The translations under genes were made by a program, and so were the position numbers. DNA of 39,731 bases from a virus. The stretch spans positions 1-39,731 of the IMG/VR virus record IMGVR_UViG_3300019776_000323; one strand, written 5' to 3'. Of this stretch, positions 1 to 39,731 are shown one piece after another; the stretch's first letter is position 1, and every line of letters begins with the position of its first letter. The notes below the pieces were generated by a model. That model saw only the letters and a program-made list of their open reading frames with translations, searched no databases and was not told the origin of the DNA.

Positions 1-77
1 AGATTGTAATCAGCAGGGTAGTGAACCGCCATATAGGAAGAAGTTTTACCGCCTGATAAACTGTTTACTGTTATCAT
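1..77 (-). CDS. PP-loop / PAPS reductase-like protein, N-terminal 28 codons plus (first part of a gene split by the contig ends)
   Basis: Joining base 16 to the end of the contig (1-16 equals 39675-39690) gives ATG at 77-75 and a frame that runs straight into the gene ending at 39011. The total is 77 + 664 = 741 nt, exactly 247 codons including the stop. The restored N-terminus reads MITVNSLSGGKTSSYM, and SGGKTS at residues 8-13 is the pyrophosphate-binding PP-loop of the PAPS-reductase/ATP-pyrophosphatase superfamily. The contig-end fragment alone lacks this loop. The start codon overlaps the integrase stop as ATGA (77-74), so translation is probably coupled to the integrase. See 39011-39690 for the rest of the protein. 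Confidence 0.9.
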   Translation of the reverse strand, partial: MITVNSLSGGKTSSYMAVHYPADYN

Positions 78-1258
78 GCTACTTTCATTTTTGCCGCCAT
101 GTCATCCATTGACTGTTGTAAAACTTTCAAATCAGATTTGCCATCATAGCGTTTTAATGTCTTATAGGACTTAATGCCCGCTATGTTCATGACAATCTTG
201 TGCGGTAAATATTGGAGGGCTAACGTGATAAATGTTTTTCTTCCGGTATGAGTGCTGATAAAATTATGCTTTGGGCCTTCAGTAATGACTTCCTTGCCGC
301 CTATCCATTGGACTTTTTTTGTCCATTGGTTAATGCCTGCTTTCTCGCATACTGTTTTTAAATGCTTGTTGATCTTCTGCTCACTGATGACCGGCATCTT
401 ATAATTGTACTTTGAAAGGATGTAAAGGAACTGTGAGCAATACCCGTTTAAGGGTATCTGTACCCGTGATGGATTAAGCCTTCGCCCTTTCTTCTGGGTA
501 ATTGTCCATACATAATTCTCGTAATCCTGTATGTCGAAGGCTTTAATATCGCTGATGCGTTGGCCTGTTCTGCACTCAGCTACGAGATAATCCCGTGCAA
601 TGTCAAGTATGCCGGATAGTTCTACTTTCTCCAGGGCTTCCAGTTCATGTTGATCTAATGTGATTACCTCGTTTTCCCGGTCGATGATTTCCCAGTCGTT
701 TACATTAGCTTCTAACCCTCTTTTGATCGCCCAGTTTAAAAAGTTCTTTATGATCTTGAGGTATTTGTAAACCGTGGAATCAATCAAACCCTGTTGATAT
801 AAATGCGATTTGATGCGGTCGTATAGTTTGATACTAATCTCCTGCCCGGCAAATGGTTTTAATATTTCCATTGCTTTACGGTAGGACTTGAGCGTCTTTC
901 CGCTTTTCTCCTTTTCAATGTATTGCAGATAGGCTTCAATTGGCAATTCACTTTTTTTTTGCGGGTTGCGGGCTAAGTCTTTGAACTCCTGAAAAGCCAG
1001 GTTTCTATTCTCGCGATATAGCGTAATCAGATCGCGCTTGAAATTTGATAAGTAGAGGTTAATATGGATGTGATCGGGCGCGGATGCCTTTGCCTGTTGG
1101 CTTTTTGTGTTCCAATCTTTCGGCCTGATGCTTTCCTCTGTGGTGATGGCAAACCGGTGATCCCTGTCAACAGCAAACCTGGCAATGATACGGCACTCAT
1201 CTTTACGAAGCTGCCCGTCTTTCTTAGGGTTTTTTAGGGTGAAGTTTACGCTTGCCAT
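74..1258 (-). CDS. int: Tyrosine recombinase (phage integrase)
   Basis: This 394-residue protein should integrate and excise the phage DNA. Residues 1-60 look like an arm-type DNA-binding domain and about 105-185 like the SAM-like core-binding domain. The catalytic domain follows, with box I RTGQRISD (catalytic Arg about 234), box II HTGR (His337, Arg340) and the nucleophile in KRYDG (Tyr371). The usual second box II His (the GH pair before the Tyr) is Ile362 here, a replacement seen in some active family members. Length and domain order fit the Bacteroidota integrase family. Its stop overlaps the start of the PAPS-reductase-like gene (ATGA), and its 5' side faces the gap most likely to hold attP. 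Confidence 0.93.
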   Translation of the reverse strand: MASVNFTLKNPKKDGQLRKDECRIIARFAVDRDHRFAITTEESIRPKDWNTKSQQAKASAPDHIHINLYLSNFKRDLITLYRENRNLAFQEFKDLARNPQKKSELPIEAYLQYIEKEKSGKTLKSYRKAMEILKPFAGQEISIKLYDRIKSHLYQQGLIDSTVYKYLKIIKNFLNWAIKRGLEANVNDWEIIDRENEVITLDQHELEALEKVELSGILDIARDYLVAECRTGQRISDIKAFDIQDYENYVWTITQKKGRRLNPSRVQIPLNGYCSQFLYILSKYNYKMPVISEQKINKHLKTVCEKAGINQWTKKVQWIGGKEVITEGPKHNFISTHTGRKTFITLALQYLPHKIVMNIAGIKSYKTLKRYDGKSDLKVLQQSMDDMAAKMKVA

Positions 1259-1289
1259 TGGATGCCCGTAAATGTAAAGCGTAAATCAA

Positions 1290-1540
1290 TGGAGCCACAC
1301 GGGAGCCGCAGGAGTGCGTTAACAAGTAGGTTTAAGTTGCAATAAATATTGAGAAGGGCATAAAAAAAGCCCGAAGCATCAACTTCAGGCCACTTTATCC
1401 AACTTACACAAGTATAATAGTAGTCCGTACGGGAATCGCTCAAATCAGGGTTAACTTCCTGACTCTCATAATAGTTAGCCTGTTTTTGACTGATAGCTGG
1501 AACCGCAAACGGGGCCACACAATGTATACCTATTATAATT
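1290..1540. other. Candidate attP region upstream of the integrase
   Basis: No convincing gene lies between 1259 and 1601. The stretch holds a short direct repeat with GGAGCC units (about 1291-1315), two GTTAAC sites in related contexts (1319-1324 and 1450-1455), two copies of GCCACAC and a CCGTACGG palindrome near 1426-1433. A gap beside the integrase start, between the integrase and the repressor operon, is where tyrosine-recombinase phages commonly keep attP and integrase arm sites. Read leftward, the segment around 1420-1440 loosely resembles the T-arm/acceptor part of a tRNA, but I cannot identify the tRNA. The core site is not defined. Confidence 0.25.
1362..1390 (-). terminator. Rho-independent terminator, leftward
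   Basis: Read leftward, the sequence forms an 8-bp stem GCCTGAAG / CTTCGGGC with one G-T wobble and a TTGATG loop, followed directly by seven Ts. It would stop transcripts of the repressor operon before the integrase, leaving integrase expression to its own promoter or to read-through. Confidence 0.75.
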
Positions 1541-1601
1541 TGTGAAGGTTCTTTTGTTGTTTTGCCTGTGAACATAGGATAATTTGTGTTTAGGGGGGAA
1601 A

Positions 1602-1630
1602 GGGGTCGTAGCGGTACGGCCCCTTTTTTT
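1602..1630. terminator. GC-rich hairpin at the end of the repressor operon
   Basis: GGGGTCGTA / TACGGCCCC form a 9-bp stem (one wobble) around a GCGG loop. On the plus strand it is followed by seven Ts, so it would terminate rightward transcripts best. Leftward it sits immediately after the stop of the 1629-1979 gene but is followed only by TTT and a C run, so it would be a weak terminator or an mRNA 3'-end stabiliser. Confidence 0.6.
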
Positions 1631-1979
1631 ATTTCCATTTTTGCGACAGCATCAGCGCATTTAATATACTGTGAACGTGGCCGGGCCTTTCCAGGTGAAG
1701 GCGCACCGTGACACCATGACGGGTAAGCAATAATACATCTGTATAAATTTTTTTATTCCATGCCGCAATGCCCCACGCTAAGAACAGGAAGCCGATCATG
1801 AACCAGATGGAAAGTATGCCCAGCACAAAGAAAAGGATTGCGCCCGCCCGGTAGTTGCCCACCACTTCCTTCCTGAGTTCCACCTTTTGAATAGCTGTAA
1901 TTGGTATAGCTTCGCTTTCGCTGTCGGTCAGTTTAATGAACTCTTTTGTGATTAATATATCGTGATCGCGATAAATCAA
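1629..1979 (-). CDS. Small membrane protein (two predicted TM segments)
   Basis: This is a 116-residue protein of unknown function. Residues 1-40 look like a short beta-rich cytoplasmic segment. Residues about 44-72 form a hydrophobic hairpin (two close TM helices), followed by a basic C-terminal part with another beta-type segment. The start is TTG at 1979. It overlaps the stop of the preceding gene (TTGA), and an AAAGAGG purine run sits about 8 nt upstream, one of the few recognisable ribosome sites here. It is the third gene of the repressor operon, so it is a candidate lysogenic-state gene such as a superinfection-exclusion factor, which is inference from position only. Confidence 0.7.
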   Translation of the reverse strand: MIYRDHDILITKEFIKLTDSESEAIPITAIQKVELRKEVVGNYRAGAILFFVLGILSIWFMIGFLFLAWGIAAWNKKIYTDVLLLTRHGVTVRLHLERPGHVHSILNALMLSQKWK

Positions 1980-2155
1980 AGTATAACCTCTTTATTATCA
2001 ACGGCAGATTCTACCTCAAACTGTATTTTATTACCCAGCATTGGTCCGGCTCCCAGGATTTTACACTTCACCCAGAATTTACTCCCGCTGATTCTGATCT
2101 TCTCAATTAATAAATCCTGCTTGGCCCACGCTGCCGGTGCGGGGGTCATGGTCAT
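1976..2155 (-). CDS. Hypothetical small protein in the repressor operon
   Basis: This 59-residue protein starts MTMTPAPAAWAKQ. I chose ATG at 2155 because it overlaps the repressor stop as ATGA. A GTG 18 nt upstream is also in frame but lies inside the repressor gene. The residues suggest a small all-beta fold, with lysine-rich strands in the middle. No family is recognised. It sits between the repressor and the membrane protein at 1629-1979, with overlapping junctions on both sides, so the three genes are probably translated from one leftward mRNA. Confidence 0.55.
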   Translation of the reverse strand: MTMTPAPAAWAKQDLLIEKIRISGSKFWVKCKILGAGPMLGNKIQFEVESAVDNKEVIL

Positions 2156-2511
2156 TGATGTTCCAAAATACACAAAAGCAAAATCTTTTGAGGCGGCAGA
2201 ACCGTACCCTTTCGCGCCTCACACTGCGCAAGTAATTTCTCCAGTAGTTTAATCCTTTCTTTCAGTTCGTAAATATACTCCTCTGTTGAAATAAGTGCCT
2301 GCTTCACATCGTGGGCCTCATCTTCCAGCAGGTCTCCTGGCTGTGCATCGAGCGCAAAAGCGATCTTATGCACCATCGGAACCCGTGGAATTGATACATT
2401 ATTGATCCATTTGTAAACTTGCTGCCGGCTTACGTCAACTTTTTTAGCCAGATCATCAGGCGAAAAACCCTTTTTTCGTAGCAAAAACCCTATTTTTTCG
2501 CCTAATGTCAT
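2152..2511 (-). CDS. XRE-family HTH transcriptional repressor
   Basis: This 119-residue protein has an N-terminal helix-turn-helix of the Cro/CI type: residues about 5-60, with the recognition helix in DVSRQQVYKWIN. A coiled-coil-prone segment follows (about 72-95, EYIYELKERIKLLEKLL), likely for dimerisation. It has no S24/LexA-like autoprotease domain, so induction would not follow the classic CI self-cleavage route. It is transcribed away from the early genes, and a 19-bp palindrome lies just upstream of its start. It is therefore the likely lysogeny repressor, controlling both divergent promoters. Confidence 0.88.
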   Translation of the reverse strand: MTLGEKIGFLLRKKGFSPDDLAKKVDVSRQQVYKWINNVSIPRVPMVHKIAFALDAQPGDLLEDEAHDVKQALISTEEYIYELKERIKLLEKLLAQCEARKGTVLPPQKILLLCILEHQ

Positions 2512-2551
2512 ATTTCTAATAACTTTCTAATAAGTTCTGTCTCTTTTTGTT

Positions 2552-2581
2552 TTGGTATTGTCGCTTTAAATGCGACATTTG
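2552..2581 (+). promoter_or_regulatory. Putative rightward early promoter
   Basis: TTG (2552-2554), a 19-nt spacer, then GACATTTG (2574-2581). This matches the Bacteroidota sigma factor pattern TTG-N17..23-TAnnTTTG at all but one defined position. Transcription would start about 30 nt upstream of the 2616 gene. The 19-bp palindrome occupies the spacer and the start of the -7 element, so a bound repressor would block it directly. Confidence 0.5.
2559..2577. promoter_or_regulatory. 19-bp palindromic operator
   Basis: TGTCGCTTTAAATGCGACA is a perfect inverted repeat with 6-bp arms around a 7-bp AT centre. It lies inside the rightward early promoter and just downstream of the predicted leftward repressor start point. 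That is the position expected for a repressor that shuts off early genes and limits its own synthesis. Binding by the 2152-2511 protein is inferred, not shown. Confidence 0.6.
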
Positions 2582-2598
2582 AATTACCAAATCGATAA

Positions 2599-2627
2599 CA
2601 AAAATACTTTACTAAATGAGTAACAAA
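2599..2627 (-). promoter_or_regulatory. Putative leftward promoter of the repressor operon
   Basis: Read leftward: TTTG (2627-2624), a 17-nt spacer, then TATTTTTG (2606-2599), an exact match to TAnnTTTG. The transcript would begin around 2590 and carry the operator in its leader of about 80 nt before the repressor ATG at 2511. The -33 element overlaps the start of the 2616 gene, so the two divergent promoters interleave. Confidence 0.55.
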
Positions 2628-2789
2628 GTTATAAAAAAAGAAAATCAGAAAGTCAAGATGCTGATCGAATTATCTGAGGTCGCACAGAAAAATATTGTGG
2701 CCTACCAGAAACGCTTTCAGGAGGAAACCGGTGGCCGCATGAACCGCAGGGTAGTGGCCAATAAAATGCTCGAAACAATCACCTTATAA
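2616..2789 (+). CDS. Small early protein, possible DNA-binding regulator
   Basis: This 57-residue ORF, the first gene of the rightward operon, starts MSNKVIKKENQKVKML. It is strongly basic and helical (LIELSEVAQKNIVAYQKRF, then GRMNRRVVANKMLE). Layout and charge resemble small Cro- or ribbon-helix-helix-like regulators, but no diagnostic motif is present, so the role is inferred from position opposite the repressor. Its ATG lies 35 nt after the -7 element of the predicted early promoter. Confidence 0.6.
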   Translation: MSNKVIKKENQKVKMLIELSEVAQKNIVAYQKRFQEETGGRMNRRVVANKMLETITL

Positions 2790-2801
2790 AATATCAATCC
2801 T

Positions 2802-3089
2802 ATGTTACAAAACTTATACCGCTCCGCAGAAAGACCTTACTGGCATCAAGGATGTTGGGAAGGCTTAAGAGAACCACAGTACCGTTATGAAACCATTACC
2901 GCCACAGCTTATAACAGCGATGGGAAGGCGTTTCAGTTTGGTGTGAAATACTGTGTAGAAGACGAAAGCATTGTCACCGTTACCGGGTTTCAAAGACTGC
3001 CCAACATGAGCGACCTGGAATACGACATCCGGGAATCCATCAGAGCTTACGAGCATAAATCTTTCACTGAAATCAATTTTGATTTATGA
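2802..3089 (+). CDS. Hypothetical early protein
   Basis: This 95-residue protein is not recognised. It is rich in aromatic residues, with alternating polar and hydrophobic stretches that suggest beta strands (about 28-65) and a C-terminal helix (DLEYDIRESIRAYEH). The stop overlaps the next start as ATGA, which supports it being a translated member of the early operon. Confidence 0.6.
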   Translation: MLQNLYRSAERPYWHQGCWEGLREPQYRYETITATAYNSDGKAFQFGVKYCVEDESIVTVTGFQRLPNMSDLEYDIRESIRAYEHKSFTEINFDL

Positions 3090-3298
3090 TAACCGAATAC
3101 AAAGGATACTTCATTCAGGAAGACTGGCGTAACCCATACTCCCACAAGCCGGAATTTATGTTCTACCCTATCAACGAGGGGATACAACACGATGGTGATT
3201 ACGATGACGGCTGGCACTATACCGGCAATTGTAAGTGGGCTGCTACTATTGAAGATGCGAAGGAGGCAATTGACGAATTAATCCTTGAATTATGTTAA
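3086..3298 (+). CDS. Hypothetical small protein
   Basis: This 70-residue acidic protein has an N-terminal Y-x-GY-x-I strand, several Trp/Tyr/His/Asp residues in the middle and a C-terminal helix TIEDAKEAIDEL. That strand-plus-'edAkeaId' helix is common in small uncharacterised phage proteins. It overlaps both neighbours (ATGA upstream, 7 nt downstream). Function unknown. Confidence 0.6.
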   Translation: MITEYKGYFIQEDWRNPYSHKPEFMFYPINEGIQHDGDYDDGWHYTGNCKWAATIEDAKEAIDELILELC

Positions 3299-3507
3299 AC
3301 GAAAGAGAACTAACTCCGATGCCTTCCGAACATGAGCGGGTGATTGACCTGGCTATGCGGATTGGAAAACTGGAAGCCATGCTAATGTGGATGGCTACTG
3401 ACGGCAGACTCAAGCCGCATGAGATCAGAATGCTTTCAGAAGAATTTGAAAGAAACCTCTACCCCTCCGATAAGAAAAACACCGAATTATTAAATCCTAT
3501 GTTATGA
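3292..3507 (+). CDS. Hypothetical small helical protein
   Basis: This 71-residue protein appears mostly helical, with heptad-like hydrophobics at about 15-36 (RVIDLAMRIGKLEAMLMWM) and a second helix at about 44-55. Its start overlaps the previous stop by 7 nt and its stop overlaps the next start by 4 nt. No family is recognised. Confidence 0.55.
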   Translation: MLNERELTPMPSEHERVIDLAMRIGKLEAMLMWMATDGRLKPHEIRMLSEEFERNLYPSDKKNTELLNPML

Positions 3508-4199
3508 GCGAATTACAGAAACAAGACAACGAACTTGCCAACTCACTGATCTTAAACGGTGACCTTAGCAAGTTGCAACCGCAGCAAAAGGTGGCCTATT
3601 ATAATGGCTACTGTCAGAGATTGGGACTTGATCCATTTACCAAGCCTTTTGAATTACTCCGCTTAAACGGTAAGGAAGTTCTTTACCTCACAAGGGCAGG
3701 GGCGCAACAGTTAAACAAACTTCACAAGGTGAGCCATGCCATCACCTCACGGGAACTCATTGAGGCTGCGGGCATCTACCAGGTAACCGCGCGGGCCTCC
3801 TCAGATGATCGATATACTGAATCCATAGGGGCTGTAAATATTTCAGGATTAAAAGGTGATGCATACGCGAACGCGATAATGAAAGCGGAAACAAAAGCCA
3901 AACGCAGGGCCACGCTTGACCTTTTGGGATTAGGCATACTGGACGAGACCGAAGCGGAAACCATACCCCATGCTGAAATGGTGGAAGCCAAACCGGAAAC
4001 ATTAGGTGAGGAGGTTATCGAATCGCTTCATACTGAGTTCATGAAACTGTGGAATGAATACCGCGACCTGACCAGCGACAAGCAGGCGGGGCCATACCAC
4101 CCGGAGAACTGGAAAAACCGCACCATAAAATCCTATCAGATGGCCATCAAATCACTCAGCGAAAAATTACAATCAGAAAAAAGTAAACAACCCGCATAA
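3504..4199 (+). CDS. Putative phage single-strand annealing recombinase (RecT/Bet-like)
   Basis: The 231-residue protein carries YCQRLGLDPFTKPFELL at about residues 36-52, close to the conserved 'C..lgLdPf' segment of Bet/RecT-type annealing proteins. It continues with LYLTRAGAQQLNKLHKVS and a strongly conserved-looking ANAIMKAETKAKRRATLDLLGLGILDETE block at about 121-150 (quoted in part: MKAETKAKRRATLDLLGLG). The C-terminal 80 residues look helical and variable. Such proteins pair complementary single strands during phage recombination or replication. The early-operon location fits. The exact family is uncertain because no nuclease partner is obvious. Confidence 0.55.
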   Translation: MSELQKQDNELANSLILNGDLSKLQPQQKVAYYNGYCQRLGLDPFTKPFELLRLNGKEVLYLTRAGAQQLNKLHKVSHAITSRELIEAAGIYQVTARASSDDRYTESIGAVNISGLKGDAYANAIMKAETKAKRRATLDLLGLGILDETEAETIPHAEMVEAKPETLGEEVIESLHTEFMKLWNEYRDLTSDKQAGPYHPENWKNRTIKSYQMAIKSLSEKLQSEKSKQPA

Positions 4200-4690
4200 T
4201 GGAAAACACAGTATATCATGTATTACCAGACAGCGCATTAAGCGTGCTGGATATGTTCTCAACAAGCAAGGAGGGAATCGCCCTCTTTGCCTCCAAAGTC
4301 ATCAATGAAGTGGAAAACGGCAATGTTGACCCGCTGAAGGTGAAAATTTATTGCAAGACCTTAGAAGCCATTGCAGAAAAAATAGATACCGCAACCAAAG
4401 AACACCAAAAAACTGAGGTGCAAAAGTACGGTGAAAAACCCTTTATGTTTTCCGGTGCTGAGTTGCACTATACGGCCACCAAGACAGAGTACGATTTCAC
4501 TGTATGCGGTGACCCGAAGCTGAAACGCCTGGAAGATATGGAGGCAGAATTGAGCAAACAGATCAAAGAGCGCAAAGAATGGCTTAAGAAAATGGGAGGT
4601 CCAGAGCAAATGGTGGATGAAGATGAATTGGTAACCATCTACCCCCCTATTAAGAAGTCAAGCATGGGCGTAAAAGTAACCATTAAATAA
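4199..4690 (+). CDS. Hypothetical coiled-coil protein next to the recombinase
   Basis: This 163-residue protein begins one base before the end of the recombinase stop. The first 75 residues are helical. A central beta-type segment follows, then a charged coiled coil (LKRLEDMEAELSKQIKERKE) and a conserved-looking end, YPPIKKSSMGVKVTIK. It resembles proteins that accompany phage recombination genes in Bacteroidota phages, but I cannot name a family. A nucleic-acid or recombinase accessory role is inference from position. Confidence 0.6.
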   Translation: MENTVYHVLPDSALSVLDMFSTSKEGIALFASKVINEVENGNVDPLKVKIYCKTLEAIAEKIDTATKEHQKTEVQKYGEKPFMFSGAELHYTATKTEYDFTVCGDPKLKRLEDMEAELSKQIKERKEWLKKMGGPEQMVDEDELVTIYPPIKKSSMGVKVTIK

Positions 4691-4691
4691 A

Positions 4692-5045
4692 ATGCAGGGA
4701 ACATTATTACCTGTAGTTATTGGATCCATACGCTCCCTGAAAGATGGCAGTGTATCGGTAACTATGGAAACGCAGGAACTAAGCCCCGGCAAAGCGGGTG
4801 AACTATTTGGATTGAGGAATAAGATCGCCTATGTCTACGTCAGTGAACGCCAGATCGAGGACAACGAAAAGAAAGTAATTGATTCCCTTGATCCTGAACT
4901 AAAAGGCAAAACACCGGGGCAACGCCTGCGGGCTGTGCTGTACCTGCGCTGGCAACAGGATAACGAAGGCTATAAGGATTCTGAGTCATATTACCGGGCA
5001 AAGATGGAGATAATTATTGAACACCATAAATCTGAACTTGTCTAA
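4692..5045 (+). CDS. Hypothetical early protein
   Basis: This 117-residue protein has a beta-rich N-terminal half, a SPGKAGELFGL turn (about residues 31-41) and a helical C-terminal half (RLRAVLYLRWQQ). It starts one base after the previous stop and shares its last base with the next start. Nothing diagnostic is visible. It may be a DNA-metabolism accessory, judging only from its place between the recombinase and the HTH genes. Confidence 0.55.
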   Translation: MQGTLLPVVIGSIRSLKDGSVSVTMETQELSPGKAGELFGLRNKIAYVYVSERQIEDNEKKVIDSLDPELKGKTPGQRLRAVLYLRWQQDNEGYKDSESYYRAKMEIIIEHHKSELV

Positions 5046-5305
5046 TGGAAAACGTCATCATCCTGCGCCCTGATGAACTGCGCAACTTTTTTACTGAACT
5101 CAAGACAGAACTATTTCAGCAAATCGGCAAAAAGGAAGAAGCCCCGATTGGCGTGAAGGAAGCCTGTCAGTTTTTAAAGGGCATTCACCCGGAAACACTC
5201 AGGCGCAAGATGAAAAAAGGGCTACCCTTTCACACGGATACAGACGGGGAATATTACTTCTATGCCTCTGAAATCAATCACTGGATTAAAACCAAAAAGA
5301 AATGA
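5045..5305 (+). CDS. HTH_17/excisionase-like DNA-binding protein
   Basis: This 86-residue protein starts with a charged helical tail. A winged/MerR-type helix-turn-helix follows at about residues 37-82: IGVKEACQFLKGIHPETLRR, then a hairpin (YYFYASEINHWI). This is the layout of the 'helix-turn-helix domain 17' proteins annotated as excisionases or regulators. In this phage it could be the directionality factor for the integrase or an early regulator, and the sequence cannot separate these. It overlaps the next gene by 4 nt. Confidence 0.65.
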   Translation: MENVIILRPDELRNFFTELKTELFQQIGKKEEAPIGVKEACQFLKGIHPETLRRKMKKGLPFHTDTDGEYYFYASEINHWIKTKKK

Positions 5306-5601
5306 ATCAACTGGATATTTTCTTCAACACGACAAACCAGAAGGCCGATGAATTGAAAGCCTCGCGGTTTAAGGCAGGACAACAAAATGCGGAGATACTC
5401 GCCCTGTTTACCCTGTATCATTACCGCTCTTTTACCCCTTCCGAGGTATATAATTACTTTCAGAAGGAAGGCAGGCACTGGCCCTTAACAAGCATCCGCA
5501 GGGCGATCACTACACTAACCAATGAAGGATTTTTAGTAATTACTAATGAGATGCGCATGGGAAACTACGGAGTAAAAACATCAGCCTGGAAACTAAAATA
5601 A
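5302..5601 (+). CDS. Winged-helix DNA-binding protein
   Basis: This 99-residue protein contains a typical winged helix at about residues 30-98: helices in AEILALFTLYHYRSFTPSEV and LTSIRRAITTLTNEGFL, then a beta-hairpin wing ending SAWKLK. It is probably a sequence-specific regulator of early or replication genes. It is the last gene of the tightly overlapped early block before a series of tiny genes. Confidence 0.65.
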   Translation: MNQLDIFFNTTNQKADELKASRFKAGQQNAEILALFTLYHYRSFTPSEVYNYFQKEGRHWPLTSIRRAITTLTNEGFLVITNEMRMGNYGVKTSAWKLK

Positions 5602-5608
5602 ACACATT

Positions 5609-5755
5609 ATGAAAACAACAAAATGCTCCTCCGGTGACACCTCAAGCATTCACCCTTATCTGCGCCTATTGGTAGGGCAGGATGTGATGACCGCCACCAT
5701 CAAAAGAATAAAGGGCCACTTGCCTAAAATCACACTTAAGCATAGAGTATTATGA
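5609..5755 (+). CDS. Tiny hypothetical protein
   Basis: This 48-residue ORF starts MKTTKCSSGDTSSIHPYLRL. The C-terminal half is basic (TIKRIKGHLPKITLKHRVL). It begins 8 nt after the winged-helix gene and its stop overlaps the next start (ATGA), giving contextual support for translation. No family is recognised. Confidence 0.5.
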   Translation: MKTTKCSSGDTSSIHPYLRLLVGQDVMTATIKRIKGHLPKITLKHRVL

Positions 5756-5856
5756 AAGAAGAAAGGGAACTTAAAAACATAGTGCTGATTGCCATCCCGG
5801 TAGTCATCATCTGCTTTATCTACATCATTGTTCACCTTGCTCAATGCACACAATGA
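5752..5856 (+). CDS. Single-TM micropeptide
   Basis: The 34-residue ORF has a charged start (MKEERELK) and one continuous hydrophobic helix (IVLIAIPVVIICFIYIIV), giving an inner-membrane peptide. Both ends overlap neighbours as ATGA. Short membrane peptides in early operons can act in exclusion or host takeover, but there is no direct evidence here. Confidence 0.5.
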   Translation: MKEERELKNIVLIAIPVVIICFIYIIVHLAQCTQ

Positions 5857-6008
5857 AAGATACCAAGCTGAAAGATTATAAGTATATGATTGCAGGCACG
5901 GATTCACCAAAGCCGTTAAACGATTGTTTAGATGCCATCTTTATGGGTCTTTACATCGCACAGATTTTATTTTTTGGAACACTGGCCGTTATAAAATACC
6001 TGTTATGA
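5853..6008 (+). CDS. Small membrane protein, one TM segment
   Basis: This 51-residue ORF has a soluble start rich in Lys/Asp (MKDTKLKDYKYMIAGTD) followed by a hydrophobic segment (AIFMGLYIAQILFFGTLAVI). ATGA overlaps on both sides tie it to the adjoining micropeptide genes. Function unknown. Confidence 0.5.
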   Translation: MKDTKLKDYKYMIAGTDSPKPLNDCLDAIFMGLYIAQILFFGTLAVIKYLL

Positions 6009-6112
6009 TAGTATTTGGATTCGTCATGTTACTATGGTTAGTAATTATCTATCTGATAGTACGTGTACCAAACAATGAAGATAATTCTGGCACTGATAGG
6101 ATGCGAAAATAA
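6005..6112 (+). CDS. Single-TM micropeptide
   Basis: The 35-residue ORF is MIVFGFVMLLWLVIIYLIV followed by a polar tail. I chose ATG at 6005 because it overlaps the previous stop as ATGA. A longer in-frame version from 5924 lacks a good start and would run inside the upstream gene. Third consecutive membrane peptide in the chain. Confidence 0.5.
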   Translation: MIVFGFVMLLWLVIIYLIVRVPNNEDNSGTDRMRK

Positions 6113-6146
6113 CCGGTTGTACGATAGCATCAATCCAGAAACATGA
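6075..6146 (+). CDS. Possible 23-residue lipoprotein-like peptide
   Basis: The ORF is MKIILALIGCENNRLYDSIN plus three residues, inside the end of the previous gene in another frame. LIGC resembles a lipobox, but the hydrophobic stretch is very short. Its stop shares bases with another ATG just before the terminator. Reported only as a possibility. Confidence 0.2.
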   Translation: MKIILALIGCENNRLYDSINPET

Positions 6147-6156
6147 ATGAAGTAAA

Positions 6157-6187
6157 AGCCCCGGCAATAAGTTGTCGGGTGCTTTTT
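6157..6187 (+). terminator. Rho-independent terminator or attenuator in the early operon
   Basis: An 8-bp stem CCCGGCAA / TTGTCGGG (one G-T wobble) with a TAAG loop is extended by three more pairs past a bulged T. It is followed by TTTTT. It separates the regulator/micropeptide block from the replication genes, so it probably attenuates rightward transcription or is the target of antitermination. Confidence 0.65.
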
Positions 6188-6203
6188 AAAAAAATTAAAA
6201 CTT

Positions 6204-6380
6204 ATGAGCACCACCACTAAAATGATCCTGATCGAATTGCAATCAGGGCCAAAAAAATTCTATCATCTCTTTGAGTCGCTGAAGGTCATTGAATACCATA
6301 GCCTATATAACCGGCTTCACCGGATGATCAAACAAGGTTACATTACAAAATCAGGAAACACGTACTATCTGCATGGCTAA
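6204..6380 (+). CDS. Small winged-helix-like protein
   Basis: This 58-residue ORF, MSTTTKMILIELQSGPKKFY onward, has helices at about 5-13, 18-27 and 31-45 (SLYNRLHRMIKQGYI) and ends with a short hairpin TKSGNTYYL. This is the arrangement of minimal winged-helix domains in phage replication operons. The stop overlaps the replisome organiser start by 8 nt. A DNA-binding role is probable, the target unknown. Confidence 0.55.
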   Translation: MSTTTKMILIELQSGPKKFYHLFESLKVIEYHSLYNRLHRMIKQGYITKSGNTYYLHG

Positions 6381-7089
6381 TCGCATACTAAGAGACTGGA
6401 CAACCTCCGAAAAAATAGATAATCTCAGTTTTGAAGCTGAGGTTTTTTTTACCCGTCTTATCATGCGGGCAGACGATCATGGCTGTTTTCATGCCAACCC
6501 GAAACTTTTAAAGGCGGCCTTGTTTCCATTGAAAGACATTTCTTTTGGGATGATTGAAATATACCTTAAAGAATTAGTTACTAATGGCATTGTAATAATT
6601 TATCAGGTAGAGGGCCGGGAGTACCTACAGATAAAAGATTTTGGGCAACGTTTACGGACAATGAGCAGCAAATTTCCGCTACCTGACAGCAATCCGCGGA
6701 CAAATGGCAGCGGGTCGCGGACAATTGACAGCAACCCGCGGCCTGAAACGAAGAGAAGTAGAAACGAAGAGGAAGTAGAAACAGAAGTAGAAAGCGAAGG
6801 CAAAAAAAATTTTGAATGGTTTTTGAAGCAGTTTGATGAAATGTTTGTCGATACCTTGAAAATGACTCACAGGGGTAAAGACTTTATGCAAGCAGCTAAG
6901 GAAAGCTTCGCACACCTGGCGGCCGATCCGGTCAGGTTAAAAATGGCAGAATCTCAGGACTGCAAAAAATTACTGAATACATGGCTTACAAATCAAAAAA
7001 TTAAGCCAAATGGAATCGAAAAACTTAAATCCAGTATTGATGCAGGACTTGCAAACATTGAAGCCAAATATGGCCATCCGGTTAAATGA
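6373..7089 (+). CDS. Phage replisome organiser / origin-binding replication initiator
   Basis: The 238-residue protein begins with RILRDWTTSEKIDNLSFEAE and continues through a winged-helix domain (to about residue 95) with the typical 'f..Rli..aDdhG.f..npk.lk..lfp' pattern of phage replisome organisers (DnaD/lambda-O-like). Residues about 96-145 are a low-complexity linker made of 7-residue near-repeats encoded by iteron-like DNA. The C-terminal 80 residues are helical (partner recruitment). It would bind the origin and load the host replicative helicase. The next gene, overlapping its end, may be the loader. Confidence 0.75.
   Translation: MANRILRDWTTSEKIDNLSFEAEVFFTRLIMRADDHGCFHANPKLLKAALFPLKDISFGMIEIYLKELVTNGIVIIYQVEGREYLQIKDFGQRLRTMSSKFPLPDSNPRTNGSGSRTIDSNPRPETKRSRNEEEVETEVESEGKKNFEWFLKQFDEMFVDTLKMTHRGKDFMQAAKESFAHLAADPVRLKMAESQDCKKLLNTWLTNQKIKPNGIEKLKSSIDAGLANIEAKYGHPVK
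6654..6741 (+). repeat. Iteron-like repeats, probable replication origin inside the initiator gene
   Basis: Imperfect direct repeats of about 21 bp share a GACAA-x-TGxCAGC core. They start near 6654 (ACGGACAATGAGCAGC), 6675 (degenerate, TGACAGC), 6695 (CGCGGACAAATGGCAGC) and 6716 (CGCGGACAATTGACAGC), with a last CGCGG at 6737. Origin iterons inside the initiator gene are the lambda-O arrangement. Here they also code for a 7-residue repeating linker, so coding repetition alone is a possible explanation. Confidence 0.6.
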
Positions 7090-7657
7090 TGCAAAATTGG
7101 TGATGCGCGATTTGTTTTTAGCCATCATGAAAATTGCAAAAGTTTATCAGATTCCAAACTTTGACAATACCAACGCTGAACTGCTCGCGGAGTGGATTTT
7201 GGAAGAATACCAACACCATGACCTTGAATTAGTCCAAACGGCTTTAAGGAACCCGCCCAGGTTAAACGATCAGGCGTGGAGACTTACTCCTGATACCCTT
7301 AGAGAATGGATTGAACTAACGCGAATTAAACGGGCAAATTTAAAAGATGCCGAAGAAAGCAAAAAAAGGCAGGAATTAGAGGTAGTGAAAAACGACATTA
7401 GCCCAGAAACGCAAAAGCTGATTAAAGAAACACTTAACAACCTTTTGGATGGCCCTAAAAACGTGATGACGCTATCGCCTGACGAAATTAAAGAGGAGGG
7501 GCAGACCAGGCCAAAGGCTTTTAAACACCCATCCACTGATGCCGGATATGTGAAGGAATGGGCAGAACGGGTAAAGAGACACGCAGAACAAACCTACAGG
7601 GAAAGACATCCTAACGCCACAGATGAAGAAGTTAAACGATTTTTAAAAACGATATGA
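7070..7657 (+). CDS. Putative replication accessory protein (helicase-loader position)
   Basis: The protein has about 195 residues from ATG 7070, my preferred start. The frame is open from 7010, but that start lies 80 nt inside the previous gene, and ATG 7103 is also possible. The N-terminal 75 residues are helical with LVQTALRNPPRLNDQAWRLT, followed by a long charged helix and a conserved-looking C-terminus (YVKEWAERVKRHAEQTYRER). By position after the initiator it resembles lambda P/DnaC-type loaders, but no AAA+ motif is present, so the role is a guess. Confidence 0.5.
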   Translation: MAIRLNDAKLVMRDLFLAIMKIAKVYQIPNFDNTNAELLAEWILEEYQHHDLELVQTALRNPPRLNDQAWRLTPDTLREWIELTRIKRANLKDAEESKKRQELEVVKNDISPETQKLIKETLNNLLDGPKNVMTLSPDEIKEEGQTRPKAFKHPSTDAGYVKEWAERVKRHAEQTYRERHPNATDEEVKRFLKTI

Positions 7658-7818
7658 TAAAGCGAGTGATGGAGGCGACTGTATTTTGCGAAGGGCTGGA
7701 GAGTGGCCGCATGAGGTTTTTTAGGGTTGGCATTGCACCTGTGAGCGATGGGTTTGCGCTGCTCCTGCGGAAGGGTGCAACTCCTGCGAAAAACTTGCCG
7801 CTAATATCAAGTGTATGA
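7654..7818 (+). CDS. Small hypothetical protein
   Basis: This 54-residue ORF starts MIKRVMEATVFCEGLESGRM and overlaps the preceding stop as ATGA. Its residues suggest two beta strands and a basic loop. No family is recognised. Its DNA shares TTGCGAAGGGCTGG (7686-7699) with the inverted repeat downstream of the next gene (8548-8561). Confidence 0.45.
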   Translation: MIKRVMEATVFCEGLESGRMRFFRVGIAPVSDGFALLLRKGATPAKNLPLISSV

Positions 7819-7918
7819 GTAGTAAAATTTGCGAACACTAACTGACATACGAAGAACTGAACAGCAAAAAGAAAATTAAAGCCGAAGGGCGGATGTATTT
7901 AAACTAAACTAAATAATT

Positions 7919-8425
7919 ATGGGATGCGACACACACATGTACATTGAGTACAGAAGAAAAGACAATGAAGAAAGAACTTGGCGTGACTTTGGAAGCCGGA
8001 TAAATCCGGGAAGAAATTACTTCCTGTTTGGGATAATTTCAGAAGGTGTTAGATGCGAAACTACATTTAACTTTCCACCAAAAGGAATGCCTGAAGATGC
8101 GGCTTATGCAGCACGTAATGACAATCAACTTTATATTTCAGAACACGAAGGAGAAGGGAATACTACTTTAGAAAGAGCGCAAAAATGGGTTGATAGCGGA
8201 CATTGCAAATTCATAAACGGAAATAATGGGAAACCAACATGGGTAACTCACCCTGATTGGCATTCTCATTCATGGTTATCAACTCAAGATTTTGAAAAGG
8301 CTATGGAATTTTATCGAAAAAATGGACACGGAACAGAACCTGAATATGAAGCACTATTAGCATCAATGAAAAGATTTGAGGAATTAGGTTATGAATCACG
8401 TGTCGTATTTTGGTTTGATAACTAA
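7919..8425 (+). CDS. Uncharacterised MGCDxHxYxEY-type protein, accessory gene
   Basis: The 168-residue protein opens MGCDTHMYIEYRRKD, a start seen in a widespread family of uncharacterised phage and bacterial proteins. It is rich in Trp, His and Asp (THPDWHSHSWLS) and ends in a strand-like VVFWF. The conserved Cys/Asp/His near the N-terminus could bind metal, but no activity is known. The gene stands apart: about 100 nt of non-coding DNA upstream, more AT-rich than its neighbours, and a 103-bp inverted repeat downstream. It looks like an acquired cargo gene at the end of the early operon. Confidence 0.65.
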   Translation: MGCDTHMYIEYRRKDNEERTWRDFGSRINPGRNYFLFGIISEGVRCETTFNFPPKGMPEDAAYAARNDNQLYISEHEGEGNTTLERAQKWVDSGHCKFINGNNGKPTWVTHPDWHSHSWLSTQDFEKAMEFYRKNGHGTEPEYEALLASMKRFEELGYESRVVFWFDN

Positions 8426-8439
8426 CTCTTGTATTTATC

Positions 8440-8480
8440 GTGCGGTGGGGGCTTTAATTTTCTTTTTGCCTTCACCACAC
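8440..8480. terminator. Hairpin after the early operon (possible terminator without U tract)
   Basis: GTG-C-GGTGGGGGC pairs with GCCTTCACC-A-CAC (two wobbles, one mismatch) around a T-rich 15-nt loop, 14 nt after the stop at 8425. No T run follows on either strand, so it may protect 3' ends or slow converging polymerases rather than terminate by itself. Confidence 0.4.
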
Positions 8481-8532
8481 TTCACTATGAAAAACTGAAC
8501 TATGACGCAAATTTTATTACTCATACACGTTG

Positions 8533-8635
8533 TTATAAGCTGTGCCATTGCGAAGGGCTGGGCGTTGCGTGAGCGTGGGCATGTGCGTACCTCCGGTGGA
8601 AGCATAAGCATTGTGGGCAATGGCATTGCTTATAA
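8533..8635. repeat. 103-bp interrupted inverted repeat at the convergence point
   Basis: Left arm TTATAAGC-TGT-GCCATTGC (8533-8551) pairs with right arm GCAATGGC-ATT-GCTTATAA (8617-8635): two perfect 8-bp blocks separated by an opposed 3-nt mismatch, around a GC-rich 65-nt interior. A symmetric stem with a mismatched internal loop and large head recalls integron attC sites or small MITE-like elements. The diagnostic attC core triplets are not clearly present. A weak 60-codon ORF through it (8502-8684) is probably incidental. Confidence 0.6.
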
Positions 8636-8661
8636 TAATTGGCTATCAGCAACAAACCCGT

Positions 8662-8739
8662 TTACAATCGCTTCCTATAGCTGAAAAAGAGGATAATCAG
8701 CATTAAAACGAAGAACACTATTACAAATAGCCATTCCAT
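8662..8739 (-). CDS. 25-residue single-TM peptide after the holin
   Basis: The ORF is MEWLFVIVFFVLMLIILFFS followed by YRKRL: one TM helix with a basic C-terminus. Its ATG overlaps the last base of the holin stop (TAATG), the usual sign of coupled translation. It is the last possible gene of the leftward late operon. By location it could modulate holin timing, but that is not shown. Confidence 0.45.
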   Translation of the reverse strand: MEWLFVIVFFVLMLIILFFSYRKRL

Positions 8740-9227
8740 TATTTACGCATTGCTTCTTTAAGTACCTCGTCTTTGTCGTGTGATCCTTTACTGCTTCCAA
8801 AGAAGAAATTAAGCACCACCATAGCACCCGCAAATAAGTAAACGTCTGCGAACATTTCTATCATACGCCTGTTTTCTTCTTCAGGAACCCAGAAGAATAA
8901 ACCGAACCCGAAACCTGTTGCACTTAACAAAACGAATGCCGCCAGGTAATAAACAAATCTTTTGGAAAAGGTGTCATTCTGAGCGAGCGCAGCAATTTGC
9001 ATCTTACGGGCTGAATCCCTATCCTCTATTTCAAGCCTTGCCCGTTCAATACTTAGTTTCTCCATCTCCTGAACGTGAGCGGTAACAATCTTTTGCATCT
9101 CGTTATTCAGGATCATCTTTTCTTCCTTGTTGGTGACGTTATCATCGATGGCCTTACCGATGCTGTTGACAATCTTCTCTGCCCCTCCTGCAAATATTTT
9201 CCCTAATACCTGACCTATGCCGCTCAT
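8739..9227 (-). CDS. Holin (3TM holin family)
   Basis: This 162-residue protein starts with an amphipathic N-terminal region, then a long charged helix (about 35-80). Two strongly hydrophobic segments follow (about 90-112, VYYLAAFVLLSATGFGFGLFF, and 125-142), then FFGSSKGSHDKDE, the GSSxGS end typical of the Holin_3TMs family. It would form the inner-membrane lesion that starts lysis. Its start overlaps the DUF5675 gene stop (ATGA), making a compact lysis pair. Confidence 0.8.
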   Translation of the reverse strand: MSGIGQVLGKIFAGGAEKIVNSIGKAIDDNVTNKEEKMILNNEMQKIVTAHVQEMEKLSIERARLEIEDRDSARKMQIAALAQNDTFSKRFVYYLAAFVLLSATGFGFGLFFWVPEEENRRMIEMFADVYLFAGAMVVLNFFFGSSKGSHDKDEVLKEAMRK

Positions 9228-9625
9228 TCTATTGTGATTTGAAATTTATCCGGTAATAGATTAATTAACTCCGTCAATGCCTCACCGCTTCTGATTATGT
9301 CCGGTATGCCATCACCGTTTAAATCCTGTGTCGCTTTCCCTACACCAATACAGCCCTTTAACCCGCTTACATAGGTGATTTTATGAATTAGGATACCTGA
9401 TCTTCCAGGTACTGACGTAAAGCGGAAGTAAGGATAAGGCCGATCAGCTTTAGGTGGTTGTTTAATTACATCATATACACCGGCTGGAATACAAGAAATA
9501 GACCGTTGGTTTTCCCTCCACGGGAGTTCCATCGTTTTGCAGATTTCTTTACCATTGACTAGGAAAGAACCAATTATCTGCGTTTTAAAATGTTGCCAGT
9601 TTTCAGGGCGTTTTACTTTTATCAT
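9224..9625 (-). CDS. DUF5675 family protein (lysis-associated)
   Basis: This 133-residue protein has the family features: SCIPAGVYDV, a segment ending PGRSGILIHK (His in the ILIH motif) and GCIGVGK near residue 105. The His...Gly-Cys-Ile pattern is reminiscent of L,D-transpeptidase/YkuD folds that act on peptidoglycan. Phage DUF5675 genes often lie in lysis cassettes. No other endolysin is recognisable in this genome, so this is the best candidate for the wall-active enzyme. The catalytic assignment is inference. Confidence 0.7.
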   Translation of the reverse strand: MIKVKRPENWQHFKTQIIGSFLVNGKEICKTMELPWRENQRSISCIPAGVYDVIKQPPKADRPYPYFRFTSVPGRSGILIHKITYVSGLKGCIGVGKATQDLNGDGIPDIIRSGEALTELINLLPDKFQITIE

Positions 9626-11514
9626 GGTGTAGTTATAAAGTTTTCATAAGCTAATCCAGCATCGGAATTGTAAAGACTTGCTACCTGAGTGGCTGACAAT
9701 TTCCTTCTCCAAATTCCCAACTCATCTATTCTTCCAGTGAATCCTCCCGCGGTACCATTTAATCCACCTATATAAGCAGAAGTAGATGTGTTACTCATTC
9801 CTAAATAAGTCCCCGTCATTCCACTTGATCCAACGTCTACTCCATTAATATACATTTTTAATCCTGTATGCAGCTTATTACCATCATAGGTAACTACTAT
9901 ATGACTCCATGTATTTAAAGGTATAGCTGCTCCCCCCACCCCTATAGTAGAAGTTCCGGCCCCTTGTGAAAATAAAGTAAAATCAGGGATTCCACTTGTT
10001 GCTATTCTAAGAGAATATTCTAATCCTCCGGCTGGCCTTTTAGTAAATATATAATTTGTTGCCGCAAATGAAGTCGGATAAACCCATACTGAAAAAGTTA
10101 AAGGCACATCCCCACCTAAAAACATTACAAAACTTAATAATGTTGAATCAGCTAAACTTATGTATTGAGTGCTACCATTGAATGAATAAGCGTTATTTAT
10201 TTTACCAGCTACGGATGAAGGGGCAGCTACCAATGTTCCATTGTGTAATCCAGTTGAATCATTTGCATTTGCATTTAATTTAAAATAACTGATTATACCG
10301 TTATTGATATATTGACTATTGTAAAGGTTGAGATTTAGGTATGCGGCATAAATAAGATCATGTCCATCCACATTAGGGTGTGCGTTATCGGGTAATACCA
10401 AAGCACCATTTAAAGTTACTCTGTCACCCCCAGTCGTAAGTAAAGCTGCTATGTCTAAAATCTGATAACCTCTTGTTAAAACATAAGCATTCATAGCATT
10501 GATATTTGTAAACGCTGCTACCGCTGGCATTGGGGCGTATGTTGTCAATATAATGTTTGATCCTAATGAGACAAACTGCCTTATCAAAGACTCTAAATTA
10601 TCCTTCCATGTCTGTAAAACAGATTCGTTATAACCAACAGAAATAATAACGTTTTTTGGGGTAAATGATCCCCAATCTTTTATTCTGGTTAATAAGTCAG
10701 CAGCACTATTACCTCCCCACCCACTTATAACAGCATTTCCCGATTCAAAATTAAAAACCCTGTAAGCCCAGCGATCTTCAAGATCAGGTGTTAAAGAATA
10801 TCCATCAACATAGCTATCACCATAAACCGCTATTTTTGGAGAAGATGGATTCAGGGCATAATAGTAAAGTCCTGAATAATCAATATCACCTTTAACGTGT
10901 TGTAATGCTACCTGTCCCCTGAACAGGGAATTTCCTGTTGTTAACGTATTGGATTCACCGGTTGTAATGTTGGTTAACTTAATAATTGATGATAAATCTA
11001 TTTTAGAAAACTCAACCTTGTAATCATGTGCAGTGTTGATAGTTAACGTAATTGGTTCTGATGTTGATAATGTGGGTGGTGTGGGGTATAAATAATAGCC
11101 ATAGAATTTTATCAAACTATTTTCAAAGTCAATTTCCGCAACCGACCCGCCCTTTGCCCATGAATTTGTATTGTATTTAAGCACTCGAAAAACAGATGTC
11201 GAACTATTTATATTAAAAAAAACAGTTGTCCGTTGCCTTTCCTGTGAGGATAAATAAGACCATCCGGCAAAGGAATCCCATCCTGTATTTGCTGGCGTTC
11301 CGGTAGAATTTAAAACTCCTCCTGTGAATGTAAACTCTGCTGTATCTGACCAGTCAGCAGGCTGTGATGAAAGGTCAGAACCAAATAATAATGTTTCATC
11401 TTCGGCTTCTGCCGTTGTGCCTATCCACCATAACTTCTTTGAAATATTCATATTTTCTAATTCATCTTTACATCCTAATAAACCCAATAAGCCTAAAAAA
11501 TTTCTTCTATTCAT
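9622..11514 (-). CDS. SGNH-hydrolase (esterase) with LamG domain and lipoprotein/Tat-like N-terminus
   Basis: The 630-residue protein has three parts. Residues 1-15 (MNRRNFLGLLGLLGC) contain a twin-arginine-like RRNFLG and an LLGC lipobox. A beta-rich region follows, then an SGNH/GDSL hydrolase at about 225-400: GDS at 232-234, block II Gly at 265-268, Asn296 in GYNES, and Asp376/His379 in DNAHP. Residues about 405-625 form a LamG/concanavalin-like carbohydrate-binding domain. Such enzymes remove O-acetyl groups from polysaccharides. Its position between fibre and lysis genes suggests a tail-tip depolymerase or esterase. The signal-like start instead suggests export to the host envelope. The gene is clearly AT-richer than the head genes. 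Confidence 0.75.
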   Translation of the reverse strand: MNRRNFLGLLGLLGCKDELENMNISKKLWWIGTTAEAEDETLLFGSDLSSQPADWSDTAEFTFTGGVLNSTGTPANTGWDSFAGWSYLSSQERQRTTVFFNINSSTSVFRVLKYNTNSWAKGGSVAEIDFENSLIKFYGYYLYPTPPTLSTSEPITLTINTAHDYKVEFSKIDLSSIIKLTNITTGESNTLTTGNSLFRGQVALQHVKGDIDYSGLYYYALNPSSPKIAVYGDSYVDGYSLTPDLEDRWAYRVFNFESGNAVISGWGGNSAADLLTRIKDWGSFTPKNVIISVGYNESVLQTWKDNLESLIRQFVSLGSNIILTTYAPMPAVAAFTNINAMNAYVLTRGYQILDIAALLTTGGDRVTLNGALVLPDNAHPNVDGHDLIYAAYLNLNLYNSQYINNGIISYFKLNANANDSTGLHNGTLVAAPSSVAGKINNAYSFNGSTQYISLADSTLLSFVMFLGGDVPLTFSVWVYPTSFAATNYIFTKRPAGGLEYSLRIATSGIPDFTLFSQGAGTSTIGVGGAAIPLNTWSHIVVTYDGNKLHTGLKMYINGVDVGSSGMTGTYLGMSNTSTSAYIGGLNGTAGGFTGRIDELGIWRRKLSATQVASLYNSDAGLAYENFITTP

Positions 11515-12659
11515 TAAAACTTATTAAAATGTCTGTTTAGTGCAAAATTAGGATCGCGGTAAGTTTCCACATACTCACCTATTTTTATATATGCACATGA
11601 TGTGGTTGCCTCTGGTATACCGTATATTTTACCATTAGGAGCAAGTACATTACCCCTATATTTAAGAATTGTATTACTAAATGATCCAAACGTTGTGACG
11701 CTATCATCCCGGATGTTTATTTTTACTGCTGCCGTTGATGTTGACTGATACGGGAGAGCATAAATATTACCATCAACACCAACAACACAGCCAGAGTAAA
11801 GATTAGATAGTACGGTAATTGTCTGAGATATTGTATTGGTTTTGCAATCTATTTTTAAACAAAAAGAATTATTAAAGTGTGGTAATGCATATATAAATCT
11901 ATTATTTACAAGAGTACCACCCTGATATTTGGTTGCTCCACCTATTAGATTTCCAAAAGTAAAGTAATCATCTTGTTTCCAGTTAATAACCAGAATCGTT
12001 GATGAAGCATAAGGAATACAATAAATGAAATCACCGCATAGAACACCACCGACATATTTACTACTTCCTGATATATTCCCAAAAAATGAAATTGAATCTG
12101 TTAACGTATCAACTTTCATAATAGTGGTTGCATCATAAGGGATGTGATATAGGCAACCATTGGGGGCTAATACAGAACCGACATATTTATTACTTCCTGT
12201 TACATTTCCAAAAGTAGTGGTAGTGTCTGTTCTTGTGTCAATCTTTAAAATAGATGTGCTTGCAAAAGGAGTGCAATAAATAATATATCCGACTAAAGTA
12301 GAACCTAACCATTTATTTGATCCGGCAGCAACACTGCCGAAGGTTGTAACTGTATCATCTTCAGTATTAATTTTTAGAATTGTCGTTGCATTCATCGGGC
12401 ATCCATAAATAAAATTATTAGGTGCTAATACTCCCCCGAACCATTTAGATGATCCTGCTGCAACTGTTCCAAAGGTGGTTGCTGTTGGTGTATTTTCATT
12501 TAAAAATTGAGTATTATTTTTTAATGGATGATCAATCGTAAATTGACCGTTAGCATCCCATCTTTGGAATTTATTTCTATTAGCAAAGTCATCACCCATG
12601 AATTGGGTTGATAATCCAAAACTCTGAATCTGTTTATATGTCTGCTTGAACCCGTCCAC
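11514..12659 (-). CDS. Seven-repeat beta-propeller tail protein (likely receptor-binding)
   Basis: The 381-residue protein consists of seven repeats of 42-46 residues starting near 61, 105, 148, 191, 233, 279 and 322. Each has the pattern TTFG-x-(7-10)-K-W/Y-x-G-x-L-x-P-N-x-x-I-Y-x-x-P-x-x-x-x-x-I-L-K-I. That is what a seven-bladed propeller would need. The N-terminal 55 residues probably attach it to the tail. It lies between fibre genes and the esterase, so receptor or glycan binding is likely. It shares a base with the 12659 gene stop and overlaps the esterase start. AT-rich and repetitive, it may evolve by blade duplication. Confidence 0.7.
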   Translation of the reverse strand: MDGFKQTYKQIQSFGLSTQFMGDDFANRNKFQRWDANGQFTIDHPLKNNTQFLNENTPTATTFGTVAAGSSKWFGGVLAPNNFIYGCPMNATTILKINTEDDTVTTFGSVAAGSNKWLGSTLVGYIIYCTPFASTSILKIDTRTDTTTTFGNVTGSNKYVGSVLAPNGCLYHIPYDATTIMKVDTLTDSISFFGNISGSSKYVGGVLCGDFIYCIPYASSTILVINWKQDDYFTFGNLIGGATKYQGGTLVNNRFIYALPHFNNSFCLKIDCKTNTISQTITVLSNLYSGCVVGVDGNIYALPYQSTSTAAVKINIRDDSVTTFGSFSNTILKYRGNVLAPNGKIYGIPEATTSCAYIKIGEYVETYRDPNFALNRHFNKF

Positions 12660-12883
12660 TATGCAAGCAACTCCACGAAAGTGATTTTATAAAATGGTTC
12701 TGTCACATCGGGCTGAACTTTTACCACCATTTTAGCGGCAGACTTAAAAGATGCAATCTGAGCATCTTTATAATCAACCTCTCCCTGAATAAATATTAAC
12801 TCGTCCCCGCGATTTGTTGCTGAGGTAGCCCAATCCTGTAATTTTGCTTTTATGTTTGCGTCTGTTACTCTTACTCTTGCCAT
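12659..12883 (-). CDS. Small tail-region protein
   Basis: The 74-residue protein is MARVRVTDANIKAKLQDWAT onward: a helical first half, then beta strands (AAKMVVKV, YKITFVELL). I prefer ATG 12883, 4 nt after the previous stop. An ATG 24 nt earlier would overlap the upstream gene. It resembles small proteins found beside tail-fibre genes of unknown role and may be a fibre adaptor or chaperone. Confidence 0.5.
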   Translation of the reverse strand: MARVRVTDANIKAKLQDWATSATNRGDELIFIQGEVDYKDAQIASFKSAAKMVVKVQPDVTEPFYKITFVELLA

Positions 12884-12887
12884 ATTA

Positions 12888-13301
12888 TTAATAGTCTGAT
12901 CCCTCAATAACTACACTTGTCCTGTCTTGTACTCCCGCATAAACGGTTTGTGTTACTCCTATTACATCAGAAGCATTTAAAACCAATCCATCAGGAAAAC
13001 TTATTACTGCTTTTGTTGCTATCGCTGTGGTGCTTGGTGTACTCGTTGCGATAGATATTTCATTGTAGAAATAATAAGTACCACTTCTCTTTATGAAAAC
13101 ACAGAATACCTTTGCACCTATTGCTGCGGCTGTTGCCTGCGCAGGAATGAATGTTATCCGTTTAACAAATGAACCATCTGCCCCGGCTGTGTAAACATCT
13201 ACTATAGACCCTGATCCGTCCCGCGCTGTATTGGCTGCTGCTATAGTGTTTACTGCTACGTTTGCAGTCTGTGTAAATGGTGGTGTGAATGTTTTTGCCA
13301 T
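12888..13301 (-). CDS. Putative minor structural protein
   Basis: This 137-residue, Ala/Thr-rich, all-beta-looking protein (MAKTFTPPFTQTANVAVNTI onward; AYAGVQDRTSV near the end) has low charge, as in virion surface or tail-decoration proteins. The start lies directly after the fibre gene stop at 13302. No precise family is recognised. A structural role rests on composition and location. Confidence 0.5.
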   Translation of the reverse strand: MAKTFTPPFTQTANVAVNTIAAANTARDGSGSIVDVYTAGADGSFVKRITFIPAQATAAAIGAKVFCVFIKRSGTYYFYNEISIATSTPSTTAIATKAVISFPDGLVLNASDVIGVTQTVYAGVQDRTSVVIEGSDY

Positions 13302-13862
13302 TTAATAAAAGTTATAGTATAAAAATAAATTTCCCCCTACGTTATTAGGGTTTGCTGAACTTACCGCAGTTTGAACAAAAGCTGTAGTAGCTAATTGAGT
13401 TGTATTGGTTCCATTCGCTGCCGTTGGTGCTGCTGGTGTTCCTGTGAATGTTGGTGAGGCAAGATTGGCTTTTAAGTTTAAAGCAGCCTGTAAATCGGTT
13501 TGATTAGACAGTGTTCCGGTTATACTTCCCCATGTTCCCCCACCGCTGCCACCTGTAATAGTTACCTTTGTAGCCCCCGCACTCGGATCATCTGCAACGG
13601 TGGCCCCAACAAAATTTAATTTTGGTCTTTGGGTAACTGATACGCCTGCGCCCTGGATGACGTGAGCCTGATTGATTTGCTCATTTTCCCACTTCTGCGT
13701 GGATTCGTTATACATGAGCACCTGACCACCATCAGGTTCATAAATAGACACGTCTGTTAACGCTGATAGAGTCGTTACCAGATTATTGATAATAGTCGTT
13801 GATGTCCTGTTAAGGAAATAGACTACCCGCTTTAATCGCGTGATCTCCTGTTTAAAATCCAT
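13302..13862 (-). CDS. Tail fibre protein
   Basis: The 186-residue protein has an N-terminal helix/coiled-coil segment (about 1-40) and a middle part with GWGSITGTLSNQTDLQ-type fibre repeat (WGSITGTLSNQTDLQAALNL). A SPTFTGTPAAPTA-TTQLATTAFV motif at about 140-165 is characteristic of phage fibre repeat regions. The C-terminus ends in aromatic YYNFY. It probably forms a trimeric fibre carrying or adjoining the propeller protein. It is the first gene after a strong terminator, so it may be expressed at lower level than the tail tube. Confidence 0.75.
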   Translation of the reverse strand: MDFKQEITRLKRVVYFLNRTSTTIINNLVTTLSALTDVSIYEPDGGQVLMYNESTQKWENEQINQAHVIQGAGVSVTQRPKLNFVGATVADDPSAGATKVTITGGSGGGTWGSITGTLSNQTDLQAALNLKANLASPTFTGTPAAPTAANGTNTTQLATTAFVQTAVSSANPNNVGGNLFLYYNFY

Positions 13863-13898
13863 AACGGCCTATTATCTCGGATTGCTCCGGTTCTCGTT

Positions 13899-13929
13899 AA
13901 AAAAAGTAGCAGGATTAAGACCCTGCTAC
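13899..13929 (-). terminator. Strong rho-independent terminator after the likely major tail gene
   Basis: Read leftward: GTAGCAGG (13929-13922), an 8-nt loop, CCTGCTAC (13913-13906), then seven Ts (13905-13899). The perfect 8-bp stem starts inside the last codons of the 13915-14484 gene, so stop codon and stem overlap. It would raise the level of that gene's message relative to the fibre genes. Confidence 0.85.
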
Positions 13930-14484
13930 TACGTTATCAATAATGGTCTGGGCGTTGCTGTAAGAAGTTCCTACTGTCTGCGGTAACTTGCTTTCATATT
14001 CGCCTTCCGGGGTTCTTAAGGTGATAGTAAACATACCCCCGTTTTCGTGTGCGTTGAAGATTGGGCCTGCCACGGCTTCAATACCTACCGATTTTCCAAG
14101 TAATACCACCGCATCGTCATCCTGTCCTTTTAATTCAAGTATGGCGTAGAAACGACCGCGCGACATTCTTTCGATGTTGTTCTTCTGCACCTGTGTGCGC
14201 TCGTAAATTACCCATGCGGTCTGATGGATGAATTGATTAAGTCCCACTGCTGGAGTGGCTACTTCGGTGACCAGCTTCATGTCATTACGGAAGCCCGTAA
14301 ATTCATATCCGGCACGGCCAGGAGTTACGTTGATGTCAGTGATTTTACCGTCACCATTTTCCACAAATCCGTTAGAAGTTGCCAGGTCATCGGTGTTGAT
14401 CAGAATCAATCTTGCCCGTGTACCACCAGCCGGAAGGCTTTCACAATCTGCTGCGCCGCCCCGTGTTATATTTCCACATCCCAT
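13915..14484 (-). CDS. Putative major tail tube protein
   Basis: This 189-residue, beta-rich protein starts MGCGNITRGGAADCESLPAG. Size, beta content and EGEYESKLPQTVGTSYSNAQ near the C-terminus fit a tube protein, and a perfect terminator after it suggests high expression, as for a major virion protein. It has two N-terminal Cys residues. It lies after the tape measure instead of before it, which is unusual, so a baseplate protein is an alternative. Confidence 0.5.
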   Translation of the reverse strand: MGCGNITRGGAADCESLPAGGTRARLILINTDDLATSNGFVENGDGKITDINVTPGRAGYEFTGFRNDMKLVTEVATPAVGLNQFIHQTAWVIYERTQVQKNNIERMSRGRFYAILELKGQDDDAVVLLGKSVGIEAVAGPIFNAHENGGMFTITLRTPEGEYESKLPQTVGTSYSNAQTIIDNVVAGS

Positions 14485-14551
14485 AGTTTTAAATTTTGTT
14501 TAGGCAAAATTCAGAACATATCGGGGGCGTTGTGTCTTATGGTTTTAAGAC

Positions 14552-14725
14552 TTAGTTATTACTGTTTTCCTGTGAGTGTAGTATTTCCGCTATCAAGTAG
14601 GCATCAAAAAACAGCTGATCTTCCAGGATCAACATGGCGATCAACTGCACCAACTCGTCACGGTCTCCGGTAGTTGATACATGGGGTTTAAGGTCATCGA
14701 ATTGAGTGATGGTGATCTGCTTCAT
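14552..14725 (-). CDS. Small acidic tail-region protein
   Basis: The 57-residue ORF is MKQITITQFDDLKPHVSTTG onward, with a C-terminal helix (LVQLIAMLILEDQLFFDAYL). Its ATG overlaps the preceding stop as ATGA. It lies directly upstream of the putative tail tube gene. A chaperone-like role is possible but speculative. About 67 nt with a short GTCTTA/TAAGAC hairpin separates it from the tail tube gene. Confidence 0.5.
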   Translation of the reverse strand: MKQITITQFDDLKPHVSTTGDRDELVQLIAMLILEDQLFFDAYLIAEILHSQENSNN

Positions 14726-14970
14726 ATATACTTAATGTCAAGTATCACGGCTTTTGGAATCTTGGTCACGTCACCTAATAACTCTTTCCCGATAAAGTAC
14801 GAATTAAAAAGAATGATCTGATTTTCATCTTCTTCGTATAAAAACCCCGCCTGATGGACAATGTTTTCCCTGTCATCCATCACAAAAGAATCAACCTGAT
14901 CCTGATCCACCCACCCGTTTAAAGTGGTTATATCTTTCCAAACAACAACAACGGGGCGATATGAAGTCAT
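14722..14970 (-). CDS. Hypothetical tail-region protein
   Basis: This 82-residue acidic, beta-rich protein starts MTSYRPVVVVWKDITTLNGW, followed by FLYEEDENQIILFNSYF. It overlaps both neighbours by 4 nt. No family is recognised. It lies between the phosphoesterase and the small acidic gene. Confidence 0.55.
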   Translation of the reverse strand: MTSYRPVVVVWKDITTLNGWVDQDQVDSFVMDDRENIVHQAGFLYEEDENQIILFNSYFIGKELLGDVTKIPKAVILDIKYI

Positions 14971-15947
14971 AATACTATTCCTTTAATGATCTTTTTATTC
15001 TCCACCCTGAAATCATTGCCATAGTTTTCGATTAAAGCAAAGCCATGATTCCATTTATTGATGGGCATATAGTGAGGGTGCAATTCACATAAACAACCAA
15101 CCGACCATGCCCCGGTGATCTCCCCGTTTAAATTGCTTTCTACGTGTTCACTGGATTGATGGTGGTGACCTCCGATTGTTGATGCTTTGGTTCTGAGAAA
15201 AAAGCCCCTTGCCGGGTTGACGGGAGCCGCCATGCCTCGTGGCAGTTCATGACCATGAAGGATATTTAGTTTGCCCGCCTTGATTACCCTTTTATTTTTT
15301 ACAACTTCAATGCCGTATTTTTTAGCCTCGATGACATTTTCAAAATGAAAGTATTCAAGTTCAATCAGTTCCGGGATGTTCTGTAATATCTGCTTTTCAT
15401 AGCGTTCTTCGTGGTTTCCAATCTTGTAGATTATCCGGGCCTTTGGAAATTGTTCTCTTAACTGAATAAAAAAACTTTTAAGCATGTCCAGTTCATACTT
15501 AAAAGAACGTTGCCGCTTGTCCTTCTCAAAGTTTGAAAGATGGTAACAGTCGATCACATCACCGCCTAAAACAATACAATCAGGATTCCATTTATTGGCA
15601 TACACCAAAGCCGCATTCAATGCCTGCTCATCGTGGTAAGGAAAATGAAGATCATACAGGCATACAATTTTCTTTTCTTTGATTACAATTTTACTGTAAT
15701 CATTTTTCTCCGGCTTCGGAAGTGATACGCCTTTCCATTCTATCTGACTTTTAAAAACACGCCTGTTTTTTTTACCACTTGATCCGGTGGCTCCCCTGAC
15801 AGATAGACGGCCGTCTTCTGCGTTGTGAAAAATATCAGGATAACGTTGATGTAGTAATTCGCCTAACTTTTTCTTGGAGTATTTATTCCCGTCCTTTGTT
15901 TGAAACTCCTTGATAATACTAACCGCTAATTTTGTCTTATTTATCAT
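14967..15947 (-). CDS. Calcineurin-like metallophosphoesterase
   Basis: The 326-residue enzyme has all metal-binding motifs: DLHFPYHD (about 97-104), GGDVID (about 126-131), GNHEER (about 177-182), HGHE (about 232-235) and GGHHH (about 257-261). The first 90 residues form a separate N-terminal region with a helical start. Substrate could be nucleic acid, nucleotide or phosphorylated sugar. It sits inside the tail module between the tape measure and the likely tail tube gene, where a catalytic phosphoesterase is unexpected. A virion or DNA-ejection role is possible but not shown. Confidence 0.85.
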   Translation of the reverse strand: MINKTKLAVSIIKEFQTKDGNKYSKKKLGELLHQRYPDIFHNAEDGRLSVRGATGSSGKKNRRVFKSQIEWKGVSLPKPEKNDYSKIVIKEKKIVCLYDLHFPYHDEQALNAALVYANKWNPDCIVLGGDVIDCYHLSNFEKDKRQRSFKYELDMLKSFFIQLREQFPKARIIYKIGNHEERYEKQILQNIPELIELEYFHFENVIEAKKYGIEVVKNKRVIKAGKLNILHGHELPRGMAAPVNPARGFFLRTKASTIGGHHHQSSEHVESNLNGEITGAWSVGCLCELHPHYMPINKWNHGFALIENYGNDFRVENKKIIKGIVL

Positions 15948-16110
15948 AAGGTTTTTTTTCTATCGGGTGTGTATACCTGGGCCGGTAGTGTTGCTCTTTG
16001 CCCTGTGTTCTTTTAAAGTTTGATTTTAATGATGAACATGATAGGAGGTTGAAAAAAAACATGAGTACTAAAAAAAGATAAATGATCCACCAGATGATGA
16101 CCCTTCTCAT
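15937..16110 (-). CDS. Small putative lipoprotein
   Basis: This 57-residue ORF has an N-terminal hydrophobic signal preceded by MRR and ending in a lipobox-like LLSC (about 22-25). The tail is basic (KSNFKRTQGKEQHYRPRYTH). The start overlaps the previous stop as ATGA, and the end overlaps the phosphoesterase start by 11 nt. The layout resembles short phage outer-membrane lipoproteins (o-spanin type) or superinfection-exclusion lipoproteins. The choice is open. Confidence 0.5.
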   Translation of the reverse strand: MRRVIIWWIIYLFLVLMFFFNLLSCSSLKSNFKRTQGKEQHYRPRYTHPIEKKPYDK

Positions 16111-16325
16111 TGCCTGAATAGTTTAATGGCCAGGTAAACGGTGGAACGGTCACAGCGGCAACGCTCGGCAGTATGGATGACCGCATCGGTAGACGGATGA
16201 CCCTGCGCCCTGAAATCAAGATAAACCTGATAGCGGATGAATTTTGAAAAATCACTTACTGAGATGAACCCCAGTTCCATCCCTATCCGTGCAAATCCGT
16301 TGTTAAAATATTCGTAGCGTGTCAT
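16107..16325 (-). CDS. Hypothetical protein with HTH-like C-terminus
   Basis: The 72-residue protein ends with TAERCRCDRSTVYLAIKLFR, which reads like a helix-turn-helix (Bacteroides-type 'a.lg.s..tV' pattern). The first half is aromatic and helical. It overlaps the tape measure stop (ATGA) and the lipoprotein start (ATGA). A DNA-binding role is suggested by pattern only. Confidence 0.5.
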   Translation of the reverse strand: MTRYEYFNNGFARIGMELGFISVSDFSKFIRYQVYLDFRAQGHPSTDAVIHTAERCRCDRSTVYLAIKLFRQ

Positions 16326-18346
16326 GCTCCTATTACTTCGGCCCGGTTTACGGTTTCATTACGGCTGTTTTGTACGGTTTCAAAGTCCTGCAATACTAAG
16401 ACTGTCCTTACCTGGTTAATCAATCCCGCCATTTGTGAGGCGTTGAAGCTGCCCATTGCGGCCTGACTTGCTGCCCTTACCTCGTTGCCGGTGATGCCCC
16501 CTGCGGCAAATGCCCGGCCTCCTCCGGCCTGATTGATAGCGGAAAGCATCGGCTTAAACATGGCCGTAGATCGCTTGTTAATAATCGCTTCCCCTCCTTC
16601 CGCCTCAAAGCCTAAACGCCCACCCACAGCAAAAGGAATACCACCTTGCGCATGAGATGGCCCATTTAATACGCCTCCTGTGTCGGCTATACCTCCACGG
16701 GCAAACTGAATACCGTTGATCTGTGCCACCCTTGCCAAGCCGGATATAGTCGTCAGGGCTGCCGCTGCAATGGCGCGTACTAAAGATGTTGGATCACCTG
16801 GAATGACCTGTGAAGCAAAGGCCCGCTGTGCTGAAAAGTAAGTATCAATTAAGGTTAACCCGCTTTGCAATGCCTTATTGCTTCCGGCTAATTGGCGGGC
16901 GGTATTAATTGCCATCGCTCCGAGGGTAGCCATCTTCTGCTGCTTCTCGGTTTCAATAGCGACTATTAATTTTGCCTGCTCTTTGGCATTCTTGGTGTTT
17001 TGCTCGGCAAATGATTTCCGGGTATTAAAAATAGCCTCCTCAAAGGACGCGTTCAGTTCTACTCTTTGTTCGCCAAGTTCGGTTTCAATACTGAAATCCT
17101 CGATTTGCAATTCCCTTTTTTGCAACAATAGTTCTATGTCCTTTTCAATTCGTTTCTGATCAGCATCGTTTAGTTTTTCAAGTTCCTTTTCAAAGCGTAA
17201 GGTGGCCTGATAAAATTCCGCTTCCTGATTGATGCGGTCGGCTGTGGCCTGAAATACCGCTTTCTTTGCTTCCTTATCGTCACCGTTTCGCTTGAGTTCA
17301 GCCATTGCCAACGACTCGCGCACCTTTGCATGATCCACTTCGGCCTGCGCCAGTTGCCTTTCAAGTTCAATGGCCTCCTTGATAATCTTGCGCTTTTCTT
17401 CGCCTTCCTGTGAAATAGCCTCCTGCCGCAGCTTAGCCACGTCCTTTGCAGTCTGCGCCCGCTTGATTAATAGGTTTCTTTCCTGTATGTCAAGTGTGGC
17501 CTGAAGGTCAGCAAAGCGTTTGGCTTCTGTGCCTATCTCATTAAAGAAATCTTTTACTACCTGTGTGTTAAGGCCTACCGAAGTGGCAAACATATCAAGC
17601 ACACCGCCCACGGCCTCCAGTCCTTTAACAAAGTTATCGACAAGGAACCCGCCCACATCTTCCACGATGTTCATGAACCGCTCCAGCAATCCTGTGCCAA
17701 ATGCGACCACCTTATTCCATCGGTTTTGTGCGTCCTCGCTTGAATTAAAATAAGCCTTAACGGTAGCCAGTACGCCCGCCACTACTGCCAAAGTAGCCCC
17801 CAAAGGCGTGGCAATAAATGCCTTTGCTGCGGTTGTGCCGCCCTCTACCCCCTGAATGAATCCGCTTAATCCGGGCGCAATCTTATCCAATGCCGAGGCA
17901 TAGTTACCGATGTTCATGCGCTGCTTCTCCATCGCTGAACTATTCTCCTTGATGGTGGTATTATTCGCATCAATCTGCGCATTGATGGCAGAAATACGTT
18001 TACGCCCTTCCTCGGTCGCAGTGTTGATCTGGTTACGTTCTTTGATTAGCTGGGCATTGCGGATGGATAACGCCTTAATCGAATTATCCTCAGCCATGAT
18101 GGTCTGAATCAACCCTTTGCGCTGTGCTGAATTTTCGCTGATCTTCTGCTTATTGATTTCAATCTGTTTGGCGTTCTCAACGATGGCTTTTGTATTGTCT
18201 CCCTCGGCCTGCGCGAGTGCTTTATTTTGTGCCGCTAAATTCTGATTGGCTTTTTGCAAGTCAAGGATGGAAGAGGTCAATGAATCAATCTTTGCCTCGT
18301 TTTCCGTGCCATCGATCTTGATGTTAATGATTACATTTTCTTCCAT
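16322..18346 (-). CDS. Tail tape measure protein
   Basis: The 674-residue protein has long coiled-coil segments at about 20-150 (Gln/Asn/Lys-rich) and 265-480, separated by a hydrophobic stretch at about 180-200 (TPLGATLAVVAGVLATV). The Gly/Ala-rich C-terminal region has GGGRAFAAGG and FARGGIADTGG-type motifs typical of tape measures. By the usual relation of about 1.5 angstrom per residue it predicts a tail near 100 nm, i.e. a siphovirus. It lies downstream of the two large tail-tip-like genes, reversing the common order. Confidence 0.85.
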   Translation of the reverse strand: MEENVIINIKIDGTENEAKIDSLTSSILDLQKANQNLAAQNKALAQAEGDNTKAIVENAKQIEINKQKISENSAQRKGLIQTIMAEDNSIKALSIRNAQLIKERNQINTATEEGRKRISAINAQIDANNTTIKENSSAMEKQRMNIGNYASALDKIAPGLSGFIQGVEGGTTAAKAFIATPLGATLAVVAGVLATVKAYFNSSEDAQNRWNKVVAFGTGLLERFMNIVEDVGGFLVDNFVKGLEAVGGVLDMFATSVGLNTQVVKDFFNEIGTEAKRFADLQATLDIQERNLLIKRAQTAKDVAKLRQEAISQEGEEKRKIIKEAIELERQLAQAEVDHAKVRESLAMAELKRNGDDKEAKKAVFQATADRINQEAEFYQATLRFEKELEKLNDADQKRIEKDIELLLQKRELQIEDFSIETELGEQRVELNASFEEAIFNTRKSFAEQNTKNAKEQAKLIVAIETEKQQKMATLGAMAINTARQLAGSNKALQSGLTLIDTYFSAQRAFASQVIPGDPTSLVRAIAAAALTTISGLARVAQINGIQFARGGIADTGGVLNGPSHAQGGIPFAVGGRLGFEAEGGEAIINKRSTAMFKPMLSAINQAGGGRAFAAGGITGNEVRAASQAAMGSFNASQMAGLINQVRTVLVLQDFETVQNSRNETVNRAEVIGA

Positions 18347-18347
18347 A

Positions 18348-20426
18348 TCATCCCACTTTAAATAATTCGACCTTCGTTATCCTTCCGCTCACAAAGTTTT
18401 TAATCTTGTTGATGATGTAATACCCCTCCCCGTCATACATGATCTTGTGTGAATCATAGCCCGCGATGTCCAGTTCATTTAACAGGTATTGTTTTTCAAT
18501 GACTTTGTTTTTCTGTAATGCGGCTTCAAACTTTGGATAAAACTGATCCACAAAATATTGAAAGCTGCTATCCTTAGCTAAGGTCGTATCAATAAAACAA
18601 CCGACTTTATAATCCGTGCGGGCAGTCGTGGCAAAGGTGATGGCGGCATCATGAACCGCATCCCTCGCCCGTAAGGTTAACAAGGTGAATGCCGGGCTTT
18701 CCTGGATGTCGGTATTATCCGTGGAATCTTCATCGTAAATATTCATCACCGCACTATAATACTGACGCGTGACAGCAGCAATCGAAGCAGGGAAGCCAGT
18801 CGTGGGTACGGTTTCAAAGATCGAAGTGAACACCGTGCCAATGGGCTTTAAGGTTTCGTTATCGATCTCCATGATACCCCTTCCCAGTGTCGGGTCGTTC
18901 TCCTGGTTGTTATAATCAAAGTAATTATCCTGTGAGTAATCGGTGGTAAAATCAATGTCCTTTGGCGACTTCACTAATTTACCTGACCAATCTACTGCAT
19001 TAGGACGGTCGGCAATGATCGCCTCTAAAGTCTTAAGATACAGTATCCCGTCTTTTTGCTTGGCGATGATGCCGAACCTCACAAAGAAATCCTTTAAGAT
19101 GTCGATCACTTCAATATCAGGCCAGAGGTCATTCCAGGTAGTTAATACGCTGGCATCCGTGCCGTAGATTCCGATATGCCAGGTAGCCCAGCCATCAATT
19201 GAACCGGATGAGGTAACCGCGGGGATCGTGTCGGTATCGTTTTTGGTAAATACCCCGATATTGATCCCTGAAACAAGGCTTGAACTGTCTACCCTTGTGC
19301 CGTCTGCGTATCCGGTCGGGGCCGCTACTGATGTGCCGTTATAGTCCACAAAGAAAGCCAGTGCCGTCCTGTGCGCCCCTGTCAATACCAACGCCCTCCA
19401 GGTGATGGTGGTATCCCCGGTAGCAGAATGATCATCAGTGTCATCTATTGTAACCGTTCCGGAAGCATCGCGGTATTGGTATAATTGCGCCATCATGTAC
19501 GAGGAAGGAGCACCGGAAGAAACCGAACGGGTTACGCTTTGGGTTCCTGCCTCTGTACCTGCTGCCGTCTTATAGAATAAAGCCGCTGTTCCCCATCCAA
19601 ACGTTTCCTCGCTTACCCTTGTCCATCCGGGCGGGGTGTCGATTGTGCCTATCGTTGGTTCTACGTTGATCACATTTAAGAAAAGCAGGTCACCGGCAAG
19701 GATTGAACCCATGTAATTAGGGGTGCAGCTGGTGGTGGTGCTTTCTGATTTCGTGCCATGCGCTACAAATGCCGGAACCGTGCCGCTCGTGCCGTCCTCC
19801 TCGTAAATGTCACAGGGGAAAGGTATTACCAGATCAGTGAAACGGGCATCGCTCAGGATGTCCCCGGATAATGTGAGTCCGGTTTCCTGCAATATCTCCC
19901 TTATAAAAGTGTGATAGTAAAAGCAGGGCATGAAAAAATCAGGATCAAAGATTTCTGTAGCATCCGATTTCCATTGGACGATGGCCGAGATGATGCCGCT
20001 TGTAGAGTTCCGCGCACTGTCCATTGCGAAGCGATCCCATGCCGATGGTGCGATGGGGTTAATGTCCTTGATCTTTTTGCCCTTGAGGTAGGCAAAGATG
20101 TCAAACAAGTCCTCGTAGATGTTGCAGTAAAAATACCCGTCCTGGAATTTAGTGATGATCAGAAGCCCTTTTAAGGTTTCAATACCGTCCTGTACGATTT
20201 TACAATTGTTGTACTGGTAAGGCTTTGAACTGGCCGACCATTCATTGTTGACGTAACCAAATATCCGGCAATTGTTTTCCGTTTCTTTTACTTTAAATTG
20301 GTTAGTATAGGATACATTTCTGAGTTTTAAATCCCCCGCATTGATCGCCTGAATAGTGATTGCAATGACCGTTGAAATGTCAAGGTCTAACAGATCATCA
20401 CCGATATAGATTAATGTCCTGTTCAA
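18348..20426 (-). CDS. Large tail protein (putative tail tip/hub) with inserted beta-sandwich domain
   Basis: In this 692-residue protein, residues about 1-200 and 430-692 read as one beta-rich tail-tip unit (TLIYIGDDLLDLDISTVIAI; VELFKVG at the end). In between, about 205-425, lies a Gly/Thr/Ser-rich domain with GDLLFLNVINV, TPPGWTRV and a conserved-looking AALFYKTAAGTE. That stretch resembles an Ig-like or jelly-roll module inserted in a loop. It overlaps the upstream tail gene by 4 nt and precedes the tape measure by 1 nt. Hub function is inferred from size, fold type and neighbours. Confidence 0.6.
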   Translation of the reverse strand: MNRTLIYIGDDLLDLDISTVIAITIQAINAGDLKLRNVSYTNQFKVKETENNCRIFGYVNNEWSASSKPYQYNNCKIVQDGIETLKGLLIITKFQDGYFYCNIYEDLFDIFAYLKGKKIKDINPIAPSAWDRFAMDSARNSTSGIISAIVQWKSDATEIFDPDFFMPCFYYHTFIREILQETGLTLSGDILSDARFTDLVIPFPCDIYEEDGTSGTVPAFVAHGTKSESTTTSCTPNYMGSILAGDLLFLNVINVEPTIGTIDTPPGWTRVSEETFGWGTAALFYKTAAGTEAGTQSVTRSVSSGAPSSYMMAQLYQYRDASGTVTIDDTDDHSATGDTTITWRALVLTGAHRTALAFFVDYNGTSVAAPTGYADGTRVDSSSLVSGINIGVFTKNDTDTIPAVTSSGSIDGWATWHIGIYGTDASVLTTWNDLWPDIEVIDILKDFFVRFGIIAKQKDGILYLKTLEAIIADRPNAVDWSGKLVKSPKDIDFTTDYSQDNYFDYNNQENDPTLGRGIMEIDNETLKPIGTVFTSIFETVPTTGFPASIAAVTRQYYSAVMNIYDEDSTDNTDIQESPAFTLLTLRARDAVHDAAITFATTARTDYKVGCFIDTTLAKDSSFQYFVDQFYPKFEAALQKNKVIEKQYLLNELDIAGYDSHKIMYDGEGYYIINKIKNFVSGRITKVELFKVG

Positions 20427-21583
20427 AATATCTCAGGGTATTCGATCTCAATTTCAAACGTATGCTTTACCTTTCGTGTGTTTGTGTTGTTGCGGGTAGG
20501 GATTACGATTACCCCGGTCTTTGTTCCTGATTCATCGATCACATAGACACTGTTACCAATACGGGAACTGGTGCGGATGACCGAAGATGTTAATTCTGTG
20601 ATGTTATTTCGGTACACACCACCCAATCCGAAGAAATCCTGTAGGGCTTCCCATTCATTTAAGGAAAGGTTATTTGCCCTGAGTACCTTGCGGGCGGCCT
20701 TGATGTCGTTGCCATAGTCGAAGGTATATTCCTGATCGACCTCAAACAGCCATTGTAATGCTCCGCCTAACGTATTCCTGCCAAGCAACATTATCGGATT
20801 AGTACACTCATCACGTAACTCCACCGTCAGGGCTTCCGTGTAGCTGATTGTTTTAGTAGCAAAGTCAACCACGGATACAACCGCCTCATCGCTGCCGTCA
20901 ATTGTTCCATGTGAAACAAATCCAAAGTAACAGTTGATCAGCTTGCCCGCCTTGCTTAACTGCTGCCCGCTGTATTGTGTCACGTCTGCTACCACCTTTA
21001 AATCCAGTGAGGTCTGAAGGCTGTCATCAACAATGACCGAAAGCACAAACGGCCATCCCCTCCACCAGACCGGCTTGGTCAGCTTGGTTAAAAACTTTGC
21101 ATCGGAATAGTCTACTGTATTAAAAGCCGTGTATTCAAAGAAATTCCCCCCATAGGTAGCGGGTATCTGTCGTGCGCCCATGAGGACAAAGAACTGATTA
21201 CCCCCGTCTGAAATCAGGCTGTTACCTGATCCTGTCCATACCTCTTTGTATTTGATATAAAACTTTTTGTAGGCGTTCGCATCATCGTGCATCTCGACAT
21301 TGGTATTGGTCAGGTCAATATCAAAGTCGGCATTGATGTTTGCCCTTAAAATACTGGTAATGTCGATGCGAAGATTGCCGGATGAATCAGGGGTATAACG
21401 AAACGCCTCACTGTTTAATAATGCATCGGTAACACCATTGTAAACATACACCTCCAAATAGTAATTATCCTGCGCGTATTGGTCCGTAGTCATGCGATAA
21501 ATGACAGGATTTCCCACACCGTTCCAGTCGGAATCGATACCGTAGATGGTCTGTTCTGGTCGCTGTGTGATGGTAATCGCCAT
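20423..21583 (-). CDS. Tail protein (putative distal tail component)
   Basis: The 386-residue beta-rich protein starts MAITITQRPEQTIYGIDSDW and ends HTFEIEIEYPEIF. Residues about 60-130 contain strand-rich text with the conserved-looking RIDITSILRANI. The type is known from Bacteroidota phages as a tail protein upstream of the hub. It overlaps the hub start by 4 nt and shares one base with the previous gene. A distal-tail (Dit-like) role is inference. Confidence 0.5.
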   Translation of the reverse strand: MAITITQRPEQTIYGIDSDWNGVGNPVIYRMTTDQYAQDNYYLEVYVYNGVTDALLNSEAFRYTPDSSGNLRIDITSILRANINADFDIDLTNTNVEMHDDANAYKKFYIKYKEVWTGSGNSLISDGGNQFFVLMGARQIPATYGGNFFEYTAFNTVDYSDAKFLTKLTKPVWWRGWPFVLSVIVDDSLQTSLDLKVVADVTQYSGQQLSKAGKLINCYFGFVSHGTIDGSDEAVVSVVDFATKTISYTEALTVELRDECTNPIMLLGRNTLGGALQWLFEVDQEYTFDYGNDIKAARKVLRANNLSLNEWEALQDFFGLGGVYRNNITELTSSVIRTSSRIGNSVYVIDESGTKTGVIVIPTRNNTNTRKVKHTFEIEIEYPEIF

Positions 21584-22005
21584 TAAATCGCTTTCTTAAA
21601 TCCTGTATTTATTTTCTCTGTCAGTTCTTCACTAATCCCTTCCAATAGTTCCGGCATGTTCTTCTCCATTGCCCCGAGTAAATCCACGCCTTTCTTTTTA
21701 CCCTGAAAGATGTCGGTGCCTTCCCTGCCTATCTTACGCCCAATAAGGAACGTCAGCGAATCAACGCTGATGTCACTCCCGAAAAGGCTTTCATTCCTTT
21801 CTACCCATGCCCTGATCCTGTCCGGTGGTGGCTGTTTGCCTGGCCCCCTTCCATAGATCATATACTGAAACCAGTCCGGGCCGTATAACGTACCCTCTAT
21901 CTGGGTGACCTCCATGCGAAACTTAGAAACGGGCACTTTATCATTCTCCGCAGCCATGTCGCGGACAACGTTATTAAAGTACCGTTCTATCGCTTCTTTA
22001 ATCAT
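21583..22005 (-). CDS. Neck/tail-completion-like protein
   Basis: This 140-residue protein has a helical N-terminus, a FQYMIYGRGPGKQPPPDRIR stretch (about 46-65) and a WVERNESLFG segment, then LTFLIGRKIGREGTDIFQGK. The 'GR.pG..PP...I..Wv' pattern is typical of gp10-like head-tail joining proteins of HK97-type phages. It overlaps the 22002 gene by 4 nt. Confidence 0.6.
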   Translation of the reverse strand: MIKEAIERYFNNVVRDMAAENDKVPVSKFRMEVTQIEGTLYGPDWFQYMIYGRGPGKQPPPDRIRAWVERNESLFGSDISVDSLTFLIGRKIGREGTDIFQGKKKGVDLLGAMEKNMPELLEGISEELTEKINTGFKKAI

Positions 22006-22298
22006 TGATTAATGGGTATAATACTGATATTAAATACCTCACCGCCTGCCCCGCCTTTAAATTCAAACTCCTGATTCATTTTTACCGGAAAGAATATTTT
22101 TGGATTTGCTGATGTTACTGCCGGGCTTATACTTGAATCAACAGCACCATTTCCGCACACCTGAAAAGACGTGCCACTTACCCAATCGATATAAGCTGTG
22201 CCGTCCCCATTGCATACAGTTTCATCATAATAAAATCTGTTTGCCCCTGTTCCTACAAGGGTTATTTTTTGTGGATTCTTTGTAATCTCTATTGCCAT
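22002..22298 (-). CDS. Small beta-rich structural protein
   Basis: This 98-residue protein starts MAIEITKNPQKITLVGTGAN and ends with EFKGGAGGEVFNISIIPIN. Low charge and high beta propensity suggest a virion component. Two Cys residues (about 29 and 48). Overlaps the next gene by 4 nt. Family not recognised. Confidence 0.55.
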   Translation of the reverse strand: MAIEITKNPQKITLVGTGANRFYYDETVCNGDGTAYIDWVSGTSFQVCGNGAVDSSISPAVTSANPKIFFPVKMNQEFEFKGGAGGEVFNISIIPINQ

Positions 22299-22300
22299 AT

Positions 22301-22546
22301 TTAAAAGAATTTATTTGTTAACCATGCTATTAATCCACCTACCACTCCACCGGCTACCGTTGCAGTCTTTCCGTATGCCTGCCATGATCCTTCCTGATTG
22401 GCTTTATGTTCCTCCAGTTCATCCACCCGACTATCAATCGTTTCTATCTTCATATTCATCGAATGGCCGTGGTTATCGATTTTCTTTTCGAGATGCTCAA
22501 ACTTTTCATCTAACCACTTTTTAAAATATTCGTCCTGTTGTATCAT
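22301..22546 (-). CDS. Coiled-coil/TM protein, XhlA-like
   Basis: The 81-residue protein starts MIQQDEYFKKWLDEKFEHLE with a coiled coil to about residue 52. One TM segment follows at about 62-78 (TATVAGGVVGGLIAWLTNKF). This is the layout of XhlA-type hemolysin/holin accessory proteins. I chose ATG 22546 because it overlaps the previous stop (ATGA). A version 9 nt longer is also open. It sits in the connector/tail block, far from the lysis genes. Confidence 0.6.
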   Translation of the reverse strand: MIQQDEYFKKWLDEKFEHLEKKIDNHGHSMNMKIETIDSRVDELEEHKANQEGSWQAYGKTATVAGGVVGGLIAWLTNKFF

Positions 22547-22998
22547 GACAAGCAAACATTATGAATGATGGGGAAACTAAAACTATATCGCACACCAAAT
22601 AAATGGGCCGGGTGCGCCTGATACTCCGGGGTAATGGTATCAGTCACCGCCTCGACTTCCGGGTCTGCAATGTCGGTATTCAGTAAGGCTTTGATAAACT
22701 TGATGGCAAGGGTACGCATCGGGTCAATGTAGGCCGGTTCTACTGCTAATGATCTCCAGTTGTTGGTATCTTCCGGGATCCTGCGAAACACAAACCCGCT
22801 GATGGTGACCACTTCTTTGCGCCTGCCGTTTAAGGTAGTACCGGCACTTGAGAAAGGTAATACAAGGTTAACGGGGTAATCGGTAAAGGCATACTTGTCC
22901 ATGAAGGATTGAAACTCCTGCGCATTGGCAAAGGCCAGCGTGGTGATGCCTGCCGCTGTGTTAGCCGTTTGTATTGCCTGCAGTACTGTTGATGCCAT
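22543..22998 (-). CDS. Head-tail junction or tail terminator-like protein
   Basis: This 151-residue protein starts MASTVLQAIQTANTAAGITT. The middle reads beta-rich with KEVVTISGFVFRRIPEDTNN, and the end (FGVRYSFSFPII) resembles a strand-rich terminator/neck fold. Its start lies 38 nt inside the frame -1 extension of the upstream gene. By gene order after the connector it likely helps close the head or cap the tail. Confidence 0.5.
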   Translation of the reverse strand: MASTVLQAIQTANTAAGITTLAFANAQEFQSFMDKYAFTDYPVNLVLPFSSAGTTLNGRRKEVVTISGFVFRRIPEDTNNWRSLAVEPAYIDPMRTLAIKFIKALLNTDIADPEVEAVTDTITPEYQAHPAHLFGVRYSFSFPIIHNVCLS

Positions 22999-23278
22999 GC
23001 CAGATTTCGTTAAAACGTTCTCTAAATTCCTGCCTTTCCTTGTTCTCTACCGCGAAGGCGATAACGGTTTCAAAACTTACCTTCCAAAACACTTTATCAG
23101 GATTCATCGCAAAACGTTCTGCGAAATTTCCGACCAGCGTTAAGTCTTCAAAGGGTATGAGCCGGTTAACTTTAGCGAGTGCGGCCACATTCTTTCGCAT
23201 ATCTGCGTAAGGCTGTTTTGGATTTTCTGCCAGCTGTTCGTTGGCTTCCTTCCATATTTTGACACACTCGCAAATAAA
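22961..23278 (-). CDS. -1 frame extension of the 23140-23778 gene (105 codons)
   Basis: After re-reading the T at 23278, the -1 frame runs FFICECVKIWKEANEQLAEN and on through RLIPFEDLTLVGNFAERF to NSTAGNTNG, ending at 22961. Charge and hydrophobic patterning read like a real helical domain. The frame 0 tail of the same stretch (ASVSKYGRKPTNSWQ onward) does not. With the 167 codons before the slip this gives a 272-residue product. No independent start of good quality precedes it (ATG 23200 is internal). It is either a programmed frameshift product or the normal protein if the T run is misread. Confidence 0.65.
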   Translation of the reverse strand, partial: FICECVKIWKEANEQLAENPKQPYADMRKNVAALAKVNRLIPFEDLTLVGNFAERFAMNPDKVFWKVSFETVIAFAVENKERQEFRERFNEIWHGINSTAGNTNG

Positions 23279-23778
23279 AAAAAACCTATTGGCCTGATCA
23301 GGTAAGCGGGCATCTTCTCAATGTCTGCCTTAAACTCCATCGCCCGCTCATAGTTAAACTTCTTCTCGTCATACAATGGCTGTAAATAGATGGCCACTGC
23401 ATCCGAAATCTTCTCATCCTGATAGGCTGCCCCGCTGAGTAGTTGCTTTAAATGGATATTCTGCCCGATGGACAAACTATCTACCCGCTTAGGTATGGTG
23501 ATCATCCTTTTATTGACATTGAGCACCGTGGGTACTTCGGCAAACTTAAATTCCTGCTCGTATAACCACCGTATGCAATTCCAGATCGTGACCTCATTCT
23601 CTGCCGTGGCCTGAAAGTCGTTGAACTCTGTGCCGCTCAGAATCTGGAATATCTTGAAGTGATCCCGGTTGTCTACGTCTTTGGCAAACTCAGGCACAAG
23701 TCTTTCCCATTGCTTCGTGGTAAGTTCCTCAAAGCAGGAAGGGATTTCATGCCGCTTGCCGTTGATGATTACAACCAT
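23140..23778 (-). CDS. Putative tail-assembly/connector protein, frame 0 product with slippery site
   Basis: The 212-residue product starts MVVIINGKRHEIPSCFEELT. Residues 1-165 are helical with conserved-looking ELTTKQWERLVP and LSGAAYQDEKISDA. This type is known as an uncharacterised protein of Bacteroidota phage tail modules. Around codon 166 the frame crosses nine Ts and then encodes 45 residues of poor coding character. A short product plus a -1 frameshifted longer product is the hallmark of tail assembly chaperones (gpG/gpGT). This is the best candidate here, although the tape measure lies 5 kb away. Confidence 0.6.
   Translation of the reverse strand: MVVIINGKRHEIPSCFEELTTKQWERLVPEFAKDVDNRDHFKIFQILSGTEFNDFQATAENEVTIWNCIRWLYEQEFKFAEVPTVLNVNKRMITIPKRVDSLSIGQNIHLKQLLSGAAYQDEKISDAVAIYLQPLYDEKKFNYERAMEFKADIEKMPAYLIRPIGFFLFASVSKYGRKPTNSWQKIQNSLTQICERMWPHSLKLTGSYPLKT
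23276..23284 (-). promoter_or_regulatory. T9 slippery sequence (-1 frameshift or transcriptional slippage)
   Basis: In the coding strand the frame reads GGT TTT TTT TTA. T-TTT-TTT is an exact X-XXY-YYZ heptamer in frame 0, so a one-base backward slip keeps perfect codon-anticodon pairing in both sites. A nine-base run also promotes RNA polymerase slippage. No clear downstream pseudoknot was worked out. Confidence 0.6.
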
Positions 23779-23903
23779 AGATTGAAACCAAGTTTAAAGC
23801 ACACCCATAGCAACTTCATCAATGCCCCGAAGATGATCATCAGCCCAAAGAACACCGAACACACTACACTTAACCAAAAAACATTTTTAACCTTTTCAAT
23901 CAT
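23769..23903 (-). CDS. Small membrane protein, one long TM segment
   Basis: The 44-residue ORF, MIEKVKNVFWLSVVCSVFFG onward, is hydrophobic almost throughout and ends FKLGFNLWL. Its ATG overlaps the connector stop (ATGA) and its end overlaps the next start by 10 nt, so it fills what would otherwise be a gap in the operon. A membrane peptide here is unusual. Role unknown. Confidence 0.5.
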   Translation of the reverse strand: MIEKVKNVFWLSVVCSVFFGLMIIFGALMKLLWVCFKLGFNLWL

Positions 23904-24439
23904 ATACCAAACGAGTTTAGTTTACCTGGTTGATTAAAGTCTTCAAACGCATCCCATGCCGTATACGTCAGGTAATTGGCCTGCATGAATCCCCAGAAGG
24001 TGTTTTCATAATGGCGGCTGTTGCCTACCTTATCCGAATAGATATTGTACGCCCGCGCGATTACGTTGGCCGGGTTTAAAATGTTGAAGTCTGTTTTCTG
24101 ATTAGTGCCAATGCCGATGTTGGTAGTCTTATAAGCACTGTCTCTTAACCATAGTGCATAGATAGCCGGAACGAGGAAATCATTTAGCCCCTCATATTTG
24201 AACGTCTCCCCTCCATAGGTATATTCTGCCCCGTCCCGGATGTCTATGTATTTCTGTGCCGGATTTACACCCTGAATGGCTGTATTAAATTCGGCATAAA
24301 ACTCCCATCCCATCAGGCGTTTGAGAATTTCCTCCTCTTTGTCCTGAAGATACCGCTGAAACCAGGTGCTTTCATTTTGGTTGGGCACAAGGTAAGGCGG
24401 GTAAATGAAGTCGTATTCGTCTACAAATAATGCAGCCAT
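23900..24439 (-). CDS. Head-tail connector (gp6-like)
   Basis: This 179-residue protein, first gene after the major capsid gene, has long helices separated by aromatic loops (YPPYLVPNQNESTWFQRYLQ; DFLVPAIYALWLRDSAYKTT; HYENTFWGFMQANYLTYTAW). Size, position and helix pattern match the adaptor protein that docks onto the portal in HK97-like phages, in the form common in Bacteroidota phages. Confidence 0.65.
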   Translation of the reverse strand: MAALFVDEYDFIYPPYLVPNQNESTWFQRYLQDKEEEILKRLMGWEFYAEFNTAIQGVNPAQKYIDIRDGAEYTYGGETFKYEGLNDFLVPAIYALWLRDSAYKTTNIGIGTNQKTDFNILNPANVIARAYNIYSDKVGNSRHYENTFWGFMQANYLTYTAWDAFEDFNQPGKLNSFGI

Positions 24440-24442
24440 GTG

Positions 24443-24473
24443 GAATAAATTAAAGTAGCCTTACGGGGCTACT
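24443..24473 (-). terminator. Terminator-like hairpin after the major capsid gene
   Basis: Read leftward: AGTAGCC (24473-24467), loop CCGTAA, GGCTACT (24460-24454), then TTTAATTTATT. The 7-bp perfect stem with an interrupted T tract should terminate partially, raising capsid message over the connector and tail genes downstream. Confidence 0.7.
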
Positions 24474-24481
24474 GTTAAAAA

Positions 24482-25702
24482 TTAAGATGCACCGTTTCTC
24501 AATTGCAGGATAGCGGCATCGATGTCCGTTACCTTACAGAAAGCGTACTGATCCACGTTTCTGATCAACAGCGCAAGGCGTTGTTCAGCAAGGATAGTCA
24601 TGGCGTTCTGTACAAACTGATCGTTGATCCAGCCCATTTCGATTGTCACTCCTTCAAGGTCGTAGATCGTACCAAAGCGGAAGTCACCCACCAGCATGGT
24701 ATTCTCTGTTACCTGTGAGGTTTCCACTACACGCATGCCATCAATAGACGCAGGTGTTCCCCAGTTCGGGTTCACATACACGCCATCGGTAGCCTTTGTA
24801 GTTTTCAACTTATAGGCATCGCGCGGATTGATCAACACGACATTAGGCATATACTTGCTCTGTCTGTTGTCGCTGATGTCTACCTTTACGGCAGCCGCCA
24901 GGTCATACAGGTTTGCGGTTGATCCTACTGCATCGCCTACATAATCGAAGGCATAAGCGGAAGTATAAACGCCCTTGATGTTAGGGGTGTTTCCGTTACC
25001 GTCCCACAGGTCGGCATCCACTTTCAATGCCAGGTTCACGTTCAACAGGCGGTTGATTTCTGACTGGATGAAATACACGTCTTTCCATGCTTCTTTAGTC
25101 ACAGGGATAGAATCGGCAATCTTCTCAATTAAGCAGGTTCTTTCTACCCATGAGATAGCAGATTCAGGCTTAACCGCACTTTCGGCAGTGCCGGCAGCGT
25201 TGCGGGTGATGCTGTTCTGATCATAGTAACGGATCACGCCATTTGATGACGGGCTTACTTGTGCATGGGTAAACAATCCGCTCATCACGGTTCCCAGATA
25301 AGGCAACTGTCCGATTTCAGCAAGGCGTTGCGCCATTGTAGAAGACTGCACCGCTGCGCGGGTTACCTCGGTTTTGTTCACATGGATTTTTACATTTTGT
25401 CCACCGCTTGCAAGTTTGGCGATTTCTTCAGCCTTCTCTTTCACGATTTCTTCCATGCTCTTTTCAGACTTTGGACCCTGGAATAACTGGCGCATTTCCA
25501 GACCTTGCTTCTCTACGGCATCGGTCAGCTTCTTGATGGTGTCATCTTTCAACTCCATCTTAGTCAGGATTTGACCTAACTCCTCTTTGGTGATGGCCCC
25601 GGCAGTAGCTGCTTGAACTTCACTCTTCACTGTTTCTTTGATAGCTTCCCCGTTAGCCTTGCTAATCTCCTGAAGTATCGACTTAAATTCATTTGCTTCC
25701 AT
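24482..25702 (-). CDS. Major capsid protein, HK97 fold
   Basis: The 406-residue protein has an N-terminal helical region (about 1-100, coiled coil, Lys/Glu-rich), as in HK97 delta domains that act as internal scaffold and are removed by the protease. The shell domain follows with LGTVMSGLFTHAQ, the typical IEKIADSIPVTKEAWKD stretch (about 193-209) and MPNVVLINPRDAYKLKTTKA. It ends with AMTILAEQRLALLIRNVDQY, a classical Phage_capsid C-terminal pattern. Upstream lies the prohead protease; downstream a terminator-like hairpin. Confidence 0.9.
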   Translation of the reverse strand: MEANEFKSILQEISKANGEAIKETVKSEVQAATAGAITKEELGQILTKMELKDDTIKKLTDAVEKQGLEMRQLFQGPKSEKSMEEIVKEKAEEIAKLASGGQNVKIHVNKTEVTRAAVQSSTMAQRLAEIGQLPYLGTVMSGLFTHAQVSPSSNGVIRYYDQNSITRNAAGTAESAVKPESAISWVERTCLIEKIADSIPVTKEAWKDVYFIQSEINRLLNVNLALKVDADLWDGNGNTPNIKGVYTSAYAFDYVGDAVGSTANLYDLAAAVKVDISDNRQSKYMPNVVLINPRDAYKLKTTKATDGVYVNPNWGTPASIDGMRVVETSQVTENTMLVGDFRFGTIYDLEGVTIEMGWINDQFVQNAMTILAEQRLALLIRNVDQYAFCKVTDIDAAILQLRNGAS

Positions 25703-25711
25703 AATTGGTTT

Positions 25712-26536
25712 TTAATTTTTTGGTTTGTAATACTGACTCACTAACTCTTTCAACTGCGCTGGAGTGATCTGATCGGCTCCTTCCTTTTTTGGAGTGGTAT
25801 TACTCACCGGCTCCTCTTTTGTTTCTATTACTGATTGAGTAGGCGTGATGTGGTTCGAACCTCGCACAACCGCACTACCCTCGATAATCTTTGCTTCCTG
25901 TACAGCCCAGAAATAACCTACCTCATCGACATCGGATTTGTTTACGATGTCCGGGTAATACTTCTCCCATACCTTATACTCTTTCTCATAGCGGTCATCG
26001 TTGACGGCTAAATCAACTTTCACATACCGCATGCCTACGCTGTGATTCTTTACCTTGCCTTGTGCATAACGGGCAAACATATCCGGGCTTTCCGCTTTAC
26101 TGATGACGGAATCGAACACCAGTGCCTGAGTTTGCCCGGCATAGTCATATCCTAAATCTGACCAGTTTACCTGCTTGGCAAAGGCTTTCACATTATCGGA
26201 TATGATCCCCTCAAATGAAAAATCATGTTGATTGACTAGATAAAAATCTTTTGTTTCCTTTAAGGACTTGTTCCATAACTGATCAATGTGAACGTCTCCG
26301 TGCGAATCGAACAGCTTGGTGGTGTTGATGATCGAGCGGACTTTTATTTTAGTGGCCGTTTCGCTGATGGTTTCGGATTTGGTTACCTCCCCTTTATCGT
26401 TTACCAATGAAGGGGAATAGCTGATCGCATCACCGTGCTTGATGGTGCTTTTCTTCTGTGCCAACAATGCAGACTTATTTGAAATAAGCCAGTCGATTAG
26501 TTGGCGTTTGTCTGCAAAGTCGGGTACTTGTATCAT
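25712..26536 (-). CDS. Prohead maturation protease (U35-like)
   Basis: In this 274-residue protein, His104 in YLVNQHD and Ser166 in NHSVGM match the His/Ser pair of HK97-type prohead proteases. A DSHGDVH segment lies near 77-83. The last 45 residues are low-complexity and charged, a likely scaffold tail. It would cleave the capsid N-terminal region during head maturation. It starts in ATGA overlap with a 20-codon ORF that follows the portal gene and ends 9 nt before the capsid gene. Confidence 0.82.
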   Translation of the reverse strand: MIQVPDFADKRQLIDWLISNKSALLAQKKSTIKHGDAISYSPSLVNDKGEVTKSETISETATKIKVRSIINTTKLFDSHGDVHIDQLWNKSLKETKDFYLVNQHDFSFEGIISDNVKAFAKQVNWSDLGYDYAGQTQALVFDSVISKAESPDMFARYAQGKVKNHSVGMRYVKVDLAVNDDRYEKEYKVWEKYYPDIVNKSDVDEVGYFWAVQEAKIIEGSAVVRGSNHITPTQSVIETKEEPVSNTTPKKEGADQITPAQLKELVSQYYKPKN

Positions 26537-26595
26537 TTTAAAATAATTTTATGATCCCTGATCGTCTTTTCTTTTATTGCCTTTAACTTCCTCAT
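26533..26595 (-). CDS. Possible 20-codon coupling ORF between portal and protease
   Basis: MRKLKAIKEKTIRDHKIILK fills the gap. It is preceded by GGAGGAG, the strongest Shine-Dalgarno-like run seen in the late operon, 8 nt after the portal stop. Its stop overlaps the protease ATG (ATGA). It may serve to deliver ribosomes to the protease gene. There is no evidence that the peptide itself acts. Confidence 0.3.
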   Translation of the reverse strand: MRKLKAIKEKTIRDHKIILK

Positions 26596-26602
26596 CTCCT
26601 CC

Positions 26603-27826
26603 TCACTTAGCTTTGGCAATGTTGAGCCGTTGGAGTTCTGCTTTATATTCATCTATCGTTATTGCTTGGTCTTGCAATGCTTTACTCAATGCCGTCACCA
26701 TGTTGTTTAGTGTTTCACTTCTCAGCTTGATGTCCTCCTGGAAAATCGGGAGGTGTGAAAAGTCGGCAACGATCTTGATTTTACTGTCGGGGAAGAACTT
26801 ACTGTTCAACGCCATGCACCATTCATTTGCTTCCGGAATGATGGTTGATTCATAGAGTGATTTCCTTGCCTGATTCTGATTCTCAAATGTGGCCCCTTTT
26901 TGCCTTGTGAACATTTCGGAAGGCACACCGTAGGAATCGAGTATCTTATTGAAGTCCTCTTCGGTTTCCTGAAAGAGTCCGAGTTTATCGGGGTTTACGC
27001 TCATCTGCTGCCAGCGTAGATTGGCACTGGTGATGATCACCTGGAACTGACCATCCAATCCCCCGTATTGATTATACTTATCCTGTACGTCTTTGATTTC
27101 CTTATCTTCCAATGGCAGACCTGCCCCTACGCCATCGGTAGACTGGTTAGAAAGGATACCCAATGCGCCACGGTATTTTAAGATGATGCCCCGTGATTCA
27201 TAGGCCATCTTGATATTCTTGATGGCTGCCCCTAATGACTTCATTTTGGATTCACCCTTAAGGATGTTCTTCCCGTTGGGTTCCATGATGGTAACATTGT
27301 TGTCGTTGAGGTGAAGAATCTGGTTGACATCCAGCGGGTACTTATAGCCGTCCTGCTCAAACCAGTATTTGATATTCTGCGGTTGCTCGGCCCATGACCA
27401 GAAAGGCTGATTTTCATCATACTCCTGATTGATCAGGTTAGGCGGTAAGGAATACAGGGCTTTGGTTCTGTCCCATCCGAAACCTACCGGGCTAAGTGAA
27501 TAGATATATTCATTACCGTATATCTCATGGAATAGCTTGGACTGACGGATAAACTCCTTTTGATCCTGCATCCAGTTAGGCTTTTTGAGTACATCGGGCA
27601 ACAGATCAACCTCCTCATTTTTTTCGTTGACGGTCTTCAGGCGGCCATTGCTCATGGTGCGGGCCTTTAAGGATATGACCGCATTGAGTTCGGGAACGGT
27701 GTTAAATGATTTTAGGTAATCAAACTGCGCCCACAGATCGGGTGTAACAAGGGGATAGAACGTGGAAGCACCAAATTTCTTTGGCTTCCACATATTGGAA
27801 ATAACATCCGTTATCCAATTTCCCAA
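26603..27826 (-). CDS. Portal protein (HK97-like)
   Basis: The 407-residue protein shows typical portal features: KLFHEIYGNEYIYSLS (about 97-112), LDVNQILHLND (about 165), a helical stem region and RQKGATFENQNQARKSLYES (about 315-334), the usual 'n.e...r.f...ti.P' segment. It would form the dodecameric DNA gate at one head vertex. It lies between terminase and protease, in the normal head-gene order. Confidence 0.88.
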   Translation of the reverse strand: MGNWITDVISNMWKPKKFGASTFYPLVTPDLWAQFDYLKSFNTVPELNAVISLKARTMSNGRLKTVNEKNEEVDLLPDVLKKPNWMQDQKEFIRQSKLFHEIYGNEYIYSLSPVGFGWDRTKALYSLPPNLINQEYDENQPFWSWAEQPQNIKYWFEQDGYKYPLDVNQILHLNDNNVTIMEPNGKNILKGESKMKSLGAAIKNIKMAYESRGIILKYRGALGILSNQSTDGVGAGLPLEDKEIKDVQDKYNQYGGLDGQFQVIITSANLRWQQMSVNPDKLGLFQETEEDFNKILDSYGVPSEMFTRQKGATFENQNQARKSLYESTIIPEANEWCMALNSKFFPDSKIKIVADFSHLPIFQEDIKLRSETLNNMVTALSKALQDQAITIDEYKAELQRLNIAKAK

Positions 27827-27865
27827 ACTTGGTGATTTATATTAGTTTGGCAAATATGATAACTA

Positions 27866-27885
27866 ATTGGGATTAAATTCCCAAT
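27866..27885. promoter_or_regulatory. 20-bp palindrome in the terminase-portal gap, possible portal promoter
   Basis: ATTGGGATTAAATTCCCAAT has perfect 7-bp arms. Read leftward, TTG inside it is followed after 23 nt by CATATTTG, near the TAnnTTTG -7 pattern, about 25 nt before the portal start. Further TTGGGAAT-like copies lie nearby (around 27904 and at the portal start). This is a candidate late-gene regulatory site. The 90-nt gap is notable because most late genes overlap. Confidence 0.35.
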
Positions 27886-27916
27886 GATGTAAGATTATTT
27901 CATTTTGGGAATATTA

Positions 27917-29083
27917 TTAATCTTTTCTCAGATTGGAAATAGCGGCATAACGGGCAGCAGATAAGGCGTGATCAAATCCATCGATGGGTTCATCCAGCCT
28001 GATGCCTCGTATCTCACGCCAGCGATAGTTGGCCTGCTCCTTTCGGAGTTCGGGACTGTCTACCATGTGAATCTTGTATTTCTTCATCAGGGAAATGCCG
28101 TAATTGATTGACCCGTGGAACTTGTTAACGGCCAGCACGCGCAATCCTGCCCGCCTTAAATCGCTGATCATGCCAGGGTCGGCACTGTCACACCATACCG
28201 ACTTATCAGGGACTAATTGCCGGAATACCGGGATGACCTCGTTACTCGATGGGGTGGGTTTATAAAACAGGGATTCGATATACAGGTTTGTGCCGTCTAT
28301 GCCCAATCGTACCAGTGATGTAGGGTCGTTGGTATAGCCCCAGTCAGCCCCGAAATAGACCTTTTCAATGTTTTCTGGGAACTTATCCACCCATGTAACA
28401 TGCTGAAAAATAAGCCCTTCAGGAGCGGAGCGCAATCCGAGGCCGTAGACATTCCACATATAATCATCTGCCGTGCCTTGTCTTATATTTTCCTCGGTGG
28501 GTTCATAGCTGAGAATCTTGCGCCTTTCGGCCTCGCTTACATTGGGGTTATCCTTGAAGGTGGTAGAAAGAAATCCTACATCATCGCGGGGCTGAAGGCG
28601 GTCGTATATCCAATGGTCTGTAAATTTAGGGTTGAAGTCTACCCACCAGAACTTGCGGCAGCGCATCTCCAACTGATCGAATATTTCGCGCGATACGTCT
28701 AAGGCTTCATTGATGTAAAAGTAATCCGAGGAAGCCCCGTGAAACTTAGACGGGTTATCTGCCCCTAATAAATTTATCTTGTTGCCGAACAGCTTAAACT
28801 GGGTGACCTCCTGCTTCATGGCAAATGGCGAAGCAATACCGAAATCAGGTAAACGCCTGTTGAAGTCATCGTATAGGGTAGTCTTAAAGCTGTTGTAGGT
28901 TTCCTTAACAATGTTGATGGTCGATCCTGTCTCTACCCTACTGCATAGATAGACGATAAAATCCACCGATGACCATGTTTTGCCGGAGCGGGAAGAACCG
29001 GAAAGGATCACCCCGCGCTTGCCTTCCTTGAGTGCTTTGTGGAGGTAGGTTAAATTAGGGTTGATTATCCGTTTCGGTTTCAT
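27917..29083 (-). CDS. Terminase large subunit
   Basis: In this 388-residue packaging motor the N-terminal ATPase has Walker A GSSRSGKT (29-36) and a Walker B-like DYFYINEA (121-128). The C-terminal RNase H-like nuclease has acidic residues at Asp248 (FGADWGYTNDP), Asp300/Asp303 (WCDSADPG) and Asp372 (DGFDHALSAARY). This is the PBSX/Terminase_3-type arrangement. Its start overlaps the small subunit gene by 29 nt. Packaging mode (cos or pac) cannot be read from the sequence. Confidence 0.9.
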   Translation of the reverse strand: MKPKRIINPNLTYLHKALKEGKRGVILSGSSRSGKTWSSVDFIVYLCSRVETGSTINIVKETYNSFKTTLYDDFNRRLPDFGIASPFAMKQEVTQFKLFGNKINLLGADNPSKFHGASSDYFYINEALDVSREIFDQLEMRCRKFWWVDFNPKFTDHWIYDRLQPRDDVGFLSTTFKDNPNVSEAERRKILSYEPTEENIRQGTADDYMWNVYGLGLRSAPEGLIFQHVTWVDKFPENIEKVYFGADWGYTNDPTSLVRLGIDGTNLYIESLFYKPTPSSNEVIPVFRQLVPDKSVWCDSADPGMISDLRRAGLRVLAVNKFHGSINYGISLMKKYKIHMVDSPELRKEQANYRWREIRGIRLDEPIDGFDHALSAARYAAISNLRKD

Positions 29084-29372
29084 CCAGCGGGAATAAATCT
29101 CCTACCTCTTTTCGTTTGTCTATGAACTCGGTGGTGATCTCCTGTTTTGCCTTACCCTCAAGCCTGTCTATAACTTCCTGAATGGCTTTTAAATCACCCT
29201 TTTCAATTGCCAGGTGCACCAGTTTGTTCACCAGCTTGGCGGCATTATCGCCCTCCTCCAGTTTCTCGCGTAATAGCGTGGAAAGCCATTTAGAGCCGGG
29301 ATTGCCCTTTCTGTTAATCCTTTCAGGGTTTGTATGGAATCCCTGACCTGCTATATTTTCGGGATTTGGCAT
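29055..29372 (-). CDS. Terminase small subunit-like protein (DUF5681 N-terminus)
   Basis: The 105-residue protein is MPNPENIAGQGFHTNPERIN onward. The GxGF..NPeriN..G.pgs pattern is the DUF5681 signature, a DNA-binding domain frequent in small terminase-like proteins. The rest is helical and charged. I chose ATG 29372. A longer version beginning at a TTG (29408) would include the promoter-like palindrome. It is the first gene of the head operon, preceded by a good promoter candidate. Confidence 0.65.
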   Translation of the reverse strand: MPNPENIAGQGFHTNPERINRKGNPGSKWLSTLLREKLEEGDNAAKLVNKLVHLAIEKGDLKAIQEVIDRLEGKAKQEITTEFIDKRKEVGDLFPLDETETDNQP

Positions 29373-29391
29373 TTTCGTAGTGTTTACGTTG

Positions 29392-29438
29392 TGTGCAAAA
29401 TTGCACAAAATTACCTCAAATGATCTTTATTAGCCCAA
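29392..29438 (-). promoter_or_regulatory. Putative late promoter with palindromic operator
   Basis: Read leftward: TTG near 29438, a 22-nt spacer, then TAATTTTG (29413-29406), an exact TAnnTTTG match. A perfect 7-2-7 palindrome TGTGCAAAATTGCACA (29392-29407) overlaps the end of the -7 element and the start-point region. It lies in the only real gap (38 nt) between the glycan block and the terminase gene, so it likely gives the morphogenesis genes independent control. Confidence 0.5.
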
Positions 29439-29959
29439 CTTTCACCTTTCATAATCCGGTAACTATGCCAAAGATACGCACCTTTGATGATTTTAATGCT
29501 ATCCTTAGCTTTCCGGCTGAACTCCAGATCAAATAACAACCCTTTGTCGTTAAAAATTTCCTTTTGAAATCCACCGTGCTCCTTCCATGTCTTCTTTTGA
29601 AACAGCATAAAGAAGCCTGGAACCTGCATCCCAAGTTTACATTCCCCGTTTGGGAACTGATCGGCTAATTTCTCCGCCATTACAATATGGCGTTTGATCT
29701 CATCGCAGGGATCTGGGTTTTTTCCTATTAAATGACTATGCAATCCAATGCGGTTAGTCATCGCACCGAACATTTTAGTACCGGGGTTATTCTCAATGGC
29801 CTTGTCGATTACGGCATAGGTCTTGGGACTCAGGATCATCGCGTCATAATCCATGACCTGTATCCAATCCTCATCATTGGGGACGATTTCACAATGGGCG
29901 TTAAGCTGTGTGCCGAATTGTGACTTATCCACGCTAAAAGGCTGGAATCTGAAGATCAT
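29411..29959 (-). CDS. Glycosyltransferase-like protein (GT2/GT-A type)
   Basis: In this 182-residue protein, WIQVMDYDAMILS (about 32-44) supplies a DxD (Asp37, Asp39) for metal and nucleotide sugar binding. FGAMTNRIG (about 64-72), VPGFFMLFQKK and a C-terminal AYLWHSYR pattern match a compact GT-A family common in phages and Bacteroidota. The start overlaps the previous gene by 26 nt. It is the last gene of the glycan block, next to the late promoter. Confidence 0.7.
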   Translation of the reverse strand: MIFRFQPFSVDKSQFGTQLNAHCEIVPNDEDWIQVMDYDAMILSPKTYAVIDKAIENNPGTKMFGAMTNRIGLHSHLIGKNPDPCDEIKRHIVMAEKLADQFPNGECKLGMQVPGFFMLFQKKTWKEHGGFQKEIFNDKGLLFDLEFSRKAKDSIKIIKGAYLWHSYRIMKGESWANKDHLR

Positions 29960-30686
29960 TAGGTACTTCGATTAGTTTCTGAGCATACGCCCCGATGTAC
30001 ATGCCCGCCTCTGCGTTACGGTAATCTTCCAGGTGTTGCTCCAGATGCCGGGCCGATGAATTGCGGGCTTTCAGGCCAATGTCCTTTCTCACCCATGAAT
30101 AATGATGCATGAAGTAAGGCAATTCAATCACCGCTTTTGTATTGATCGCCCTTGTCGGGTCTACCCGGTAGGGATAGGGGAAATTTCCCGATAATGTATT
30201 TTGATTCAATTTGTGCAAAAATGGGACGTAGTAACTTTCTGGTCTTTCCAGTCTTAAATTGGGACTTTTAAAATATGTCCACATCTTCATGACTGATCCA
30301 TCCTTGCCGGATGCGAAGAACGTTTCCTTTGCCTGCTGAAATTCAGGATGGTATTCATCCACGTCAAGGCTTACAAAGTGGGTGCAATCCAGTTCAATGG
30401 CTTTCTGAATGCCTAAATTGCGCTTCCGTGCTTCATTGACCATGCCGTTACGCCTGTCTTTGGTGATTTCCGGGTTATACTTAATCATGTGGATTTCTGG
30501 CAGCCCTTCCAACGCCTCGATGATTTCTATGAAGGGGTTATATTTTTCGCCCCAATTGGATTGCTCCTGCCAGACGAATATCAGCTTGTCCACGTGAGGA
30601 GCCAGGCAATCGACCGAACCACGTAAAAGTTCGATGCCGTCCCAACAATTCCAGATTGCGGCTATTTTAGGTGGTCTTTGTACCAT
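29934..30686 (-). CDS. Glycosyltransferase-like protein
   Basis: This 250-residue GT-A-like enzyme has an N-terminal AAIWNCWDGIELLRGSV, typical of proteins that describe a sugar transfer to a nearby acceptor, and DxD in FVSLDVDEYHPE (Asp108, Asp110). The C-terminal part has FMHHYSWVRKDIGLK. It is probably soluble and cytoplasmic, since no TM segment is present. It overlaps the dehydratase/epimerase gene by 25 nt. Sugar and acceptor unknown. Confidence 0.7.
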   Translation of the reverse strand: MVQRPPKIAAIWNCWDGIELLRGSVDCLAPHVDKLIFVWQEQSNWGEKYNPFIEIIEALEGLPEIHMIKYNPEITKDRRNGMVNEARKRNLGIQKAIELDCTHFVSLDVDEYHPEFQQAKETFFASGKDGSVMKMWTYFKSPNLRLERPESYYVPFLHKLNQNTLSGNFPYPYRVDPTRAINTKAVIELPYFMHHYSWVRKDIGLKARNSSARHLEQHLEDYRNAEAGMYIGAYAQKLIEVPNDLQIPAF

Positions 30687-31582
30687 GCGATTGTATGAAG
30701 TATGCCATCATTGAAACTAACTTTTTTATACCATCCTAAACTTTTTAGCTTATCTGCGCTTAAATACTGGAAGGGTATTTCCTGAAGGTTGCGGGTAACA
30801 ATGTCAAATTTTGGCCATTTGAGGTAATCACAAATAATGCCGGTAACCTCTTTCATGGTCAACACCTCCTCATCGCCTATGTTATAACATTCCCCCGGCA
30901 ATCCTTTTTCAGCGACCACTTCATATGCCTCGCACACATCATCCACGTGGATAAACTCGCGCTTGAAGTTGGCCACGTTGGAATATAAAACCGGGTTCTG
31001 CTTGCTGAGGATGCGTTTGATGCTGCCGGGAATAATACGGCTGAAGTTTAAATCACCATGCCCGTAAATATTGGCCGACCGGATCACGTTGATATTTAAG
31101 CCGTAGCTTTTGGCGTAGGTCTGCGCGACCAGATCACCGCAGGCTTTTGAGGTAGAATAGATGTCAGAGGCCCGTAAGTCCATGCTTTCATTATAGGGCA
31201 GTTCTTCATGGATGCCATAGGCTTTATCTGAGGAGGCACAGACTACCTTGATTGCCGGGTTGATCTGCCGGACGGCTTCCAGGACGTTTAATGTGCCGAT
31301 GACGTTTGACTGAAAGGCATCTTTTGGGTTGCTGTTGGCTAATTTGACAATGGACTGAGCGGCTAAATGAAAAACCGTGTCGATTTCATAATCATTCAGG
31401 ATTCTTTTTAGCTTCTCCAAATCCATGATGTCACCCTGCACAAGAGTACAGCCCTGCAAATAGTCGGCTTTGTGCTTGTGGTTATAATCACGAATTAGCC
31501 CAACTACATGGCCTTTCTCTTTCAGGTGAACGGCTAACGCTGATCCCAGAAAGCCGTTTATTCCGGTGATGAGGTAGTTCAT
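30662..31582 (-). CDS. NAD-dependent sugar-nucleotide dehydratase/epimerase (extended SDR)
   Basis: The 306-residue enzyme has the Rossmann GxxGxxG at 7-13 (TGINGFLG) and CASSDKAYG with Ser117/118. The catalytic pair is Tyr142/Lys146 in DIYSTSKACGD, followed by IYGHGDLNFSRIIPG and FIHVDDVCEAY. The overall layout is closest to nucleotide-sugar 4,6-dehydratases and related epimerases. It would supply a modified activated sugar to the adjoining glycosyltransferases. The exact substrate (GDP-, CDP- or dTDP-sugar) cannot be fixed. Confidence 0.85.
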   Translation of the reverse strand: MNYLITGINGFLGSALAVHLKEKGHVVGLIRDYNHKHKADYLQGCTLVQGDIMDLEKLKRILNDYEIDTVFHLAAQSIVKLANSNPKDAFQSNVIGTLNVLEAVRQINPAIKVVCASSDKAYGIHEELPYNESMDLRASDIYSTSKACGDLVAQTYAKSYGLNINVIRSANIYGHGDLNFSRIIPGSIKRILSKQNPVLYSNVANFKREFIHVDDVCEAYEVVAEKGLPGECYNIGDEEVLTMKEVTGIICDYLKWPKFDIVTRNLQEIPFQYLSADKLKSLGWYKKVSFNDGILHTIAWYKDHLK

Positions 31583-31905
31583 TTGTAAGAATCCTTAAAT
31601 TTTTTTAAAGTGTCATTACAGAAATTCAAAACTAAATTCTCAACTGATTTAGCTAACCCTTTAGTTTTGCAGTAAAAAATCCACCTTGAATTGAGATGCT
31701 TGATTTTTGCTTCAATCTCATATAAATTTGAAGGGTCAGCATCGTACAAATAACTGAGAAAATTACTACAAAGTGAATTGCAATATGTATGTGCTTCAGC
31801 CTGATACCGCTGAATTGCTCTCCTTTGTGCCCTTGTAAGTTTACTTACATCAATTGACTCTTTTTTTGTAAGTCTGTCTGCTACTTTTCTAAATAGGTTT
31901 ATCAT
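31579..31905 (-). CDS. Hypothetical helical protein (AT-rich insert)
   Basis: This 108-residue protein is Lys- and Cys-containing and helical throughout, starting MINLFRKVADRLTKKESIDV and containing KLTRAQRRAIQRYQ. It is visibly more AT-rich than the genes on both sides, suggesting a separate origin. It keeps 4-nt overlaps with both neighbours. No family is recognised. Confidence 0.5.
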   Translation of the reverse strand: MINLFRKVADRLTKKESIDVSKLTRAQRRAIQRYQAEAHTYCNSLCSNFLSYLYDADPSNLYEIEAKIKHLNSRWIFYCKTKGLAKSVENLVLNFCNDTLKKFKDSYK

Positions 31906-32492
31906 TCGATTCTATAATCAGGTCTTCCCGTTGGCGTACCTCGCCATTTGGTAACGTCATGTTTTTTACTGATTGCGCTCGCCCAAGTGCGGTGGTGCTT
32001 TTGCCCTTTGTACAGTTCGGGGTTCATGTCTACTTTCAAATCGACCCTGTAAGGGAACAAATGCCATATCCGCTCGTACCCATAATCTGCCCCAGTGGGC
32101 TTTGGTTGGGTATCGTGACAGACCATAATACCAGCTTCATCTTCAAAGCGGGAAATGTCTACAATACGCCTTTCACCGGGTGCATGATCGATCAGGATTA
32201 CGGACGGATTAGGGCAGATGTCTTTGGCAATGTGCCAGTTGTTGATAATCCGGTGGAAGCTGTGTTCTTTGGTTTCGTATTGCTTGAAGCGGTCAATCCA
32301 ATCCTGCTCGGTGTCGAAGGAATACAGCCGCCTTTTGTTGTCCTTACAATACTGATGCAGGAAAGGAGTGGATCCATCCCCGCAACCAAGTTCAAGCACC
32401 GGCCCTTTTTTAGTCTCCTCTAAGGCCAGCCAAAGTAAATAACGGTGGTTACTCCAATCATCCACACCGGATAAAAATTCTTCTTTTGTCAT
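31902..32492 (-). CDS. Class I SAM-dependent methyltransferase-like protein
   Basis: In this 196-residue protein, PVLELGCGDGSTP (31-43) is the SAM-binding motif I. SFDTEQDW gives the acidic residue at the end of strand 2, and VILIDHAPGERR resembles motif IV. Its C-terminal half is His/Arg-rich. In a glycan cluster it may methylate a sugar or the glycan end, but a protein or nucleic-acid substrate is possible. It shares one base with the glycosyltransferase gene upstream. Confidence 0.65.
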   Translation of the reverse strand: MTKEEFLSGVDDWSNHRYLLWLALEETKKGPVLELGCGDGSTPFLHQYCKDNKRRLYSFDTEQDWIDRFKQYETKEHSFHRIINNWHIAKDICPNPSVILIDHAPGERRIVDISRFEDEAGIMVCHDTQPKPTGADYGYERIWHLFPYRVDLKVDMNPELYKGQKHHRTWASAISKKHDVTKWRGTPTGRPDYRIE

Positions 32493-33322
32493 TAGTAGTT
32501 AGCGTTTATGTAATCGAAAAGCGGTTGAAAGTGTTCCTTATGCTGAAGGTATGGCCGCACACAATGGGCGTTCATATAGCCGTGGTTTTTCAGCTTATCA
32601 CGGTCAAACGCCCAATAGTTTTTATCCTTGTCAAAGGTGGCCCGGTCAATGGTGGCTTCCAGGTAGTCATCATATCCCCGCTGAATCTCCAGCTTCGGGA
32701 CCGGGTTTTCATGGATCAGGCGTTTTAATAATCGTTCATCTGAGAAATAATAATCCGCCCTTTTTGCGCTGTCATGTGGCCAGATGTTGATGTTCTCCCG
32801 GTCATCAAATTGGGCTTTATCCTTCCATGACCTGATTAACAAATCATAGGGCAGGTTTTTAGGGTTGATGAATTTCTTAAACGTGTCTCCTTCAGCGATC
32901 ATCTGAGAAATAGGATAGCAGCCGTTGTAATGGTAGACCTCACCGCCTACACAAAGCAGAATATTGATGGCACAATTTCCACTATCGTAATACTGATTAA
33001 TGGCATTGAACTTATCTAAAATAAATTTTTTTGAAAGAGGAAACAGATCAATATCATCAATGTAGCAAAGCCGTTCACCATAAGTGGAGGCCAGAATAAA
33101 CCTCGCCATCTTTGCCTGATTGCCGGTGGGAACGTCATCAATTGGTTTAAACAAAGTGACTTTGCCGAACTCGCGCATACGCTGCACTATTGGATCATCG
33201 TCTTTCTTTTTGGTGACAAAGGCCAGGTGACATTCATACCCCATCTTCTTATAAGCCCAACTGACAGGCTCCCAAAATTCCCGATAAACCGGGTTCTCAT
33301 CGCAGGATAGTATTATAGTCAT
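32492..33322 (-). CDS. Glycosyltransferase-like protein, paralogue of 34991-35821
   Basis: The 276-residue protein starts MTIILSCDENPVYREFWEPV and carries LCYIDDIDLFPL with DxD Asp90/Asp92. Later DRATFDKDKNYWAF and NAHCVRP align by eye with corresponding segments of the gene at 34991. The fold is probably GT-A. No signal peptide or TM segment. Donor and acceptor are unknown. Overlaps both neighbours by 1-4 nt. Confidence 0.6.
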   Translation of the reverse strand: MTIILSCDENPVYREFWEPVSWAYKKMGYECHLAFVTKKKDDDPIVQRMREFGKVTLFKPIDDVPTGNQAKMARFILASTYGERLCYIDDIDLFPLSKKFILDKFNAINQYYDSGNCAINILLCVGGEVYHYNGCYPISQMIAEGDTFKKFINPKNLPYDLLIRSWKDKAQFDDRENINIWPHDSAKRADYYFSDERLLKRLIHENPVPKLEIQRGYDDYLEATIDRATFDKDKNYWAFDRDKLKNHGYMNAHCVRPYLQHKEHFQPLFDYINANY

Positions 33323-33897
33323 GATTTAATTAAATAGCATTCAATATTGTTTCTGGTATGGACTAACTCATATTCTGGGTTTTGATCTACGAACTTAAAA
33401 ACCGCGGGCCTCACTTTACTTACTTTTGTGTCCCGGTTGAAATCATCGACCGCAATGACTTTCGTATGGTATTGCTGGCAGAGGTACAAGTCATGGGTGA
33501 CAGTAGCCTCGTCCTGTAAGCCATCCACAAAAGCAAAGGCAAAGGGATTGTGATGGTCAAGTATCAGTTTAACGTTGCCGGTAGATGGCCCCCGGAAGAT
33601 CACCAGGTTATCAAAGCCTTTGGTGTTCTCTAAAAACTCCTCGTAAGAATAAACCCCGTATCCGTGCTGATCACCGGCAAGCGTTATCCACGGATCAACG
33701 ACTACCACTTTCCGATCATTGGCCCATGCATGCTTTAAAAAGACTTTTGTAGAATGACCCACCCCGGCCCCGATTTCTAAAATGTTGCCGTCATACTGAT
33801 CAAGCACCAAAGGCAGAATCATATTAAAGCGGGCCGTTCTTCCTTCCGGGCTTTCGGAGGCTTCCTTATTGGAAAAAAGCGTGATGATGTCTTTCAT
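33319..33897 (-). CDS. Class I SAM-dependent methyltransferase
   Basis: The 192-residue protein has a typical motif I NILEIGAGVGHST (38-50), VVVVDPWI (strand 2 with Asp) and AFVDGLQDEATV with a catalytic-region Asp, as in Methyltransf_24-type O-methyltransferases often found in polysaccharide clusters. The N-terminus (LFSNKEASESPEGR) fits that group. Second methyltransferase in the block. Confidence 0.75.
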   Translation of the reverse strand: MKDIITLFSNKEASESPEGRTARFNMILPLVLDQYDGNILEIGAGVGHSTKVFLKHAWANDRKVVVVDPWITLAGDQHGYGVYSYEEFLENTKGFDNLVIFRGPSTGNVKLILDHHNPFAFAFVDGLQDEATVTHDLYLCQQYHTKVIAVDDFNRDTKVSKVRPAVFKFVDQNPEYELVHTRNNIECYLIKS

Positions 33898-34436
33898 AAT
33901 ATCTGCACCAATGGGCGTTTATCGGTTTTGGTCTCATCCTGAAAAATCACTTCTATCTTATAGGTGTCAAATAGTTTAAGATCAAGATATTTTTTACCCC
34001 CTGCCCCTGACAGGTATTTGGTCGCGCCATGCTTGACGCAGATGTCAACAAGTCGCTCAGTGCCTTTTAACTCGGTGGGGTAATCGTACAGAATAGGGGT
34101 TTTAATTCCTAAATGATGACAGGCCCGGACAATAATGCTCGAATTAGTGCGCCACAGGTCATGCGAAATCAGGTCATTAAATTCATTCAGCTTGTTATAT
34201 CGGTCGGTAATCTTCTTCCAGTCCTTTTGCGGGTGCAGGTATCTTTTATCAACAATGGGGATATTACCACTGGCCACGCTCATGGTGTGCCAGCGGTCAT
34301 CGGCAAAGAAGCGGTTCTGGTAGTTGTTCTTTTCAAACTGGCAATGGCCTAAAATGATAAACAGGTCAGATTGGCGTATCTTTTCAAAGAATGCTGCCCG
34401 GGGGACGAAGTTCGGCTGATGGATACTAATTACCAT
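33894..34436 (-). CDS. WbqC-like family protein
   Basis: The 180-residue protein matches the family from its first residues: MVISIHQPNFVPRAAFFEKI, then SDLFIILGHCQFEKNNYQNR (about 23-42). LKGTERLVDICVKHGATKYL and SGAGGKKYLD lie in the second half. WbqC-like proteins occur in O-antigen and other surface glycan clusters, and their biochemical role is poorly defined (aminotransferase-linked or transfer steps have been proposed). Its presence is strong evidence that the surrounding genes build a glycan. Confidence 0.8.
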   Translation of the reverse strand: MVISIHQPNFVPRAAFFEKIRQSDLFIILGHCQFEKNNYQNRFFADDRWHTMSVASGNIPIVDKRYLHPQKDWKKITDRYNKLNEFNDLISHDLWRTNSSIIVRACHHLGIKTPILYDYPTELKGTERLVDICVKHGATKYLSGAGGKKYLDLKLFDTYKIEVIFQDETKTDKRPLVQIL

Positions 34437-35001
34437 TAAACCATTGTTTTAATTTATCAAGCGTCCATTCGCGGGCGTGGAGATACCAAAGCTGATGGTT
34501 GGGCAGGTATTGCATATTATATTCCATCGACAACCAACCGTCCTCAAACTTTACCAACTCAATGCCATGATCACGGCAGATGGAAATGGTGGATTCATTG
34601 TACTTATTGAACGGAGGCACAAACCGATGCGCATTGATCAGGCGGCAGGATTGCACTATAGAAAGTTCCTGCGAACTGTATTCCATTAAACGGTGATCAA
34701 CATGCACCAATCCATGCCCGGCCAGGCTTACATCTTTACGCAATTCAGGTAATCCGGCTTTTGTGCCTTCATAGAATTTGCGATGATCAGAATAGGCGTT
34801 AAGCATCTCCGGGAATATCCGCTGCTGCGCCTTACCTTTGTATTCGCTCATATCAAAAACAATCGGACTGACTGCCCATATAATCTCTACCTTGTTTTTA
34901 AAGTATTCCTTGATATAATCGGTTAACTCATTGGTCAGCTTCATGTCTGAGTTAATACAGACATCATCGAAGCGGAAGGTGGGCCATGCGTTATATACCA
35001 T
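34426..35001 (-). CDS. NodB-like polysaccharide deacetylase domain protein
   Basis: From ATG 35001 this is a 191-residue protein. FRFDDVC (residues about 9-15) corresponds to motif 1 with the Asp pair, GHGLVHVDH (about 94-102) to the His motif 2, and FVPPFNKYN (about 126-134) to motif 3. That is the CE4/NodB deacetylase order. I rejected the start at 35052, which would overlap the previous gene by 62 nt. It probably removes acetyl groups from N-acetylated sugars, adding a modification step to the glycan block. Confidence 0.6.
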   Translation of the reverse strand: MVYNAWPTFRFDDVCINSDMKLTNELTDYIKEYFKNKVEIIWAVSPIVFDMSEYKGKAQQRIFPEMLNAYSDHRKFYEGTKAGLPELRKDVSLAGHGLVHVDHRLMEYSSQELSIVQSCRLINAHRFVPPFNKYNESTISICRDHGIELVKFEDGWLSMEYNMQYLPNHQLWYLHAREWTLDKLKQWFNGN

Positions 35002-35821
35002 ACTTGGAGTAAAATTGGTTGGTGTATTCATCCATCCACGCGGGAACCTCACCGAATACCTGGAGCAAAAGCCCTTTAATCATTTTCCACTTTTCGGGGC
35101 TTGCCGGGTTATTGTTTTCGCAGTGCGCATCGATCAAATCTGATTGATTCAAAGAAGCCCCCCAGGAATAGGAACCATCCGGAAGCACTTCTATGCTGGC
35201 TCGGTCAACACGGCCTTTTGGCAGTTTGTATTTTCCTATCTGAATCATTCCCCTCTCCACAAACTTAAAATCGGCTTTACGCTTCAAAACTTTTTGTGTG
35301 AGGATGTCCCAGTCAGTGTCCCAATATTCCTCCCACTTATCTTTATAGGCGCGGCCATTGGCTTTGAGTTCCCTTTCCATGTCGGCTTTCAGGTCTCCGG
35401 TTAAGTCCATTGTCTTTACCCATTCAAACCCTCTCATGCCGGTGTAGTGAACAGGAATAAACGATTTACCTGTTAACTCCCACCCATAGATTGTGTTAAC
35501 CATCATATCCGGCTCATAGGGTCGTAAAGGGATAAGATCAATATCCTGAACCATGATATAAGCGTTTAGAGGCAATGCATCAGCCGCGAAATGTCTGACG
35601 GTTTGTGCTAATGTTCCTGGTCGCACGTTTTCAATAGATGGTATGATATGTAATTTTATACCTGAATCATATTCAGACATAGGATATACAAACGCAGGAT
35701 AATCATCCGTTACAAACGCATGAACCTCCCATCTAAATTTTTGCCAATAGTGGGCAACAATAGGCAGATAATAGAAATAGTTCGGGTTATTGTCGGTTGA
35801 TAATACTACTATTCGATTCAT
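34991..35821 (-). CDS. Glycosyltransferase-like protein, paralogue of 32492-33322
   Basis: The 276-residue protein has the same length as its paralogue. It opens MNRIVVLSTDNNPNYFYYLP and shows YIMVQDIDLIPL with DxD at Asp93/Asp95, DRASIEVLPDG and DAHCENNNP. The shared N-terminal 'sxDxNP.Y', VT and DID-LxPL segments indicate a duplication within the cluster. Soluble, no TM. Specificity unknown. Confidence 0.6.
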   Translation of the reverse strand: MNRIVVLSTDNNPNYFYYLPIVAHYWQKFRWEVHAFVTDDYPAFVYPMSEYDSGIKLHIIPSIENVRPGTLAQTVRHFAADALPLNAYIMVQDIDLIPLRPYEPDMMVNTIYGWELTGKSFIPVHYTGMRGFEWVKTMDLTGDLKADMERELKANGRAYKDKWEEYWDTDWDILTQKVLKRKADFKFVERGMIQIGKYKLPKGRVDRASIEVLPDGSYSWGASLNQSDLIDAHCENNNPASPEKWKMIKGLLLQVFGEVPAWMDEYTNQFYSKYGI

Positions 35822-35828
35822 AAAATAT

Positions 35829-36146
35829 TTATTTAATATCAGGAAATTGATACCTCAATGAATCTTTTTCCCAATAATCAGCAATAACTAATTCAGCTAT
35901 CTCTTTTGTCGGTAGAATTATTAAATCCAATAAATCATTCGTTTGTAATATTTTTGCAACATTGGCAGAACCATCTAACGGGCTTATTGCCTGAACTATG
36001 TAGTAATCATTTCCATCAATAGAACTACCACACTTTCCAGAGATATACAAAATTGCTTTTATTGAATTTTCTTTAACTGATATAGCCCAACATCCAACCA
36101 AATTAGACATTGTGCCTGTTGGGGTAATCATTTTAAATCTTTTCAT
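35829..36146 (-). CDS. Hypothetical protein (AT-rich)
   Basis: This 105-residue protein starts at ATG 36146, which overlaps the stop of the 44-residue gene (ATGA). A start 9 nt earlier is open as well. It is beta-rich in the middle (SIKAILYISGKCGSSIDGND) with a C-terminal helix. It is AT-richer than adjacent genes. No family is recognised. Confidence 0.5.
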   Translation of the reverse strand: MKRFKMITPTGTMSNLVGCWAISVKENSIKAILYISGKCGSSIDGNDYYIVQAISPLDGSANVAKILQTNDLLDLIILPTKEIAELVIADYWEKDSLRYQFPDIK

Positions 36147-36277
36147 TCGTTGCATGTGTTACAAAGTTGATACCCCATATCAGTTAAAATCTTTTTAGCA
36201 TCTTCGAGCGTTGCGGCCCTCACGTATTTGGTAACCTTGTCACCGTTTACGAGTACGATTATTTTGAATTGTTGCAT
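36143..36277 (-). CDS. Small hypothetical protein
   Basis: The 44-residue ORF is MQQFKIIVLVNGDKVTKYVR followed by AATLEDAKKILTDMGYQLC, a beta-beta-alpha outline with a Cys pair near the C-terminus (CNTC). It starts one base after the glycosyltransferase stop at 36279 and overlaps the next gene by 4 nt. It resembles other 'strand plus edAkk helix' phage micro-proteins. Role unknown. Confidence 0.5.
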   Translation of the reverse strand: MQQFKIIVLVNGDKVTKYVRAATLEDAKKILTDMGYQLCNTCNE

Positions 36278-36278
36278 A

Positions 36279-37148
36279 TCAGTTGAATGTTCCATCGTTT
36301 ACCCAATAAGCGATTTGTGGAAATGATTTTTCTATGTTCAGAATGTCCTTAAACTTATCCTGGTGCTTTTGCAGGAACTTGAAAGTAGGTGGGTTATACC
36401 ATCCTGCCGCCCCGATGTGCCCGGCTACATCATTGCTTTCACGCATCTCTGCACTTACGCCATCCACAGGGATGTCCGGGATTTCATTTTTGTAGCCATC
36501 CAAGAAAGTGTTGCGCATCCCTAAGACATAATGCTGAACGATCGAAGGATTATTGCCGGCAAACTTGGGGTAGATGTATTTATTAAGGAATGTCTGATCC
36601 GCTCCCTTTTCTTCAAAGTTGATCGACCCTACCCCGTCACCATTGAATAAATGGACGTAATGCTCAATACCTGTAAACACCGGCCATAGCCCCGTATCAA
36701 ATCCAATCATCCCGCCAAGCATGGGCAACGTATGGCTGATGGAATCCGTAATGGCGTGCGCCCCCTTTGCCTTGCTGCGGTCATCTTTGCCATAGTTTAA
36801 CCAATCCTGCACCGCCTGCGCTTCCCGGTAAGTAGCCAGTGAATCCAGGTCGCGGCAGATTACATGAGTATATTTTGAGTAATTGAACACCGGCTTTAAA
36901 CGCCACAGCATGGCTTTAGTCAATACATCCGGGTTGTTGATTTCGACTTCCAACGGCAGGCGATCAAACAGCGACTTATAAGCGTTGTAGGTTTCCTTAT
37001 CGGTCTCCAGTACGTTTACCCAATCAGGATATAAAAGCCGGTTCATGCGGATGCACAGCAAAAGGCCGCGCAGATAAGAATTGAAATCGAAGCTGTTTTT
37101 ATGCTTCTCCTTCCCATAGCCAAATAAAGAATAACTAATTGCCTTCAT
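36279..37148 (-). CDS. Glycosyltransferase-like protein
   Basis: The 289-residue protein starts MKAISYSLFGYGKEKHKNSF. THVICRDLDSLATYREA contains DxD (Asp100, Asp102) in a GT-A setting, LPMLGGMIGFDTGLWPVFTG lies in the middle, and a long C-terminal region is rich in Trp/Tyr. Such 'describe-a-person' GT-A proteins (galactosyl/mannosyl-type) occur in phage and bacterial glycan clusters. It overlaps the upstream GT2 gene by 4 nt. Confidence 0.65.
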   Translation of the reverse strand: MKAISYSLFGYGKEKHKNSFDFNSYLRGLLLCIRMNRLLYPDWVNVLETDKETYNAYKSLFDRLPLEVEINNPDVLTKAMLWRLKPVFNYSKYTHVICRDLDSLATYREAQAVQDWLNYGKDDRSKAKGAHAITDSISHTLPMLGGMIGFDTGLWPVFTGIEHYVHLFNGDGVGSINFEEKGADQTFLNKYIYPKFAGNNPSIVQHYVLGMRNTFLDGYKNEIPDIPVDGVSAEMRESNDVAGHIGAAGWYNPPTFKFLQKHQDKFKDILNIEKSFPQIAYWVNDGTFN

Positions 37149-37753
37149 TTTTTAGATGTATAATGGTAGTAGTAAATGACCTGATCGATGTAATGTTCCT
37201 TTTCAATCAATCCCGACTTATGAATCTGAGTAGCCCAATCGGTATCTTCCCCGTGATTCTTTTCAGGAAACTTAAATTTCTTTGCGATGACTGATTTAAT
37301 GCAGTTTAAATGATTGGGGAAGCGTTCGTATTTGATTTCGTTGGGCGTGGTTTTATAAGCCTCATACTTGATAGAATGCTCAAAAACCCCATCAAAAGTG
37401 CCATCAGTAAAATAATGACCACGCAGGGAACAGCAATCAACAGAAAGATCAATGCCGTTAAAAAGAACATTGAAATAGTTTTCAGATACTTTATCATCGT
37501 CATCAATAAAACAAACATATTCCCCATCGGCCTCCTTCAGCAGTTTGTTGCGCTTCCATCCAATGGAATATTTTTTCTTATCGGACAGGATCAGGATTTC
37601 AAGTAAGGGGTTATACTCCCTCCTGATAAAATAATCTTCGCCCTCGGTGTAATCCGTGGTGAGAATGTGCGTCTGTTTCCTGAGTAGCTGTAATAACTCA
37701 TCGAGTTTATCCTGACGATCCGGCAAAGTCGGTATTAATATGGACAGCTTCAT
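37145..37753 (-). CDS. Family 2 glycosyltransferase
   Basis: In this 202-residue protein, MKLSILIPTLPDRQDKLDEL is the classic GT2 start, and YVCFIDDDDKVSENYF holds the acidic DxD (84-87). The catalytic-base region NHGEDTDWATQ (about 167-177, Glu-Asp) follows. No membrane segment is present, so it probably adds one sugar to a soluble or peripheral acceptor. Overlaps both neighbours by 4 nt. Confidence 0.85.
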   Translation of the reverse strand: MKLSILIPTLPDRQDKLDELLQLLRKQTHILTTDYTEGEDYFIRREYNPLLEILILSDKKKYSIGWKRNKLLKEADGEYVCFIDDDDKVSENYFNVLFNGIDLSVDCCSLRGHYFTDGTFDGVFEHSIKYEAYKTTPNEIKYERFPNHLNCIKSVIAKKFKFPEKNHGEDTDWATQIHKSGLIEKEHYIDQVIYYYHYTSKK

Positions 37754-38385
37754 CGTGGGAAGTTTTGTGCTTTACGGTTTATGTATAATTGTTTCCCCTG
37801 TTCCCAGTTGGAGGTTGAGCGATCATAGGTTTCATCGCGCTTGGATTTGCCGTTCACATAATGATGATGTTCAAAGACCAATTCCGGGCATAGTTTCAAA
37901 GCCTCCATGTTTTTTACTGTCCAGTATAAATCCTGGTCGCAGAACATAGAGCGGTAAGCCGGATGAAAGAAATACCCCAACTCATTATAAAGCGCTTTAT
38001 TCATGATGGGGATGGTCAACACATCCTTATGGAAGCCCTGTAATTTGTCATCTACCTTAATAAGTAAAGGTGTATTAACATGAAAATGTTTTAATACTTC
38101 AAAGCCCCAGTTATCAAAACATTTAAAGTCATCCGACAAGTAAAGCAATACATCATGTTCGGCTTTCTTTGCGGCTTCGTTAGTCGCCTGCACCACACAA
38201 TCATTATTATTTATTATTACGTTTTCCTGCCCGTACAGCGTCACGTAATCACGCACATACGGATCACTTGAATCCAGGGACACGATCAACTGGCATTCCA
38301 CGCCTGCCTTAGCCAGCCACTCGGTAGTGGTAGCAAATGACTTCTGCGGACGGCTGCGCGATGGATGTAATAAACTAATCGACAT
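37750..38385 (-). CDS. Family 2-like glycosyltransferase
   Basis: From ATG 38385 this is a 211-residue protein, MSISLLHPSRSRPQKSFATT onward. The N-terminal 'hPsR.Rp' and VECQLIVSLDSSDPY fit a GT2-like family in phages and Bacteroidota, LLYLSDDFKCFDNWG supplies the acidic motif, and MFCDQDLYWTV the second acidic site. An 18-nt longer version begins with TTG. The start overlaps the previous stop by 11 nt. Confidence 0.75.
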   Translation of the reverse strand: MSISLLHPSRSRPQKSFATTTEWLAKAGVECQLIVSLDSSDPYVRDYVTLYGQENVIINNNDCVVQATNEAAKKAEHDVLLYLSDDFKCFDNWGFEVLKHFHVNTPLLIKVDDKLQGFHKDVLTIPIMNKALYNELGYFFHPAYRSMFCDQDLYWTVKNMEALKLCPELVFEHHHYVNGKSKRDETYDRSTSNWEQGKQLYINRKAQNFPR

Positions 38386-39007
38386 AATTTGAGTAAAAAT
38401 CAAATGATACCTGGTCCAGTGTTGCCTTTAAAAATCCGTTGTCCTCCTCGGTATAGCGGAATAGTTTTGAATTGTGGCCCGTGCCTCCGTGCATCCCTTC
38501 ACCGTGGCCCTTCATGCCTACAGAATAAATTTTTTCCGGTGCGATGGTTTCCCCTTTCAACTGCCGCCACAGTTCCATATCGACAAACCGGAAATGATCG
38601 GCTGGCCATTTGATGCAAAGATTTGGCTTAATACAGGTATTCATCATCGATGCCCGCCCCTCATGGCCGTATTTAAAATAACGCTTTGTAGGCAGGTGAT
38701 AATAGTACGTGTAATCAATCCCGAAAATATCCGGCTTCCCTGCGTTGTACCATTCCTCCACCATGTAAGCGATATAATCTTCATGATACCAGTCATCATT
38801 TTCAATAAAAAAGATCAGATCAACGTCCGGCATTTTTGCGTATCCGTGCTTATAGCGGAAACACAAATCCGGCATCTCGTCTTTTGGCTTATTGTCCATG
38901 TAGGCAATATAATCCGGGCGTAATGATTGCATCGTCATCATCCTGAAACAGTTCTCCGTCAGTTTCGGACGGTCTCCACGGTCTGGAATGATAATGCCTA
39001 TCTTCAT
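38375..39007 (-). CDS. Family 2-like glycosyltransferase, first gene of the glycan block
   Basis: The 210-residue protein starts MKIGIIIPDRGDRPKLTENC. LIFFIENDDWYHEDYIAYM (about 64-82) is the DxD-type acidic motif, and the C-terminal FRYTEEDNGFLKATLDQVSF is unrecognised. It starts 3 nt after the PAPS-reductase-like stop, so the block continues the integrase/PAPS transcript without a promoter-sized gap. Confidence 0.75.
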   Translation of the reverse strand: MKIGIIIPDRGDRPKLTENCFRMMTMQSLRPDYIAYMDNKPKDEMPDLCFRYKHGYAKMPDVDLIFFIENDDWYHEDYIAYMVEEWYNAGKPDIFGIDYTYYYHLPTKRYFKYGHEGRASMMNTCIKPNLCIKWPADHFRFVDMELWRQLKGETIAPEKIYSVGMKGHGEGMHGGTGHNSKLFRYTEEDNGFLKATLDQVSFDFYSNYVD

Positions 39008-39010
39008 AAT

Positions 39011-39690
39011 TCAATCTGTACAATATCCCGCCTGACATCCAGCACCGACACCGAAAAAGAAATCACCCTGAAGGCCAATATTCTTTATTTGCTTATAGGT
39101 CATTTCTTCTTTAAATCTTTTTAATGGTTCTTCCTTATTTGAAAACCAAGCCATTTTATTTTGGTTATCATCCCAATTCTTTCTTAACTGTTGTACTGGC
39201 TTCCAAAAGCACCCAACGCAATTGCTATCTTCAGGGAAGATTAAACCTGATGAATCAGCCCACTTTTTAACTGTGTAATGGCCAACACCGTCTTTTATTA
39301 AAGGGAATGAAGGAACTCTCCACTCCGTTTCTTCCCATTTATTTCTACTTCCGGCCTTACCTACAATGCCCTTAAATGATGATGATATATTCTTATACCA
39401 CCAATCCCAAATCGGTCGCATCTTCATTTCTGTAGTGCAAAACCTCCACATCTTGTTTGGAACTGCTTTTCTTTTATCAATCAGTTTATCAAATGAAATA
39501 CCACTTACCCAGGTTATCTCTCTGCCTAACTTTTGTTCGAGTTCTAATACAGCAATAAGTGTTTTATCATCCTCCGCAGTGGCTATAAACTCTTTACCCA
39601 ACTTATCAGATACCTTTTGTTGCAACCACTTATCAGGTGCGCACTCTTTATCTTCTATGGTAACCAATGCAAACAGATTGTAATCAGCAG
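39011..39690 (-). CDS. PP-loop / PAPS reductase-like protein, main part (continues at 1-77)
   Basis: This fragment gives residues 29-246 of the restored protein. KMWRFCTTEMKMRPIWDWWY matches the conserved CT..mK..p segment of phage PAPS-reductase-like proteins. The C-terminal part has NCVGCFWKPVQQL and GAGCQAGYCTD, four Cys spaced as a possible Fe-S or Zn site. The family activates sulfate or other substrates through adenylation. Members include sulfonucleotide reductases and DndC-type sulfur-transfer enzymes, and phage versions are mostly uncharacterised. It sits between the integrase and the glycan block and is likely expressed with them. AT-rich relative to head genes. Confidence 0.82.
39675..39690. 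repeat. 16-bp terminal overlap (identical to bases 1-16)
   Basis: AGATTGTAATCAGCAG occurs at both ends of the window. Collapsing the copies restores an intact gene across the join, so it is an assembly overlap of a circular map rather than a biological terminal repeat. Confidence 0.92.
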
Positions 39691-39731
39691 AGATCGGAAG
39701 AGCGGTTCAGCAGGAATGCCGAGACCGCTAC
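39691..39731. other. Illumina paired-end adapter remnant (not phage DNA)
   Basis: The segment starts AGATCGGAAGAGCGGTTCAG and matches the Illumina paired-end read 2 adapter for about 37 bases (to 39727), then diverges in the last four. It begins exactly where the terminal overlap ends. It must be trimmed before any analysis of termini. Confidence 0.95.

Follow-up and report, generated by a model that had tools for sequence, protein, structure and literature searches.

Results

A membrane-free gene block directly upstream of the terminase genes

What accepts the sugars when a phage devotes 24% of its genome to a block of glycan-building genes? The window, which is the whole stretch of 39,731 nucleotides analyzed (IMG/VR virus record IMGVR_UViG_3300019776_000323), is a circular record with a 16-bp end repeat, and about 41 bp of sequencing adapter are present at the record's end. 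The phage, whose terL and portal were assigned by PHROG, is temperate as judged by its integrase and HTH genes. A DNA search of a phage database with its genome returned no near relative.

A sequence-only reading had proposed a dense leftward operon of 16 genes occupying about a quarter of the genome. The density, direction, and share of the genome were borne out, but we found 15 genes unless a PAPS-reductase-like gene at 39011 is counted (Table 1). Block genes overlap or are separated by a few bases, with the sole exception of a 123-bp gap at 36156-36278, in which a scan for a Bacteroidota-type promoter produced no strict match. The terS-like gene lies 2 bp downstream of the block. At the other end, the block is adjoined by the integrase operon, with the integrase gene, the PAPS-reductase-like gene, and the block all in the same direction and the integrase and PAPS-reductase-like ORFs overlapping by 4 bp. 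The PAPS-reductase-like ORF is intact across the circular join (MITVNSLSGGKTSS...), and we regard it as an upstream neighbor that does not clearly belong to the glycan system.

In a Kyte-Doolittle scan of all block proteins, no 19-mer exceeded 1.29, indicating that the block contains no TM segment. TM genes were also looked for in the homologous blocks of relatives L009 and L087 and none was seen; the top hydrophobicity in the homologous block of L086, 1.75, belonged to a gene that is not part of the core described below. Like gtrABC cassettes, the block contains phage sugar-transfer genes with an integrase gene nearby, but it encodes no flippase, no polyprenyl-phosphate transferase, and no polytopic Gtr protein. 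These findings uphold the earlier distinction from gtrABC cassettes and the suggestion, drawn from the membrane-free gene set, that the acceptor is probably cytoplasmic.

Table 1. Features of the glycan block and its neighbors in the window
Feature	Position	Strand	Basis or remark
PAPS-reductase-like gene	39011..39690, on across circular junction to base 77	-	phrog_424 E=4e-11
Glycan block	29411-39007	-	15 genes, directly upstream of terS/terL
GT38375, GT-A-like, first block gene	38375..39007	-	glycosyltransferase by motif only
GT37750, glycosyltransferase, core gene 1	37750..38403	-	phrog_14945 glycosyltransferase E=2e-18
GT37145, GT2 glycosyltransferase, core gene 2	37145..37753	-	Pfam PF00535, 30.8 bits, above cut-off
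GT36279, probable GT-A, GT8-like by motif, core gene 3	36279..37148	-	motif
Small ORF without assigned function	35829..36155	-	no Pfam or PHROG match
GT34991, GT-A glycosyltransferase, core gene 4	34991..35821	-	predicted fold
NodB-like putative polysaccharide deacetylase	34426..35001	-	motifs only
WbqC-like protein	33894..34436	-	PF08889, 86 bits, E=4e-24
MT33319, SAM methyltransferase, Methyltransf_24 family	33319..33897	-	PF13578 30.1 bits (cut-off 26.3), E=1e-6
GT32492, glycosyltransferase, paralogue of GT34991	32492..33322	-	hhalign
MT31902, SAM methyltransferase-like, core gene 5	31902..32492	-	PF13578 E=0.03, marginal
Small ORF without assigned function	31579..31905	-	no significant family
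SDR nucleotide-sugar dehydratase/epimerase	30662..31582	-	Pfam Epimerase E=1.5e-53
GT29934, probable GT2-like glycosyltransferase	29934..30686	-	invariant DxDE motif; weak support
GT29411, glycosyltransferase abutting terS	29411..29959	-	phrog_14179 E=5e-23
Small terminase subunit-like gene (terS)	29055..29408	-	just before terL; same place in relatives
Large terminase subunit (terL)	27917..29083	-	phrog_2 E=5e-31

Enzymes encoded by the block

Five of the eight glycosyltransferases proposed earlier are predicted GT-A-type enzymes by profile, fold, or paralogy (GT37145, GT29411, GT37750, GT34991, and GT32492), and three are candidates by motif (GT36279, GT38375, and, more weakly, GT29934). PHROG also assigned GT37145 as a glycosyltransferase. 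The true start of GT37750 is probably the ATG at 38385. An AlphaFold model of GT34991 (pLDDT 72, pTM 0.78) matched the UGGT, GTA/GTB, and GlyE folds of GT-A enzymes in Foldseek with a probability of 1.00, and its DxD motif (D93/D95) is invariant in four relatives and conserved family-wide. GT32492 aligned with GT34991 by hhalign (probability 96%, E=4e-9), with the alignment stopping at a shared D(D)ID motif. For GT36279, a structure model from four sequences was unusable (pLDDT 40), and CRDxD and KGxDQ motifs are kept in 65-69 of 69 family members. One match of this family, annotated as a SPINDLY O-GlcNAc transferase, was discounted as functional evidence because its contig is evidently an Acinetobacter chromosome mislabeled as phage. 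GT38375 has an END-D motif and relatives in L087 (60%) and L103 (48%), and type-B cassettes contain HMM matches to it; a further comparison for glycosyltransferase identity was not significant. A GT29934 relative (L009:6245-7090) matched PF00535 (GT2) at E=0.0044. PDB profile searches with the proteins labeled A8 and A7 produced no matches, and those with A9 produced chance matches only.

The predicted sugar-nucleotide dehydratase/epimerase and WbqC-like protein were both confirmed by Pfam. An NCBIfam scan of the former fell under all equivalog cut-offs and gave no exact sugar, and relatives of the latter occur in 26 viral contigs. Of the two methyltransferases claimed, MT33319 is clear by its Pfam match; MT31902, with a marginal match, is a probable one, and its GxGxGST motif is kept in 44 relatives. 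The claim of a NodB-like deacetylase held at the level of its DD, HxxxH, and PPF motifs, with FRFDD, GHGLxHVDHR, and PPFNK conserved across three phages, but not at the level of profiles, as the best Pfam match was DUF2334 (E=0.03) and a PDB search returned nothing. This protein probably starts at the ATG at 35001 (191 amino acids). The small ORF 35829..36155 had no match in L002 or L087.

A conserved core beside terL and its bearing on host-glycan modification

A core of GT37750, GT37145, and GT36279, in some contigs followed by GT34991 and MT31902, is found again, with its gene order preserved, in many contigs of uncultured viruses outside the window. A scan with the GT37145 family confirmed at least 315 viral contigs, of which 80 were examined. 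The full five-gene order was present in 27 of these and GT37750 was beside GT37145 in 72; the only alternative arrangement placed GT37750 last (3 contigs). Genes following the core differ among phages and include GT34991 with MT31902, a 224-amino-acid ORF without assignment, or a GT32492-like gene together with two ORFs, one resembling hexapeptide acyltransferases and the other a second SDR. Among 43 contigs with detectable terL, which are not phylogenetically independent, a same-strand terL lay 1.7-4.8 kb downstream of the core in 34, and a further 6 had it 3.6-5.2 kb upstream, placing the core within about 1.7-5.2 kb of terL in 40 of 43. Sampled terL proteins of core contigs fell into about five lineages with <30% identity between groups. 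As a weak control for linkage, terL was detected in only 2 of 22 WbqC contigs. Members of the GT29411 family were near terL, portal, or MCP genes on the same strand in 15 of 28 contigs.

The most serious alternative to a role in the virion is lysogenic conversion or superinfection exclusion, in which the enzymes would modify lipid-linked O-antigen or capsule precursors of the host at the inner membrane face for export by the host flippase and polymerase. A position adjoining an integrase operon is that expected of a lysogenic-conversion cassette. This phage has integrase and HTH genes, and the block shares its direction with the integrase and PAPS-reductase-like genes. WbqC and NodB-type enzymes are also usual members of surface-glycan loci. 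Against this explanation, the block has no TM gene and no initiating or polytopic transferase, and the core is tied to terL across lineages. Of 17 contigs >20 kb that carry the core (partial contigs), a single one had a phrog_1 integrase, and L087 has neither an integrase nor a PAPS-reductase gene upstream of its block. Furthermore, the core families appear phage restricted: in 396 genomes from the bacterial phylum sampled, the GT37145 family (E<=1e-8) was absent and the GT34991 family nearly absent. We therefore consider modification of host glycans less likely than virion glycosylation, and on balance unlikely.

Block genes are intact and under purifying selection

Genes common to the block and to relatives L002 and L087 are intact, with pS of 0.76-0.97 versus pN of 0.08-0.29. 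Intactness at saturated synonymous divergence is more than expected by chance, and constraint on block genes (dN/dS-type) equals that on terL and portal/structural genes, supporting the earlier proposal of strong selection. These observations bear on the notion that independent cargo enzymes, sharing no common glycan, have collected upstream of terS at a site tolerant of insertions. That site does accept other inserts, as it holds a helicase-methylase pair and genes resembling homing/HNH endonucleases in L087/L004 and other genes in L009. However, core order and strand are conserved, GT37145 and GT36279 ORFs abut in 55 of 65 contigs, and no block gene is broken; the scattered, frequently broken pattern expected of cargo was absent, making this explanation improbable.

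Glycosylation of hypermodified phage DNA bases is a very unlikely role: phage glycosyltransferases can glycosylate modified DNA (Pyle 2024, as cited in PMC12619734), GT37145 weakly matched TAGT (TET-associated GT; E=0.005), and a DNA methylase and helicase are inserted in the L004 block, but the TAGT match is far under cut-off and outscored by GT2, the methylase-helicase pair is missing from the window and L002, and no base-hydroxymethylating, TET/JBP-like, thymidylate-synthase-like, or base-kinase gene was found among the genes scanned, in which some small early genes are unassigned.

Relationship to known phage glycosylation systems

The GT37145 profile matched the glycosyltransferase half of Che8 gp108 (E=3.5e-34) and LittleE gp15 (E=4.5e-41), with all catalytic motifs, DDDD and GED, in common. 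Che8 gp108 is a glycosyltransferase fused to Methyltransf_24 (PF13578), the Pfam family of MT33319; profile comparison of the block methyltransferases with that of gp108 found no direct match, leaving a shared Pfam family only. Che8 gp110 (GT25) had no meaningful match among block proteins, and thus one of three Che8 glycosyltransferases (gp108) has a relative in the block. According to PMC12363180 citing Freeman et al. 2023, virion proteins of Che8, Corndog, and Myrna are glycosylated and gp110 is a glycosyltransferase essential for capsid glycosylation. Because PMC12363180, PMC11256854, and PMC12619734 describe mycobacteriophage virion glycosylation by the phage's own glycosyltransferases, the earlier description of an undescribed system was too strong, although we found no described module of this kind in the open-licence literature.

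The Che8 system (gp108-110; also Corndog gp38 and Myrna) resembles the block in its soluble glycosyltransferases and its pairing of a glycosyltransferase with Methyltransf_24. In contrast, the Che8 genes number three and lie close to one end of the genome, whereas the block has 15 beside terS/terL, among them those for a nucleotide-sugar enzyme, WbqC, and a deacetylase-like protein. The hosts also differ, and the glycan has been observed for Che8 but is predicted here. In LittleE (Cluster J), gp15 lies within a run of glycosyltransferase genes between MCP and head-tail connector genes, and in Cellulophaga phi12:1 a Methyltransf_24 gene (a DNA methyltransferase by annotation) and a GT29411-like gene lie between head morphogenesis and protease/MCP genes. 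LittleE and Cellulophaga phi12:1/phi18:1 have glycosyltransferase and methyltransferase genes among head genes, but few relative to the block. Chloroviruses assemble an elaborate capsid glycan in the cytoplasm with soluble virus-encoded glycosyltransferases and without host membrane machinery, but they infect eukaryotic algae, and the only similarity seen to block proteins was that of the generic GT-A fold.

Discussion

Given the recurrence of the core beside packaging genes in many unrelated phages, this block most likely serves to coat the virion with sugars and not to alter the host surface. The acceptor had been left open among virion proteins, DNA, and host glycans, and our evidence favors virion proteins. 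Judged from gene content and context, we think it probable, although far from certain, that the block is a virion-glycosylation locus making an O-methylated, decorated glycan in the cytoplasm on virion proteins. A comparison of MCP C-termini with those of relatives lacking the block revealed no extension and no glycan-acceptor tail signal.

In a model for virion glycosylation, soluble GT-A enzymes would assemble a short glycan directly on newly produced head or tail subunits, drawing on host nucleotide sugars and on one sugar that the phage SDR synthesizes or modifies. The core (GT37750, GT37145, GT36279, and in most cases GT34991 and MT31902) would make a basal, O-methylated glycan, which GT32492, WbqC, the deacetylase-like enzyme, the second methyltransferase, GT29934, and GT29411 may decorate in a lineage-specific manner. 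The altered virion surface might shield against proteases, antibodies, or vesicle decoys, or change receptor contacts. From these analyses we infer which molecules receive the glycan, in what order the sugars are added, and how the phage benefits. More tentatively, the core could be likened to O-antigen or capsule loci of bacteria, as a virion "serotype locus" in which conserved GT37750-GT37145-GT36279 genes precede interchangeable decorating genes and pass, by inheritance or exchange, along with the packaging module between uncultured phages that are unrelated, diversifying the glycan coat.

With its mycobacteriophage precedent, the block appears to extend known virion glycosylation by phage glycosyltransferases, which has so far been demonstrated for only a handful of phages of actinobacteria. 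The GT36279 family, which is scarcely represented in isolate phage records, would offer a marker for picking an isolate to test. If virion glycosylation is correct, sugar-coated virions would be common, given that hundreds of contigs from uncultured viruses carry the core beside terL, and glycosyltransferase genes regarded as "auxiliary metabolic" would become genes for modification of structural proteins. Such a glycan coat would bear on how phages encounter decoys, grazers, antibodies, and receptors.

The site upstream of terL is a glycan locus

A single minus-strand run in the window leads from a repressor-like gene through an integrase gene and a PAPS-reductase-like gene into the block of 15 genes and on to terS, terL, and the portal and MCP genes. 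The IMG/VR record makes up a circular temperate-phage genome of ~39.67 kb, with circularity indicated by a 16-bp repeat at its ends. The last ~41 bp of the window are Illumina sequencing adapter present in the public record. The G+C content of the block (0.433) matches that of the structural region (0.436) and thus gives no hint of recent import. The closest isolate terL proteins to that of the window belong to Cellulophaga phages, which, together with the integrase domain types, points to a probable Bacteroidota host.

Comparisons with other phage loci support the site upstream of terL as a glycan locus. L009, whose terL is 64% identical to the window terL, carries a different cassette at the same site, and other relatives in this terL clade were without it. 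In L086, the genes 37750-37145-36279-34991-31902 (block genes are named by their lower window coordinate) lie immediately upstream of a terL unrelated to that of the window. We also observed DNA methylase, helicase, and endonuclease-like genes in or ahead of the blocks of two relatives, L004 and L087.

This ordered set of genes, or core, was linked to terL across many contigs. We detected terL in 43 of 50 core-bearing records, on the same strand as the core in 42 of the 43. It started 1.7-4.8 kb downstream of the core in 34 records, whereas its distance was 3.6-5.2 kb on the upstream side in 6 others. These counts are non-independent trials, as the terL-linked contigs are akin within groups, making the number of lineages a fairer measure than the number of contigs. 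The sampled terL proteins fell into five groups with <30% identity between groups.

Features of the window and of compared loci
Feature	Location	Strand	Observation
16-bp end repeat	window 1-16 and 39675-39690		identical copies
Sequencing adapter	record end, within 39675-39731		
Integrase gene	74-1258	-	in same-strand run leading into block
PAPS-reductase-like gene	39011-39690 + 17-77, across circular junction	-	ORF intact; 4-bp overlap with integrase gene
First block gene	38375-39007	-	reached directly after PAPS-reductase-like gene
Tail-region protein gene	window 9622-11514		GDSL esterase and ConA-like lectin (Laminin_G_3) domains
Cassette of L009			two GT1-type GTs, RXYLT1/GT47 protein, FkbM methyltransferase, radical SAM protein, followed by 29934 and 29411 relatives
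Helicase and methylase genes	L004 (close relative) 6771-9112		DEAD/SNF2-like helicase and N6/N4 DNA methylase pair inside glycan block
Homing/HNH-endonuclease-like genes	L087 4277-5089, 1925-2248		in and ahead of relative's block
Variable cassette end	L109 6200-7449		hexapeptide-acyltransferase-like ORF and SDR-like ORF (sequence inspection)
Cellulophaga phi12:1 gp39	L089 10868-11335		matches Methyltransf_24, annotated DNA methyltransferase; adjoins GT in head module

Distribution and order of the core

A profile scan with GT37145 yielded at least 315 confirmed contigs, of which 80 were kept for analysis, and core order was counted over the 79 non-duplicate loci among them. The five-gene core was complete and in order in 27 of these loci and the 37750-37145-36279 segment occurred alone in 23; other orders were consistent, save for three loci with 37750 in last place. 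Genes past the core differed between contigs, and one variable cassette end, in L109, is included in the table. The 36279 family was almost missing from 50,697 phage records, and GT37145 and GT34991 were absent or nearly so in 396 genomes from the phylum to which the Bacteroidales genome G030 belongs. One locus titled Acinetobacter phage MD-2021a (L184, CAKLQF020000005.1) contains recN, gspE, tpiA, and tRNA genes and is therefore evidently a bacterial chromosome mislabelled as phage.

Constraint and exchange among relatives

L002 and L087 carry the same block as the window, at 58-91% amino-acid identity. In comparisons with these two relatives, block genes had pS values of 0.76-0.97, at which synonymous sites are saturated, and pN values of 0.08-0.29, without any broken frames, and terL and portal followed the same pS/pN pattern. 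The identity ranking of the relatives varied by gene, with 36279 nearer to L087 and terL nearer to L002, so that genes inside the block appear to have been exchanged between relatives.

Enzymes of the block

Firm identities were obtained for an SDR nucleotide-sugar enzyme, a WbqC protein, a Methyltransf_24 protein (33319), a GT2 enzyme (GT37145), and the glycosyltransferases GT29411 and GT37750. The predicted model of GT34991 was usable and gave Foldseek matches to GT-A enzymes with a probability of 1.00 and TM-scores of only ~0.4; GT32492 is its paralogue. The CRDxD and KGxDQ motifs of GT36279 were seen across 69 members, and GT29934 and GT38375 are putative glycosyltransferases at the level of motifs. 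A deacetylase-like gene, probably starting with the ATG at 35001, has conserved DD/HxxxH/PPF motifs, and a profile search with it returned no significant match. Elsewhere in the genome, the tail-region protein with esterase and lectin domains possibly binds or deacetylates a host glycan.

Relationship to known phage glycosylation and the acceptor of the sugars

GT37145 aligned with the mycobacteriophage proteins Che8 gp108, LittleE gp15, and Jabbawokkie gp106, with SIGxKRN, DDDD, PxH, and GED motifs common to them; Che8 gp108 extends beyond its GT part into a Methyltransf_24/TylF domain. In mycobacteriophages, capsid and tail-tube proteins are glycosylated by phage-encoded GTs (PMC12363180, PMC12619734, PMC11256854). 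The block contains no detectable relative of the Che8 enzyme named essential (gp110).

Structural or packaging genes also accompany relatives of GT29411, with terL, portal, or MCP nearby in 15 of 28 contigs. In Cellulophaga phi12:1, such a relative lies between the head morphogenesis and MCP genes and adjoins a Methyltransf_24 gene, whose product, gp39, may be a sugar methyltransferase. The GT of phi18:1 likewise sits in a structural module, and LPS modification was among the possible roles proposed for it (PMC11946311), so that glycosylation of the virion is not the sole published view.

Since the phage of the window is temperate, the block may instead have a role in lysogenic conversion. Considering the linkage to packaging genes, the absence of membrane parts, the phage-restricted families, the weak link to integrase, and the homology to Che8 gp108, we favor virion proteins as the likely, inferred acceptor of the sugars that the block would attach.
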